Shown here one piece after another: positions 1-64,000 of a stretch of DNA of 64,000 bases; position 1 is the first letter of the stretch; each line of letters opens with the position of its first letter. Source of the DNA: Deroplatys truncata. Its lineage: Eukaryota > Arthropoda > Insecta > Mantodea > Mantidae. The position numbers and the translations under genes were made by a program. The DNA is taken from the NCBI GenBank assembly GCA_030765065.1, contig CM060978.1, positions 219,313,498-219,377,497 of the forward strand, in the 5' to 3' direction. A model generated the notes under the pieces. That model worked only from the letters and a program-made list of their open reading frames with translations, ran no database searches and was not told the DNA's origin.

Positions 1-1229
1 ACAGTTAATTCTGATTGATTGCACCGCCCCTAGCATCTCAAGGCCGCACCATGATCGATACTGGAACAGCGTGAGTCATCGGCGATTCCCTTTCATGCTC
101 TTAATTTATTGAATGCCATTCAAAGCTATGCGGCTTTCTGCAAAACGTGGCAATTTTGAAGAACGGGTCTTTGTTAACTTGTTTGCAACACGCTTTAGGC
201 GTTAATTTGAGAAGATGGTTTGTTACGTTATTTGCACCACTCTTTGGGCGTCAATTTGAAGTAGTTTGTATTGAAGGAGTTGTATTATACTTCAACTGTT
301 GGGGAGTCGAACTTGTAGTAGTTGCAACCGCACGTATAGTAAACAGTTTCCGGTAGCCTTCGCCCCAGCCTTCAGGTGGCCTTTGCACCAAGTTTAAAAA
401 AAATATTAAATATTATATATATTTATCTATTTAAATATTATTATATATTCTTTAAATATTATATATTTATGATTGCCTCGGCTGCGTCAGCATTATTGTT
501 AGAGACATGGGTGTCTTGGCAGGGTTGTGGTGCAACAAGGACGTAGGTTACAAAGATTATAATTTTACTTCACTCCTTTTATTAATGCTTGACACGATTT
601 AATTAACACTTCACTGATATAGTAAGCTGTGAGATTATTTTTATTAATTAATTACACTTTTTAACACGTAAACTTATTTTTCGTCTCACACGAATACGTA
701 TTAAATCTCTCGAGGATGTGTCTTGCGTCCAGATTAGGAACACTGTTTACAGGCAACTGAATTGATTTCTACCGCCTAAACTTGTAAATTTCTGTATTTG
801 AAGTCCCTGATTGGCTATTCTTAATCCAATACAATACCTTCATTTAACTAAAGCTTTTTCTGGTTATTGATTGGCTATTTTATAAACTGTCACTAAAATT
901 ACATTATTGCTTCCAAGAATCGCAAGTAACATTTAAACTTTCTAATTCATTATTGCCTCAAAGTTACCTCATTGTTACCTCATTGTTAGCAACTTTTAAC
1001 CTATTATTCTCACAGCTCCTACATTATTATATTACGTAATACATTCATATAACATTATTGAAACATGTATACAATAGTATACAATAATATAAACATATAT
1101 AATGACTGTAATATACACTTTTATATATTGTTACATACACATATTGCTTTAAGGTGGGCTGCTATTGAATTTATGTATTATATAATTAGCTTAAATCATT
1201 TTAGTGTTAAAAATACTGCCTCAGTTTTC
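1..1229 (-). mobile_element. Family C LTR-retrotransposon remnant (LTR + leader), copy 1
   Basis: Read on the minus strand, this starts at TGAGGCAGTATTTTTAACAC (near 1229), runs through an AT-rich LTR-like block with CCAAT-type motifs (AGCCAATCA), and reaches TGACGCAGCCGAGGCA at about 489-474. That motif resembles a primer-binding site for a tRNA-Ser-like primer. It is followed (470 down to 1) by GGCGAAGGC motifs and a tandem series of degenerate ~45-base units with the core ACTTCAAATTGRCGCCCAA. The same order is seen at 18552, 32050, 39610 and 63396. No gag or pol is visible. The short open frame at 147-356 lies inside the tandem leader and is not taken as a gene. The left end is cut by the window. 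Confidence 0.6.
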
Positions 1230-1524
1230 AGATTAAAGAAATTCTAGTTACCATTCATTAAGGATTCTTGCATTTGCTGGCCGTTATCTGAAATGCCAGA
1301 CACCAAGAATTAAATCATTAGTAACGTGAGCATTATTGAGTATTTGTATTTTACTTTGACAGTCATTATGAATGTACTAGTTCATTGTGTGACACAATTG
1401 TAGAGTGAACATAAGACTCAACCTTCATAATTTTGACGAAGGTTTTGAATTATTGTTCACCTCCATGCGTATAAAAATATTCTTAAGTTTTCTCTAGCAT
1501 TTTAATTTGCTTTCTGATAATTTT

Positions 1525-2170
1525 TACTTTTTCCACCGTGTACTTGTACATAGTAGGTAGAGAAGGTATTTTATTTGCAAAAAATTCCATACAGAGATTA
1601 CACCGGAAATATATACTGTGAAACCCCTTCAACCCCCAACACAAAGCGTGTGTGTGTGTGAACAACACAACTCAAAAACAAAGCCGGATAAATACCAAGC
1701 TTGGTATTAGGTCCAAAACTTTTCAAAGATGCCACAAGATTTTTGAGAAAATCTCTCACCCTAAACTATACTCTACATGAAACGTTTTTCGAAATTTTTT
1801 ATTCTCTAAAAAACTGACTGTGACGATTTTGAATAACGTACCGTATATTAAAGATATTTACATTAAAAATAAAATGTATATATTGAATTATATGGGAATA
1901 GCCTGTGAAGTCCACTTAGTTTGGAAGAAAGTTTGTATAGTCTTGTATAACTGGTAAAGCGGTAACGGACACACAAAAAATGTAGATCTCTTTAAAACAC
2001 ACAATGTATTTAAAATAACATTTTTTGCATCAGTCTTTTCCGAGGCATTCGTTATTAATGGTTTGAATTATTGTTAAAGATTGTGTCACTCCTTTTAACT
2101 TCTATTAATACTCAGTTGTTTTTTGCGATTGCATGGAAGCAGTATGGAATCTTAAGGCCATGTTTTCGTA
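1525..2170 (+). repeat. Family A element, old diverged copy
   Basis: Recognisable as a decayed family A copy by the ordered blocks ACCGGAAATA, a short (TG)n stretch, AACAACACAACTC, GGATAAATACCAAGCTTGG, and the region equivalent to CATAACTGGTAAACCATAAG. The 3' end is lost. It differs from the younger copies at many positions, so it is an early insertion. It is non-coding. Nothing was recognised in 1230-1524. Confidence 0.6.
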
Positions 2171-3252
2171 TAGCAAAACATAAGAAAACGAAATTACCAT
2201 GTTATATAATACGAAACTATCCAGCCAATTACAAAATAATATCAACACAGTATTTCTCAGGGACGAATGAAAAACTAGTTCAAGTTGTAACAAACATTTT
2301 ATGCAATCGTTTAACAAGTGTGTTTGAGTGTCTGTGTTTGATTTTTTTACAGAAAACTACGTAGCATATTGTAGCATGTGGGGTCGAATTGCAAACATGA
2401 ATTTATTATCTTAACTCTGTTAAAATATTGGCAAGTTCAGTGTCAATTTATGTCTGCTATTATGACTATGTACACATAAATATATTTTTTTGAAAAATAA
2501 TCGTGAGCTTTATAATGAAGGTGCACCAATAAATCGAATTATTAAAGATTCAAATTCAAGATTTCTAAATTAATGAAGAGTGATTTGCAGAGAGGAGTGT
2601 AATTAAAAATTTTTAACATTCTTAAATATTCCGATTTTATTTTGTTTCATTCAAACCACACTATAACTCATGATTCATAGTTTGTCTGATGCAAAGCAGA
2701 ATATTCATTTTACTGTGATGTAAGAAAACAATAATTCCTAAACTTAATTTGATAAGCACCATTTGATAATTTTACTCTATACTTTTAGTATTTCCGTAAA
2801 CTGTTCACATTAAAATGTAACATTTAATGTGATTGACAATAAGTTTTGTAAAATTAGTTTTAATGTAAACAAAATTGAAGTAGTTTACTGTTTTGGTAAT
2901 TAACTGTTCTTCCACAGAAGCCGTGTGTAGGACAGGACGACTCAAAATTTCAAGCATAGATCTTGCGGTATCCGTCTGGTTGCTGTAACTAAATGAGCTA
3001 CCATGGCAACATACCGCACACATTTATTTTCTTTACATTCATTTTATTGATTTAACATACAGTTGAACTAAAATACAGGTAAAACTTTCAGAACTATCAC
3101 ATCTTGCACTCTCAACATACATAAAAGTTATAATTTGCAGATGTGTAGTAGGTCATTCACGGTATTTAAACATAGGGCACCAGATATAACAGTAAACCAA
3201 TATCATCTTTGTTTGCAGCTTATATTCGCTAATTATATATAACTAAAAATAA
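2171..3252. other. No recognisable feature
   Basis: AT-rich sequence with no recognised coding region, repeat family or RNA gene. Open frames here are short and lack recognisable protein motifs. Confidence 0.5.
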
Positions 3253-4168
3253 CTTTTTAATTTCTCTACCACGTATAGTAAGTAGGGGAAGTATTGTATT
3301 CCACCCAAAAATTCTATACCGAAATTTCACCGGAAATACATGTTTTGAGATCCCCTGAATCCAAAAAAAAGCATTTTTGGAAACATGACCGTGTGTGTGT
3401 CTGTCTGTGTGTCTGTCTGTGAACAGCATAACTCAGAAACGAACAGTCGGATAAATACCAAACTTAGTATTTAGGTTCAGTATCTTCCAGAGATGCGACA
3501 CAAAGGTTTTCAAGAAAATCCCCCCACCCCAGAGCACCATTTACATGGAACATTTTTCGAAAATTTTAATTTTCTCAAAAATGGCTCTAACGATTTTCAT
3601 TAAAGTATCATATGTTTAAGATACTTTCATGGCAAATAAAATGTATATCTTTAATTTTCTGGGAATGTCTCCAAAGGTATTCTTCATTGTGAACGACTTT
3701 TGGTAAACTGGTAAACCATAAGAGATAGAAAAAAATTTTACTACACAAAAGATGTAGATCGCGTTAAAATACACAATTTATGTCATATACATTTTTGTTG
3801 TTGAGTGAACCATTTTCGACATATTGCTTGTAATTCCCTTAAATCTTTCAATACTTATTTTCTCAAATGGGAATTCGTTATTAATTTTTTTGTCTTGGAT
3901 ATGCAAAGAGTATTAATCTGTGGAAAAGGGAATAGTGCTGCACCTAGCAACCAGCTATTAAGAGATATGTATGTGCTTAAAGGCTGCTGTATTTCTATAT
4001 TGCCCTTGAAAATAAATATTCCCCTTACATCTACAACAAAATTAGCAATAAGATAAAGCCTGAAAATGTTTATCTCGATTAACATGAAGTCGATGGAGAA
4101 TATGCGTTTGTAAAAATAGTTTGTACAAGAGTAGAGAAAGTCATGTGAGTGTAAATCATCAGATTTGT
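3253..4168 (+). repeat. Family A element, near full-length copy
   Basis: Starts with a variant of TTTCTCTACTACGTATAGTAAG and ends with GAGTAGAGAAAGTCATGTGAG followed by ATCAGATTT, the two family A termini. Contains the internal TGTGTG/TCTG microsatellite at about 3390-3420. Its 3' half is a subfamily shared with the copy at 11535 (a block with TATGCAAAGAGTATTAATC and GCTGCACCTAGCAAC), distinct from the subfamily with CTGGTAATGCAAAGAGAATG in most other copies. Non-coding. Confidence 0.8.
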
Positions 4169-4318
4169 ATGTCATATACTCAACAAAATGTTGTAGTTAC
4201 TAAACAATGCAACAAAAGCTTTACTCCGATCACATAAGTTGTAGCTTACACATTGATGTTAGGTATATACTAAATGTCTTCTTGGAATACCAGAGCGTGA
4301 TAGACAATATAACCAAGA

Positions 4319-4966
4319 CAGGTTAGGTTAGCTTGCTTTAGCTTAGACAATATTGGAATTGTGATGGTAGAGTTCTTGGTTCCCGAGATAGGGACATTTG
4401 ACCCTGAAGTCAAATTGGTGTTAGAACAAAACACCAATGATCTGATATGTGCAATATGTATTTATTCCTAAAAAAAAGTCGAAATGCTTGCACACCGGTA
4501 GGTGACAACCATTCTCGTCTCCCGTAATCATCGATCTAGTCTTTTGAAAACATGGCAACGGTGCCACCGTGACCAACGGTGCACGGTGACAACAGGAGGA
4601 TTTTCAGTCTCCTTAACACTGAGCATTAGCTGTAAACTATGCCATAGCTAAGTTTGTCCTCCAGTACAGTCCTGTAGACTCTCTATACGACGTCATATTT
4701 TAAACCGACATTACAATACGCATTTGTTTCGAATTGCAAAGTAATCTAAGTGATGTTTGATGTTTACATTTCGTATGTCAAGCAAGCTCCGGTTTTCAGA
4801 GAGTGCTAAGCGACACACTTGTTATCTGATGTTAAAATATAATGTGATTCTAGCCAACCTGTGTACGCGATGTTTGAAGTACGGAGATTAGGTTAATTTA
4901 GCTTAGATTAAGTTTGTATAGATTAAGTTAGGCCAGGCCAGGTTAGGTTAGCTTGCCTTAGCTTAG
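4319..4966. repeat. Pair of 28-bp direct repeats with TTAGG motifs
   Basis: A 28-base segment starting CAGGTTAGGTTAGCTTGC at 4319-4346 recurs with one mismatch at 4939-4966. Both contain GGTTAGGTTAG, two units of the insect telomere motif TTAGG, and are followed by TTAGCTTAG. The 590 bases between are not recognised. They could be ends of an old element or local duplication; no array is present, so this is not a telomere. Confidence 0.4.
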
Positions 4967-5146
4967 CATAACTCAGAACTTTGGATTACGGTTTAGAGCG
5001 GTAAATAGTCACACATAAATAATTTACATAAGGAGTTGTGCGAATTTTTATTTTCCTGGACATGGTTTAGTTAACGGTTTATTTGCTGCTTCAAGTTTAT
5101 TGAAACTATTTTGTGCGGATCATTTATTTTTAACAATGGATATTTA

Positions 5147-5532
5147 TTTAATGGGCGGCGCCGTGGCCGAGTGGATAGACCGCTCTCCTCTCACCGAGGC
5201 GGTCTCGGTTCAATCCCAGGGACTCGCATGTGCGATTTGTGGTGGACAAAGCGGCGTCTGGGCGGGCTTTCTCCGGGTTCTCCGGTTTCCCCCGCCATTC
5301 ATTCCACCAACTGCTCCATTATTGCCTTTCCTTTCATCCATTTCACCATCATTTCGTTTCATCTACTTCCTTCCTCCCATACCAGGCATCGGACTGATCT
5401 CCCATCCTGGATATTCTGTCTGATCCATGCGCGTCTACTCCTCGACGGGCCTCTGACCCCAGGCATCCGCCTGTAAGTCATGGGGGGTGTAAGTCCTACA
5501 TAAGAGGAGGTTAAACAGCGAAAGTAGAAGAA
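5147..5532 (+). mobile_element. tRNA-derived SINE (family S1), copy 1
   Basis: The head carries pol III promoter boxes: an A box in GCCGTGGCCGAGTGGATAG and a B box GGTTCAATCCC about 50 bases later. The body (GCGTCTGGGCGGGCTTTCTC to TAAGAGGAGGTTAAACAG) matches the copy at 57030 almost throughout. GATATTTA occurs just before the head (5139-5146) and after the tail (5533-5540) and is the likely target duplication. Two overlapping open frames in it are fortuitous. Confidence 0.85.
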
Positions 5533-5540
5533 GATATTTA

Positions 5541-6954
5541 ATAATAATACCTGACTTCTTGTCATTTTGATTTTTCCAAGCTTGGTCCTTGATCACCTTA
5601 AACATTCCACTAAATTCAAAACGCTCACTACATTCTTCTAAATGTTTAATCAGTGTAGTGATACACTTTCGAGTTTTGAATAGCAAAATACTAATAAGTT
5701 GAATATAGGAGTTAATCTATTGCAGTTAATGATATTAATAATCTTGAATATACGTGCAGTAAATTAATTGGGTTGATGAATACGTAAACAGGTTTTGGTG
5801 TGAATTCTTTTATGATATATACTGAATTTTAGCATCTAAGCAGCGAAAAAAACACAATTTATCGAGTATTAAAATAATGCACGTACTAATTACTAAAGCA
5901 AATATCAGTTTCAATGGTGATTGGAACATGAATAAATGAATATAGTGATAGCGAAGATCTCTGTGGCAGTGATAAATAACAATTCTATAAGTGTGAGTTT
6001 AATGCTATCTGTATAGTCATTTGTCGTAGCAAATTTTTCTACCTCTATGGCTAATTCTTTGTCTCCAGAAGAACAAACACAATGTCTTAAAGGATTAAGG
6101 AAACATGAAAGGCTGTATGTACCAAGGAATCATAAACTAAAAAGCATAAGAAAGAAAATGTTAGAAACTTGTGATACCCTTTCCATTAGCTCAAAACTTA
6201 CCGCCTCTCTAGGAAAAGTTTCTCCACTGCTAGCTTTCTTTCTTCCTCTGTTTCTGCTTCAAGTGAAAGAAACTAAATCGTAGCTGGTTGCGGAATATGG
6301 TCTTAACTTCTGAATCCATGGAAGGACGGAATGACGTTACAAAAGGACTTAACGCCGGCAGAGAAAAGCTCTGGAAAATACAGCTGTAATAATCTCTGTG
6401 GGAGACTTCTTCTTTTAAAGACGCCACTTTGGAGATTACATTTTCCAGGCTTAAAATGTTTTTTCTACCTATCTAAAGCTCTGTGATGTCCATCACTTTT
6501 GTAGCTGGAATTTTTGTGTGCTGCTGTTAACAGCTATAAAAGCGATCCGCAGTCTTCCTTAATATAAGCACAACATTTATGTTGGACAACTGCTGCGAAT
6601 CTGCTAGTTTAGCAAGCAGGAACATTTGCAGCGTCAGATGTTCTTTCCCTGGATATACACATACAAGGCTTTCATTTAAGAAAATGTTGTACAAACTAAA
6701 TTCTGTTGAAACAACGAATTAGTAATTTAGAAGCTCGGGGGTTGTTCAATGGGGACTGTGAAGTAGAATATTTGTTGGTAGTTGGAAGATGCTTCATGTT
6801 TATCTGCACCTCGTATAGAAGCCAATTTGTCGCGGTCACTTCGTGTTATCTTATTGATGAGCGCCTGTTATTGTTTTACTACTTTGAATGTTGGGTTCTT
6901 TGTCCTCCGGCTAGCTATTATTACTACTCAGTCGCGCATATCTCTTGAACAGGG
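5541..6954. other. No recognisable feature
   Basis: No repeat family, domain or RNA gene recognised. Small open frames at 6047-6283 and 6706-6948 have no recognisable motifs. Confidence 0.45.
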
Positions 6955-7695
6955 TGTGTAAACGGAAAGGATTTGTTACTGAAAGATAACACTTATAAAA
7001 GAATTTGTTTTTACACTTTTATTATCCTCACAATTAATTAATTTCACATATTGACTCTTGATACACGCCCGACTGAAACTGTTATATTTTCTAATATCAC
7101 TATAATCACTTATTTGCTGCACATTATTAATTCGCGTATTTCACATTTATAACTAACTTTACAACGCGAGAGATGCTGTAGAATTGCGCGACGTATAACG
7201 CGTGAACGATTCTCTTAAACTGTGCGACGTATAACCTTTGTATGATTCTGTTGGACTGAACGACGTATTACCCGCGAATCCTTCTGTTGGACTGAACGAA
7301 ACCTGTCTCTGGCACGGAATTTATACTCCCTCGCCCGATGTGCCTAAAGATTATAACCGAGCTACTATTGGTTAATAAAACGCGCCAACATTAGCGTCTA
7401 TATTTACACCCAATCAAAATTACGAACACATATGCTCTAGGGAAGAAATTGCCTCCATTTCTAAAGAAATGCGCACTACTCTGACTTCATTTGCTTGTCT
7501 CTAATAATTGATAAACAACTCACCCCCTCGCTCATTGTAACCCGCTCTTATTGTCAGTTTCAGTAAGGCCGTGTAAACTTATTTCCTAACAATGCTTATA
7601 ATTAACAACATCTCAAATCAATGTCATACAATAATGCTTATTTACACTACAATCACTCTGGCATTTACATTGTTGTGATATAAAATACTGCCACA
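6955..7695 (-). mobile_element. Solo LTR (family D)
   Basis: On the minus strand the block runs from TGTGGCAGTATTTTATATCA to TTTACACA, a TGTG...CACA-bounded unit. It carries promoter and processing signals in the right order: CCAAT (AACCAATAGTAG, ~7365), a TATA-like GAGTATAAATTCC (~7325) and a TAATAAAAG polyadenylation-like signal (~7020). No internal retrotransposon sequence or second LTR lies beside it, so it looks like a solo LTR. No clear 4-5 bp target duplication was found; the exact ends are therefore uncertain. Confidence 0.55.
7186..7293. repeat. Three tandem 36-bp units inside the LTR
   Basis: Units at 7186-7221, 7222-7257 and 7258-7293 share the pattern GCGACGTATAAC...GATTCT....ACT; the next bases (7294) begin a fourth unit (GAACGA). 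The array lies just downstream of the TATA-like motif of the minus-strand LTR, i.e. in its transcribed leader. CpG content is higher than in the surroundings. Confidence 0.75.
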
Positions 7696-8019
7696 ACTGT
7701 TTCTCGCCAAGAAGGCGGTTAAAAAGGAAATAAAGAGGCTGATTTTGGTCTCAAGTCTTACGAAGGTCAAGGTCCCTCGCTGTATGTAGGTCAGAAGCTG
7801 ATTCGTGTACTTAGACATGAATTAGTATGGTAAGTCACTTTTAACCATTCTAAAGCACAGAAAGAAAACCAAAATAGCGTTAGTCAATCGGGGAAAATTG
7901 CCTATCAAGATAAAACGCCTAGTGCTTTACATTTTTAGTGTTTCACAACAGATCACTACAGGCTTAGAAGAAAACAAAGAAACGAGTCGAATTTTGTGCC
8001 GAAATTAATGTTAAATCTA

Positions 8020-8990
8020 TATTATCATGTGTACGTGTTCCCTACCACGACCCAGCACGTATATCGACATTACACCGGTACTTGTTTTGAGATCCCATGA
8101 ATCCAAAAGAAAGCGTTTTTAAAGCAAGATCCCTCAGTATGACTGGGAACAGCATAACTCAAAAATGTAAAATAGGATGGATACCGAGTATTTAAGTTAA
8201 GTATCTTCCAAAGACTCGAAATGGAACTTTTTTAAGAAAACCTTCCCTCCTAAAACTAACCTTTACATGGAAAATGTTTTGAAAACATTTATTTTTGAAA
8301 GAATGACTCTAACGAGTTTAATTATAATGCCATAATTAAGATGTTTGCACAACAAATAAAATGTATGGAATTTCCTGGGACTAGCCTGCAAACGCCTGTT
8401 TATCAGGAAATAACTTTGTATAACTGTTAAACCATAAGGGATAGACAGACTTACTACACCAAAGAGATACAGAGTGGGCCATTTAAGTTGAGACTGTACA
8501 ATATTTTCAAAACTAACCATTGTAGAAAGAAATGTCTGGAATAAAAGTTGCTTGATATTATGGGGGAAAATAAATGCCATTAGTCGTGCTTTATTTGTAA
8601 GATGTTGTGATGATCGTTTTAGGGTCGATTTATTTTGACTGTAATTATAGGTTCCCATTTAAAAAAATTAAATTGACCCTAAAAGGACCATCACAACTTC
8701 CTACAAATAAAGCACGACTAATGGCATAATATCAAGCAACTTTTATTCAAAACATTTTTTTCTACAACGTTAGTTTTAGAGATATTGTACAGTCTCAACT
8801 TAAATTGTCTGTTTCAAATAAACTTTTGTAACATCAAATATTTCTGAGATTTGCATTTTTATTTGTTTACGTTTTTTCAAAACTTCTGACATTTTTAGTG
8901 ATCATCATTTAATTGTTTCTCGCAATTTCACGGAAACAGTATGGAATTTCAAGGTTAGGTTATGGAGACCCGTTTTTAAATATCTAACTA
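8020..8990 (+). repeat. Family A element, old copy hosting a MITE
   Basis: Blocks equivalent to CACCGG...TGTTTTGAGATCCC, CATAACTCA, TCTTCCAAAGA, TTTACATGGAA and AACTGTTAAACCATAAG are in family A order, much diverged. The copy is interrupted by an inverted-repeat MITE (8470-8812). Its end at about 8990 is unclear. Nothing was recognised in 7696-8019 or 8991-9534. Confidence 0.6.
8470..8812. mobile_element. Foldback MITE with ~150-bp arms
   Basis: The left arm (8470-8636) reads TA|CAGAGTGGGCCATTTAAG..., and the right arm (8664-8812) is its reverse complement with moderate divergence; shared blocks include AAGTTGAGACTGTACAATAT, ACTTTTATTC and TAGTCGTGCTTTATTTGTA. The loop is about 27 bases. The left end abuts TA; the right end has lost the outermost bases. 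Inserted into the old family A copy around it. Non-coding; the open frame through it is fortuitous. Confidence 0.8.
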
Positions 8991-9687
8991 TGGATTCGGT
9001 TTCCTCTATTATTCTTGTAACTCGTGAAATGTACAAAACTACACATATCTGCAACTATTTTTCTCGATCAAGAGAAGCAGAAACGGCATAATTAAATTTC
9101 AGTATTATACTTATAATTCAATTGTATATATTTAACTATAATTTTAGAAAAAGAACCATGATCTGAAACTAAATACACCATGGTAAAGACAAATAAGAGG
9201 GGAGGAGAATACTTAGTAATCAAATTATTGTAATTCAGCTGTTCTGGTTTACATTTTCAATTCAGCGTTATATAGGATCAATAGAATACAAATATTGCAA
9301 AGATTATTAAACTATGATACATATATAAACACACTAATTACTAAAATTTAAAGCAAGGAAAACGCAAATATATCATAGATAGAATCCAGGGTAGTCATAG
9401 AAAGCAAAATATGCTAGGATAAATCTTGGTTTATATTCATCACCTGCATAAGCCTTATTATGCATCAATAATCTTAACCTAAATTACGTCGTTGAACATT
9501 CTTCAGACCGTACTGTTCTTTTCCTGCGCAGTATGTTTTCGTCTATGGCTTAACGTTTATCAGTTATACAAGATTATACAAAACTCCTTCCAAATGAAGA
9601 GGATTTCACAGGCTCATTCTAGAGAATTCAGGATATGCATTTTATTTATCATTTAAATACCTTTAAAGTGTGGTACTTTAATAAAAA

Positions 9688-10650
9688 CACTAGTCTGCAT
9701 GATATCGGATGACTGAAAACTAATAAGTGATTCTGAATCACTTTTTATGCTGATTTTACAACTGTGTTTAGTTGTTTTCTATCACGTACAGTTTTTTCAC
9801 AATTTCTCTTCAAAAATATAGAGATATAAAGATATTGCTTCCGCCACTACACATAAAATTGGGCTTGATGAAGCAATTTGTAAGGGCTCTACCATAGGAT
9901 GGATCCTGCTTCAAGTACCTTTGCAAGAAATTCCCCTTCATTACACAAGACAAATTCAAGGCTGGAATTTTTGTTGGTCCTCAGATGAAGAAATTGATGA
10001 AGGAGAAGACTTTGAGAAGACAATGCATGAGAGAGAAACAGAAGCATGGACCGCCTTCCGATCAGTTACTGAAAACTTCTTAGGCAAAAACAAAGATCCT
10101 AATTACAAGGCCATTATCGAAACAATATTGGAAAATTTCAAGAAGATGGGTTGTAAATTGAGTGTAAAGGTGCATTTTCTGCATTCACATATCGACTACT
10201 TTCCAGAAAATGTGGGACATTATAGTAAAGAGCAGGGTGAACGTTTTCACCAAGATATTAAGGAAATGGAGAGGAGGTACCATGGGAGATGGAATGAAAC
10301 TATGATGGCCGACTACTTTTAGAAGTTGAGGAGGGACAGTCATCTTCAAGGATCTGCAAGGAGGTCAAAGAAGAGAAAGTTTGAAAAAAATAAATGAAAC
10401 ATTTTGGCTTCTTGTTTTGTTAAAATGTAGTCATGAAATAAATTAGGGGAGTTCTTTAGAGTTTCTTGAATAAAAACTTACCTTGTGTGAAATGATATAT
10501 GAACACTTTTCTTAGTAAAATTGTCAAAACATTACTTATTTTGTGCAAAAACCTGACGCGATAGAAGTTATTTCTGGCATAAAAATGTGATTCAAGAACA
10601 CCTACCTTTAAGAAATCATCTGACCAAAAGTTTGAATATGCAGACTAGTG
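9688..10650 (+). mobile_element. CACTA/Chapaev-type DNA element, copy 1
   Basis: Bounded by the perfect 13-bp inverted termini CACTAGTCTGCAT (9688-9700) and ATGCAGACTAGTG (10638-10650), with AAA on each side as a 3-bp target duplication. CACTA-like ends plus a 3-bp duplication fit the CMC (CACTA/Mirage/Chapaev) superfamily; a 3-bp duplication also fits Chapaev3. Total 963 bp. It is a deletion derivative carrying only the 3' part of a protein gene. A second copy with the same architecture lies inverted at 50638-51597. Confidence 0.75.
9831..10397 (+). pseudogene. 3' fragment of GERFHQDI-type transposon protein
   Basis: Encodes the C-terminal ~190 residues of a protein I recognise as widespread in arthropod and cnidarian repeats, with the blocks LGLMKQFVRAL, KAGIFVGPQ, HFLHSHIDYFPENVG, GERFHQDIKEMERRYHGRW and MMADY. 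The likely role is part of the element's transposase, because it ends just inside a CACTA-type terminus; that is an inference and the catalytic core is not visible. Broken by an in-frame TAG at 9895-9897 (the other copy has CAG), a frameshift near 9995, and TAG at 10319-10321. The reading frame would close at TGA 10395, overlapping an AATAAA-like signal. The longest intact stretch (9921-10322) is not the native start. Confidence 0.7.
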
Positions 10651-11094
10651 AAATCGTTTAGAACCATTTTTTATAAAATCAAAACTTTCATATAATGTGC
10701 CATGTAAGAGGTAGTTTGAGGAGGGGGGATTTTCTTGAAAACCTTTCTGTCTCATCTTTGTAAGGTACTGAGCCTAAATAGAAAGTTTGATATTTATCCA
10801 AATTTACATTTTTGAGTTATGCTGTTCAGACAAACACATAAACACACACACGGACCTTTTTCTAAAAATGTTTTTCTTGGATTCAAGGTGCTTCAAAACG
10901 TGTATTTCCGGTGAATTCTCGGTATCGAATTTTCGGGTGGCATCAATACCTTCTCCACCTACTATGTATGTAGTAGAGAAAGTAAAAATTCAAAACACAA
11001 AAACACGAACATTCTTTACATTTTTTGTCATATTCACAAATACAGCGCTTTTATAAGATCAAGGCTTAAAGTATTCATTTTTTAACGACACTCA

Positions 11095-11495
11095 CAATAC
11101 TGTACACTTCTTCTTCTTCTTATTCTTCTTCTTCTTCTTCTTCTTCTTCTTCTTCTTCTCCTCCTCCTCCACAAGGCACCGGCCTGTCGATCTGTTCCGT
11201 CCTCAATTAAACATATCTTGTTTTTGGTCTACCTATTTCTTAATAATATAGTTAATAATAAATTTAATAATAATATTTTCTTTGCTAACCACGCTATCAA
11301 TTGCCAACATATCAGCGCCGCCGATTTGCGGAACTTCGTTTCGCAGTTCTTTCACACGCTAGTAAATCCACTGACACGGGGCTGTTGCTTTTAAGCATTC
11401 CTAAAAGTCATCGGTCTGTACCGGGTTTGATACCGGGACCTTAAGATCAATAGGCCAACGCCTAACCTACTTAGCCACCCAGACCTATATGGATT
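11095..11495 (-). mobile_element. tRNA-derived SINE (family S2) with (GAA)n tail
   Basis: On the minus strand the head (about 11490 down to 11405) has tRNA-like pol III boxes: GGTGGCTAAGTAGGTTAGGC as A box and GGTATCAAACCC as B box. The body continues to a simple tail that appears on the plus strand as (TTC)n at 11107-11160. No target duplication was found by eye. Confidence 0.65.
11107..11160. repeat. (TTC)n microsatellite
   Basis: About 16 TTC units with one TTA interruption, then CTCCTCC. It is the tail of the minus-strand SINE. Confidence 0.9.
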
Positions 11496-11534
11496 TTAGA
11501 GATCGTTGTCATTACTGTTTTCTTTCTTTCTTTT

Positions 11535-12466
11535 TACTTTCTCTACTACGTATAGTAAGTAGGGGAAGTATTGTATTCCACCCAAAAATTCGATACCGAA
11601 ATTTCACCGGAAATACATGTTTTGAGACTCCCTGAATCCCCAAAAAACATTTTTGGAAACATGTCCGTGTGTGTGTCTGTCTGTTGTGTGTCTGTCTGTC
11701 TGTCTATCTGTGTGTCTGTCTGTGAACAGCATAATTCAGAAACGAACAGTCGGATAAACACCAAACTTGGTATTTAGGTTCAGTATCTTCCAGGGATGCG
11801 ACACGAAGGTTTTCAAGAAAATCCCCCCACCCCAGATTACCCTTTACATGGAAGATTTTTCGAAAATTTTAATTTCCTCAAAAATGGCTCTAACGATTTT
11901 GATTAAAATATCATATGTTTAAGATATTTTTATAACAAATAAAACGTATATTTTGAATTTCCTGGGAATGTCTCCAAAAGTATTCTTCATTGTGAGCGAC
12001 TTTTCCATAACTGGTAAACCATAAGAGAGAGACAAAGTTTTACTACACAAAAAATGTAGATCGCATTAAAATACACAATTTATGTCATATACATTTTTTT
12101 AGTGAACCATTTTCGAGATATTGCTTGTTATTCCCTTAAATTTTTCAATACTTATTTTCTCAAATGGGAATTCATTATTAATTTTTTCTCTTGGATATGC
12201 AAAGAGTATTAATCTGTGGGAAAGGGAATGGTGCTGCACCTAGCAACAAGTTATTAAGAATATGTATGTGCTTAAACGCTACTGTATTTCTATATTGCCC
12301 TTGTAAATATATATTCCCCTTACATCTACAAGAAACTTAGCAATAAGATAGAGTCTGCAAATGTTTATCTCGATTAAAATGAAGTAGATGGAGAATAAGC
12401 GTTTTGTAAAAATAGTTTGTACAAGAATAGAGAAATTCATGTGAGTGTAACACATCAGATTTTTTA
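11535..12466 (+). repeat. Family A element, full-length copy
   Basis: Full copy from TTTTTACTTTCTCTACTACG to GTGAGTGTAACACATCAGATTTTTT. Same 3' subfamily as the copy at 3253 (ATGCAAAGAGTATTAATCTG). The internal microsatellite (about 11670-11725) is a TGTG/TCTG mosaic. It abuts the LINE remnant that starts at 12467. Confidence 0.85.
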
Positions 12467-15400
12467 GATGGTAATAAGACCGTCAAATATTAAACTTCCC
12501 GGCATTTCATTGGTTTTAAGAGAAGATGTGCGGGGTGAAGTAACATTTATAAATGCAAATGGAGGGAACGGGGTGGATTATATAATCTGCAGCTCAGAAA
12601 TTATACCATCAATTAGAGATTTCTTGGTATGGGGCAGGACTGACTCTTGCCATTCCTTTAGGCTTAAGTGTCGCAGTAGAAAAACAAAGTGAGAATGCCC
12701 CGGGGGATGGTAATACTGAAGACATGGGCCGACTAATAATACGATACCAATGAAGGGAAGGGGAGGTATATCGAGAAAAGCTTGGAGAAATTCTAGGTAA
12801 CACTACCGTTCCCAGAAACACTGTACACCAATTCATCTCTCCAATATGGGAGGCTGGAAATAATATGCAAGTAAAAAGTGGGAAAACACATTTTCTACCT
12901 TCGGTGGTTGGTCCAGCAGAGAATGCCAGGAAAGTAAAAGGGCAATGGGCCGGGCTCTCAAAGAGCTTATAGGAGGAAAGGGGGAGAAGAAAGACGGAAA
13001 GGTTTCGTTTTGTTAAGAAAAACATACAAGGAATTATTGGTCAGTAAGAAGGAGGAATGGAGGCAGAAAACAGTAGGGGAAATTTTGGGGGCGTGTCACA
13101 GGGTCAGGAAGCTGGTGTGTGCAGGATTCTAAAAAAGATTAGAAAGAGTCCTTTTGTGCATAATTATATAACACCAAGGAACTGTAAGAGCCATTTTCAG
13201 GAAATTTTCGGAGTTGGGGAGAACTGGAAGTAGGCAATACTGACTGAAACTCAACTACTAGGAGCGCCGAAAATCGAAAACTTGGAATAAGATATAACAA
13301 TGCGGTAAGTAATTCAGGCAACGAATAGTTTAAAAAATAACAAAGTCCCGGAGCTAGAGGGAATACCAGGTGAACTATTTAAGGAGGGGATGAAAATCGA
13401 ATCTTTAGAAATTTGGCACTAAAAGTATTGAACAAAATTTTTAAGGGGGGCACGTTTCCACATGAATGGACGACGGCAATTGTATGCCCAATATATAAAA
13501 AGGGAAATAAAAAAATTCCTAACAACTATAGGGGGTAGCGCTTCTTCCAGTAATGAGCAAAGTTTACTGTAAGATTTTATTTGAGCCACTGAGACAATAA
13601 ATCAAAGAAAACAACAAATTTTCCGCATTTCAAGCGGGGTTCAGGGAGAAATTCAGCACAGTTGACAATATATTTATATTAGATAGTAGATATTAGAGTG
13701 AAGCAAACGCAGAAAAAGAGGGGAAAACTACAATGTGCTTTTATAGATTTTCGTAAAGCGTTCGACTGTGTGGAAAGGCAAGCAATCTGGGTGAAATTAC
13801 GGGCGAAGGGTTTGTAAGGAAAGATTATTAGGGCACTTAGGCAATATACAAAAAAGTCGAGTTTTGCGTAAAATGCGATTCCAAAACCGTATCGAAGAAT
13901 GTTATAACTCGGAGGGGAGTAAGACAGGGAACGATATACCGGAAGTGTTGAAATCAGTTGAACCTGATGCTCCTAGTATAGAAAATATCCCCATACCCGC
14001 TCTGCTATACACGGATAATTTAATTTTAATGTCACATCAATTTCCGGGCTGCAAAGAGAACTAAATTGCTTAGAAGCATATTGTAAGGAATGGGGAATGG
14101 CAGTGAATGAAGTGAAAAGCAAAACACTAACGTTCAAGAATGGAGCGGTATATAGCAGCAAGGAGATCTGAACATACGCAGGACATATATTGGAGAATGT
14201 TAAAGTATTTACGTATCTGGGGGTCACATTATCTATGAACGGAAGGTGGGGGTAGCACATAGACATCACAAAACGTAAATTCATAGTAAAAAATCTGATG
14301 TGTTACACTCACATGTCTTTCTCTACTCTTGTACACACTATTTTTACAAACTCTTATTCTCCATATATTTCATATTAATCGAGATAAACATTTGCAGAAA
14401 CGATCTTTTGACATGCAAAGAGAATTACGTTTTACACCTACCGAACAGTTTTAGAAATATTTGACTATCGCTTAAGGCCTACTATGTTCCCCTTGTTTTG
14501 TATTTGCAAGGGCAATATAAGCACAGACATATCTATTAATAGCTGGTTGCTATGTGCACCACCATTCCCTTTGCCACAGATTAATGCTCTTTGCATATCC
14601 AAGACAAAAAATGAATAACGAATTCCCATTTGAGACAATAAGTATTGAAAAATTTAAGGGAATAACAAGCAATATCTGGAAAATGGTTCACTCAACAAAA
14701 AAATGTATATGGCATAAATTGTGTATTTCAACGCGATCTACATTTTTTGTGTTGTAAAATTTTGTCTATCTCTTATGGATTACCAGTTATACAAAAGTCG
14801 TTTACAATAAAGAATACTTTTGGAGACATTCCCAGAAAATTCAAGATATACATTCTATTTGTCATGAAAACATCTTAAACATATGATATTTTAATCAAAA
14901 TCGTTGGAGCGATTTTTGAGAAAATTAAAATTTTCGAAGAATGTTCCATGTAAAGGGTATTCTGGGGTGCGGGGATTTTCTTGAAAGCCTTCGTGTCGCA
15001 TCTCTGGAAGATACTGAATCTAAATACCAGGTTTGGTGTTTATCCTACTGTTCGTTTCTGAGTTATGCTGTTGACAGACAGACACACACAGACATGTTTC
15101 CAAAAATGCTTGTTTTGGATTCAGGGGGTCTCAAAATATGTATTTCCGGTGAAATCTCGGTATCGAAGTTTTGGGTGGAATGCAATACTTCCCCTACTTA
15201 CTATACGTAGTAGAGAAAGTAAAAATATGGAGTCATTAATGTCACTTATGAAAGTTCCTGATCTACCCACAAGGACAATGGAGATGGTATACAGAGCTGT
15301 TGTTAGGTCTAGTTCATCATATGGTGCAGAAATTTGGGGTTGGGAAAGGAATGAAAAATTGAACCAAATCCAGACGCATTTTCTGAAGCGAATTCTACAG

Positions 15401-16030
15401 GTGGGGGAGGGTACTGCAAATTGTGGGGTTCTTAAAGAATTCGGCTTATACAATGAAAGCATTCATCTGAAAGTAAAGGTAATTTAATACTGGTTACGCA
15501 TAGCACTTTTACGCGCGGTTTGTTTCAGAGAGGAAGTACGGGAAGGGTGGATACGTATAGGGGAACGAAATTGCAAAGAGGCTTTGAAGAAATTGGAATG
15601 GGGTACAATGGGCTACACGGAAGGGACTTGGGACGTAGCGGATGGAAGCTAATTCAAAGACGAATACGGGATATTGAAACACAGAATTTAGAGTCACAAT
15701 ATACAGCTAAAATTTCACTTAATTTACAGTGTCAATAACGCGGACTGGGGAGGGAGGCCTACTTAGACAACGGTACGCGAGAGGAAAGAAGTGGTTTGGC
15801 GTGGCTAAGATTGGGTGCCTGCAAGGGCAAGAAATTAACTGATGAAATTAACTGAGAGTATGTCCACTCTGTGGTGAAAGCGAAACATGGAATCATATTC
15901 TGGCTGAGTGCAAGCAAACGGGATTGCTCAGAAAACAATATCTCCCATCACAGTATCTGGGATCCAGTAGGGGAATGGAGACCTGCTTGGATGTAACGTT
16001 GGAGGCGGGTGTCGTAAAATGGGCTCTTTA
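12467..16030 (+). pseudogene. Non-LTR retrotransposon (LINE), decayed, split by a family A insertion
   Basis: Coding fragments appear in LINE order. At 12468-12692 the end of an endonuclease domain (TFINANGGNGVDYIICSSE...FLVWGRTDSCHSF). Between 13440 and 14060 a reverse transcriptase with AFIDFRKAFDCVER (~13740-13785) and the catalytic box, normally YADD, as YTDN (14008-14019). At 14205-14285 YLGVTLSMNG. After a family A insertion (14292-15227) the frame resumes in the same sentence with ESLMSLMKVPDLPTRTMEMVYRAVVRSS. At 15855-15914 a C-terminal zinc knuckle RVCPLCGESETWNHILAEC. Many stops and frameshifts make it dead. Clade not assigned; the arrangement is of Jockey/I/CR1-like type. The 5' end is missing, cut by the family A copy at 11535; the 3' end meets another at 16031. 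Confidence 0.8.
14292..15227 (-). repeat. Family A element inserted into the LINE
   Basis: Minus-strand copy from TCTGATGTGTTACACTCACATG to CGTAGTAGAGAAAGTAAAAA. The LINE reading frame on either side (TTCATAGTAAAAAA | TATGGAGTC) rejoins exactly as F-I-V-K-N-M-E-S, which fixes the insertion inside a run of six A residues. Contains GACAGACAGACACACACAGAC as its microsatellite. Confidence 0.9.
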
Positions 16031-16852
16031 GTAAGTAGGGGCAGTATTGTATTCCACCCAAAAATTCTATACCGAGATTTCACCGGAAATATATGTTTTG
16101 AGGCACGCTGAATCCAAAAAAAAGCATTTTTGGAAACATATCCGTGTGTGTGTCTGTGAACAGCATAACTCAGAAACGAACACTCGGATAAACACCAAAC
16201 TTGGTATTTAGGTTCAGTATCTTCCAGAGATGCGACACGAAGATTTTCGAGAAAATCCCCCACCCCAGATTACCCTTTACATGGAACATTTTTCAAAAAT
16301 TTTAATTTTCTCAAAAATGGCTCTAACGATTTTGATTAAAATATCATATGTTTAAGATATTTTCATGAGAAATGAAATGTATATCTCGATTTTTCTGGGA
16401 AAGTCTCCAAAAGTATTCTTCATTGTGAACTACTTTTGCATAACTGGTAAACCATAAGAGATAGACAAAGTTTTATTACACAAAAAATGCAGTTCGCGTT
16501 AAAATACACAATTTATGTCATATACATTTTTTTTGGGTGAACCATTTTCGAGATATTGCTTCTTATTCCCTTCAATTTCCCAATACTTACACTTTTTCTC
16601 AAATGGGAATTCGTTATTCATTTTTTTGTCCTGGTAATGCAAAGAGAATGAAATACTCCACATAGCAACCAGCTTTTAATATATTTGACTATCACTTAAA
16701 GTCTACCAATTCCCCTTGCATCTACAAGAAAATTAACAATAAGATTAATATCTCGATATCTCGATTAACATGAAGCATATGGAGAATAAGCTGTTGTAAA
16801 AATAGTTTGTACAAAAGTAGAGAAAGCCATGTGAGTGTAACACATAAGATTT
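16031..16852 (+). repeat. Family A element, slightly 5'-truncated
   Basis: Starts inside the hairpin (AGTAAGTAGGGGCAGTATTG) directly after the LINE remnant and runs to GTGTAACACATAAGATTTTT. The first ~20 bases of the family, including ACTTTCTCTACT, are missing. Confidence 0.85.
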
Positions 16853-17640
16853 TTATTTTTATTATACACAGTGTTAGAGTATAGGGACAGGAAAAGCATG
16901 TACGGCAATAAAGCCCATGGGATTGTTGTATTGTACAAGAGTAGACTGATACTGTTCATAATAAAAGTCCTTGTACTACTAATACTAGTTTTAAGATTGT
17001 GATATGGTTTTAAAATCTGTGAATGGAAGGATCATCCATTACGAAGGGAAGCATGCATGTAGTGAATGTTGCAGAGGGTAATATATTTTTAACCCAGTCA
17101 GAGCGAACAGAGCCATAAAGGTTGTTCACATCGGTTATAAGTGCTTTGGAAATGGTCACACAAATTCGCATTGCTGGTTGTTTTGTTTAATTAACTAATG
17201 AGGTACAGCCACACGATTTTTCGCGCTACCCACAAAACCAGTGCACAAATGGAATTTAACCAGCCGTTTAGGGTTTACATTTAGGAAGGGAAGCATCCAT
17301 TAATTTGAAAATAGTTTGTTTTGCTTGGTCTTTCCTGAAGCGCGGTTTACAGAAACACGTGGTGATGACATTCAAGAGCACTGTGGTCTTCCTCCATCAG
17401 CCACTGACCTCTGTTGTCTTTCCACCGCGGAACAGCATGTAAATTTTGTTTTCATTAGCAGCTAAAATAAATGCTTTAGTATAATTTACCTCTCTATGAT
17501 ACATTCCTCAAGGTACTTCAACAAGATCTAAATATTTCAACTTTTGGCTTTCAAAGAGCTGCGTTAATATTTTTCTGATCATAGCTGTGAAACGAATTAA
17601 TTAAATCAGTGTTGTAGCGTGTGAATGGATATTCCAGAAT
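16853..17640. other. No recognisable feature
   Basis: No coding motif, repeat family or RNA gene recognised. Confidence 0.4.
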
Positions 17641-17644
17641 CTAC

Positions 17645-18400
17645 TTAAAAAAAATTACCATGTGCTGCATTCACACGAATTTCTGTACTCATCATTCAAC
17701 AAACTGTTTTTACAAAAGCTTGATCTTCTATCTACTTCGTTTTAATCCAGTTAAACTTTCGATAAACATTTAGATATTTCATATTAGGTATATGCAGCAG
17801 GTGAAGCGATAGTCAGATTTTTAAAAAGCGTGTCACTATGCGATGCGTTTGCAAATTCCATCCTCTTTGCAACTTGCCACTATCTAAACGCAGAAGTGTA
17901 TCTGAAAATTCAAACTAATAAGAAAGAATATCTCGGAAATAGTTAAAGCCACAAACACATGTATTTGGCAAAAAGTGTGTACTTTAAAGAGATCTACATT
18001 CCTTGTGTAGTAATACTTGATCTATCTCTTACGATTTACCGGTTATGCAAAACTCATTCAGAATGAAGACGACTTCACTGGTTGTTTCCAGAAAATTCAA
18101 GTTATACATTTTATTTTCTTGAAAATAAATTAAACATATGGTATTTTGATCAAAATTGTAACAGATATCTTTGAGAAAATCACAATAACCAAGTTTTTTC
18201 TATGTAAAATGTAGTTTCATAGAGAGAATTTTCTTGAAAATCTTTGTGTCGCATCCTTGGAAGATGCTGAACTTAAATACCAAGTTTGGCATTTAACTGA
18301 CTTTCGTTTTTGAGTTATAGTATTCACAGACACACACACAAACACGCACACGAACCTTTATCTAAAAATGTATTTTTGGATTCAGGGATCATCAAAATGT
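17645..18400 (-). repeat. Family A element, old copy
   Basis: Diverged minus-strand copy. Recognised by CATTCACACGAATTTCT, GATAAACATTTAG, AGAGATCTACATT, TACCGGTTATGC, TCTTGAAAATCTTTGTGTCGC and GGATTCAGG in family order. The terminal ~150 bases at the hairpin end are absent. Confidence 0.65.
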
Positions 18401-18551
18401 ATGCCGTTTTGTTAATGTTTTCAATAATACTTATAATAATACTCGTATTACTTTCTTACTGATTACCTGTAAAGGAAGTATTGTGCTTTATATAACATTT
18501 CGATATTGATATTATACGCGTATATATATTGACGCTTCTATAATATGAGCA

Positions 18552-19494
18552 GTATTTTTAACACTTAAATGATTTCAGTCAAATTATATAATATATAAAA
18601 TATAATAACAGTCCGCCTTAAAGCAAAATGTGTATTTAACAAGATATAAAAAGTGTATATTACAGTCATTGTATATGTTTATATTATTGTATAAACGTTC
18701 AATAAGGTTATGTGAATGTATTACGTAATTTAATAAATTAGGAGCTGTAAGAAATAGGTCAAAAGGTGCTAACAATAAGGTAACAATCAGGTAACCTTGA
18801 GGCAATAATGAATTTGAAAGTTTAAATGCTATTTGTGATTCTTGGAAGCAATAATTTTTGTGACATTTCATAAAATAGCCAATCAACAACCAGAAAAAGC
18901 TTTAGTTGAATGAATGTATTTTATTGGAGTAGGATTAGCCAATCAGAAATTGACATATAACAAAATTTACAAATTCAGAAATCATTTGATTGTAGATAGC
19001 GCTCATAACTAAACGTGTTGCTTGCAGATAGTGTTCCTAACCGGAAGCGAATTAATAAAAGAATCTCACAGCTCTCTACATCAGTGAAATGCTATTTAAA
19101 CTGTGTCAAGGATTGATAAATGTAGTGAAGCAAAAATTATAATCTGTGTAAGCCTACATTCTTAGCCGCACTACTCCCTGCAAAGAAATCCATGTCTCTA
19201 ACAGTAATACTGACGCAGCCGAGGCAAAGATAAATATATAATATTTAAAGAAACAGTTAAATTACAAAGTTAATATTTTTAAATTTGGGACGAAGGCTAA
19301 CGGGTACAATACGTGCGGTTGCAACTACTTCAAGTTCTGCTTCCCAACAGTTGAACTGCAATAATGCACATTCTTCAAACTGGCTTTCCATACGTGAAGC
19401 AACAACCTACTTGAATTTGGCTCCCAAAGCATGCGGCAAATAACGTAAAAATAACAATACAACCTACTTCAAATACCTAAAGCATTTTTAGACA

Positions 19495-19495
<1 letters not shown>
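18552..19495 (+). mobile_element. Family C LTR-retrotransposon remnant, copy 2
   Basis: LTR-like block from ATGAGCAGTATTTTTAACAC (~18546) through TAGCCAATCA and AATAAAAGAATCTCACAGC (~19060) to TGACGCAGCCGAGGCA (19211-19226), a primer-site-like motif. Then a leader with GGACGAAGGCTAACGGG and at least three degenerate ~45-base units (ACTTCAAGTTCTGCTTCCCA, CTTCAAACTGGCTTTCCA, CTTGAATTTGGCTCCCAA). Ends inside the leader at ~19495. No coding sequence. Confidence 0.65.
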
Positions 19496-19530
<35 letters not shown>

Positions 19531-19900
19531 AGGATAACTCATAAGCAAAAAGTAAGACGAGTACTAATATTGACATTAAGTTCACTACCTTTCAGGAATA
19601 GGGGCCCGTAGATTTCCAGGTAAATTCTTCCACCGCAAACTACCATTTACATAGAAGTATATTCGTTATTTTTTACTTTCTGAATAAACGGCTCTAACGA
19701 TTTGGAGTAAAATTACATAGTTTAATATATTGACATGAAGAATAAAATTTACGCGTATATCTTGAATTTTATGCAAAAACTCTGTGACGTCCTCTTCATT
19801 CTCAGTGAATTTGTCATAATGCTGTATAATCTAAGAACTTACTACAGGAAAAATATTATTTTCTAAGATAAATTTGTAGAACGGATATAAAAAATATATT
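19496..19900 (+). repeat. Family A element, old fragment, with (GT)n
   Basis: Begins with (GT)14 at 19498-19527, the family A internal microsatellite, then GGATAACTCATAAGC, CCTTTCAGGAATAGG, TTTACATAGAAG, GGCTCTAACGATTTGG and later blocks. Strongly diverged. Nothing was recognised in 19901-20152. Confidence 0.55.
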
Positions 19901-20152
19901 ATAGAGGATAAAGAAAAATTTGTGAATGTAACACATCATACTTCCTTTACTTTACACGTACAACTTTTAAATAATAAAAATAATATTATTGTGCATTTTT
20001 AGAAGTTTGTTAGAACTGTGCGACAGCTTTGAAGATGCACACTCACTGTTTACATTTTCTTTATGTTTATAATTTTATATATTGTATACTTATTTTTAAC
20101 AGTAATGCTATTATATTTTACTTTATACCAATGGCATTATATTATCAAATAT

Positions 20153-20780
20153 CCCTACTACGTATAGTAAGTAGGGGATGTACCTATTGTATTCCACCCA
20201 AAAATTTGATGTCAAGATTTCACCGGAAATATGTTTTAAGACCCCTGAACACAAAAAAACCCAAACATTTTTAGTAAAGTATCCGTGTGTGTGTGTGTGT
20301 TTGTGTGCCTGTGCCTGTGAACGGCATAACTCAAAAACGAAACGTCGGATAAGTGCCAAACTTGATATTTAAGTCCAGTATCTTCCAAAGATGCGACACA
20401 AAGATTTTCAAGAAAATCTTTCCACCCCAACTACCTTTACATGGAGCATTTCTCGAAAATTTCGACTTTCTAAAAATTAACTCTAACGATTTTGATTAAA
20501 ATACCATAAATTAAAAGACATTTACATGACAAATAAAATGCATATTTGGAATTTCCTGGGAATAGCCATTTAAGTTCTCATCCTTTCTCGCAATTGCATT
20601 GGAAAGAGCATGAATTTTAAGGCAGCATATAGCGTCCAGTTGTTAAACATTTGACTATGACTATTATCTTAGCATCTATAACGAAACGTGTAATGTGGCT
20701 ATTTCTGCAAAGGTTTATTTGGATTAAAGCGCAGCAGATATAAGAATAAGTTTTAGTAGGGTATAATTTGTATATGAAAT
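20153..20780 (+). repeat. Family A element, intermediate-age copy
   Basis: Starts CCCTACTACGTATAGTAAGTAGGGG and carries the (GT)n block (20285-20315) and central blocks, with the 3' part decayed beyond ~20560. Nothing was recognised in 20781-21349 except a small hairpin, TACCCG...CGGGTA, near 20973-20992. Confidence 0.75.
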
Positions 20781-21349
20781 AAAAACGATAGGGAGTAGAA
20801 TGTAAATCTTTATAATTATGTCCACCGAAATATTATCTATCATCATTATTGCTGATGTTGAAATTCACAGATCGATTCTCCCTTTGTCTAGCAATAGAAT
20901 GTAAGAAAGGTCGAGGCTAATTCAGTTTTATTAAGCCAGAAGAGGGAAGCTTTAGCTGTTTCTACCTGGATTACCCGACGGTGCACGGGTAGCTTTTTAA
21001 ACGATGACGATATAATTAACTTCATTTACTTAACCTCCTGTTCTTTATGAAACCATAATACACTTAGACAAAGAGTTAATTAAATCTTTCAGGACACTAT
21101 AAAAAACAAAATAAAAATAATGAAAAAGAACTATGCAAGAGCACTAATGAACAATCACATATACCACGTTTTGAAATGATAATTTCTCGTGAATGCAGTT
21201 AGGTGACTTCCACATTGCTAAATATAGCCAATATAATCTTCTTTATTCTCAGTAACCAACATACATAAAACTACCAAGAAAACACAACAAAGAGAAAACA
21301 AAAGAAAACCAAAAATTAACACTTTCTAAGAAGAAGAAGAAAAAAAAAA

Positions 21350-22145
21350 TTGAATGTGTTACACCCACATGACTTTCTCTACTCTAGTACAAACTATTTT
21401 TACAAACGCTTATTCTCCATATGCTTCATGTTAATCCAGATGTTAATCTTATTGCTAATTTTCTTGTAGATGCAAGGGGAATTGGTAGGCTTAAAGGGAT
21501 AGTCAAATATTTTAAGAGCTGGTTCCATTCTCTTTGCATTACCAGAACAAAAAATAAATAACGAATTCCCATTTGAGAAAAAGTATAAGTATTGGAAAAT
21601 TTAAGCGAATAACAAGCAATATCTCAAAAACGGGCCACTCACAAAAATGTATATGACACAAATTGTGTATTTGAACGCGATCTACATTTTTTGTGTAGTA
21701 AAATTTTGTCTATCTCTTATGGTTTACCAGTTATGCAAAAGTCGTTCACAATGAAGAATGCTTTTGGAGACATTCCCAGAAAATTCAAGATATACATTTT
21801 ATTTGTCATGAAAATATCTTAAACATATGGTACTTTATCAATATCGTTAAAGCCATTTTTGAGAAAATTAAAATTTTCGAAAAATGTTCCATGTAAAGGG
21901 TAATCTGGAGTGGGGGAATTTTTTTGAATACCTTCGTGTCGCATCTCTGGAAGATACTGAACCTAAATACCAAGTTTGGTGTTTATCCGACTGTTCGTTT
22001 CTGAGTTATGCCGTTCACAGTCACACAGACACATACACGGACATGTTTACAAAACTTTTTTATGGATTCAGGGGGCCTCAAAACATATATTTCTGGTGAA
22101 ATCTCGGTATCGAATTTTTACTTACTCTACGTAGTAGAAAAAGAA
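21350..22145 (-). repeat. Family A element
   Basis: Minus-strand copy from TGAATGTGTTACACCCACATG to CTACGTAGTAGAAAAAGAAAAAA. About 25 bases upstream of the hairpin (the TTGGGTGGAATACAATACTTCCC block) have been lost near 22120. Nothing was recognised in 22146-22683. Confidence 0.85.
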
Positions 22146-22683
22146 AAAACTAGCCACAGGTGGTATAGCTGTTGATTATTTGTTTGACTGTGTTATTACT
22201 CTATGATCAATGTCAGAGGAGATCAACGAATATGTGAACACGCTGTTCCTTTGTTTTTTGTGAGACCATGAAAGCGTAAGCAATTATTATTCTTATGTTT
22301 AGAATGTTCGTCCTATTATGGATATCGTTGAGAAAGATGTAGATGGTCTTGCCAGCTTTTGTAAGCATCACATAAAATTTAATAATTAATCACGTGAAAT
22401 AGTAATCAATTTCAAATTCCAAACTAAACAGTAAATTTCGCCTTGTGTCACTGGTTATCTGTGGCAAGTTTTCTGGGAATCGGTGCAACAGTGTAGAAGC
22501 TTATGAGGAGCATACACACTTATATACGTACATGCACTGACGTTTATATATTAGATTCCTTACCGTTGTTTCGCATTTCTATCGTCGAGTATAGTAGAGA
22601 GTTAGCGGATCCAAACCTTGACATCATTCCTAAACGATGCTAAAGTTCCACCCCTAAGGGAAGTATTCGTCTGCGTTTTAAAA

Positions 22684-23636
22684 AATCTGATGTGTTACAC
22701 TCACATGACTTTCTCTACTCTTGTGCAAACTATTTTTACAAACTCTTATTCTCCATCTACTTCATACTAATCGAGATAAACATTTGAAGACTCTATCTTA
22801 TTGCTAAGTTTCTTGTAGATGTAAGGGGAATATATATTTACAAGGGCAATATAGAAATATAGTAGTTGTTAAGCACATATATATATCTCTTAATAGCTGG
22901 TTGCTAGGTGCAGCACCATTCCCTTTGCCACAGATTAATACTCTTTGCATATCCAAGACAAAAAAATGAATAACGAATTCCTATTTGAGAAAATAAGTAT
23001 TGAAAGATTTAAGAGAATAACAAGCAATATCTCGGAAATGGTTCACACAACAACAAAAAATCTATATGATATAAATTGTGTATTTTAACACGATCTACAT
23101 CTTTTGTGTAGTAAAATTGTGTCTATCTCTTATGGTTTACCAGTTATGCAAAAGTCGTTCACAATGAAGAATACTTTAGGAGACATTCCCAGAAAATTCA
23201 AGATATACATTTTATTTGTCATGAAAATATCTTAAAGATATGATATTTTAATCAAAATCGTTAGAGCCATTTTTGAGAAAATTAAAATTTTCGAAAAATC
23301 TTCCATGTAAAGGGTAATCTGGGGTGGGGGGATTTTCTTGAAAACCATTGTGTCGCATCTCTGGAAGATACTGAACCTAAATACCAAGTTTGGTGATTAT
23401 CCGACTGTTCGTTTCTGAGTTACGCTGTTCACAGACAGATACACACACAGACAGACACACACACACACACACACACACACACCCACACACACACACACGG
23501 ACGTTTTTCCGAAAATGCTTTTTTTGGATTCAGGGGGTCTCAAAACATGTATTTCCGGTGAAATCCCGGTATCGAATTTTTGGGTGGAATACAATACTTC
23601 CCCTACTTACTATACGTAGTAGAGAAAGCAAAAATT
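22684..23636 (-). repeat. Family A element, full-length copy
   Basis: Full minus-strand copy from TCTGATGTGTTACACTCACATG (22688) to TACGTAGTAGAGAAAGCAAAAA (23634), with a long (CA)n tract at 23442-23498. Its 5' subfamily matches the copies at 3253 and 11535. Confidence 0.9.
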
Positions 23637-23640
23637 CGGG

Positions 23641-24211
23641 CAGCCAAATTAATGGAGGGAAAAATATGTTTTTGGGCATAAACATTAAATGGTAACATAG
23701 CTTAAGTGTTTTGGGGAATTTTCAGATTGTTCATTTTATCACTTTTATAAATTTTTGAAAAAATACGGCAAAATGCAGCTTCTTATATGTGGCGTTTTCA
23801 AAACGATATTTAATGTATTTTTTGGGCATATTTTGTGCATTCATCCACACAGTTTCATTGACATGTACTTAAACTGATGGAGAAATAAATCCGCGTTGTC
23901 GTAAAAAGTGAGCCGAAAATAAATTAAGTCAAAACATTGAAAATTCCCAACTTTGGCATTTTATTCCTCCGCCAAATAAAATTATATTTTCACCGGAAAA
24001 TCAGGTAATATAAAAAAATTGCTCTACTCAATGCGTGTAAACTATATTGAAAAACACCACGTACAAAAGAGTTGTAGTTTTTGCATATATTTCAAAAATT
24101 TATAAACTTGATAAAATAAACGATCTGAAAAACTGCCAAAACATGTAAACTGTATTACTATTTGATCTTTATGTTCAAAAAAGTTAGATTTTCTCTGCAT
24201 TAATTTGGCTG
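23641..24211. mobile_element. MITE-like element with ~23-bp terminal inverted repeats
   Basis: Left end CAGCCAAATTAATGGAGGGA (23641) and right end, read in reverse complement, CAGCCAAATTAATGCAGAGA (24211) match at 18 of 20 bases and continue in AAAA. The 571-bp interior is AT-rich and non-coding. The superfamily is unknown: flanks show no TA and no clear target duplication (TTC nearby on both sides is weak). It sits immediately beside the end of a family A copy. Confidence 0.65.
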
Positions 24212-24261
24212 TTTCAATTTTTTAAAGAGCAGATCAATATTTTCTTGATGGAAATAGAACG

Positions 24262-24320
24262 TGGTAGTAGTAATGGGGGTTTAGGGCGCACAATTGCAGT
24301 GGTCATTAGCGCCCAGGGGG
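24262..24320 (-). mobile_element. Probable 3' tail of a retroposon
   Basis: On the minus strand reads GGGCGCTAATGACCACTGC...GTGCGCCC, a hairpin with GGGCGC/GCGCCC arms, then AAACCCCC and ATTACTACTACC. A GC-rich hairpin followed by a short simple repeat is typical of LINE/SINE 3' ends in arthropods. The body is not recognised upstream. Nothing was recognised in 24321-24844 beyond a weak tRNA-like patch near 24690-24725. Confidence 0.35.
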
Positions 24321-24844
24321 CATAGAATTAAATGTGCATTGTAGATAAGGTAAACTTAAAGATCAATGTACAGTAACCTAAGAGATACAGTTCTAATAAG
24401 TACGTTGTTCAACTCCCCATTCAAACATGTTCCTTCGAAAGATAATTCGATTTGATCCATCGTCATGTGATTTATATGTTATAGCATATCCACATAAGCA
24501 AACGCTTCACGTCAAATGCTCTTTAGTTTGTGCTTATACTTGGGTTCTATAATGGGTTTATATTCCTTTTAAGAACTAAATTATCTGTACATTTACACTA
24601 CTGTTGTGGTAATTTCAGTCTCTCGGAAGGAGCATTTAAACTATACAATTATTGCCATTTTCCATTCGGTTGAACCCGGTGCTTTTGGATTTGAATGTTG
24701 GCATGCTAACCACCAGACCGTGTCTCACACGCTTCAAGATGTTTCTTCTCATAAATGTTTCCGTCTCGTTCTCATATGCATAAACGTCTCAACAACTGCG
24801 ATTACTCCAATTGGGCTACTGTACTCCATATTTGACGTTTAAAA

Positions 24845-25735
24845 AATTCTGATTTTTTACATTCATATAGTGTCTCTACCCTCTGTCATGTATACAAACT
24901 GTTCTTACGAAATCTTATTTTTCTATTTACTTCATTTTAATCGAGATAAACTTTTGCAGAAATAGCTACATTACACATTTCTTATGGGTACAAAGGGAAT
25001 AGTGAAAGTCAAAATGTTTAAGAACTGGATGCTTTATGGTGGCCTTGAAATCCCATATTCTTTACATACAATGGTGTGAAACAACCGAATATCAACAGGA
25101 CTTTTAAAGAGGGATACCTCGGAAATGGCCGATGTCACAAACATTTTATGTAAAATAAATTGTATGTTTTAAAGAGATTTGCGTTTTTGTGTATCGCTTA
25201 ACGTTCACCAATTATACACGATTATACAATATTCCTTCCGAATGAAATGGACTTCAGAGGCTATTCCCAAAATATGCAAGTGATGAATTTTTTAAATACC
25301 TTTAATATACGTTATTTTAATCAAAATTGTTAGAGCTATTTTTCAGAAAATAAAAACTTTCGATCAATATTCCATGTAAAATATAGTTTGGGGTGGAGGA
25401 ATTTTCTTGATAATCTTTGTATCACAGTTGAAATGTACTAAACCCAAATACCAAGTTTAGTATTTAACAGACTTTTTGTTTTTGAATCTTGCTTTCACAG
25501 ACACACACACGGACCTTTTTCTAAAAAGTCTTATTTTTAGATTTAGAGGGTCTCAAAGTATGTATCTCCGGTGAAAGCTCGGTTTGGAATTTTTGGACGA
25601 TACCCTATTATGCACAGGAATGTGTTTCTTTTTATTCAAGTGGCCGAGAAACATACATGTCTTTTTGGTGAAGATATAGATCTTATTTGGCTGGAATGCA
25701 ATACCTTCTCTGTTTACTATCGTGGTAGAGAATTA
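24845..25735 (-). repeat. Family A element, old copy
   Basis: Diverged minus-strand copy from TTCTGATTTTTTACATTCATATAG to TACTATCGTGGTAGAGAATTAATGG. All blocks are in order, including GATTATACAATATTCCTTCCGAATGAAA and GACACACACACGGACC. The terminal block is partly duplicated or scrambled near 25590-25690. Confidence 0.7.
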
Positions 25736-25844
25736 ATGGCGAATGCTTACAGTCCACAGTCATGTCTTTGACCTTATTTACAATGCTCTGAAAGTACACT
25801 GGGTAGTGTTTCTTGTGCGTTTGCATATCAGTATTTTTACTTTC

Positions 25845-26672
25845 TCTACTACGTATAGTAAGTAAGGGAAGTATTGTATTCCACCCAAACATTCGATACC
25901 GAGATTTCACCGGATATATAGGTTTTGAGGCCCCCTTAATCCAAAAAAAAAGCATTTTTGGAAACATGTCCGTGTATGTGTCTGTGTGTGTGTGTGTCTG
26001 TGAACAACATAACCCAGAAACGAACAGTCAGATAAACACCAAACTTGGTATTTAGGTTCAGTATCTTCCAGAGATGTGACACGAAGGTTTTCAAGAAAAT
26101 CCCACACCCCAGGTTATCCTTTAAATGAAACATTTTTCGAAAATTTTAATTTTCTCAAAAATGGCTCTAACGATTTTGATTACAATATGGTATGTTTAAG
26201 ATATTTTTATGACAAATGAAATGTATATCTTGAATTTTTTGGGAATGTCTCCAAAAGTATTCTTAATTCTGAACGACTTTTGTATAACTGGTAAACCATA
26301 AGAGATAGACAAAAGTTTACTACAAAAAATGTAGATCACGTTAAAATACAAAATTTATGTCATACAAATTTTTTTGTTGAGTGAACCATTTTCGAGATAT
26401 TGCTTGTTATTCCCTTAAATTTTCCAATACCTACACTTTTTCTCAAATGGAACTTCGTTATTTGTTTTGTCCTGGTAATGCAAAGATAATGGAATACTAT
26501 ACATAGCACCCAGCTCTTAAAATATTTGACTATCGCTTAAAGCCTACCAATTCCCCTTGCGTCTACAAGAAAATTAGCAATAAGATTAACATCTCGATTA
26601 ACATGAAGCATATGGAGAATAAGCGTTTGTAAAAGAGTAGAGAAAGTTATGTGAGTTAACACATCAGATTTT
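25845..26672 (+). repeat. Family A element, full-length copy
   Basis: From TTTTTACTTTCTCTACTACG to GTGAGTTAACACATCAGATTTTTA. The (TG)n block is at 25970-26000. A small deletion removes part of the TAGTTTGTACAAGAG segment near 26630. Confidence 0.85.
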
Positions 26673-28763
26673 TATACTTTACTATTGTTTGCAACTGCTC
26701 TGTTTGTAACGCTTCCTGCTTGAGATCTTTTAAAATATCTCTTTAGTATTTTACTTTTAAAGAAATTTAATCACTACCCTGAAAGCTTATTTATTCCAAA
26801 GTATTCGCGGCGTTTAATTTCTGGAAATGTGAGTCACATCCATAAATGAACTCCTTACATTTACTATGAAAGGTCTTTTCCGTAGAGAAACGTTAATGAA
26901 ATGTAACACTTGTGCTTTTGAATTCCTAGAAGGTAATACATCTGTTCCTGCCACGGACAACTGAACCGGAGCTTAGGGAAAAGGTTTAGCAGACTGGTAA
27001 TAAACAAATTAAATTTTCCCATTTAAAATCTTTTAAAGTGAACGAATGAAACAATTACCTCTCGCAAGGAGCTGTTTCAGTGGAAAATGTAGGTATTTCA
27101 TGGTAAACGTCTCCAATTAAAATTCTACGAATTTCAAGAGAGAAGAAAAGAACCACTGAAATATACGAAGTGGAAGGTTTACATACTTATCCTTTAAACC
27201 ATAAAGCGATTGATATGAATAAAATTTATGAGCATTTTTATTTTATCAATATATTTACCTAAAACATTTCGATAAAAAGGTACCTTTGGTAGCCGCACCT
27301 TTCTTCGCAGCGGGGTGAAAATGGATAAGGGACATGGTGACAACTACCCCAGAATGACTGTGTCAATAAAATTAAGTTTTGCTGTGATATTTCATTCTAA
27401 AGGCCATTCGTGTATTTTTAGCAAATTTTTAATATTTACTCAAAGCACTAAAACCGAAATATATATGCTGTAGCTCTGAAGTTAAGAAAGAAATATAATA
27501 AATATATTAATTTAAACATTTACTCAGACATACAGAAGATAAACAAAAGCAATTAACAGGGAAGCTTTGAGTTGTCAGATACAAAAATAAAATATCCAGG
27601 TGTTTATCCAAGCGTTCAGTGAAAAAGAAACTGGCGTTTTAATTATCAATTTAGGGAAATACATATAGAGAAATAGATTATTAAAAATTTGCGTAATACA
27701 TGCAATTCCTGCCTAACACTTTATTTTATATATACATTCAATGAAATAAAATATGATGCAGTTTTACAAACGTTGTATATGGCACGGAGTAGTTATAACA
27801 TCCTAACACAAGCGTAAAGTACTATACCAAACGAAAATGCTAAAAGTATGAGAAAATGAGCTCAGCTTGTAAATGTATGTTGTTCTTTGAATACAATACA
27901 AGAGACGTAGTATTTAACATCAACGTTAGCTTAAACAGCGTTTCTGTGTTAAGGAGTTATCAAGAATAGGTTTCAACTAGTGACCTAAAGAGGAACTGCG
28001 TTGAGTTTTCTCTTCCCCATAGATTTCAACGAAGGCTGTCAAAGTTAGCGTAACTTTTGAGAAAAATTTATTATAAAACATGACGAGAATAAAGCCTTAT
28101 ATTGATCTTATACAATATGAATTAAGGCTTTTAAAACTGTTGCGAAGATTTATAAACTAGTGTTGTACCTATTGTGCGGTCCAAACTTCCTGACGTTACA
28201 GGCGAACGAATACGGTGCCAAACTTCCTCCACTTCGCAGAATGTTCTGCGCTTGTGCTAAATGTCATCGCAACTTTATAAATGCTAGAAACGAACAGTAG
28301 TATTACATCGAAGTTTAACTCACAACTGATGTGCCTGTATCCTTCACCACTCATTTTGCTTTTGATAGTGTCCGCCAAACTTTACTGCTTCAACCTGGAT
28401 GAAGTTACGGTCATAGAACTCTACCTACCTGACTTTCTAAAATACATCCTCTTTTTACCTGTTAAAGGATTGCTTCAAGCAATTCATGGTTTTCTTGTGA
28501 AGTAATGTTTCCGGAACTGACAGCTTTGAATACTACTTTTACTTTTGGAGCACGTCTTGGAGCAGGCGTTATTTTTGAAAATAACACACATTTTGATTCA
28601 TCAAATCAAAAACCTAACACCGTCAAGTAACAGCAGTAGAAGGTGACTTCATTTATGCCAGCGACGTGTTTATTACTATTGTAAACATAATTAACACAAA
28701 ATTTCCACGAAGGAAAACTATAAATTAATAAAATTAACTGTTCTTCCAAACAAGCCGTGTATT

Positions 28764-28766
<3 letters not shown>
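26673..28766. other. No recognisable feature
   Basis: About 2 kb of AT-rich sequence with no recognised repeat family, coding motif or RNA gene. The open frame at 28281-28505 has no recognisable domain. Confidence 0.4.

Positions 28767-28807
<41 letters not shown>
28767..28807. repeat. (TA)n microsatellite
   Basis: About 20 uninterrupted TA dinucleotides. Confidence 0.95.
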
Positions 28808-28809
<2 letters not shown>

Positions 28810-28955
28810 AAAACGCACAATTAAACATTTTTTTAAAAAATAATCAATTCAAAAGTATGTTTCTTAGCAACCTAATTTTCTACCTCAATAAGGAACATAA
28901 GTCTAAAATGTTGCTTAAAAATGATGACAATCCCACTGTAAGAAGCATTTGTTTA

Positions 28956-29852
28956 TAAAAAATCTGATGTGTTACACTCACATGACTTTCCCTACTCTTG
29001 TACAAAGTACTTTTACAAACACTTATACTCCATATGCTTCATAATAATCAGATATCAGGATGTTAATCTTAAAGCTAATTTTCTTGTAGATGCAAGGGGA
29101 ATTGGTAGGCTTTAAGCGACAGTCAAATATTTTAAGAGCTGGTTGCTATGTGGAGTATTCCATTCTCTTTGCATTAGCAGGACAAAAAAAAGAGAAAAAG
29201 AATAACGAATTCCCATTTGAGAAAAAGTATAAGTATTGGAAAATTTAAGGGAATAACAAGCAATATCTCGAAAATTGTTCACTCAACAAAATAGTGTATA
29301 TAACATAAATTGTGTATTTTAACGCGATCTACATTTTTCGTGTAGTAAAATTTTGTCTATCTCTTATGGTTTACCGGTCATGCAAAAGTCGTTCACAATG
29401 AAGAATACTTTTGAAGACATTCGCAGAAAATTCAAGATATACATTTTATTTATCATGAAGGTATCTTAAATATATGATATTTTAATCAAAATCGTTAGAG
29501 CCTTTTTTGAGAAAATTAAAATTTTCGAAAAAAGTTCCATGTAAAAGGTAATCTCTGGTGGGGGATTTTCTTGAAAACCTTCGTGTCGCATCTCTGGAAG
29601 ATACTGAACCCAAATAGCAAGTTTGGTGTTTATCCGACTGTTCATTTCTGAGTTATGCTGCTCTCAGACAGAGACACACACACGCACACACACAGATAGA
29701 CACACAGACACACACGGACATGCTTCCAAAAATGCTTGATATGCATTCAGTGCACCTCAAAACATGTATTTCCTGTGAAATTTCGGTATCGAATTTTTGG
29801 GTGGAATACGATACTTCCCCTACCTACTATACGTAGCAGAGAAAGTAAAAAC
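28956..29852 (-). repeat. Family A element, full-length copy
   Basis: From AAAAAATCTGATGTGTTACACTC to TATACGTAGCAGAGAAAGTAAAAA. The (CA)n/GACA mosaic is at 29665-29722. Nothing was recognised in 29853-30774. Confidence 0.9.
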
Positions 29853-30774
29853 CGTACACTTATGCTTTATAACATAGAATTCTGAAAGTATTTAACATAT
29901 GTTCACCAAATTTTTCAACCACCCTTCTTTAAGCAAACATGCAAAAGTTCCAAACAGTAAGATACTTTGGTATCTGGAAAATTCACAGACCGCTCTCATT
30001 AAAGAATATTTTATGATACGGGTGTTATCAACAATTACAATGTTAATAAAATTGATCCTGCGTATATAGGCGTTCTCCTTAGGCTCTGAGCAGATGTGAA
30101 TATTGTGCTTATGCACCTATACCCTCTTCATATTTCAACAATCATCAATCCTCTAGACTTCTAGGAACTTTGATGCAAGATTTCGTTTATCAAACATTAC
30201 TTCATGCATACATGGGTGCAACAAATGGTAAAAGAGGATTTATTATATCATATAATCCATAAAATTTAGTTCCCAATTTCAATGACGGATAGCAGCAGTA
30301 TTGTAAGTATAACAAGTTGATAAGATCGTTAAAAATTAATAAATTCTATAAGGGAACTAGCCTTAAAAAAAGGGGTGGATGTGAATACTGCAACATAAGC
30401 TGCCCTCCAGGATGTACCATGGCGTCAGGGACAGGTGCAGAAACCACGTGAATCTAGGAGACAACAGAATAGCTTCTGTTAAGAAGAGGAACCTGAGAAA
30501 AACGCTCTCTTAACTAACGAGACTGAAACACCGAAGACGTACAGTTGTGCTCCGCGAGGTTCCAAGTACGAACCAGCGTAATACCGGAAACCTGTAGTTG
30601 ACTCATGTTTTGGGAGTGGGGTATATCGCTGTTAGAACGCCAGATAATTAAAGTTACTTTCAACCTACACATCTATATTTCGAACACCGGAAAGTGCGCC
30701 CTTGACTTTGTTTCAGACTTCAATGCACTCACTAGCCGCAATACAATAAAGGTAAGTTCTGATACAACGGTAAA

Positions 30775-31980
30775 ATACAAACATAGTTTTTCATCTTAGG
30801 TGCATTGTACTGCCACCTACTGCCTGGTACTCATTATCTACGACCTCAGTAGTAATCAGACATCGTGAAACAGCAGACTGGGACGCTCCGTGGAACTCAC
30901 GGACTTCGAACGTGGTCAGGTGATTGGGTGTCACTTGTGTCAGAAGTCTGTACGCGAGATTTCCGCACTCCTAAACTTCCCTAGATGTACTGTTTCTGAT
31001 GTGATAGTGAAGTGGAAACTTGAAGGGACATGCACAGAACAAAAGCGCACAAGCCGACCTCGTCTGTTGACTGACATTTGAAGAGGGCTGTAAAGAGTAA
31101 TAGGCAGACATCTATCCAGACCATCACACAGGAATTCCAAACTGCATCAGAATCCACTCCAAGTACGATGACAGTTAGGCCTGAGGTGAGAAATCTTGGA
31201 TTCCATGGCGAGCGGCTCCTTATAAGCCACACATCACGCAGGAAAATGTCAAAAGGCGCCTGACTTGGTGTAAGGAGCGTCAACCTTACACGTTTGAACA
31301 GTGGCAAAAAGTTATGTGCAGTAACGAATCACGGTACACAATGTGGCGATCCGATGGCAGGTTGCGGGTATGGGGAATGCCCGGTGAACGTCATCTTCCA
31401 GCGTGTGTAGTGCCAACAGTGAAATTTGGAGGTGGTGGTGTTATGGTGTGGTCGTGTTTTTCCTGGAGGGGGCTTGCACCCCTTGTTGTTTTGCGTGGCA
31501 CGATCACAGCGCAGACCTACATTGATACTATTTTAAGCACCTTCTTGCTTCCCACTGTTGAAGAGCAATTCGGGGATGGCGATTGCATCTTTCAACACGA
31601 TCGAGCAACTGTTCATAGTGCACGGGCTGTGGCGGAGTGGTTACACGACAATAACATTCCTGTAATGGACTGGCCTGCACAGAGTGCTGACTTGAATCCT
31701 ATAGAATACCTTTGGGATGTGTTGGAACGCCGACTTCGTGCCGGGCCTCACCGACCTACATCGATACCTCTCCTCAGTTCCGCATTCCGTGAAGAATGGG
31801 CTGCCATTCCCCAAGAAACCTTCCAGCACCTGATTAAAAATATGCCTGCGAGAGTGAATGCTGTCATCAAGGCTAAGGGTGGGCCAAAACCATATTGACT
31901 TCCAGCATAACCGATGGAGGGCGCCACGAACTTGTACGTCATTTTCAGCCAGGTGTCCGGATACTTTTGATCACGTAGTG
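30775..31980 (+). mobile_element. Tc1-like DNA transposon, decayed
   Basis: The right end AGGTGTCCGGATACTTTTGA...CACGTAGTG stops at 31980 and is followed by TA, as expected for a Tc1/mariner element. The left terminal repeat could not be recognised; homology begins around AAACATAGTTTTTCATC (30782). Encloses the broken transposase gene below. The ~30 bp right terminus is GC-richer than the flanks. Confidence 0.8.
30878..31900 (+). pseudogene. Tc1-like transposase pseudogene
   Basis: DNA cut-and-paste transposase of the Tc1 group. The N-terminal helix-turn-helix is seen as LTDFERGQVIG...VREISALLNFPRCTVSDV (30890-31015), followed by the second DNA-binding part (RQTSIQTITQEFQTAS) and the catalytic domain. 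The DDE core reads SNESRY (first Asp replaced by Asn, ~31323), FQHDRA (second Asp, ~31597), and, 34 residues later, NPIEYLWDVLERRL (Glu, ~31702), i.e. DD34E. The start codon is apparently CTG rather than ATG at 30878. A short deletion near 31075 and a 1-base deletion near 31207 shift the frame. The last 194 codons (31314-31898) are open, ending KAKGGPKPY. Non-functional. Confidence 0.9.
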
Positions 31981-31996
31981 TATGATGAATCCCAAC

Positions 31997-32045
31997 AAAA
32001 AAATTGATGTGTTACATTTACATGACTGTCTACACTCTTTATGGT
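31997..32045 (-). repeat. Family A terminal fragment
   Basis: AAAAAAATTGATGTGTTACATTTACATGACTG matches only the first ~45 bases of the minus-strand family A end; the rest is absent. Confidence 0.55.
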
Positions 32046-32049
32046 TTAT

Positions 32050-33560
32050 TTTTGTGTAGCTATGATATCAGTCTAATTATATTAAAAAAATAACATCCCG
32101 CCTTAAAACGATATGTGTATAATATAATATATAAAATGTATATTACAGTCATTGGATTATGTCTATTTTATTATGTACATATATAGTAATGTTATGAGAA
32201 TGTATTACGAAGTTTAAAAATGTAGGAGCTGTGAGAACAGAAGCAAGTTGCCTTCCGCAGCAAACAGAATTACAAAGTAACAGCCAAAAGTTGCTAACAA
32301 TGAGGTAACCTTGAGACAATAATAAAGTAGTAAGTTGAATAAAGGCTACTAATAATTTTTGACACAATAATAATGTAATATTTAAAACAGTTTATAAATA
32401 GCCATTCAAAAAAAACTAGAAAAACCTTAAGTTAAATAAAAGTATTCTATTGGAGTAGGATTAGCCAATCAGAGACTTGAAATAGAGTAAATGTACAAAT
32501 GCAGGCGGGAGACGCTACAAGGAAGCGTAACCGAGCAGTTTGGTACGGATTCAATGAGAGACATGAAAAGTTATTGAGGTGAGAATAACATAAAGCTTAC
32601 GTGTTAAAAGGTACAATTAACAATAATCTCACAGCTCTATAGTTGGATACATCAGTGAGGTGTTATTTAATCGTGTGAAGTAATAGAATAAAAAGTGCAA
32701 TACAATTATAATTTGTGTAAACCTTTATTCTTTAGCCTTACGAGTCCTGCTAAGACATACGTGCTTTATAAATTACTAATGACGCAGCCGAGGTATACAT
32801 ACATATGCACACGGGACCGTGTCTGCCTACGCAGATATCACATCCTCGCATGACCCAGGATTGCTCGTGGGCCCATTCCATTAACAGCGATACCTATTTT
32901 AAAACCCGCCTCCCCTATCTGGTCGAGTTTAGGCTAGGACTCGTCCTGCCCACCCTTCCAAACAGGGCCGGAAGTGGATACGCCACTTACGCGCGTCAGG
33001 CCAGCAGGGCGAACCCTACTGGGGGAGACTACCGAACAACCTCGGTGGACCCGATAGTTTCTAGTAACCGTCTACCAGCTATCCCTCATGGCTGGTGCCG
33101 GAGAGTCTCTAGGCGTCTTACAACCCCGCCTGGGCGGATAACCAGCAAAGCGTACCCAATCTAGTGAAGTCAGAAGTACTACGAGGGCTATGGGTCATCA
33201 GTGCCCACACTACAGCAGCTGAAGGGGTAAATATATATACATACATATATAATATTTAAATAAACATTAAAATAAAAAGTTGATTCTTAAAACGTGTGGC
33301 GAAGGCCACCGGAAAAGTAAACGTGGGGCGAAGGCCACCGAAAACTTTGTACCGTATATGGGACGAAGATTCCTAGAAATAATCTCCCACAAAAGGCATC
33401 CATTATTGCGTGGTCTAAAACAACTTCAAATTGGTGCCCATTAATGTTGCAACAACAACAATTAAACAACATCAAGTTTGGCTACCATACCTGGGGCTAC
33501 AACTACTTAAAGTTTGGTGCCCATAAGTGGTGCAACTACTGCAGCTACTACAACAATTCT
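32050..33560 (+). mobile_element. Family C LTR-retrotransposon remnant, copy 3
   Basis: LTR-like block lacking its first ~20 bases (starts ATATCAGTCTAATTATATT), with AGCCATTCA and TAGCCAATCAGAGA, AATCTCACAGCTC (~32622), and TGACGCAGCCGAGG (32780-32793). The leader resumes after a GC-rich retroposon insertion (32807-33235) with two GGCGAAGGCCACCGRAAA units (33298, 33328) and three ~40-base units (TTCAAATTGGTGCCCATTAA, TCAAGTTTGGCTACCATA, TTAAAGTTTGGTGCCCATAA). Ends inside the leader near 33560. Confidence 0.65.
32807..33235 (+). mobile_element. GC-rich retroposon of unknown type with 13-bp target duplication
   Basis: A 429-bp block, much richer in GC than its surroundings, flanked by the perfect direct repeat TATACATACATAT at 32794-32806 and 33236-33248. 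It ends in GGGGTAAATATA, a short A/T tail, so it inserted as a plus-strand retroposon into the family C leader. An open frame of 119 codons (from 32805) spans it, but I recognise no domain. It could be a SINE or a 5'-truncated LINE. No clear pol III A/B boxes were seen. Confidence 0.75.
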
Positions 33561-34058
33561 TGTTTTTCTATCTCCATGTTAATCGAAATAAACCTTTGCA
33601 GAAATATATTCATTACATATTTCGTTGTAGGTTAAAGGGGGGGGTACAGAAAGCAGAATCGGTAGTCATATAGTATCAGCACTTTAAAAAGACAAAGTAC
33701 GACACATTCAACCAATAATAACTGATATCTGATATGCTTATGCTAGAGAAAAGATTATTTCAAACAAATTATATGTTTTAAAGAGATATGCATTTTTGTG
33801 TAATACGTTTCAGTCTATATCTTATGATTGACTCGTACGAAATTCTATAAAATTCCTCCCGAATAAAGACGACTTCACAGACTATTCCCCCCCCCAAAAT
33901 CCAAGATATACATTTTATTTTTCATGTAAATATCTTAGACATGCCATGACACTTTAATCAAAGTCGTTAGAGCCAGTTTTAGGAAAATCGAAATGTTAGA
34001 AACATTTTCCATGTAAACGACAATTTGAGCTAGGGATTTATTGATGTGAAACTTCTTT
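33561..34058 (-). repeat. Family A element, old partial copy
   Basis: Minus-strand blocks ATCTCCATGTTAATCGAAATAAACC, AAAGAGATATGCATT, ATTCCTCCCGAATAAAGACGACTTCACAG and TCCATGTAAACGACAATTTG in order; both ends are missing. It stops about 470 bases before the transposase gene at 34529. Confidence 0.6.
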
Positions 34059-34528
34059 AGGCACGGTAGGGTAAATTGAACTGGATCAGACGAAGAGTGA
34101 AACGCATGAGTTGGCCTGATCGAGAGACTCCAACCGACAGTTGAGAAGAAAGAGAGGGAGAATCTCATTTCTACTGTCTCCGTCGCGTACGTCATACACA
34201 ATCTAAGCGTATGCGCCGCATGTACTGTGTTAATACGTAGCATAGGGAACTACTATTAGTTTCAAATGGGAAGAGTTCTGAGCTACAGCGAATAAGATGC
34301 ATTTGCGTGCACAGCGTTGCCACCTCGTTACCCCCACTCTTTTCATATTTCCCTCTCACTCTCACATCTGCCTGTCGCTAGAATGGTCGACGTAAAGCAA
34401 CCCAAACTGAATTATCTAAACTTTTATAATTCTCCTGGTGTTTAAATTCATAATTGGGAATATACTCGCATGCTACGTACGTATTTTTTAAGTGTTATAT
34501 AATTATAGGATATGAATTACCTGTGCTT

Positions 34529-35944
34529 TTAATCCAATGGAACTGCCAGTGGCTCATCCGTATCACTGTCATCAGTTACGTGAAGAGGCAATTCGTCACT
34601 GACACTGTCTTCATCGTCTGAGTCTTGCAAATTTATGATGATAGGTTCCAAAATATCGTCACGGCCTATTTCTTTCCAAAAGTCGTCTTCTTGTAGTTTT
34701 TCTGCATGTCTCACGCAGGCTTCCCAGTCTTGTTGAGTTACCTTGTCAATTTCTTCGTGAATAAGACGTTCAACGTCAGTCAGTTTAAAAGTGTTATTTC
34801 TGTTTGCAACCCCTCGTTTTATTTGAGCCCATACTAACTCAATTGGATTATACTGGCAGTGATAAGGGGGGAGGCGGATTACCTCGTGTCCCATTTCCAT
34901 TGCAAGTTGATCCAGCTGATACACTTTTCCCTGGTTTTTAAATGGAAGTACTCGTTGCAGTAACTCATTTTTAGTTTCTGTTGCCGAAAATTCAACCCCC
35001 TTTTTTTGCAACCATTCAACAATTTCGTTCTTTCTACTGGCAGTATTCGGTACTTTGTTTTCAATAACCGAATGATATGGTGCATTATCCATTATAATTA
35101 TGCTTCCCTCTTCTAAATAATTTAGGAATCTGTTCAAAAACCATTCTTTAAACGTATCAGCTGTCATCTCTTCGTGATAATCTGAGGTGGTTTTGGACAG
35201 AAAAATCCATTTGCTTTCAGGTACAAATCCTGTCTTAGCGGACCCTACATGACAAATAATAAGTCGACTGCCTTTTCCAACAGGTACCTTCAGGCCACCC
35301 TTTTTTGAGGAATCTTGCCAGATTGAATTTTGAGTGTGGTTTTTATTTACCCATGTCTCATCTAAGTAAAATATAGGTCTCGTATCGCAAGAATTGCGAA
35401 TTTCGTGCATTTTGCGTAAGAATTTTATTCTTGCCGCAACAATGTCACTCCTCTCCATTAAAAATTGTCGCCCATCATTTGTCTTTCTGTACCTGAACCC
35501 TAATCCTCTCAAAATTCTATAAGTAGATGAATTTGAACCAGTGTATGATATTTTAGTTCTAAGGGCACAAGTTATTTTCTGTATTGTTGGGAATTCACCT
35601 TGGTCATAAAACTCGAAAACAGTTCTGCGTACAACGTCCTTGTCAAAGTCAGTTAAATTTGTAATCCTCTTCGGAGGTCCAATGTGCTTTCTGGGCGATA
35701 CAAACACTGGAGTATCACTGGGAACAGATTTTCTTGCCTCTCCGCAAATGCGAGACACACTTGCTTTACCGACACAACACGCTTTAGCAGTAAGCTGTTG
35801 AGGATTTTTGAAATCAAGTTGATTTCTGTGTTCCTCATTGTTACATTTTTTAAAAAACGAGTAGACCCTAAATATAATACTTCGAGCCTGACTTCGCAAT
35901 ACCTGCCTCTTTGACTCGCCACTAAATTCACCACAATAAGCCAT
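34529..35944 (-). CDS. IS630/Tc1/mariner-superfamily transposase, DD82E type, intact
   Basis: Uninterrupted 471-codon gene. Residues ~1-75 are a basic DNA-binding region (QVLRSQARSIIFRVYSFF, then AKACCVGKASVSRICGEARK, helix-turn-helix-like). A DDE_3-type nuclease follows: first Asp in FYLDETWVNKNHTQ (~residue 194), second in SIIIMDNAPYHS (~residue 287), and Glu in PPYHCQYNPIELVWAQIKR. I count 82 residues between the second Asp and the Glu, the spacing of the group known from the literature as DD82E/Sailor (name from memory). The C-terminal tail is acidic (DSDDEDSVSDE...DDSDTDE). Start chosen at the first ATG, which keeps the whole N-terminal region. All three catalytic residues and the frame are preserved, unlike every other transposon gene here, so it is either young or under selection. 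No convincing terminal inverted repeats were found in the ~500 bases on the downstream side or ~1 kb upstream; a domesticated copy is an alternative. Confidence 0.9.
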   Translation of the reverse strand: MAYCGEFSGESKRQVLRSQARSIIFRVYSFFKKCNNEEHRNQLDFKNPQQLTAKACCVGKASVSRICGEARKSVPSDTPVFVSPRKHIGPPKRITNLTDFDKDVVRRTVFEFYDQGEFPTIQKITCALRTKISYTGSNSSTYRILRGLGFRYRKTNDGRQFLMERSDIVAARIKFLRKMHEIRNSCDTRPIFYLDETWVNKNHTQNSIWQDSSKKGGLKVPVGKGSRLIICHVGSAKTGFVPESKWIFLSKTTSDYHEEMTADTFKEWFLNRFLNYLEEGSIIIMDNAPYHSVIENKVPNTASRKNEIVEWLQKKGVEFSATETKNELLQRVLPFKNQGKVYQLDQLAMEMGHEVIRLPPYHCQYNPIELVWAQIKRGVANRNNTFKLTDVERLIHEEIDKVTQQDWEACVRHAEKLQEDDFWKEIGRDDILEPIIINLQDSDDEDSVSDELPLHVTDDSDTDEPLAVPLD

Positions 35945-37057
35945 TGCACTATTTTACTCTTGCTGCTTGCTCTCTGAACAACAACTGAATACTGATATTA
36001 ACTGTGTAGGGTAAATAAACTCCAACCCAGATTTAAAAATAACACACAATCATAAACATGTGACGGCTCACGTTCTGCAGATTCTACAAGTAACACAAGT
36101 GAGCTTGGTGGGCTGTTTGCTCTCTTTCAGCTTTAACAAACGCCTTGGTTTTACAACATAATTCTTTATCACCATCAAGTCAGTAGTTCTGTATAATTAC
36201 AAATATATATACATAATGTATACAATAATGCATACATACAAATAATGTGACCATTACAGTGCTTACGTGGTTATATTATAACATATGGGAATGTTTATTT
36301 GTTTGTATTATGAAAACTATTTGAGCTAAAAATATGTGGTTTTTACGGTTGTGTTACGAAAATTACTCCCTACCTTCTAGTGGGTTACTTTTTGCAAAAT
36401 TTGAATTTTTGTCTTAGCGCAAATTATATGTATTAGAAACACATTCGCTTAGCACGCGTCATGCTTAGCTTACGGCGAATGCAATATGACAACACAGCGG
36501 AACTCCGATTGGTTGCCGCTCTGGCCGCGCTCAAGGACAAACATCATCCCATTTGAAAAACACAGTAGTAGACGCTTGCGTACTATACTCTACATTAGCT
36601 GAATAGTTGTAATATTATTGTATTAGTGAGATTCCTGTTTTAAATAAAGTAAAGATTTAAAGTGTTCGTGTAGCAGAGCAGCTTAAGTGAGTGATTTACA
36701 AACTGAGTTTCGTAAATCGCATCTCAATCAATTATAACTAATAGGATTTTTAGTTGAAAAATTCAAGTTAAAACTGAACAATGACCGCTGTCCACAACCA
36801 GATCAAGCACTACCATCGATGCAGTATTCTCTCGTTATTTATAAAATGTACAGTCTAAATTATTTGTATCACATTTCAGCTTTCATAAACCCATAATTTC
36901 TTTCTTAGACTATAATGAAATATTTCATTTAATAAAGAAATTTTGTTCAAACTTCACATAATCATTTACTAATCCTGAGATAGTAAAATCATCAAGAAAT
37001 GTTAGAACCTTAGAAGTTTCAGGTCTAAGGCGCGAGAGTCGCACGCCTTTTTTTTTT
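35945..37057. other. Upstream flank of the transposase, unassigned
   Basis: Contains a minus-strand CCAAT motif (GATTGG on plus, ~36507) and a GC-richer patch (36460-36560) that could be promoter sequence for the minus-strand transposase. The rest is AT-rich with no recognised feature. Confidence 0.25.
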
Positions 37058-37907
37058 CTTTTTACTTTCTCTACTACGTACAGTAAGTAGGGGAAGTATT
37101 GTATTCCATCCAAAAATTCGATGCCGAGATTTCACCGGAAATACATGTTTTGAGACCCCCTGAATAAAAAAAAGCATTTTTGGAAACATGTCCGTGTGTG
37201 TGTGTGCTGTGAACAGCATAACTCAGAAACGAACAGTCGGATAAACACCAAACTTGGTATTTAGGTTCAGTATCTTCCAGAGATGCGACACGAAGGTTTT
37301 CAAGAAAATCCTTACCCCAGATAACCCTTTACATGGAGCATTTTTCGAAACTTTTATTTTTCTCAAAAATGGCTCTAAAGATTTTGATTAAAATAACATA
37401 TATTCAAGATACTTTCATGATAAATAAAATGTATATCTTGAATTTTCTGGGAATTTCTCCAAAAGTATTGCTCGTTGTGAACGATTTTTGCATAACTGGT
37501 AAATCATAAATGATAGGAAAGATTTTACTGCACAAAAAATGTATATCGCGTTAAAATTCACAATTTATGTTATATACATTCTTTTTGTTGAGTGAACCAT
37601 TTTCGAGATATTGCATGTTATTCCCTGAAATTTTCCAACACATACTTTTTCTCAAATGGGTATTCGTTATTCATTTTGTTTGTCGTGGTATTGCAAAGAG
37701 AATGGAATACTCCACATAGCAAGCAGCTCTTAAAATATTTGACTATCGTTTAAAGCCTACCAGTTCCCCTTGCATCTACTAGAAAATTATCAATAGGATT
37801 AACATCTCGATATCTCGATTAACATGAAGCATATGCAGATTAAGCGTTTGTAAAAATAGTTTGTACAAGAGTAGAGAAAGTCATGTGAGTGTAGCATCCG
37901 ATTTTTT
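37058..37907 (+). repeat. Family A element, full-length copy
   Basis: From TTTTTACTTTCTCTACTACG to GTGAGTGTAGCATCCGATTTTTTT, inserted after a T-rich run. The microsatellite block is short (GTGTGTGTGTGTGCTGTG). Confidence 0.9.
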
Positions 37908-37914
37908 TAATTTT

Positions 37915-39003
37915 CATATCGAATCTTTAAAACATACTGTACTAAAATATCAAGTTCGGTATTTATCCGGCATTTCGTTTCTGAATTATGCTATTCACAG
38001 GCACGCAGACAAACAGGTACTTTCTTATAAATATCTGATGTGTTACGTCACATGCATTTCTCTACACATTCTTCAACAAACTAATCTTCAATCTACTCCA
38101 TGGTAATGGAGATAAACTTATTTAGAAATCGCTTTATTATGTATTATTTCCTACTACGTGCACTGGGAATAGGGGAACACAGTAGGCTTATGCGATGGTC
38201 AAATCCTTGAAGATCTGGTCGCTGTGTGTTGCCTTTGAAATTGCATGCACAAGAGAAAAAGAATCCTATGTTTTACATTCGCATGTCTTTCTCTACCCAT
38301 TATTCCACAAATATTATTACAGATCTTATTCTTCTATCTACTTCATGTTAACCGAGGTTAACATTTGCAGAAATTGTCTTGTTGCATATCTCTTTATGGG
38401 TACAAGGGATTAGGGGAATACAGTAGGCTTTAAACGAGAGTCAAAGCATAAGTATTTGAAAATTGAAACCAATAACAGAATATTTCCGAAATATGCAGTT
38501 AACGCCACAAAAAGTATATTTGAGATACATTTCGTGCTTCAACAAGATCTACATTGTTATGTAGTAATTTGTATTATCTATCTCGTAAGGTTTACCAGTT
38601 ATGCAAAAGTCATTCAGAATGAATAGGGCTGAAGAGTTCATCTCAGAAAATTCAAGATGTACATTTCATTTGTCATGAAAATATCTTAAACGTGGTACTT
38701 TAATCAAAATTGTAGGTACCGTTACTGAGAAAATAAAATATTTTGAAAATGTTTTCTTGTAATATATATACTAACTAAAATTACGCCTTAAATTAATAAC
38801 CAAGATTTGTATTTATTGGACTTTTTGTTTTTTATTTATGCTGCTCACAGACACTCTACACCGATCTTTTTTCTAAAAATGCTTATCTGTTTAGTCCAGG
38901 GGGCCAAATTATGTATTTCCGGTAAAATCTCAACATCAAATTCTAGTGCGGAATACAATACCTCCTTTACTTACTGTAAGTTCGTAGTCGAGAAAGTAAA
39001 CAT
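37915..39003 (-). repeat. Cluster of old family A fragments
   Basis: Three minus-strand pieces. 37915-38010 is an internal fragment (CAAGTTCGGTATTTATCCGGC...TATGCTATTCACAGGCAC). 38035-38260 is a start fragment (ATATCTGATGTGTTACGTCACATG). 38262-39003 is a nearly complete old copy starting CTATGTTTTACATTCGCATG and ending TAGTCGAGAAAGTAAACAT. They look like overlapping old insertions. Nothing was recognised in 39004-39609 apart from a small hairpin (GTCTC...GAGAC near 39402). Confidence 0.6.
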
Positions 39004-39609
39004 ATTATGAAGGAAGGAATGGAAACTATCTAAGTTAGTTATTGCACATATGAACTTCACTGTAGTATTCCTGGGGCGAATGTACTGTAGTTCCTCCTTA
39101 GTGCGTGACAGTTATAATTTTATTTTAACACATTTTTATAAATATAATGTTATACAGTTTGAGATATTCAAGAAAAACTTTAAGTAACTCTAGAAAATTG
39201 CTTTCAGATTTCTTCCATTCATTTCCCGGATGATGAAGTAAACAGGGATTGGGTGACACCCAGTTTAGGGTAAAAGATCACTTCATGTCCGACACGTGGA
39301 TGAGTTACGTAATTTCTGCTCACATACTCTTACATCAGTTACCAGCTAGGCACTAATCAGCATTTTGTCGGATATCTAAACTTATGGATTTTTGACGGCG
39401 GTCTCTCGACCGAGACAAACCTAGCTCCACATTTTGGTCAGTTCTTTAAATTTATTTAGTGTTAATTTGCATTTTCGACGTAGGCACTACGCCCGACAAA
39501 GATGCAGCGCCAAACTTCATCTGCCACGCAGGTAAATTCCCAGTTGTTTAATTCTTTCTTTTTGAAATGTAGTTTAGGTTACACTAGACAATTTATAAAT
39601 TAGAAAGAT

Positions 39610-40460
39610 GAAGCAGTGTTTTTAACACTTAAATGATTTCAGTCTAATTATATAATATAAAATTCAATAACAGCCCGCCTTAAAGTAATATGTGTATAAA
39701 TAACATATAAAATGTATGTAACATTCATTGTATTATGTTTATATTATTTTGTAGATGTTTAATAATATTATGTGAATGTATTAAGTAATTTAGCAATGTT
39801 GGAGTTGTGAGAATAGAGGCTGAAGGTTGCTAACAATGAGATAACAATGAGGTAACGTTGAGGCAATAATGAATTGGAAAGCTTAATAATACTACTTGTA
39901 ACTCTTGGAGCAACAATAATGTAATTTTTGAGACAGTTTATAAATAGCCAATCAACAACCAGAAAACCTGTAATACATATCCAGTGCGAGACGAAAATTC
40001 ATTACACAGTGAATATTATAAAGTTTACGTGTTTAAAAGTGCAATTAATAAATAATTTCACAGCTCTCTATATTAGTGAATTGTTATTTAATCGTTTGAA
40101 GGACTAATAAATGGGGTGAATTAAAAATTATAATTTGTTTAAGCCTACATTCCTTAGCCGCATCATCCCCTATTAAGAAATACATGTTTCTACAAATTAA
40201 TACTGACGCAGCTGGGGCAAACATAAGTATACATAAAATTAAAGAAACGTTAAAATACAAAGTTGATTGCTAAACGTTGGGGCAAAGGCCACTAGAAAGT
40301 AAACTTGGGGCGAAGGCCACCGGAAACTTTGTACCATACGTGGGGCAGTTATTTCATCAAGTTTGGCTCCCCAACAGTGGAAGTACAATACTACTCCTCC
40401 TAACAATACAAATCCTACTTCAAATTGACGCCCAAAGTGTGGTGCAAATAACGTAATTAA
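39610..40460 (+). mobile_element. Family C LTR-retrotransposon remnant, copy 4
   Basis: Starts TGAAGCAGTGTTTTTAACAC; contains AGCCAATCAACAACC and AATTTCACAGCTC, a primer-site-like TGACGCAGCTGGGGCA (40203-40218), two GGCRAAGGCCAC units (40279-40325), and ~45-base leader units (TCAAGTTTGGCTCCCCAA, ACTTCAAATTGACGCCCAA). About 150 bases of the LTR between the CCAAT region and GTGCGAGACGAAAA are deleted. Ends in the leader. Confidence 0.65.
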
Positions 40461-40638
40461 ATTACTTTCTCAAAGATTGGGATCATGTCTAATAATGCCA
40501 TCCTTTTACCACCCTTGCAGCTCCCGCAACCTATAACCCTCGTGAGGCCATCTTGTGCTACGTTCCCCCATCCTTTGCATGGTGACAGATGAAAGCGCCT
40601 TACTCGCAAGTGAATCAGTGATTTCGCTCCATAGAATC

Positions 40639-40660
40639 GAATGACATATAAATGTCATTC
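40639..40660. repeat. Perfect 9-bp-arm palindrome
   Basis: GAATGACAT and ATGTCATTC flank a 4-base ATAA spacer. It lies in a 540-base stretch (40461-41004) where nothing else was recognised. It could form a hairpin or be a dyad binding site; function unknown. Confidence 0.5.
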
Positions 40661-41004
40661 ACAATACCTACCACAGCACTCAGCCTAGTGTTTTCGTGAA
40701 GAGACGGCGACGGTTCGATACACAACGACGTGTGGCATTTCCGCACGGGTCTCATAATCCTTTGTCATTTCGTCGCCAAGAACCTGCTGCGCTTTTCGTG
40801 ATAACATTTACTGAAGCAAATACTGAAACTGATAGAGGTTCATTTCTCTTTGTCTATGTTTAGTCATTAATATTATCTGAGCCTGAAAATGACAAACAAT
40901 CACAAATATAAATATTTCATTAATAGCATTCAATGTTATACCGAATTGGACAAATTAACATCGTGCAATTACGTATAATTGTTATGAAATGCAAATAAAA
41001 TATC

Positions 41005-41692
41005 TGGAGTTTTACATTCACGTGACTTTCTCCACACACTAATGTCACTATAGTCCAGAAACGGTTATTGCAAAAGCTTATTATGTTTCAAGTTTACTGA
41101 GATAAACATTTGCATAAATCATTTCGTTTTAGGTACAAAGAGAATAGTGATAGGCAAATACTTAAAATCTAATCGCTATGTATCGACCTTAAAACTTCAT
41201 ACCCTTTCCATGATATCGCGAGAAACAACAGAATAGAGATAGCACTTTAAAAATGATGAAGTGTTGAAAATGCAAAACAATAATAACGGATATATCGGAA
41301 TGGGTAATCCCATAAAAAGTTATTTGAAATAAAGTTTATATTTTAATGAGATTTAATTTTTTTACTATCTTAAGGTTTATTAGTTATACAGCATTCTACA
41401 AAATTATATCCAAATGAAGAGAATTCGCAGACTATTTCCCAAAAATTCAAAATATACATTTTATTTGTCATATAAATACATGAAATATATGTAACGTTAA
41501 TCAAACTTCTTGCAGCCATTTTTGAGAAAATAAAAAACAACGAATATTTTTCCATGTAAAGAATAGTATGTGGTGGAGGGAGTTACTTGAAAATCTTCGT
41601 GTTGTATTCTTGGAAGATGCTGAGTTTAAATAAGGCGTTTGGTATTATTTAACGTTTCGTTTTTGAGTTATGCTGTTCATAGACACACGTAT

Positions 41693-41723
<31 letters not shown>

Positions 41724-41830
41724 CAGACAGACAAATCTCTCTCTAAACATGCTTTTTGAATTCAGGGAAATCAAAACATGTATTTCCAATGAAATCTCCT
41801 TATCGAATTTTTGGATGGAACACTGTACTT
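41005..41830 (-). repeat. Family A element, old copy with (GA)n
   Basis: Minus-strand copy from TTTTACATTCACGTGACTTTCTCC to TCGAATTTTTGGATGGAACACTG. The usual (CA)n block is replaced by (GA)n (41693-41715) with GACAGACAG. Nothing was recognised in 41831-42199. Confidence 0.65.
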
Positions 41831-42589
41831 CTTCTAATATGAATCGCCTTATATAACCAAAATCAATAAAAGCAATATCGAAAGATTTTTCAAAAATTAA
41901 GTCCCCTAGAACCAAGCAAATGGTTCCTAAAATGTGCTCTCAATAATTGTTTGTGCAATAGCATCTTAAACACTTTACTGGTTTCCAATTTCTCCAATAA
42001 GTTTTGTTTATTGTATCATGTGATCATAAAAGAGGGCCCACAACTGATACTTTTAATACTGTGATATCGCATGAATTATCCACGGTTGATTCATAGAATT
42101 CTTTCTCCTCCAAATTCATTTGGGTGTGATTGCCAGGCATAGAAATTTCTAAGCATCGAAGCCAGGATGATAGGAAATAAAGACTGTTACTAGATTATAC
42201 CAGGTGGCCCAACAGCGCCGTATTTCACGTATGTAGATATCACTTCTAGCGTTAAAAGAGTTGTAGAATTCAAAGGGGTAACTCCAAGCAGACGCAGTCA
42301 GTGGGGTACTGGCACAATAACATGAGCGACGTTCGTTTTACTCCTCTTACTTATCAGCGGAGACGATTAGCGAATCGCGATCACTGAAAGGCAGTTCCCA
42401 GGTTTGCACTAGAGTGTAGTCAGTGATAACAGACAAGAACAGAAAGGTCTTTGAATGTTTTCCACTTCAGTCAGAGAGACTTTATTTTCGGGGGAATAAA
42501 TTCCCTTTTTAAGAGTCTTTATTTGATCTATCAGTACCCGCCCATATCTATTTTATATATTGTGTTTGCCTTGTTCCTTGTCTGACATT

Positions 42590-42693
42590 ATGGATTACAC
42601 GCATTGTAGAGTTAAACCAAAGCATTAAAGGGCCGTAACTAAAACCACGCAAATATGAGAGCAAGAAATGTGTACGACTGTCACTTGGTCCTC

Positions 42694-42747
<54 letters not shown>

Positions 42748-43097
42748 GTGCTATACGCACAACAGAGTAAATTAAAACATGAAAGCACCGTAACGAAGCT
42801 ATGCAAGCATGAGAAAGCTGAATGTGTATCACTGGCATTCGTTCTCCTGTTGCTATTATTATTATTATTATTATTACTATTATGTTGATAATTATTATTA
42901 TATTACACACTATACCAATAGTAGAGTAAATCAAAACGTTAAAGCGCCGTTACGAAATCCATGCAAACATAAGAGCACGTAATGTGCACGTCTGGCATTT
43001 GCACGCTTCCTATATTATGTAAATCGAAGCATAAAAGCCTCTTAACGAAAATCATGCAAACCCGAGCTGTGTATCACTGACATTTGTCTGCTTGCTA

Positions 43098-43141
<44 letters not shown>

Positions 43142-43246
43142 TACGCACTATACACATATTAGAGTAAATCAAAACATTGAAACGCCACAATGAAAAAAAC
43201 CCATGCAAACTTGAAAGAACGTAATGTGTATCACTGGCATTTGTTC

Positions 43247-43283
<37 letters not shown>

Positions 43284-43285
43284 TT
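42590..43285 (+). repeat. Left-arm tandem subrepeats with ATT spacers
   Basis: About five units of 100-150 bases share GTAGAGTAAATCAAAACATTAAAGCGCCGTAACGAAA-type text (shorter cores: GAGTAAATCAAAAC, CATGCAAAC, AATGTGTATCACTGGCATTTG), separated by (ATT)n runs at 42697-42745, 42855-42880, 43098-43141 and 43243-43282. Run lengths differ, consistent with slippage. Confidence 0.85.
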
Positions 43286-43689
43286 ATTGCTATTTTATAT
43301 TATTATTATTCTTATCGTTGTTTATGTTGTTGCTGCTGAACCAGTTGTCTGATCACTAGTATTCTCAAGTTAATAAGACTGTGGAGTGAGGAAGGTGAAT
43401 GATCACTGGACTGATCAGACAGAGCTATATAAGCGTGGCACGATAGTATTCTCCTCTGTATTCTGATCTGTCAAAATGTAAATGCCTCTTTATTTGAGAG
43501 TGTCATGTATGTGAAACAAAAGTTTATTAGTTATGTAACAAACAATAGGTCCATAGCTCTAATAAGGCCCTTTAAATCGCGTTGAGTAAAGCAAAACAGT
43601 AGAGTTAAGCAAAGCATTGATAACGTTGTTTACATTGCTAAAGGTATGAACTGTATATATGTACTAGATTGCTTCCTGTTGTGTTTAGC

Positions 43690-43990
43690 TTAGCTTACGG
43701 CGCAGTTCTGGTGCTTAAATGTTTTGATTTATAATACTCTGCTATGCAGTATTATAACAATAATAATCGTAACTAACAATAATATTAATAACAATAATAG
43801 GGTATACACACTACGTGTTTTCATGTCTGCATTGTTTTCGTTACGTCGCTTTAATGTTTTTATTTACTTTACAGTACACATAGTGTCATAGGAATACGAC
43901 TGCCAGTGATACACATTAAGTGCTGTTATGTTTGCATGGTTTTCTTGCGTCGCTTTAATATTTTGATTTATCCTATAATGCATGTAGTGC

Positions 43991-44038
<48 letters not shown>

Positions 44039-44139
44039 GGGGAATAAATGCCACTGATAAACATTACGTGATCTCGTGTTTGCATGGTTTTCGTTACGTC
44101 GCTTTAATGTTTTGATTTATCTCTACCATGCGTATAATG

Positions 44140-44181
<42 letters not shown>

Positions 44182-44300
44182 CAATAATAATGAAACAAGT
44201 GCCAGTGATGGGCATTACATGCTGTCATGTTGGCATAGTTTTCGTTTTGGCGCTTTAATGTTTTGGTTTAACTCTACAATGCGTATAATCTGTATTGTCA
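43690..44300 (-). repeat. Right-arm tandem subrepeats with AAT spacers
   Basis: About four units are the reverse complement of the left-arm units (GTTTGCATGGTTTTCGTTACG, GCTTTAATGTTTTGATTTA, GCCAGTGAT), separated by (AAT)n runs at 43994-44037 and 44142-44180. Confidence 0.85.
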
Positions 44301-44706
44301 GACAAGAACAACGTAAACACAATTTAGAAAATAGCTATGGATGGATACTAATATTTCAGATAAAGACACTTTAGTTATTTATCAAATTAAAAAATTAATT
44401 TATTCCATAGAAAATAAAATCCCTGCAACTGAAGTGGAAATTATTCTAAGACCTTTTCGATCTGTTTATTATGGTTCTTGGCTATCATCACTGAATATAT
44501 ACTCGAGTGCAAGCATGGAAACTGCCTGTCAGGGCTCGCGATAAGCTTCACTGATAAGCAAGAGGAGTAGAGCGAAGATGGCTAATGTTGTTGCGCCCGT
44601 TCCCACTGACATGTGTTTGGAATTGCCCCGTTGAATTCTGCAACTCCTTTAACTTACGAATGGATATCTACACACGTGAAATTCTGCGGGATTGGACCAC
44701 CTGGTA

Positions 44707-45460
44707 TGTATTTCAATGTATTTGTACAATCGTGAACATCAAAGATACTTACACACAGTTGATAGATATTATAATAATACTATATATTTAATGGAAATTA
44801 ATTATATATTTTTAGAGACCAAGCATGTCTGTGACATGTTTTTAATATAGAGTAAACTGAAAAAAACTACTACTACTGCTACTACTACCAATAAGAATAA
44901 TAATAACTACATATAAATGTACAAAAGAATAAATTAAAGCTAGTTAAAATGTGCTTACAAAATTGCTTAAAAACATATAGATAAGATTTTAATAAGATAT
45001 TCCTCAATTTAGTAAATAGGATTGTCAGTCAGCATCATAAAACACAATCAAATCTGTTAAAACTGATGCTGTGTGCATCTGAAAGTAAGCAACATTTGTT
45101 ACGTTAATTTCATAACTATGCTGATTTGGATGATGGTGAACCTCAGATATGAAATGCATTACTTTTATACCCATTGTTATACACACACACGCGCGTACAC
45201 ACACATACATAAGATACGTATCACTTTCTTCCGCAATACTAAAATTTTGGAGATACACGAGCTATTCCCGCAGGTTAGAATGCCATAAAATATAATTCTA
45301 TTAAAACAGTAATACGCATTTTTAAAAAAATACCTTAAGAACCAACCTTTTTGACTATCTTAATCAAATAATTTGCTATAGACAGTCTGATACAGACTGT
45401 CAAACTATGGTGTTTCCATGTCAATTTGGAGTCCAGGGTGATGCCCAATAGATTGTTTCA
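44707..45460. other. No recognisable feature
   Basis: AT-rich sequence with short CA/CACG stretches near 45180-45210. No coding motif or known repeat. Confidence 0.4.
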
Positions 45461-45462
45461 TT

Positions 45463-45591
45463 TTTACTTTCTCTACTACGTATAGTAAGTAGGGGAAGTA
45501 TTGTATTCCACCCAAAAATTCGATATCGAGATTTCACCGGAAATATATGTTTTGAGGCCTCCCGAATCCAAAAAAGTATTTTGGAAACATG

Positions 45592-45635
<44 letters not shown>

Positions 45636-46330
45636 TGTGAACAGCATAATCAGAAACCAACAGTCGGATAAACACCAAACTTGGTATTTAGGTTCAGTAT
45701 CTTTCAGAGATGCGACACGAAGGTTTTCAAGAAAATACCCTCACCCTAGATTACCCTTTACATGGAACATTTTTCGAAAATTTTTATTTCCTCAAACATG
45801 GCTCTAATGATTTAGATTAAAATATCATATGTTTAAGATATTTTTATGACAAATGAAATGTATATCTTGAATTTTCTGGGAATGTCTCCAAAAGTATTCT
45901 TCATTGTGAACGACTTTTGCATAACTGGTAAACTATAAGAGATAGACAAAATTTTACTGCACAAAAAATGTAGATCGCGTTAAAATACACAATTTATGTC
46001 ATACATTTTTTAGTTGGGTGAACCATTTTCGAGATATTGTTTGTTATTCCCTTAAATTTTCCAATACTTATACTTTTTCTCAAATTCGTTATTCATTTTG
46101 TTTGTCCTGGTAATGCAAAGACAATGGAATACTCCACATAGCAACTAGCTCTTAAAATATTTGACTATCGCTTAAAGCCTAGCAATTCCCCTTGCATCTA
46201 CAAGAAAATTAGCAATAAGATTAACATCTCGATATCTCGATTAACATGAAGCATATGGAGAATAAGCGTTTGTAAAAATAGTTTGTAAAAGAGAAGAGAA
46301 AGTCATGTGAGTGCAGCACATCAGATTTTT
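45463..46330 (+). repeat. Family A element, full-length copy with (GT)20
   Basis: From TTTTTACTTTCTCTACTACG to GTGAGTGCAGCACATCAGATTTTTT, with an uninterrupted (GT)20 at 45595-45634. Nothing was recognised in 46331-46896. Confidence 0.9.
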
Positions 46331-46897
46331 TAAAATGAAAACGGGATATACTGGAGTTTTGACATATTCATTTCGAAACCTTCGCTTTGAACCAATGCCA
46401 GAGCCATTGTGATGTTTAGATCATACATATTTTTACTTGTTTCGTATAGTATGGCATCATCAACAAACTACATTTCCTTAGTGGTAATATTGCAAGGCAA
46501 ATCATTCATCATTGCAATAAATAAAAGCGCACATCGCAGGTAACAAACTACCCATCCTCGTACATATGTTGGTGTTTTGAGACAGCGTTCTTTTGCCAGT
46601 AAGTGACCCTTGGCCGCTGTTGTTTACGTTTTTTATAGTGATAATAGTTTGAATGTTGATGTCTTGATGGCGACTCAGCAAGAATTCCTATGCCGGTAAT
46701 CACCGACCTCGAACCTGATGGTCGGATCGATTATCTCTGGTTCCAACTTTTGCATGTTGTGTCTATGTCTATCCTCCTGTAACCTTAGCCCGGACCTTCT
46801 CCATGAAGATTCAATTCCTTATCACGTAGTACTTTGACAAGAGCGATCGAGTGGTATTTGTCGCCTAATATTTGTCGTATTTAGGATTATTATTTTA

Positions 46898-48232
46898 CAG
46901 AGTTATTCATAAGTCAGTGTCACATTTGGAAAACATCTTGTGCGTGATGTATGATACGTGTGAGTCCGAATCATGTACGTATGGGAACAGAAGCTCTCCA
47001 AGTTTGTGTCACGTGAAGCGCGTATGTTGTGGTGACGCGGTTGGCCTCTAGGCGGCAGGAGTGTACAAAAGGCGTTCGCAGGTAACGAGAGAGCGTTTTG
47101 CGTGATGCAATTTGCGAAAACAGAGCTTACTTGTGCCTGTTCAGCGGCGATTTTGCACTCGTTTTCACAAGGATGCGCCAGATCGCAGGACCATCAAGAG
47201 GTGGTATGAAAGGTTCGAGCGCACTGGTTGTCTGTGTCCACCCAAACGACCCGGAAGGCCGGGACCGTCAGATGCCACTGTTGCATGTGTTCGTGAGATG
47301 TTTGCGCGCAGCCCTCATAAATCGACAAATCGTGCAAGTCTGCAGCCGGGAATGTCTCGGACGACTGTGTGGCGTATTCTTCACAAGCAACTGAAGGTGA
47401 AACCCTACAACCTGGAACTCCTGCAGGCGCCACTCACGGTGACAAGGAGGTTCGCACACAATTTGCCACCTACATGCAGGCTGCAATGACAGATGATTTT
47501 GGTGACAGACTCGTCTTCAGCGACGAAGTAAGGCTTCACTTGAGGAAAGTGAACAGACACAACGTGCACATTTGGGGAACCCAACACCCACATGTTACAT
47601 TCGAGCATGTGCGAGACTCCCCAAAAGATCAACGTGTGTTGCGCCCTGTCAAAGAACAAGGCTTACGAGCCCCTTTTCTTCACCGAATCCACAGTGATCG
47701 ACGTCACTTATCTGGACATGTTAGAACAATGGCTTATGCCTCAACTGACATACAGAGGTGACTTCGTTTTCCAACAGGACGGGGCCCCACCCCACTTCTA
47801 CTCGTGCGCGCGTACCTGAACCAGAACTTACCACGACGTTGGATTGGACGAAATGCTGACAATGACGTCGCATTGTTTCGGTGGCCGCCCCTATCCCCGG
47901 ATTTAACACCACGTGATTTCTTTCTCTGGGGATATGTGGAGGATAGGGTGTTCATTCCACCATTTCCAGCTGACTTGAAGGACCTCCGAGATCACATTAC
48001 AGCAGTCATAGCAACGGTCGACCTTGACATGCAGGTGCGGGTGAGAGCGGAATTTGACTATAGCCTGGATGTCTCCCGTGTAACCAGAGGCTCACACATT
48101 GAACACTTGTAAGGTATGCTAAACAAACTTTGAGAGATTGCCTTACATTTGGTATAACATTCACACTGGTATGTCAAGTACTTATTTTACAACAAACTTC
48201 CGAAATGTGACATTGACTTATGAATAACCCTG
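46898..48232 (+). mobile_element. Mariner-like DNA transposon with TIRs and TA duplication
   Basis: The left end CAGAGTTATTCATAAGTCAG (46898) and the right end, in reverse complement CAGGGTTATTCATAAGTCAA (48232), agree at about 28 of 30 terminal bases. TA flanks both (46896-46897; 48233-48234). The 1335-bp size is typical of mariner-like elements. It carries the broken transposase below. Confidence 0.9.
47104..48112 (+). pseudogene. Mariner-like transposase pseudogene
   Basis: The frame changes at least three times but the protein can be followed. An N-terminal helix-turn-helix (DRRTIKRWYERFERTG, PPKRPGRPGPSDATVACVREM, AT-hook-like RPGRPG), then NRASLQPGMSRTTVWRILHKQLKVKPY; shift near 47410; DDFGDRLVFSDEVRLHL (first Asp) and VNRHNVHIWG; shift near 47615; FFTESTVIDVTYLDMLEQWLMPQL, FVFQQDGAPPHF (second Asp, ~47778); shift near 47805; RRWIGR...RWPPLSPDLTPRDFFLWGYVEDRVF (third acidic residue, Asp) to RGSHIEHL, stop at 48110. 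The gap between second and third catalytic Asp is about 45-46 residues, longer than the 34 of classic mariner. Inactive because of frameshifts. Confidence 0.88.
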
Positions 48233-48234
48233 TA

Positions 48235-48589
48235 TTATATGAAGCCGCATTCTTAAGCTGGGCTCTTCTAATGCATTAGAACATATCCTGCACATTAGTC
48301 TTTCAATCAGATAGAATTTGTTTCTCTGTGTTTAGGCTGGAATTACACAGACGGTAGTTTACAATCTATAAGGATTACAAACCTGTAGTTAATTAGACGC
48401 ATTTTCTACTTCTCACAACTGCATGAACAATTTATCATATAGCCAACTTCTAGTCGTGTCTCTGTGACTCAGAAGCAGCCATCGAAACGATTAGGCTGCT
48501 GTGAGAACTCAGATTACAATTGACTTACTACAAGTTTATAGTCAATAATTTGGACTGCAAAATGTGGTCCGTGATCCCAGCCAAGTTAA
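48235..48589. other. No recognisable feature
   Basis: Nothing recognised between the mariner-like element and the next family A remnant. Confidence 0.4.
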
Positions 48590-48950
48590 ATGAAATATCA
48601 CCCAAAATGTTGATATCAAACTTTCACCGGAGGTATACGCTTTCAGTGTACCTGAATATGCGCGCGTGTGTTTCTATGAATAATAAAAAAAAAACTTAGA
48701 CGAATACCAAACATTCTGATTCAGTTCAGCATCGTTCGAGAACACAAGACGAAGACTTTCACGAGTCCCCCCACGCTAGATTATACCTTAGAATAGCTTT
48801 CGTTATTTTTTACTTTCTCTACTACGTATAGTAAGTAGGGGAAGTGTTGTATTCCACCCAAAAATTCGATACCGAGATTTCACCGGAAATACATGTTTTG
48901 AGACCCCCTGAATCCAAAAAAGGCATTTTTGGAAACATGTCCGTGTGTGC

Positions 48951-48996
<46 letters not shown>

Positions 48997-49830
48997 TGTG
49001 TCTGTGAACAGCATAACTCAGAAACGAACAGTTGGATAAACACCAAACTTGGTATTTAGGTTCAGTATCTTCCAGAGATGCGACACGAAGGTTTTAAAGA
49101 AAATGCCCCCATCCCAGACTACCCTTTACATGGAACATTTTTCGAAAATTTTAATTTTCTCAAAAACGGCTCTAACGATTTTGATTAAGATATCATATGT
49201 TTAAGATATTGTCATGACAAATAAAATGTATATCTCGAATTTTCTGGGAATGTCTCCAAAAGTTTTCTTCATTGTGCACGACTTTTTCATAACTGGTAAA
49301 CCATAAGAGATAGACAAAATTTCACTACACAAAAAACGTAGATCGCGTTAAAATACACAATTTATGTCATATACATTTCTTTTGTTGAGTGAACCGTTTG
49401 CGAGATATTGCTTGTTATTCCCTTAAATTTTCCAATACTTTTTCTCAAATTCGTTATTCATTTTTTTTATGTCCTGGACATGCAAAGAGAATGTAATGCA
49501 CCACATAGTAACCAGCGCTTAAAAATTTGACTATCGCTTAAAACGTACGATATTCCCCTTGCATCTACAAGAAAATTAGCAATAAGATTGACATCTCGAT
49601 ATCTCGATTAACATGAAGCATATGGAGAATAAGCGTTTGTAAAAATAGTTTGTACAAAAGTAGAGAAAGTCATGTGACTGTAGCACATCAGATTTTTTTT
49701 CAAAAATGGCGCTAATGCTTTTGTTTAAAATCTAAGGTATTAAAGTGAGAACGAAAACATACAATGGACTTTATATGTCATTTTTTATTTTTGAGGTGTG
49801 GTAATACTTACATGCATCAAACCCCTAAGC
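48590..49830 (+). repeat. Old family A copy interrupted by a younger one
   Basis: The old copy is in two parts: 48590-48806 (ATCACCCAAAATGTTGATATC to TTTCGTTATTTTT) and 49697-49830 (TCAAAAATGGCGCTAATGC to CATTTTTTATTTTTGAGG). The parts are consecutive in the family text, so the young copy between them inserted into the T-rich stretch before TCAAAAATGG. Confidence 0.7.
48807..49696 (+). repeat. Family A element, young full-length copy
   Basis: From ACTTTCTCTACTACGTATAG to GTGACTGTAGCACATCAGATTTTTT. The (GT)n block is at 48953-48988 with a GGTGTG interruption. Inserted inside an older member of the same family. Confidence 0.9.
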
Positions 49831-50119
49831 TTGCGCGAAAAAAACTCCGCATGATAGGAATATATGTATTTCCTTGTTACTCTTCAGATAATACTTACCT
49901 ATCTTAACAAAGAACATTTTTACACCTTCTGACAAGACACATTAATACCTACCTTCCTGAAGAATATAGGAAAACGTGGTAAAGGACGATACTTCCAGCT
50001 ATGTCCTGTACAAATCAATAGCACCTTCCAGTACTGGTAAAGTGCGTTTGACGGCTTTATTTTAGAGAGCTGCTTGCCTGGGATGAACTCGTTAGGTATT
50101 GGGGAGCTGTCAGGTTTGA

Positions 50120-50400
50120 ATAAATGTTAGTAAGCGGAAATACGAGCGGAGGGACGCTCTCTTGCCACTTAGTACCGGAGTTGGCTCGAATTACTTGCTC
50201 GTTACCGTGCCGCAGGGGATATAACTCACTCCACGGTCTCGCACTTGCTTTTATTTTCGTTACAGATGCTACAGTTTTACTTGTTTCGCGGAGTTTAAGA
50301 TCTGTCTTCATGGTAGCAAAATCGAGGCGGGGTTGAGTGGTTGAAACTCTTCTACAGAAGCCCTTCATCTTTCTCCCAGGTAAGGGGAATAATTAATTAT
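50120..50400. other. GC/CpG-richer island with splice-like signals
   Basis: Richer in G+C and CpG than the surrounding kilobases (GAAATACGAGCGGAGGGACG, GTTACCGTGCCGCAGGGG). On the plus strand, a pyrimidine-rich TTTTATTTTCGTTACAG ends at 50265 and CCCAG|GTAAGG occurs at 50379/50380, bounding a possible 114-base exon with stops in all three frames. Could be an untranslated exon or just an old GC-rich repeat. Nothing was recognised in 49831-50119 or 50401-50637. Confidence 0.2.
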
Positions 50401-50637
50401 GGATACACAGATGTAACGAATATGTTCTGTATTCTTAAAGTGAAGAATTTTGGTAAAAGGAATGCTTATTGCATATGTTCTTAAAGTTTGCAATTTAAAC
50501 AAAATAACGAGCAGTGTGTCATTAAGCTTCTTTGAGAAGCGGGATGAGATATCACGTGTAGTGAGGGACCTAAAATCAGAGGTTAAGTGAAATATATTGT
50601 AAACTGTTGTGTTAAATCCAACAGAGTTGGATAATTA

Positions 50638-51597
50638 CACTAGTCTGCATTTTCAAACTTTTTGTCAGATGATTTCTTAAAAGTAGGTGTTCTTGAATCA
50701 AGTTTTTATGCTGATTCCAGAAATAACTTCCGTTTTTTTCTATCACGTGGTTCTTACACAAAATAAGTAATGTTTTGACAATTTTACTAATGAGCGTAGA
50801 AAAGTATTCAAATACCATTTCAAACAAGGTAAGTTTTTATTCAAGAAACATTTTAAGAATACTCTAAAGCACTCCCCTAATTTATTTCATGACTACATTT
50901 TAACAAAACAAGAAGCCAAAGTGTTTCATTTAATTTTTTTCAAACTTTCTCTTCTTTGACTTCCTTGCAGATCCTTGAAGATGGCTGTCCCTCCTCAACA
51001 TCCAACAGTAGTCAGCCATCATCTCCCCTGGTACCTCCTCTCCATTTCCTTAATATCTTGGTGAAAACGTTCACCCTGCTCTTCACTATAATGTCCCAGA
51101 TTTTCTGGAAAGTAGTCGATATGTAAATGCAGAAATGCACCTCATGTTACAACCCATCTTCTTGAAATTTTCCAACATTGCTTCGACAATGGCCTTGCAA
51201 TTAGGATCTTTGTTATTGCCTAAGAAGTTTTCAGTAACTGATCTGAAGCCGGTCCATGCTTCTATTTCTCTCTCATTCATTGTCTTCTCAAAATCCTCAT
51301 TCTTCATCAGTTTCTTTATTTGAGGACCAACAAAAATTCCAGCCTTTAATTTGTCTTGTGTAATGAAGGGAAATTTCTTGGAAAGGTACTTGAAGCAGGG
51401 CCCATCCTGTGGTAGAGCCCTTACAAATTGCTTCATCAAGCCCAATTTTATGTGTAGTGACGGAAACAATATCTTTATATCTCTGTATTTTTTAAGTTAA
51501 ATTGTGAAAAAACTGTAAAGCAGTTCTGAAATCAGCATAAAAAGTGAGTCAGCATCACTTATTAGTTTTCAGTCATCCGATATCATGCAGACTAGTG
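50638..51597 (-). mobile_element. CACTA/Chapaev-type DNA element, copy 2
   Basis: Ends CACTAGTCTGCAT (50638-50650) and ATGCAGACTAGTG (51585-51597), flanked on both sides by TTA (50635-50637; 51598-51600), a perfect 3-bp target duplication. 960 bp, inverted relative to the copy at 9688 and collinear with it along its whole length, so both descend from the same internally deleted element. Confidence 0.85.
50910..51475 (-). pseudogene. 3' fragment of GERFHQDI-type transposon protein, copy 2
   Basis: Open from about 51469 to 51086 on the minus strand (FPSLHIKLGLMKQFVRALPQDGPCFKYLSKKFPFITQ, KAGIFVGPQIKKLMKNEDFEK, AWTGFRSVTENFLGNNKDPN, MLENFKKMGC). A small deletion near 51145 then shifts the frame. 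The downstream part continues in another frame with YFPENLGHY, EQGERFHQD, ERRYQ and MMADYCW-equivalent codons to about 50930. Complements the copy at 9831: each keeps codons that the other has lost. Function as for that copy; no catalytic residues identified. Confidence 0.7.
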
Positions 51598-51600
51598 TTA

Positions 51601-54600
51601 TTATTTCAATGTACCAATTCTTTATACTTCATTTATACTCAGTTTTCAGTTTTACACCTACTACATGCGTCGGTGCTTGTTCCCATTCAAAATTAAAAGA
51701 GATGTTTGGGCTAAAATTCCAGATGCCAGAAGTAATGGTTAACATGTGTTTAAATTGCATTTTTAAAACTAATGGACAAATAAAACGGTTACAGATACAA
51801 AGAGGAATTAGCTTTGCTGCCGAGCGCTATGAGCAGGTAAGTGCGAAGTATTCTGACGTTCTACAAGGTACGTTTGATATATAGTAGCTAAAGCACCTGC
51901 AACATTTACGTTTTAGTGTTTTTTTAATGCCACGACTTTCACTATTTTATGAATTTCTTTTTCTGTCAGCTTATATCTCATTTCGAAGAAATTTTCGGGT
52001 ATTAGACAACAAATATGCTCTGATTAGTGCTTGTAAATTAATTTTGAAAATATTGAATATCAAAGGTAAAAAATATCTTGCATTTCCTAAGAAATATAAA
52101 AATGATAAACTCAAAAACATTTAAAATTGAGATAATACGCAAATATTGTTATTCGTTTTCAGCAGATAAAAATTAATTTTACCTTTATTCATTTGATGTT
52201 CGGAATATTTTCTGTTTTACTGTATCTTCAATCTTTAATTGAAGTTTCTGACAAATTACTTCTTGAGCTAGCAATAATTTCGTCATTATGAATGTCTTTT
52301 ACATTTTTCTTTTTTTCTGGATGTGTAGTAGGAGCCAGTTATAAGCAAGCGTTCATAGCTAGTTGCATTACTTTATCTCTCGTGATTTCCGCTCACTTCA
52401 CATTTATTCAATAAAAATAGGCAAGACACATATAAAGAATACGTCCAGTAATATATTTTTATCTCCATTGAAACTAATATTAATGAACCATATCACATAC
52501 ACACAGGAAAAACAGCCGCGAAAATATGGGATTTGCTCTGCACGAATAGATTTATCAAAAGTATAGAATTATTTGACTTTTCTACGAAGGTTTCATTTTT
52601 TATGTTCCAGTCCAAATAATGTTGTTTTTCCATTGTGTGACATTGACGACGTGAATTGATTCGTGCTCTCATATTTGTTAACGGGTTCCTAAAGCTAATT
52701 GTTAACCAGACTTAATCAGGGAAACAATTACTATCCAGATGACTTTATTATTATTGCTGAATTCTTGTGTTAATAAAACTGCAGTCTTATTTAAGCTATA
52801 TGTACGTCGTCATGTTTTAGACTGTTCGTCGTTTTCATATTTACACATATATAATTTTTATGTTGTTTCCATTTATGCACACTTGAGTCATAACTTTACA
52901 AACATACTTTTATCACGAAGACTAGAATAAATCTTGGGATAGAATCCCTTACACAAAGTTTTCCTGCCTGATAGAAAGGAAAGCATGATTAATGAACAAG
53001 CATTATTTCGAGAAAATCTTCAATTCCGGTATTTAAAAGGAGTAAATAATTTAATAACTGACCATAAACCTGCATGTAGTCTCGATAAAATTGTATGGTT
53101 TTGTTTATTTGTTAGATTCCAAAAACCTTGGTGGGACATCTGTCTGTTAATTTTATGCAGCTATACTAATAGGTTTAAAATATGGTCACTTAATTCATAT
53201 ATGATTCATTCAGGATAGCATTTTATACCTCACTCTTGTTTATTCCATTTATTGCTGACTTTGGTACCTAACTTGCATTTGGTAGCTTACCAGAGAAACG
53301 TTTGATATGTCCTCAGTTGTCAGTTGTTGCCAAATATTGCAAATAATTTGTTTCAATGAAATTGTTGGAGACAATCCAAAGGCTATTGAGGAAAATTTAC
53401 TGTTTACGACGAATTTCATTTATAGTTTAAATAAGGACATTTATAACCCTTGCATCTTATATAGACACAAATAAAGAGTGACTGGAAAAATAATGTACCT
53501 TGCAGAGGTTTGATTCCATTATTGATGTTTAAACGATGTGTAAGTAAATTACTTATCAAATGATTCATTTTATATCATTTTAAACTGATTTTTAACACTG
53601 CAGTAAGTTAGTATTTGCATAAATATTGCGTATGGGTAGTCATTTAACTGTTACTTTGTGAGCAATCGTGTATTTGGTGTTTCAGTGAAATTAACTACGA
53701 AACCGCTGTGAACACGAGTTTCGTGTTAAAACAAAAATTAAAGCTCTCCTAGGGGTTAAAATAATGTCGAGAGCTCATTTGTTTCCATTTAATTTCTTGG
53801 CTTTAAATGTATGGGAGGTTCCTTTGTCCTGACACATTTTTCATTGACATTTTGTTCGTTTGTTATGTGGTATTCATTTTTCTTGCTCAATAGCCAGTAG
53901 AGCCCAGGGGACATACATAAATGGCAGTTAATGAAATGGCTTTTAGGGAAACAATGACCTGTTGCGTGCATATAGATGATATTCAGTGCTATGACCTGTT
54001 GAACATAGTGCATATTATGGGAAGTAAATACGGCGTTTAAATTACAACTAATATTTATATACACGTCAGAAACAATGCTCTCTTTGCACCCGTTGTTTAA
54101 ATAAAAAGTGTTTTTGTTGCACAGGAAATTTCAAATAATTCGTTAGTGACAAAGTGTTGCAGGAACTATGTGAAAATTGAATTAGATTTTAAGATGTCAT
54201 TAACTCGGGCGGGATTTGATATACGGATATTCGACTTAAACCCGCGCTGAACTCCGTTACATCGCGATGAATTCTTCAACTCTAATTACATTTCCCAACA
54301 TTATTCTACAAGGATCAGTGTGTTGGAACACTCAATGGAAATTCTATCTCACTGTGGTGAAGCTGTGGTACACTCACTTCCATATATGCCTTCACCGCAG
54401 CTTCAGGTGGCATTCTACTGGCCTTTACAGATGGAGAATGTATAGCAAGGAGAATGGTGTGTATCTGTTTACCTTTTCGCGCATGCAGTGGTGTCTTATT
54501 TTACAAGCACAGTTTTAGAAAATTCGCATGTAAATACATAACTTTCAGCAATAGCTTTATTATTCACTTACAATATCCACGTTTAAATATATGACTAAAT

Positions 54601-55680
54601 AAAACTCTGTTTTGCACAATATCTCCACGAAAAAACATTTTTAATAACAGTATAATGCAAAGCTGAAGTGAATTATGCTTTTTAGTCTTAAAGAGGACAC
54701 ATTCGCTAGACACTATTTTAACAATCTATCCATGCGAATGCTGTATGGCATTGCCCTAACAATGTCTTCAAATGGCAAACTGGTTTCCCACTTGCCTACA
54801 ATTCTTCTCCGATGCATCTCCAAAATATTTGGTTACATCGTGTGAGCTACAGTTAACACACACCACTGTTTGGTCGAACTACAAAGCCAGAACGCTCAGA
54901 CATATCTCTCCCTGCTCGTACGCGCCCGCTGAGAAGGTTGGTAAAATGCTTCACGAAGCTGCGGTGTCGGCATAAATGGAGGCGACAGTACATATCATGA
55001 GGGTGGGAATTAACAGCTCTGTAATTTAGACCTGAGTCGATGAAACAGACATTAATTTATATTTAAGAAGCTATAATTGTAGTTTTTTATATTTAGGTAT
55101 CTAAAGCAAGAAATTTCTTGTAACACTTCTCTTAGATGTGAAGAATTTTCACAGTATAGTTTTATGGATTACAGAATTCGCATCTGGTGTATTATTAAAC
55201 CTATTCGAGCATAAACACTGAAAACATTGCTTGTAGGTGATGCGGCTGCAACAGTTTTATATTCGGCTCTGCACTTTATAATTTGGGCACTTAAGATCCA
55301 TATTTTTGGAGTTCTGATAATTATTATTATTATTTCGTTATCATTATCGTTATTATTATGATGATGATGATGTTATTTCTAACGCGTTTGCGTTCTAAAT
55401 GGCCCAAAAGTTCCAAGCATCTAAATTCTAGAATCTAATATACATATTGTCATGTATACAGTTGCAGGCAGCAAGATAATTTGTCACGGATTTGATACTT
55501 TACTATATTGGGCAAACTCTTACATTTTAACACATTCGGTCATTTTCATATTTCATAAACTTTCTTGACTTGGGATTCTAGTTGAAGCTAACTTATAACA
55601 GGAAACCGTGGTCTGCTACTTCTTTGACGTTTCAAAGGGACGTTACTGTGCCATCATTTCCTTCCTGCAGGCTCTTAGCC
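51601..55680. other. No recognisable feature (4 kb)
   Basis: A repeat-poor stretch compared with the rest of the window: no family A or C, no SINE, no coding motif recognised. Short open frames (e.g. 51585-51884, 54267-54518) lack recognisable domains. It could be intergenic or a large intron. Confidence 0.35.
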
Positions 55681-55682
55681 GC

Positions 55683-55930
55683 GTTACGTCACATAGAATG
55701 TTCTAGAACATTGAGCTATCGAGTTATGATTGGCCGCTATATTTCAAACCTAGGGCGGTGGCACACCATAATTGGTAATGCTCATGGCATGATTGCCGAG
55801 TCCCCCCTAGGAAGTGACTTTCTTTATAAGGAGCTGCAGACCCTTGCTGGGGGGGGGGTCGTTCTGATTCTGAACTTGTCAGCAGTCCATGCTGCTGGAC
55901 CTGTAACGATACCTGACAACTCTCCAAGGT
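55683..55930 (+). promoter_or_regulatory. Candidate promoter and first exon with splice donor
   Basis: In order on the plus strand: TTACGTCA (CRE/ATF-like, ~55684), GAATGTTCTAGAACATT (55696-55712, a palindrome fitting the heat-shock element GAAnnTTCnnGAA), GATTGG (inverted CCAAT, 55728), TTTATAAG (TATA-like, 55823), then, 100 bases later, CCAAG|GTAAGA, a near-perfect splice donor at 55928/55929. An ATG at 55888 opens only a five-codon frame, so the exon would be mostly leader. The motifs are individually common; their spacing is what makes the case. The owner gene is not identified and would lie to the right on the plus strand. Confidence 0.35.
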
Positions 55931-56241
55931 AAGATCCCATTAGGGAAACTCACAATATTTTATCTAATAACTAAAGATCACATCAGTATACAGTGATATA
56001 ATGTGTTGAGCCTTCAGTCGTTTCAAATCTGAATGTTAAGTGCCTTCAGGACTGGATTTGGTAAATATATAACCGGCCTCTTCAAGACCCAAAGCTGGGA
56101 ACTGAAGCCCAGCATCATCATGTTCTAGTTCATGTAATAAAATGGGCCACCAAGAAACATTACGAGTTATTTGTTCTATTATCTACCTTCACCTCTAAGC
56201 TACGTTCCCCAGTCACAACCCCTAAGGTTGCGACAATATGC

Positions 56242-56244
<3 letters not shown>

Positions 56245-56278
<34 letters not shown>
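56245..56278. repeat. (CA)n microsatellite
   Basis: 17 uninterrupted CA/AC units; not inside a recognisable family A copy. Confidence 0.95.
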
Positions 56279-56280
<2 letters not shown>

Positions 56281-56439
56281 CTTTCTCAAACCCCCGTCTA
56301 CTTCTTTAAAGTTGTGCACGGCACCGGTAATGTTCGTTGTATGTAGCTGGGGTTTCAGGGGGGTACAAATTTTATTCAATTACGAGTTGTGGCTCTCTAT
56401 ATACATGCATACGTAAAGCACAGCAAGTATTACAGATAT

Positions 56440-56525
56440 AAAACTCTGCAGATGGGAGAGGGATTCGAATTCGGAACCTTTTTGTTAGGTAATCCACGTC
56501 TTAACCGTTCCTACACAAAGCACAC
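56440..56525 (-). repeat. tRNA-like SINE relic
   Basis: The minus strand reads GAACGGTTAAGACGTGGATTACC...GAATTCGAATCCC, resembling an A box and B box about 45 bases apart. No flanking body or tail was recognised. Nothing was recognised in 55931-56244 or 56526-57019. Confidence 0.3.
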
Positions 56526-57029
56526 ATATGTGCAAGCAGCATACCTAATAGATAATTTCAGATGTCTGATTTATGACGGACGTGACGTGTTATTATTAGT
56601 ACTATAATTATTACACTGTATTACAGAATAATACATTAGTATTAATACTATACGCATTATAATACTATACGAGGTACTCAATTATTATACACAAACAGTA
56701 TGTGGGTTAGTTCTTTGCAACAACCAAAACTAAATGTTAGTACACCAGATACACTTGCCTCGGCGCGCTGGTAGTGTTAGCAATACCAGAATTCTTTTAA
56801 GTAAAATAACTGAATCAGAAGCACATAGCTCCATGCAATGTTATGATAAAAAGTTTAGATAATTTACCATCCTGATGGTGTCATTTAGACTGCCTATTCG
56901 AACAAAGTAGACGGCATTCGGGGACACCGTATATTTATACCCGTTCAGAAAGGACAATTTTATTATTAAGTTAGTCTCCTTAGACTGAATGGGATCTAAC
57001 GGTAGGAAATTTAACCCACAGAAAACTGA

Positions 57030-57414
57030 CATGGTGACGCCGTGGCCGAGTGGTTAGACCGCTCTCCTCTCACCAAGGCGGCCCGGGTTCAATTCCAGGG
57101 ACCCGCATGTGGGATTTGTGGTGGACGAAGCGGCGTCTGGGAGGGTTTTCTCCGGGTTCTCCGGTTTCCCCCGCCATTCATTCCACCAACTGTTCCATCA
57201 CCTTTCCTTTCATCCATTTCACCATCATTTCGTTTCATCTACTTCCTTCCTCCCATACCAGGCATGGGGCTGATCACCCACCTTGGATATTCTGTCTGCT
57301 CCATGAGTGTCTGTCGGCTCCTCGACGGGCCTCTGACCCCAGGCACCCGCCTATAAGTCCTGGGGGGTGTAAGTCCTATGTAAGAGGAGGTTAAACAGTG
57401 AAAGAAATAAAGAA
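57030..57414 (+). mobile_element. tRNA-derived SINE (family S1), copy 2
   Basis: Same family as 5147-5532, better preserved: A box in GCCGTGGCCGAGTGGTTAG, B box GGTTCAATTCC, body to AAGAGGAGGTTAAACAGTG and a short AAAGAAATAAAGA tail. Perfect 10-bp target duplication AGAAAACTGA at 57020-57029 and 57415-57424. The SINE head is tRNA Ser/Leu-like; it is not a functional tRNA gene, as no complete cloverleaf follows. Confidence 0.9.
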
Positions 57415-57504
57415 AGAAAACTGATATAAGTCAGTAAAAGAGGTTGTATGAGCTCATTTACACTTTTAAATAGAAGAAAAGGAATAAAGAAGGCATATAT
57501 AAAA

Positions 57505-57848
57505 CTAAATAATAATAATAATAATAATAAAAATTAAATTAAATTGAGTTTTATTTATGGACGATCTTTAACTACTGTGGTGCTTAGCGTGCCATTCTGG
57601 GCGTGAACGACCGGAAATTTTGCTCAGAGGCCTCTTTATCAGGCTTGAGGCTCTTTTACGTGTCGTAAATATACGACGCGTGACCACCGGCTTTACTTCC
57701 CTTTCAAAGGAAGGCATGCTCAGGATTTTTACGACCGAAAAAAAAATCCATAGCCCTCCGCCGAGTTTGGACCCGCCACCTCGGGAACTAGAGGCTAGCA
57801 TGGTAACCACCACACCAAGGAGGACGACAAAAACAATAATAATAATAA
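57505..57848 (-). mobile_element. tRNA-derived SINE (family S3) with TTA-rich tail
   Basis: On the minus strand the head (57830 down) reads CCTTGGTGTGGTGGTTACCATGC (A box) and GGCGGGTCCAAACTCGG (B box region); the body goes through CCTTTGAAAGGGAAGTAAAGC and TTACGACACGTAAAAGAGCC to a (TTA)n tail, visible as (AAT)n at 57508-57531. A second AAT run at 57834-57857 precedes the head, so the element inserted into or duplicated an AAT tract. Confidence 0.65.
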
Positions 57849-58739
57849 TAATAATACGTTGCCATTATGCAAATAATTAACAATAAATCATTAATGAACC
57901 TTTATAAACCAAAAATTGATGAACTGATGATTCGGGAGTTGAGGGAAATGGATCCTCACTTCCCTATGAATTACTTCGCCTTTTATGAAGAAATGTGTGA
58001 GGCTCATAAGATATGTTCGAAATGATGGTTATTAGCTGCAAAACAAGAATACATTCTGTGATGTTCGTTGGTCTCATTTCAGAATAAGTCGCATTGTAAG
58101 CTGTCACAATATGATGCGTGCTTTTTAGTGCAGTCATTACACACTTGTAGGCTATTTGTTTTCAACTTTCCACATAAAAATATCAAAATTCAATAAAAAA
58201 ACATATACATTGAAAAAATAATAGCTGAAAATCCAAATTGAAACCTTCGTTTACAATTTTGCGCTGTCATACGTTTTCCTGGACTTACAGAATATGGATA
58301 CATATAAGAGATGGATTTTATTAACTCCATAGAAAATTTAAGGTTACCAATATAATGAATGCTGCAATCACTGCCTTCATATATGCTAAATGTCATGGCA
58401 TTTCGAAATAACTCCGCTTACTGGAGTCCTTCATAGACTCAATTAAGTGATCTAAGGTGTTTTATTGTATGTTTTGTTTGCATTGGTCCAGGTTAGTCTT
58501 AGTATTTAAATGTTTTATATTACCAACATATATACGAGGATGCCTAAAATATTATGCAACATACGTTTTCTTAATGTTTTACAGAACTGGATTCGATTGT
58601 TTTTAAACCCTTTCCTTGAATCTGTACAGCATATTTTTCAGCTTCCAAATTAAATTAATGGATAAACATTAAATTATATAAAATATTATTTACAGTTGAA
58701 ATTGCAGTAATCGTAATTATTTTTCTTAGAGTATTTAGG

Positions 58740-59192
58740 TTCCGCTGTAATTTCCTGGAATGCTGTAACTCCCTTTGCCCTTGTAAAGAGGTTCAAAAGA
58801 CGACTATGTGATATATGCAGGCAGAAAATAGAATCTGAATGTAGACAAAGATCAACATTGGAGTTGCATAATGAAATAAAAACTAGGTGGCGCAAGAAAA
58901 CATATTTTGGAATTGGGTATAAAACAGACGAGAATAACATTGGGAGGGTAGAAAGCTCGCAGGATTGTTGATGATGATGGCAGGATTTGCCCATTATGCG
59001 GGGAACAAGAAGACTGGACGTATATTTTGGCAGCATGCATGCAGACGGAGGATATCAGAAAAAATTATTACGGAAGTATTTTTGGCTTCCAACAGACGGA
59101 GGACAGCATGCCGAGACTTGATTCTAAACAGCCAAAACTGGCCAAGCTTGGGCACATACATAATGGAAGTACTAGATAAGGTGTTTATGTAA
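58740..59192 (+). pseudogene. LINE 3' fragment with C-terminal zinc knuckle
   Basis: A 5'-truncated non-LTR retrotransposon tail. The coding text includes KTRWRKKTYFGIGYKTDENNIG and, in another frame, GRICPLCGEQEDWTYILAAC (58979-59038), a C-x2-C...C knuckle like the one at 15855, then SKQPKLAKLGTYIMEVLDKVFM and a stop at 59190. The upstream part has frameshifts and stops. Same broad LINE type as 12467-16030 but a different family by sequence. Nothing was recognised in 57858-58739. Confidence 0.65.
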
Positions 59193-61011
59193 GATTTCTT
59201 TAAATATATGTGTTGCTTAAGCATTTGTGTGTGAGTGTGTGATTCAGAGTATTTTTTCAATTTTATATGCGTGTATTTAGTGTGGTGATTATAAAAACAG
59301 TTGTTTTCTGGTCGATTCTGCAAGTCACGAATACAGACCAAGCATTTTTCTAGAGAGCATGTACGGTCTTATGACCCATGCGACTGTTTTATGCAAATAC
59401 TAAGTACTTAATAAATACCACTACTACTACTAGTTTCTGCTGGGTTTGTGCTATCGTGCCATTTAAGACATACATTTTTAAAATTAATATTAATTGTCTG
59501 CAAGTCAGATATTTTTGCCTATTAGTACCCTTCAGTCAGGTTAAATCAACATCATCGAGGAAATTTAAGGTAGCAGTTTGAAGTACCAAGTCCTTTATTT
59601 ATTCTTTAAATATATTCACCGTGAACGAGCTTAAAATATTCTGCGGATACAAATAAAGAATTTCTAAGACTCCTTCAGAAGAATAGATTAAAGACCGAAA
59701 AAACGTGAGAGGTTACTAAGTAAAATATTTACTTTAGAAGTATCTAGTTTTTTATTCGAGGGACATTTTGACTGGCCTAAAAGTTGCTGTTTTTGTTTCG
59801 TTGAACTTATGTGGGCGAGGGTTGTGAAGGAAAGGTAATATGTGCCAGAGACAAGATATCCTTCCGGACGATGCTAATCTCTGGAATTACTGTCCGGTTT
59901 GGTAAATGAAGCAACTAATTAGCCGTGACGGAAATGAAACTTGAAACAAAACCAGGTGCAGCAGTGAAAGGACTTAAAACCTGCTCTGTTGTGCAAATCG
60001 CCATTAACCATGCTTTCCTTCTATGAGGCTTTAGAAAACACAATATAACACACATTCTAAAGAATCACAGAAACTTTTCACAGATCTTGGAAAACAAGAT
60101 CCATTTAACACTGCTAGTCAAATTGTTTTTATTTTTCGCCTCGATGCATACATTTTGTCAAACATGATACTGCAGTTAGTCTTTTATCACCACATAAAAA
60201 CATTCAGCTAAATTCAACAATCCACTAATGTGTTGCACTTTAGGAGGTAACATCGCCATAATTTGCATGATAGAAAATAACACGTTGAAAACGTAGAATA
60301 GAAGCGCTTTATTTTAAACGAAGGACCATTTGCTTCAGTACCTGAGAAAATCCTACTTAGAGCACGATTTCAGAAATGTTTCTGGTAAAATGTTGGCTCG
60401 GGTATATTTCATTTGAGTTGTTTGTACGAGGGCAATCTATAAAGTAACTTCTGTGAAGTAAGTGACGTCTTTATATAGGTTATATAGCTGTGCTCAGTAT
60501 GAAATATGTGTTGCCTCTAGAGACGCTACAGCTTTGCTGAAATTTACAATGTGTAAACTAAGAATTTATATGCCTTATGGAAATTATACGATATTAAATT
60601 TATAATCTCAGTGAGTTTGTATTTCTCATATTATGGGTACGATTAAAATGCGAGTTTTATCTGCTAAATGCTCCTTTTAAGAGGAGAAATGCATTACGAT
60701 AAAGTATCTATACATAAGAGTTAACGCTGCACGAAATATTTTATTTACAATAGTATACTGAACTTAGGTTTCTGTTGTTGGAACGACAAATGCATGCAAA
60801 AATGACCCAGAATGTTGCAGTACACTAAACAGAAAACAAAAATTGAGTTTCTCAGTACATGGTTTGTTATTTTTGATAGTTATACAAATATTAAGAGCTT
60901 TTACCACTAGTATTATTTCACCGAGGGTCTGTAATGCTCGTCTTCATAAGGAAAACAGAATGGTTTGAAAGAGTTTCGTACAGTTTGTTTATAATTTTAT
61001 GTGATATGTAT
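59193..61011. other. No recognisable feature
   Basis: No domain, repeat family or RNA gene recognised. A motif at 60424-60450 (TACGAGGGCAATCTATAAAG) resembles a mariner-type terminus but has no visible partner. Confidence 0.35.
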
Positions 61012-61460
61012 CACACAAGAACCTCGCTTATCCGGACTAGGTGTGACCGGAGATAATCCAGATTAACGAAAATCCGGAGAACACGGAAATAAACTATTAA
61101 ATGAATACAAACTTTGATATACGATAGTGAAATATGGATCACTGCAAAAGCAGAAGAGGAAATGATTGAAAATAGTCCAGATCGTTATCAGGACTGTCAT
61201 GAAAACTAATGAAACATAATCTCACACACTTTAGTTTTATTGTTCTGTGACACTGACCATGGTAACGGCGCTTGCTAGCTTTAAAGGAGCAACCGACGGC
61301 GATCTCTATGCTACCTGCGGTGTCAGCATTACAACCGTATGGATTCATATGTATATACCAAAATACTCACATGGTTTCGTGGTGAACCATTAAGCAAAAA
61401 TTAATCAGGACAAACCGGAAATTCGGATCAATGAAGGCCGGATAAATGAGGTTGTTGTGT
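61012..61460. mobile_element. Pogo/Tigger-like MITE
   Basis: Left end CACACAAGAACCTCGCTTAT|CCGG (61012) and right end in reverse complement ACACAACAACCTCATTTATCC|GG (61460) are imperfect inverted repeats. Inner copies of TAA..GAAAATCCGG and CCGAATTTCCGG extend them. The AACCTC..TTATCCGG signature is familiar from Tigger/pogo-type termini. 449 bp, no transposase. It lies 0.9 kb beyond the stop codon of the 5-HT1 receptor, so it may be in that gene's 3' flank. Confidence 0.6.
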
Positions 61461-62059
61461 ACAGAGATTTTATTTATGGTCAATAGCAGCACTAGAAAGA
61501 TGTTATATCTGCAACTAGAAATCTTATCATAAAAAATTTGCATGTAGCACGTACATGGAAATATATGTCCTTTATTGTACCGCAAATATACTTATATACC
61601 CAAATAATGGACATATAATTTATGCAAACTTATGTGTGGAAACTGGGAATATTCAGTCGTGCAAAAATTAGCAAACCAAAGCCGATGATAAGGAGAGAAA
61701 TCGTCAACCATAGCGACTGAATATTGGGCTCAGATAATCGGCTAAATACTGTATAAGGGTATTGAAGATTTTCTTTTTAGAAATTTCTTTTCCTTCTTGC
61801 GCTAATTTACAGAGATTTAAAGTTTTTGGGTTGAAGGAAGTACAAGGTTACAACAATAAAATTCTGAAGTTAGTTAAGCGTTATAATGCGCTTTAAATCA
61901 TTGTGTTTCAAACTGTACTAATATAATTTCTCTATCGGTATTGCTAATTTGATTGTAATAAAAAAGGTTACTTTATAGGTAGCTCTCGTATTATCACGTT
62001 ATAATATAGCAGCCTCTCTTGTACAAACTCCGTACAACAGCATCCATGTTTGGAGACAA

Positions 62060-62065
62060 TTTATT
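62060..62065 (-). terminator. Possible polyadenylation signal for the 5-HT1 gene
   Basis: AATAAA on the minus strand, about 310 bases past the receptor stop codon. Other AATAAA hexamers exist further downstream, so the real site is uncertain. Confidence 0.25.
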
Positions 62066-62376
62066 GTCCTCACTAAACAGCCAACTTTGTGAGCTTGGCC
62101 TATGTTAATATTAAGCGTATTTTCTGCATTTGAAGAAACGAGGAAGATTATAGAGAGTAAAGTGACTGTTCTTTCCTTACGACTGTGCAAAAGATATGGT
62201 GATAGTTCGTAACGCACTGTTTATAACAGTTCATTCAAGCCACCAGCGTAGTGATATGATATAGCATCAAGCGCGAAAATGATTGTCTCAAATGAAATGC
62301 ACCCGCCTGGTTACGAAGCAGACGTTGCAGGAGACAGCAAAGAGGACTAAAGAAGAAGTTCACAACCAAAGTTTTG

Positions 62377-63180
62377 TCAGAGAAATGATTCGTCCGCTCT
62401 TGGTGACACGCTGGTGGTCATCGAAGTGGCTGCAGTCGGTGGCGGTCTCGCTGCGCTATCTTCAGGTTCTGTAGTATCGGCATCTTCCGCCTCTTCACTA
62501 GTGGCTCCGCCACCTCCAGCACCGCTGCCTCCCCCACAGGCTGTCTCCTCCTCCCGTGGATGCTGGCTGCTATTGATGACACAGTAATGATGCTCTGGGT
62601 CGCCGTATTGGGAGTGATAGAATTCCTCCCTCATCATGTGGTTGAGGGAGCCGCAACGGAAGAATAGGATTTGCTGGAACGGCTTCCGGAAGTCGCGGTT
62701 CAAGGTAGCATAGATAATGGGGTTGAGTAGGGAATTAGCATAGCCGAGCCACAGGAAAAGGCTGGATAATGAGGGTGCAGGGTCGGAATTGAGAAACGGT
62801 CGGACCAGGGCGAGCACGAAGAATGGCAGCCAGCAGACGGTGAACGCGCTCATGATGATGCCCAACGTAGTGGAAGCTTTGCGCTCCTTGGCAAGGGCGA
62901 AGCGTAGCTTTTTGTGATGAGACAAGGTCATCCCTCCGCCGCCTCCACCTCCACCGCCGCCACCAGCTGTCCCACCGGCACCTGCAGCACCAGTATTGTT
63001 GCAGGCAGCTGGCGGAGGTCGTCCGAAGCTGATGGTCTTCCTACGAATGAACTTGCTCACTCCGACATGCTTCTTTACGGCTGCTGTTCCCAGACGGTGC
63101 TGGTGCAGAATAGGACACTGGGACTCGTTTGACCTCCGCGGCGCCGTCGATGTGGGGAAGCATCTTGTACTTCCGCTACA
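62377..63180 (-). CDS. 5-HT1: 5-HT1-type serotonin receptor, last coding exon (partial gene)
   Basis: Encodes the C-terminal 267 residues of a rhodopsin-family amine GPCR. The exon starts after an acceptor (TTTATTGTTGCAG, ending at 63181), inside the third intracellular loop. The loop has a PKA-type RRKTIS site, a Pro stretch and a Gly-rich run of about 11 residues. TM6 follows (GIIMSAFTVCWLPFFVLAL, with the CWLP switch), then TM7 (SLFLWLGYANSLLNPIIYATL, NPIIY motif) and a cytoplasmic helix (NRDFRKPFQQILF) with a Cys (FRC) suited to palmitoylation. The long tail ends ADESFL-stop; ESFL is the C-terminus of insect 5-HT1 (5-HT1A-like, Gi-coupled, cAMP-lowering) receptors and a PDZ-type ligand. 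No ATG is needed here: TM1-5 are encoded by exons beyond 64000. The exon is GC-rich against AT-rich flanks. Subtype call from memory of the family; octopamine or other amine receptors are less likely because of the ESFL end. Confidence 0.9.
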   Translation of the reverse strand, partial: CSGSTRCFPTSTAPRRSNESQCPILHQHRLGTAAVKKHVGVSKFIRRKTISFGRPPPAACNNTGAAGAGGTAGGGGGGGGGGGMTLSHHKKLRFALAKERKASTTLGIIMSAFTVCWLPFFVLALVRPFLNSDPAPSLSSLFLWLGYANSLLNPIIYATLNRDFRKPFQQILFFRCGSLNHMMREEFYHSQYGDPEHHYCVINSSQHPREEETACGGGSGAGGGGATSEEAEDADTTEPEDSAARPPPTAATSMTTSVSPRADESFL

Positions 63181-63395
63181 CTGCAACAATAAACAACACT
63201 TTAATTAATACTCGAAGCAAGTTTTGATGTTTCCAACAATCATTGTACATATTGCTGATACAATATACTTCTGCACTGAAAATAAACATCAAGAGAAAGA
63301 ATAGGTGAAATGACTAAACGATTTAAGTTCATGGAACTATAATTAAAGAATAAGATAGTAGTTAAAACTCAGTTAACGTATTGTACTATTTTGTT

Positions 63396-64000
63396 TTGAG
63401 GCAGTATTTTTAACACTTAAATGATTTCAGTCAAATTATATAATATATAAAATATAATAACAGCCCGCCTTAAAGCAATATGTGTATGTAACAATATAAA
63501 AAAGTGTATAATACAGTCATTGTGCATGTTTATATTATTGTATACATGTTCAATAATGTTATGCGAATGTTTTACGTAATTTAATAATATAGGAGCTGTG
63601 AGAATAATAGGTTAAAAGTTGCTAACAATTAGGTAACCTTGAGGCAATAATGAATTTGAAAGTTTAACAATACTACTTGTAATTCTTGGAAGCAATAATA
63701 TAATTTTTGAGACAGTTTATAAATATAGCCAATCAACAACCAGAAAAAGCTTTAGTTAAATGAAGGTATTCTATTGGAGTAGGATTAGCCAATCAGGGAC
63801 TTGCAATACAGAAATTTACAAACTTAGGCGGTAGAAATCAAGTCAGTTGCTTGTAGATAGCGCTCATAACTGGATGTGTTGGTTGTAGACAGTGTTCCTA
63901 ACCGGAAGCGAGATGCGTCCTCGAGAAATTTAATATGTATTCAGTGTGAGACGAAAAGAGTTTACGTGTTTAAAAAATGCAAGTATTTAATAAAAGAATC
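63396..64000 (+). mobile_element. Family C LTR, copy 5, in the 5-HT1 intron
   Basis: Starts TGAGGCAGTATTTTTAACAC and runs, well preserved, through AGCCCGCCTTAAAGCAATA, GGAGCTGTGAGAAT, two CCAAT boxes (AGCCAATCAACAACC, TAGCCAATCAGGG) and TTTAATAAAAGAATC, where the window ends. It lies antisense within the intron upstream of the receptor's last exon. Nothing was recognised in 63181-63395 besides the splice acceptor. Confidence 0.75.

Follow-up and report, generated by a model that had tools for sequence, protein, structure and literature searches.

The window analysed here (the whole 64,000-nucleotide stretch of the Deroplatys truncata assembly) raises the question of what the 2.5-kb structure at 42200..44704 is: a mobile foldback element or a palindrome of local origin. 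An earlier note, made from the sequence alone, had described it as a foldback element with ~1-kb inverted arms, TA on both sides, and ATT-spaced tandem subrepeats around a ~400-bp single-copy centre. This overall structure was confirmed. Self-comparison gives one inverted alignment, of 42200-43190 with 44704-43706 (arms of 991 and 999 nt), with 72.3% identity counting gaps (1046 columns, 102 of them gap columns; E 4e-154), and the two arms make up most of the 2505 bp, as is characteristic of a foldback. Nor is the similarity limited to the tandem units with their ATT spacers: the outer parts of the arms, which have no such units (368 and 390 nt), align as well, at 82% identity excluding gaps (404 columns, with 33 transitions and 32 transversions). 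Their local score is 244. For 458 pairs of stretches with the same spacing in the window, the scores have a median of 20 and a 95th percentile of 46, and reach 217 at most. Arm similarity ends at the TA: outward of it 4-9 of 20 bases match, inward 10-13 of 15. The RNA fold energy of the element is -992 kcal/mol; 13 stretches of equal length from the window range from -493 to -743.

Each arm contains five ~150-bp units, mostly spaced by (ATT)n (this is a hand count in which the fifth right unit is partial; the automatic count is five on the left and four on the right), and in left and right arm alike the third unit has no ATT run behind it. The centre is indeed single-copy inside the element, but its 43379-43690 part (the core in Table 1) recurs in other copies of the family. 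A comparison of arms and centre with the rest of the window (E 0.01) gave no further match except one of 46 bp at that limit, and the Rfam search of the window gave no match. The element has an observed/expected CpG ratio of 1.04 and the window one of 0.84; the outer arms stand at 0.85 and 0.83 and the centre at 0.55. The core includes a sequence that by eye resembles a TATA box (TATATAAG at 43426-43433).

Table 1. Features of the foldback copy in the window, long copies of the ~900-bp repeat in the window, and the mariner nested in L032 (positions of the window, except where L032 is given)
Feature	Position	Strand	Basis
Left TA target duplication copy	42198..42199	.	20/22 left flanks are TA
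Left outer arm, A-type end, starts CCAGGTGGCCCAAC	42200..42607	+	self-alignment, outer-part alignment, genome matches
Unit L1	42608..42692	+	borders set by hand
(ATT)n spacer after L1	42694..42746	+	
Unit L2	42762..42853	+	set by hand
(ATT)n spacer after L2	42854..42905	+	
Unit L3, without ATT spacer behind (like R3)	42921..43013	+	set by hand
Unit L4	43014..43097	+	set by hand
(ATT)n spacer after L4	43098..43143	+	
Unit L5	43158..43246	+	set by hand
Imperfect (ATT)n spacer after L5	43247..43315	+	
Core common to other copies	43379..43690	.	genome matches; L025, L034, L035-L037
Unit R5, partial	43690..43733	-	set by hand
Degenerate (AAT)n spacer	43754..43799	-	
Unit R4	43802..43872	-	set by hand
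Unit R3	43891..43975	-	set by hand
(AAT)n spacer	43992..44038	-	
Unit R2	44040..44127	-	set by hand
(AAT)n spacer	44142..44191	-	
Unit R1	44195..44277	-	set by hand
Right outer arm, A-type end, finishes CCACCTGG	44278..44704	-	self-alignment, outer-part alignment, genome matches
Right TA target duplication copy	44705..44706	.	16/22 right flanks are TA
~900-bp repeat, copies 1-6	3253-4166, 11531-12466, 14287-15226, 16029-16854, 21344-22119, 22679-23634		
~900-bp repeat, copies 7-11	25833-26673, 28953-29851, 37059-37910, 45461-46331, 48807-49698		
Nested DUF4817 mariner, TA-flanked, in the unit array of L032	L032:2527-3814		

We searched the host assembly (4,289,915,091 bases, i.e. 4.29 Gb, in 818 contigs) for further copies, and both outer arms recur genome-wide. 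The left one (301 bp) has 42 listed matches, itself included, with 40 scored of 2287 first-look candidates; the right one (301 bp) has 40, itself included, with 40 scored of 2601. The recurrence of the outer arms, and inverted similarity beyond the ATT-spaced units, are the opposite of the two outcomes that the earlier note had named as speaking against a foldback element. The family end pair at TA is CCAGGTGGCCCAAC ... GTTGGGCCACCTGG, and a 27-base end motif (TACCAGGTGGCCCAACMGCGCCGTATT) has 269 exact matches in the assembly (141 forward and 128 reverse), compared with 0 for its reversed control. The 44 ends that were read have a mean identity of 89.4% to their own consensus over 145 bp; if this holds family-wide, the 269 perfect 27-mers would correspond, by a crude extrapolation, to several thousand ends. 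Exact patterns (two each) had 0 matches in viral and prokaryote contigs.

For the outer-arm matches 26 stretches were fetched (L009-L028 and L029-L034). We took 21 of them as two-ended copies, and these together with the window copy form the set of 22 on which the copy counts are based; five stretches with one terminal end only (L011, L013, L018, L019 and L029) were left out. In L034 the match begins at position 32, and its right end is an extrapolation from there. Five more stretches (L035-L039) were fetched later and stand outside these counts. Since the copies were chosen as the best matches to the A arm of the window element (end types are defined below), A ends are over-represented and the share of the two forms is biased. 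Of the 250 candidates that the core gave as query 40 were scored, and 39 of the matches lie outside the window copy, most of them starting near query position 50; parts of the core are present in L025 and L034 among the 22 copies. The next-best core loci after the window (L035, L036 and L037) all have the order units, core, inverted units. A arms are found on both sides in L036 (the right one is interrupted), and within the stretches fetched no left arm was seen in L035 and no right arm in L037.

TA adjoins both ends of the window element, as the earlier note had it, and in the 22 copies it is found at 36 of the 44 flanks, on both sides in 14 copies (for the two sides separately see Table 1), compared with a frequency of 0.089 for TA in the window as background. 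In eight of the 22 copies one flank is something other than TA, owing to mutation, truncation or a misplaced end. Empty sites were found for one copy (L028), whose joined flanks align over the junction to 16 related stretches without the element, in the window and at other loci: the junction has a single TA in 11 of them and a variant in five. L028 itself sits in a repeat, and of its left flank these alignments cover no more than 12-20 bp. We dropped L023 as a second empty site, as its two spanning alignments (64-67%) are too weak. The TA flanks together with the L028 empty sites indicate that the element inserted and duplicated TA, and this duplication is the strongest evidence for a transposon rather than a local palindrome.

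Ends were typed by their inner part (~260-400 bp from the end), which is present in A ends and absent from B ends. The foldback form (A-A, with the plan A-units-core-units'-A') is seen in eight of the 22 copies (window, L010, L012, L020, L025, L028, L033 and L034), and the asymmetric A-units-B form in 14, being the commoner one in this biased sample. The foldback is not a one-off but part of a large family in which most two-ended copies sampled are asymmetric. Almost all units (100 out of 102) are oriented with an A end of the same copy, i.e. inward. They run in one direction only in all 14 A-B copies but L014, and in both directions in six of the eight A-A copies versus one of the 14 A-B copies (Fisher p 0.0023). 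L012 and L034 are typed A-A, yet their units run one way only in the main count; another comparison found a second, inverted (minus-strand) unit in L034, which if counted makes it seven of eight. Among the B ends, 12 out of 14 share one junction (terminal sequence, then (AAT)n, then a reversed unit), and the ends of L014 and L021, which do not have it, are probably damaged A ends. Six B ends have a common ~290-bp insert at about position 145; in L022 it is part of a longer insert.

The number of units ranges from 1 to 12 in the 22 copies; 13 are found in L037, and L038 and L039 have perfect ends and no unit. The median spacing of units is 150 bp (73 spacings among the 102 units), and 69 of the 102 units are followed by at least four ATT within 60 bp. 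Shuffle tests give no support to the idea that the units are copies of the terminal sequence. The score of a hand-made unit against the outermost 60 bp of the left arm was reached by 18 of 500 shuffles, that against the right arm by 497 of 500 and that against the whole left outer arm by 167 of 500; for the consensus unit against the consensus arm it was 166-383 of 500. Unit conservation is 0.76-0.88 per ten columns, about that of the arms, and the tree of units is without resolution.

Within the window copy the two arms are 76% identical (over 145 bp) and the mean of the eight A-A copies is 81%, about the 82% found when A ends from different copies are compared. The tree built from the ends has almost the shape of a star, with 28 of 41 inner branches open. 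Sister arms are seen in L025 (97/90) and L033 (99/82), with the bootstrap not settled, and the arms of the window copy are not sisters. The likeliest history is that the ends, alike at the time of the family's spread, then decayed independently, with some arm-to-arm copying in some copies.

We looked for an autonomous relative, or for a transposase with the family ends, among DUF4817-type relatives (by tblastn) and in three frames of L029 and L032 (against Pfam), and found none. The L032 transposase has a DUF4817 helix-turn-helix (E 1.5e-16) with matches inside L032, and was ruled out as a partner by its own ends: a second end pair (GGGTCTTTCAACAAGAGTGTCC...) with TA around it marks it as a nested mariner. 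Likewise rejected was the L029 transposase, which lies between its own inverted ends (1926-1971 and 3311-3358) and whose named relatives are largely Periplaneta americana proteins. The tblastn search for DUF4817-type relatives also gave short and weak matches (E 0.0006 to 0.07), which lie at the ends of L036, L038 and L039 or close to them. In L036 short weak mariner transposase matches (780-857 and 3265-3315; aa 318-343 and 147-163) abut both ends, as if this copy had been inserted into an old mariner.

Two transposases in the window also have their own inverted ends. One belongs to a rather intact Tc1-like element at 34249-36569, with 42-bp inverted ends (ACTACTATTAG...) and a frame of 474 aa with a DDE_3 domain (34532-35953, minus strand); its best relative is 73% identical, and the named relatives are mostly from aphids. 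The other belongs to a decayed mariner-like element at 46884-48246 that has HTH domains and inverted ends of 58 bp; a copy of a ~900-bp repeat lies on either side of it. For the window transposase at 31185-31898 no ends were found. The ~900-bp interspersed repeat has eleven long copies in the 64 kb (~77-91% identical; Table 1) and many fragments; an inner stretch of L038, also present in L033 and L022, looks like this repeat nested in foldback copies. Further features of the window include a 325-bp hairpin at 8481-8805, self-complementary at 79% and with ends resembling TTAA, which may be one more short non-autonomous element; a ~1-kb inverted pair (9671-10654 and 50634-51616, 86% identical), both members of which have an open frame (FEKTM..ERE.EAWT.FRSVTENFLG) that matches nothing in Pfam; and a related 28-bp tandem pair (AAACGTGGGGCGAAGGCCACC...) at 33245-33362 and 40229-40344 (82% identical). 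A receptor exon with a 7-transmembrane domain lies at 62380-63204: its nearest named relatives are from the cockroaches Blattella germanica (63%) and Diploptera punctata (64%); the next is from Gryllus (62%, covering 77% of the query), and four unnamed proteins rank above them. By these relatives and those of the L029 transposase, the genome would probably be that of a cockroach or a close relative.

What, then, is the element? We think it quite probable that it is one old member of a large passenger family, made up of non-autonomous DNA transposons of the cut-and-paste type, inserting at TA and moved in trans by an IS630-Tc1-mariner transposase, a class to which TA alone points. The ends (CCAGGTGGCCCAAC...) would be recognised by a transposase encoded elsewhere. 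An A end would have ~400 bp of subterminal sequence and, further in, an array of 84-bp units pointing inward, mostly (ATT)n-spaced, and the number of units may change via slippage or unequal exchange in the (ATT)n tracts, as the range of 1-12 units among 22 copies suggests. The foldback form would have an A end at both sides, around a shared core in some copies, and the asymmetric form would have as its second end a short B end, which meets the array in an (AAT)n tract. By analogy with what excerpts of PMC3688188 describe for Galileo, Sleeping Beauty and Bari, the units might act as accessory binding sites; the present data do not support this role, since the units are not convincingly like the ends and are no better conserved than the arms.

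The direction of change between the two forms can be read in another way: the asymmetric A-B form may be the parent, with foldback copies arising when an A arm was copied onto the other end. We regard this variant as a real possibility, if a little less likely than not; the sister arms in L025 and L033 are what recent arm copying would give, but the one junction shared by 12 of the 14 B ends is what would be left by one deletion in a parent of foldback form, and the near-star tree of ends leaves the direction unsettled. A bolder version of the transposon reading, that a mariner-type family independently evolved the full foldback plan, with accessory-site arms and with (ATT)n exchange converting between asymmetric and palindromic copies, across thousands of ends in one insect genome, is put forward tentatively and is rather doubtful.

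Two explanations depart further from a TA-inserting passenger family. One is that there is no single mobile unit here, but an inverted duplication of local origin or a head-to-head pair of separate elements: the window arms are not each other's closest relatives, and the pairing L1-R1, L2-R2 and so on is not supported by unit similarity (the collinear order ranks 35 of 120 permutations). Against this, the order of units, core and inverted units recurs at other, unlinked loci, and there are the TA flanks with related empty sites, so we give this explanation hardly any credence. It is also quite unlikely that the element is a Mutator- or P-type foldback in the narrow sense, i.e. kin of FB, Galileo and Tetris. 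The outer arm, tandem units, middle and want of a transposase gene are the same, and arm units are found in Tetris and Galileo too, but the available parts of the descriptions set these elements apart by target duplications of 8-10 bp (Tetris) and 7-8 bp (D. willistoni Galileo), compared with TA here.

The passenger family of TA-inserting elements can be placed among known systems. Drosophila FB elements have a foldback plan with arm subrepeats and a 9-bp target duplication. The plan in the window family, with its arm subrepeats, is FB-like, but the duplication is TA; the 7-10 bp duplications of Galileo, Tetris and FB are not found in it. The proposal that the TA-flanked ends reflect a transposase source different from that of FB agrees with our results, as TA insertion points to a transposase class unlike those of the foldback elements in the excerpts consulted. 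The first seven bases of the element, CCAGGTG, resemble mauritiana-type mariner ends; a literature search for CCAGGTG with mariner and TIR found no paper. Among the titles and abstract openings listed no TA-inserting foldback with tandem units was recognised, which does not prove its absence from the literature. Mariner MITEs, in such excerpts, share the TA duplication and the lack of a transposase gene, but not ~1 kb arms with arrays of 84-bp units. In Sleeping Beauty and Bari (both Tc1/mariner), the inverted ends contain repeated binding sites (PMC3688188, in part); the ends here also contain repeats, but as unit arrays of the kind just mentioned in arms of that length.

Closest in plan is Tetris of Drosophila virilis, described in the available part of PMC4079207 as a non-autonomous foldback whose arms have an outer flanking domain and ~220-bp tandem repeats in variable number, and whose variable middle lacks coding capacity; its ends are common to a smaller element. 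The window family is likewise non-autonomous, with outer arms and variable tandem repeats; it differs in duplicating TA rather than 8-10 bp and in its ATT spacers, which that part of the paper does not mention for Tetris. The Tetris repeats, moreover, have a stretch of 37 bp in common with the outer arm (PMC4079207), whereas the similarity of unit and arm in the window family is not convincingly above that of shuffles. Galileo (Drosophila, P superfamily) has, in excerpts of PMC3688188 and PMC4168063, very long arms that contain tandem repeats (those of one D. willistoni copy are ~140 bp) and many non-autonomous copies, and its arms grow by repeat expansion and recruitment of inner sequence. 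Long repeat-bearing arms in many copies without a transposase gene are common to both, but Galileo has a 7-8 bp duplication, a P-type transposase and transposase binding sites in its repeats (PMC3688188, PMC4168063). The earlier view that no described element has this combination holds in part: repeat-bearing foldback arms are already known from Tetris and Galileo, and it is the TA target and, going by the excerpts consulted, the (ATT)n spacers that differ.

A family of TA-inserting foldbacks, with two forms side by side, would mean that the same architecture has come from another transposase class. It also offers a natural series (1-12 units, A-A versus A-B) for testing the effect of unit number on mobilisation, and its long and numerous inverted arms are likely sites of ectopic exchange, as excerpts of PMC4168063 describe for Galileo inversions. 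As far as the parts of these descriptions go, foldback transposons with repeat-bearing arms are known, and insertion at TA is what is new here.
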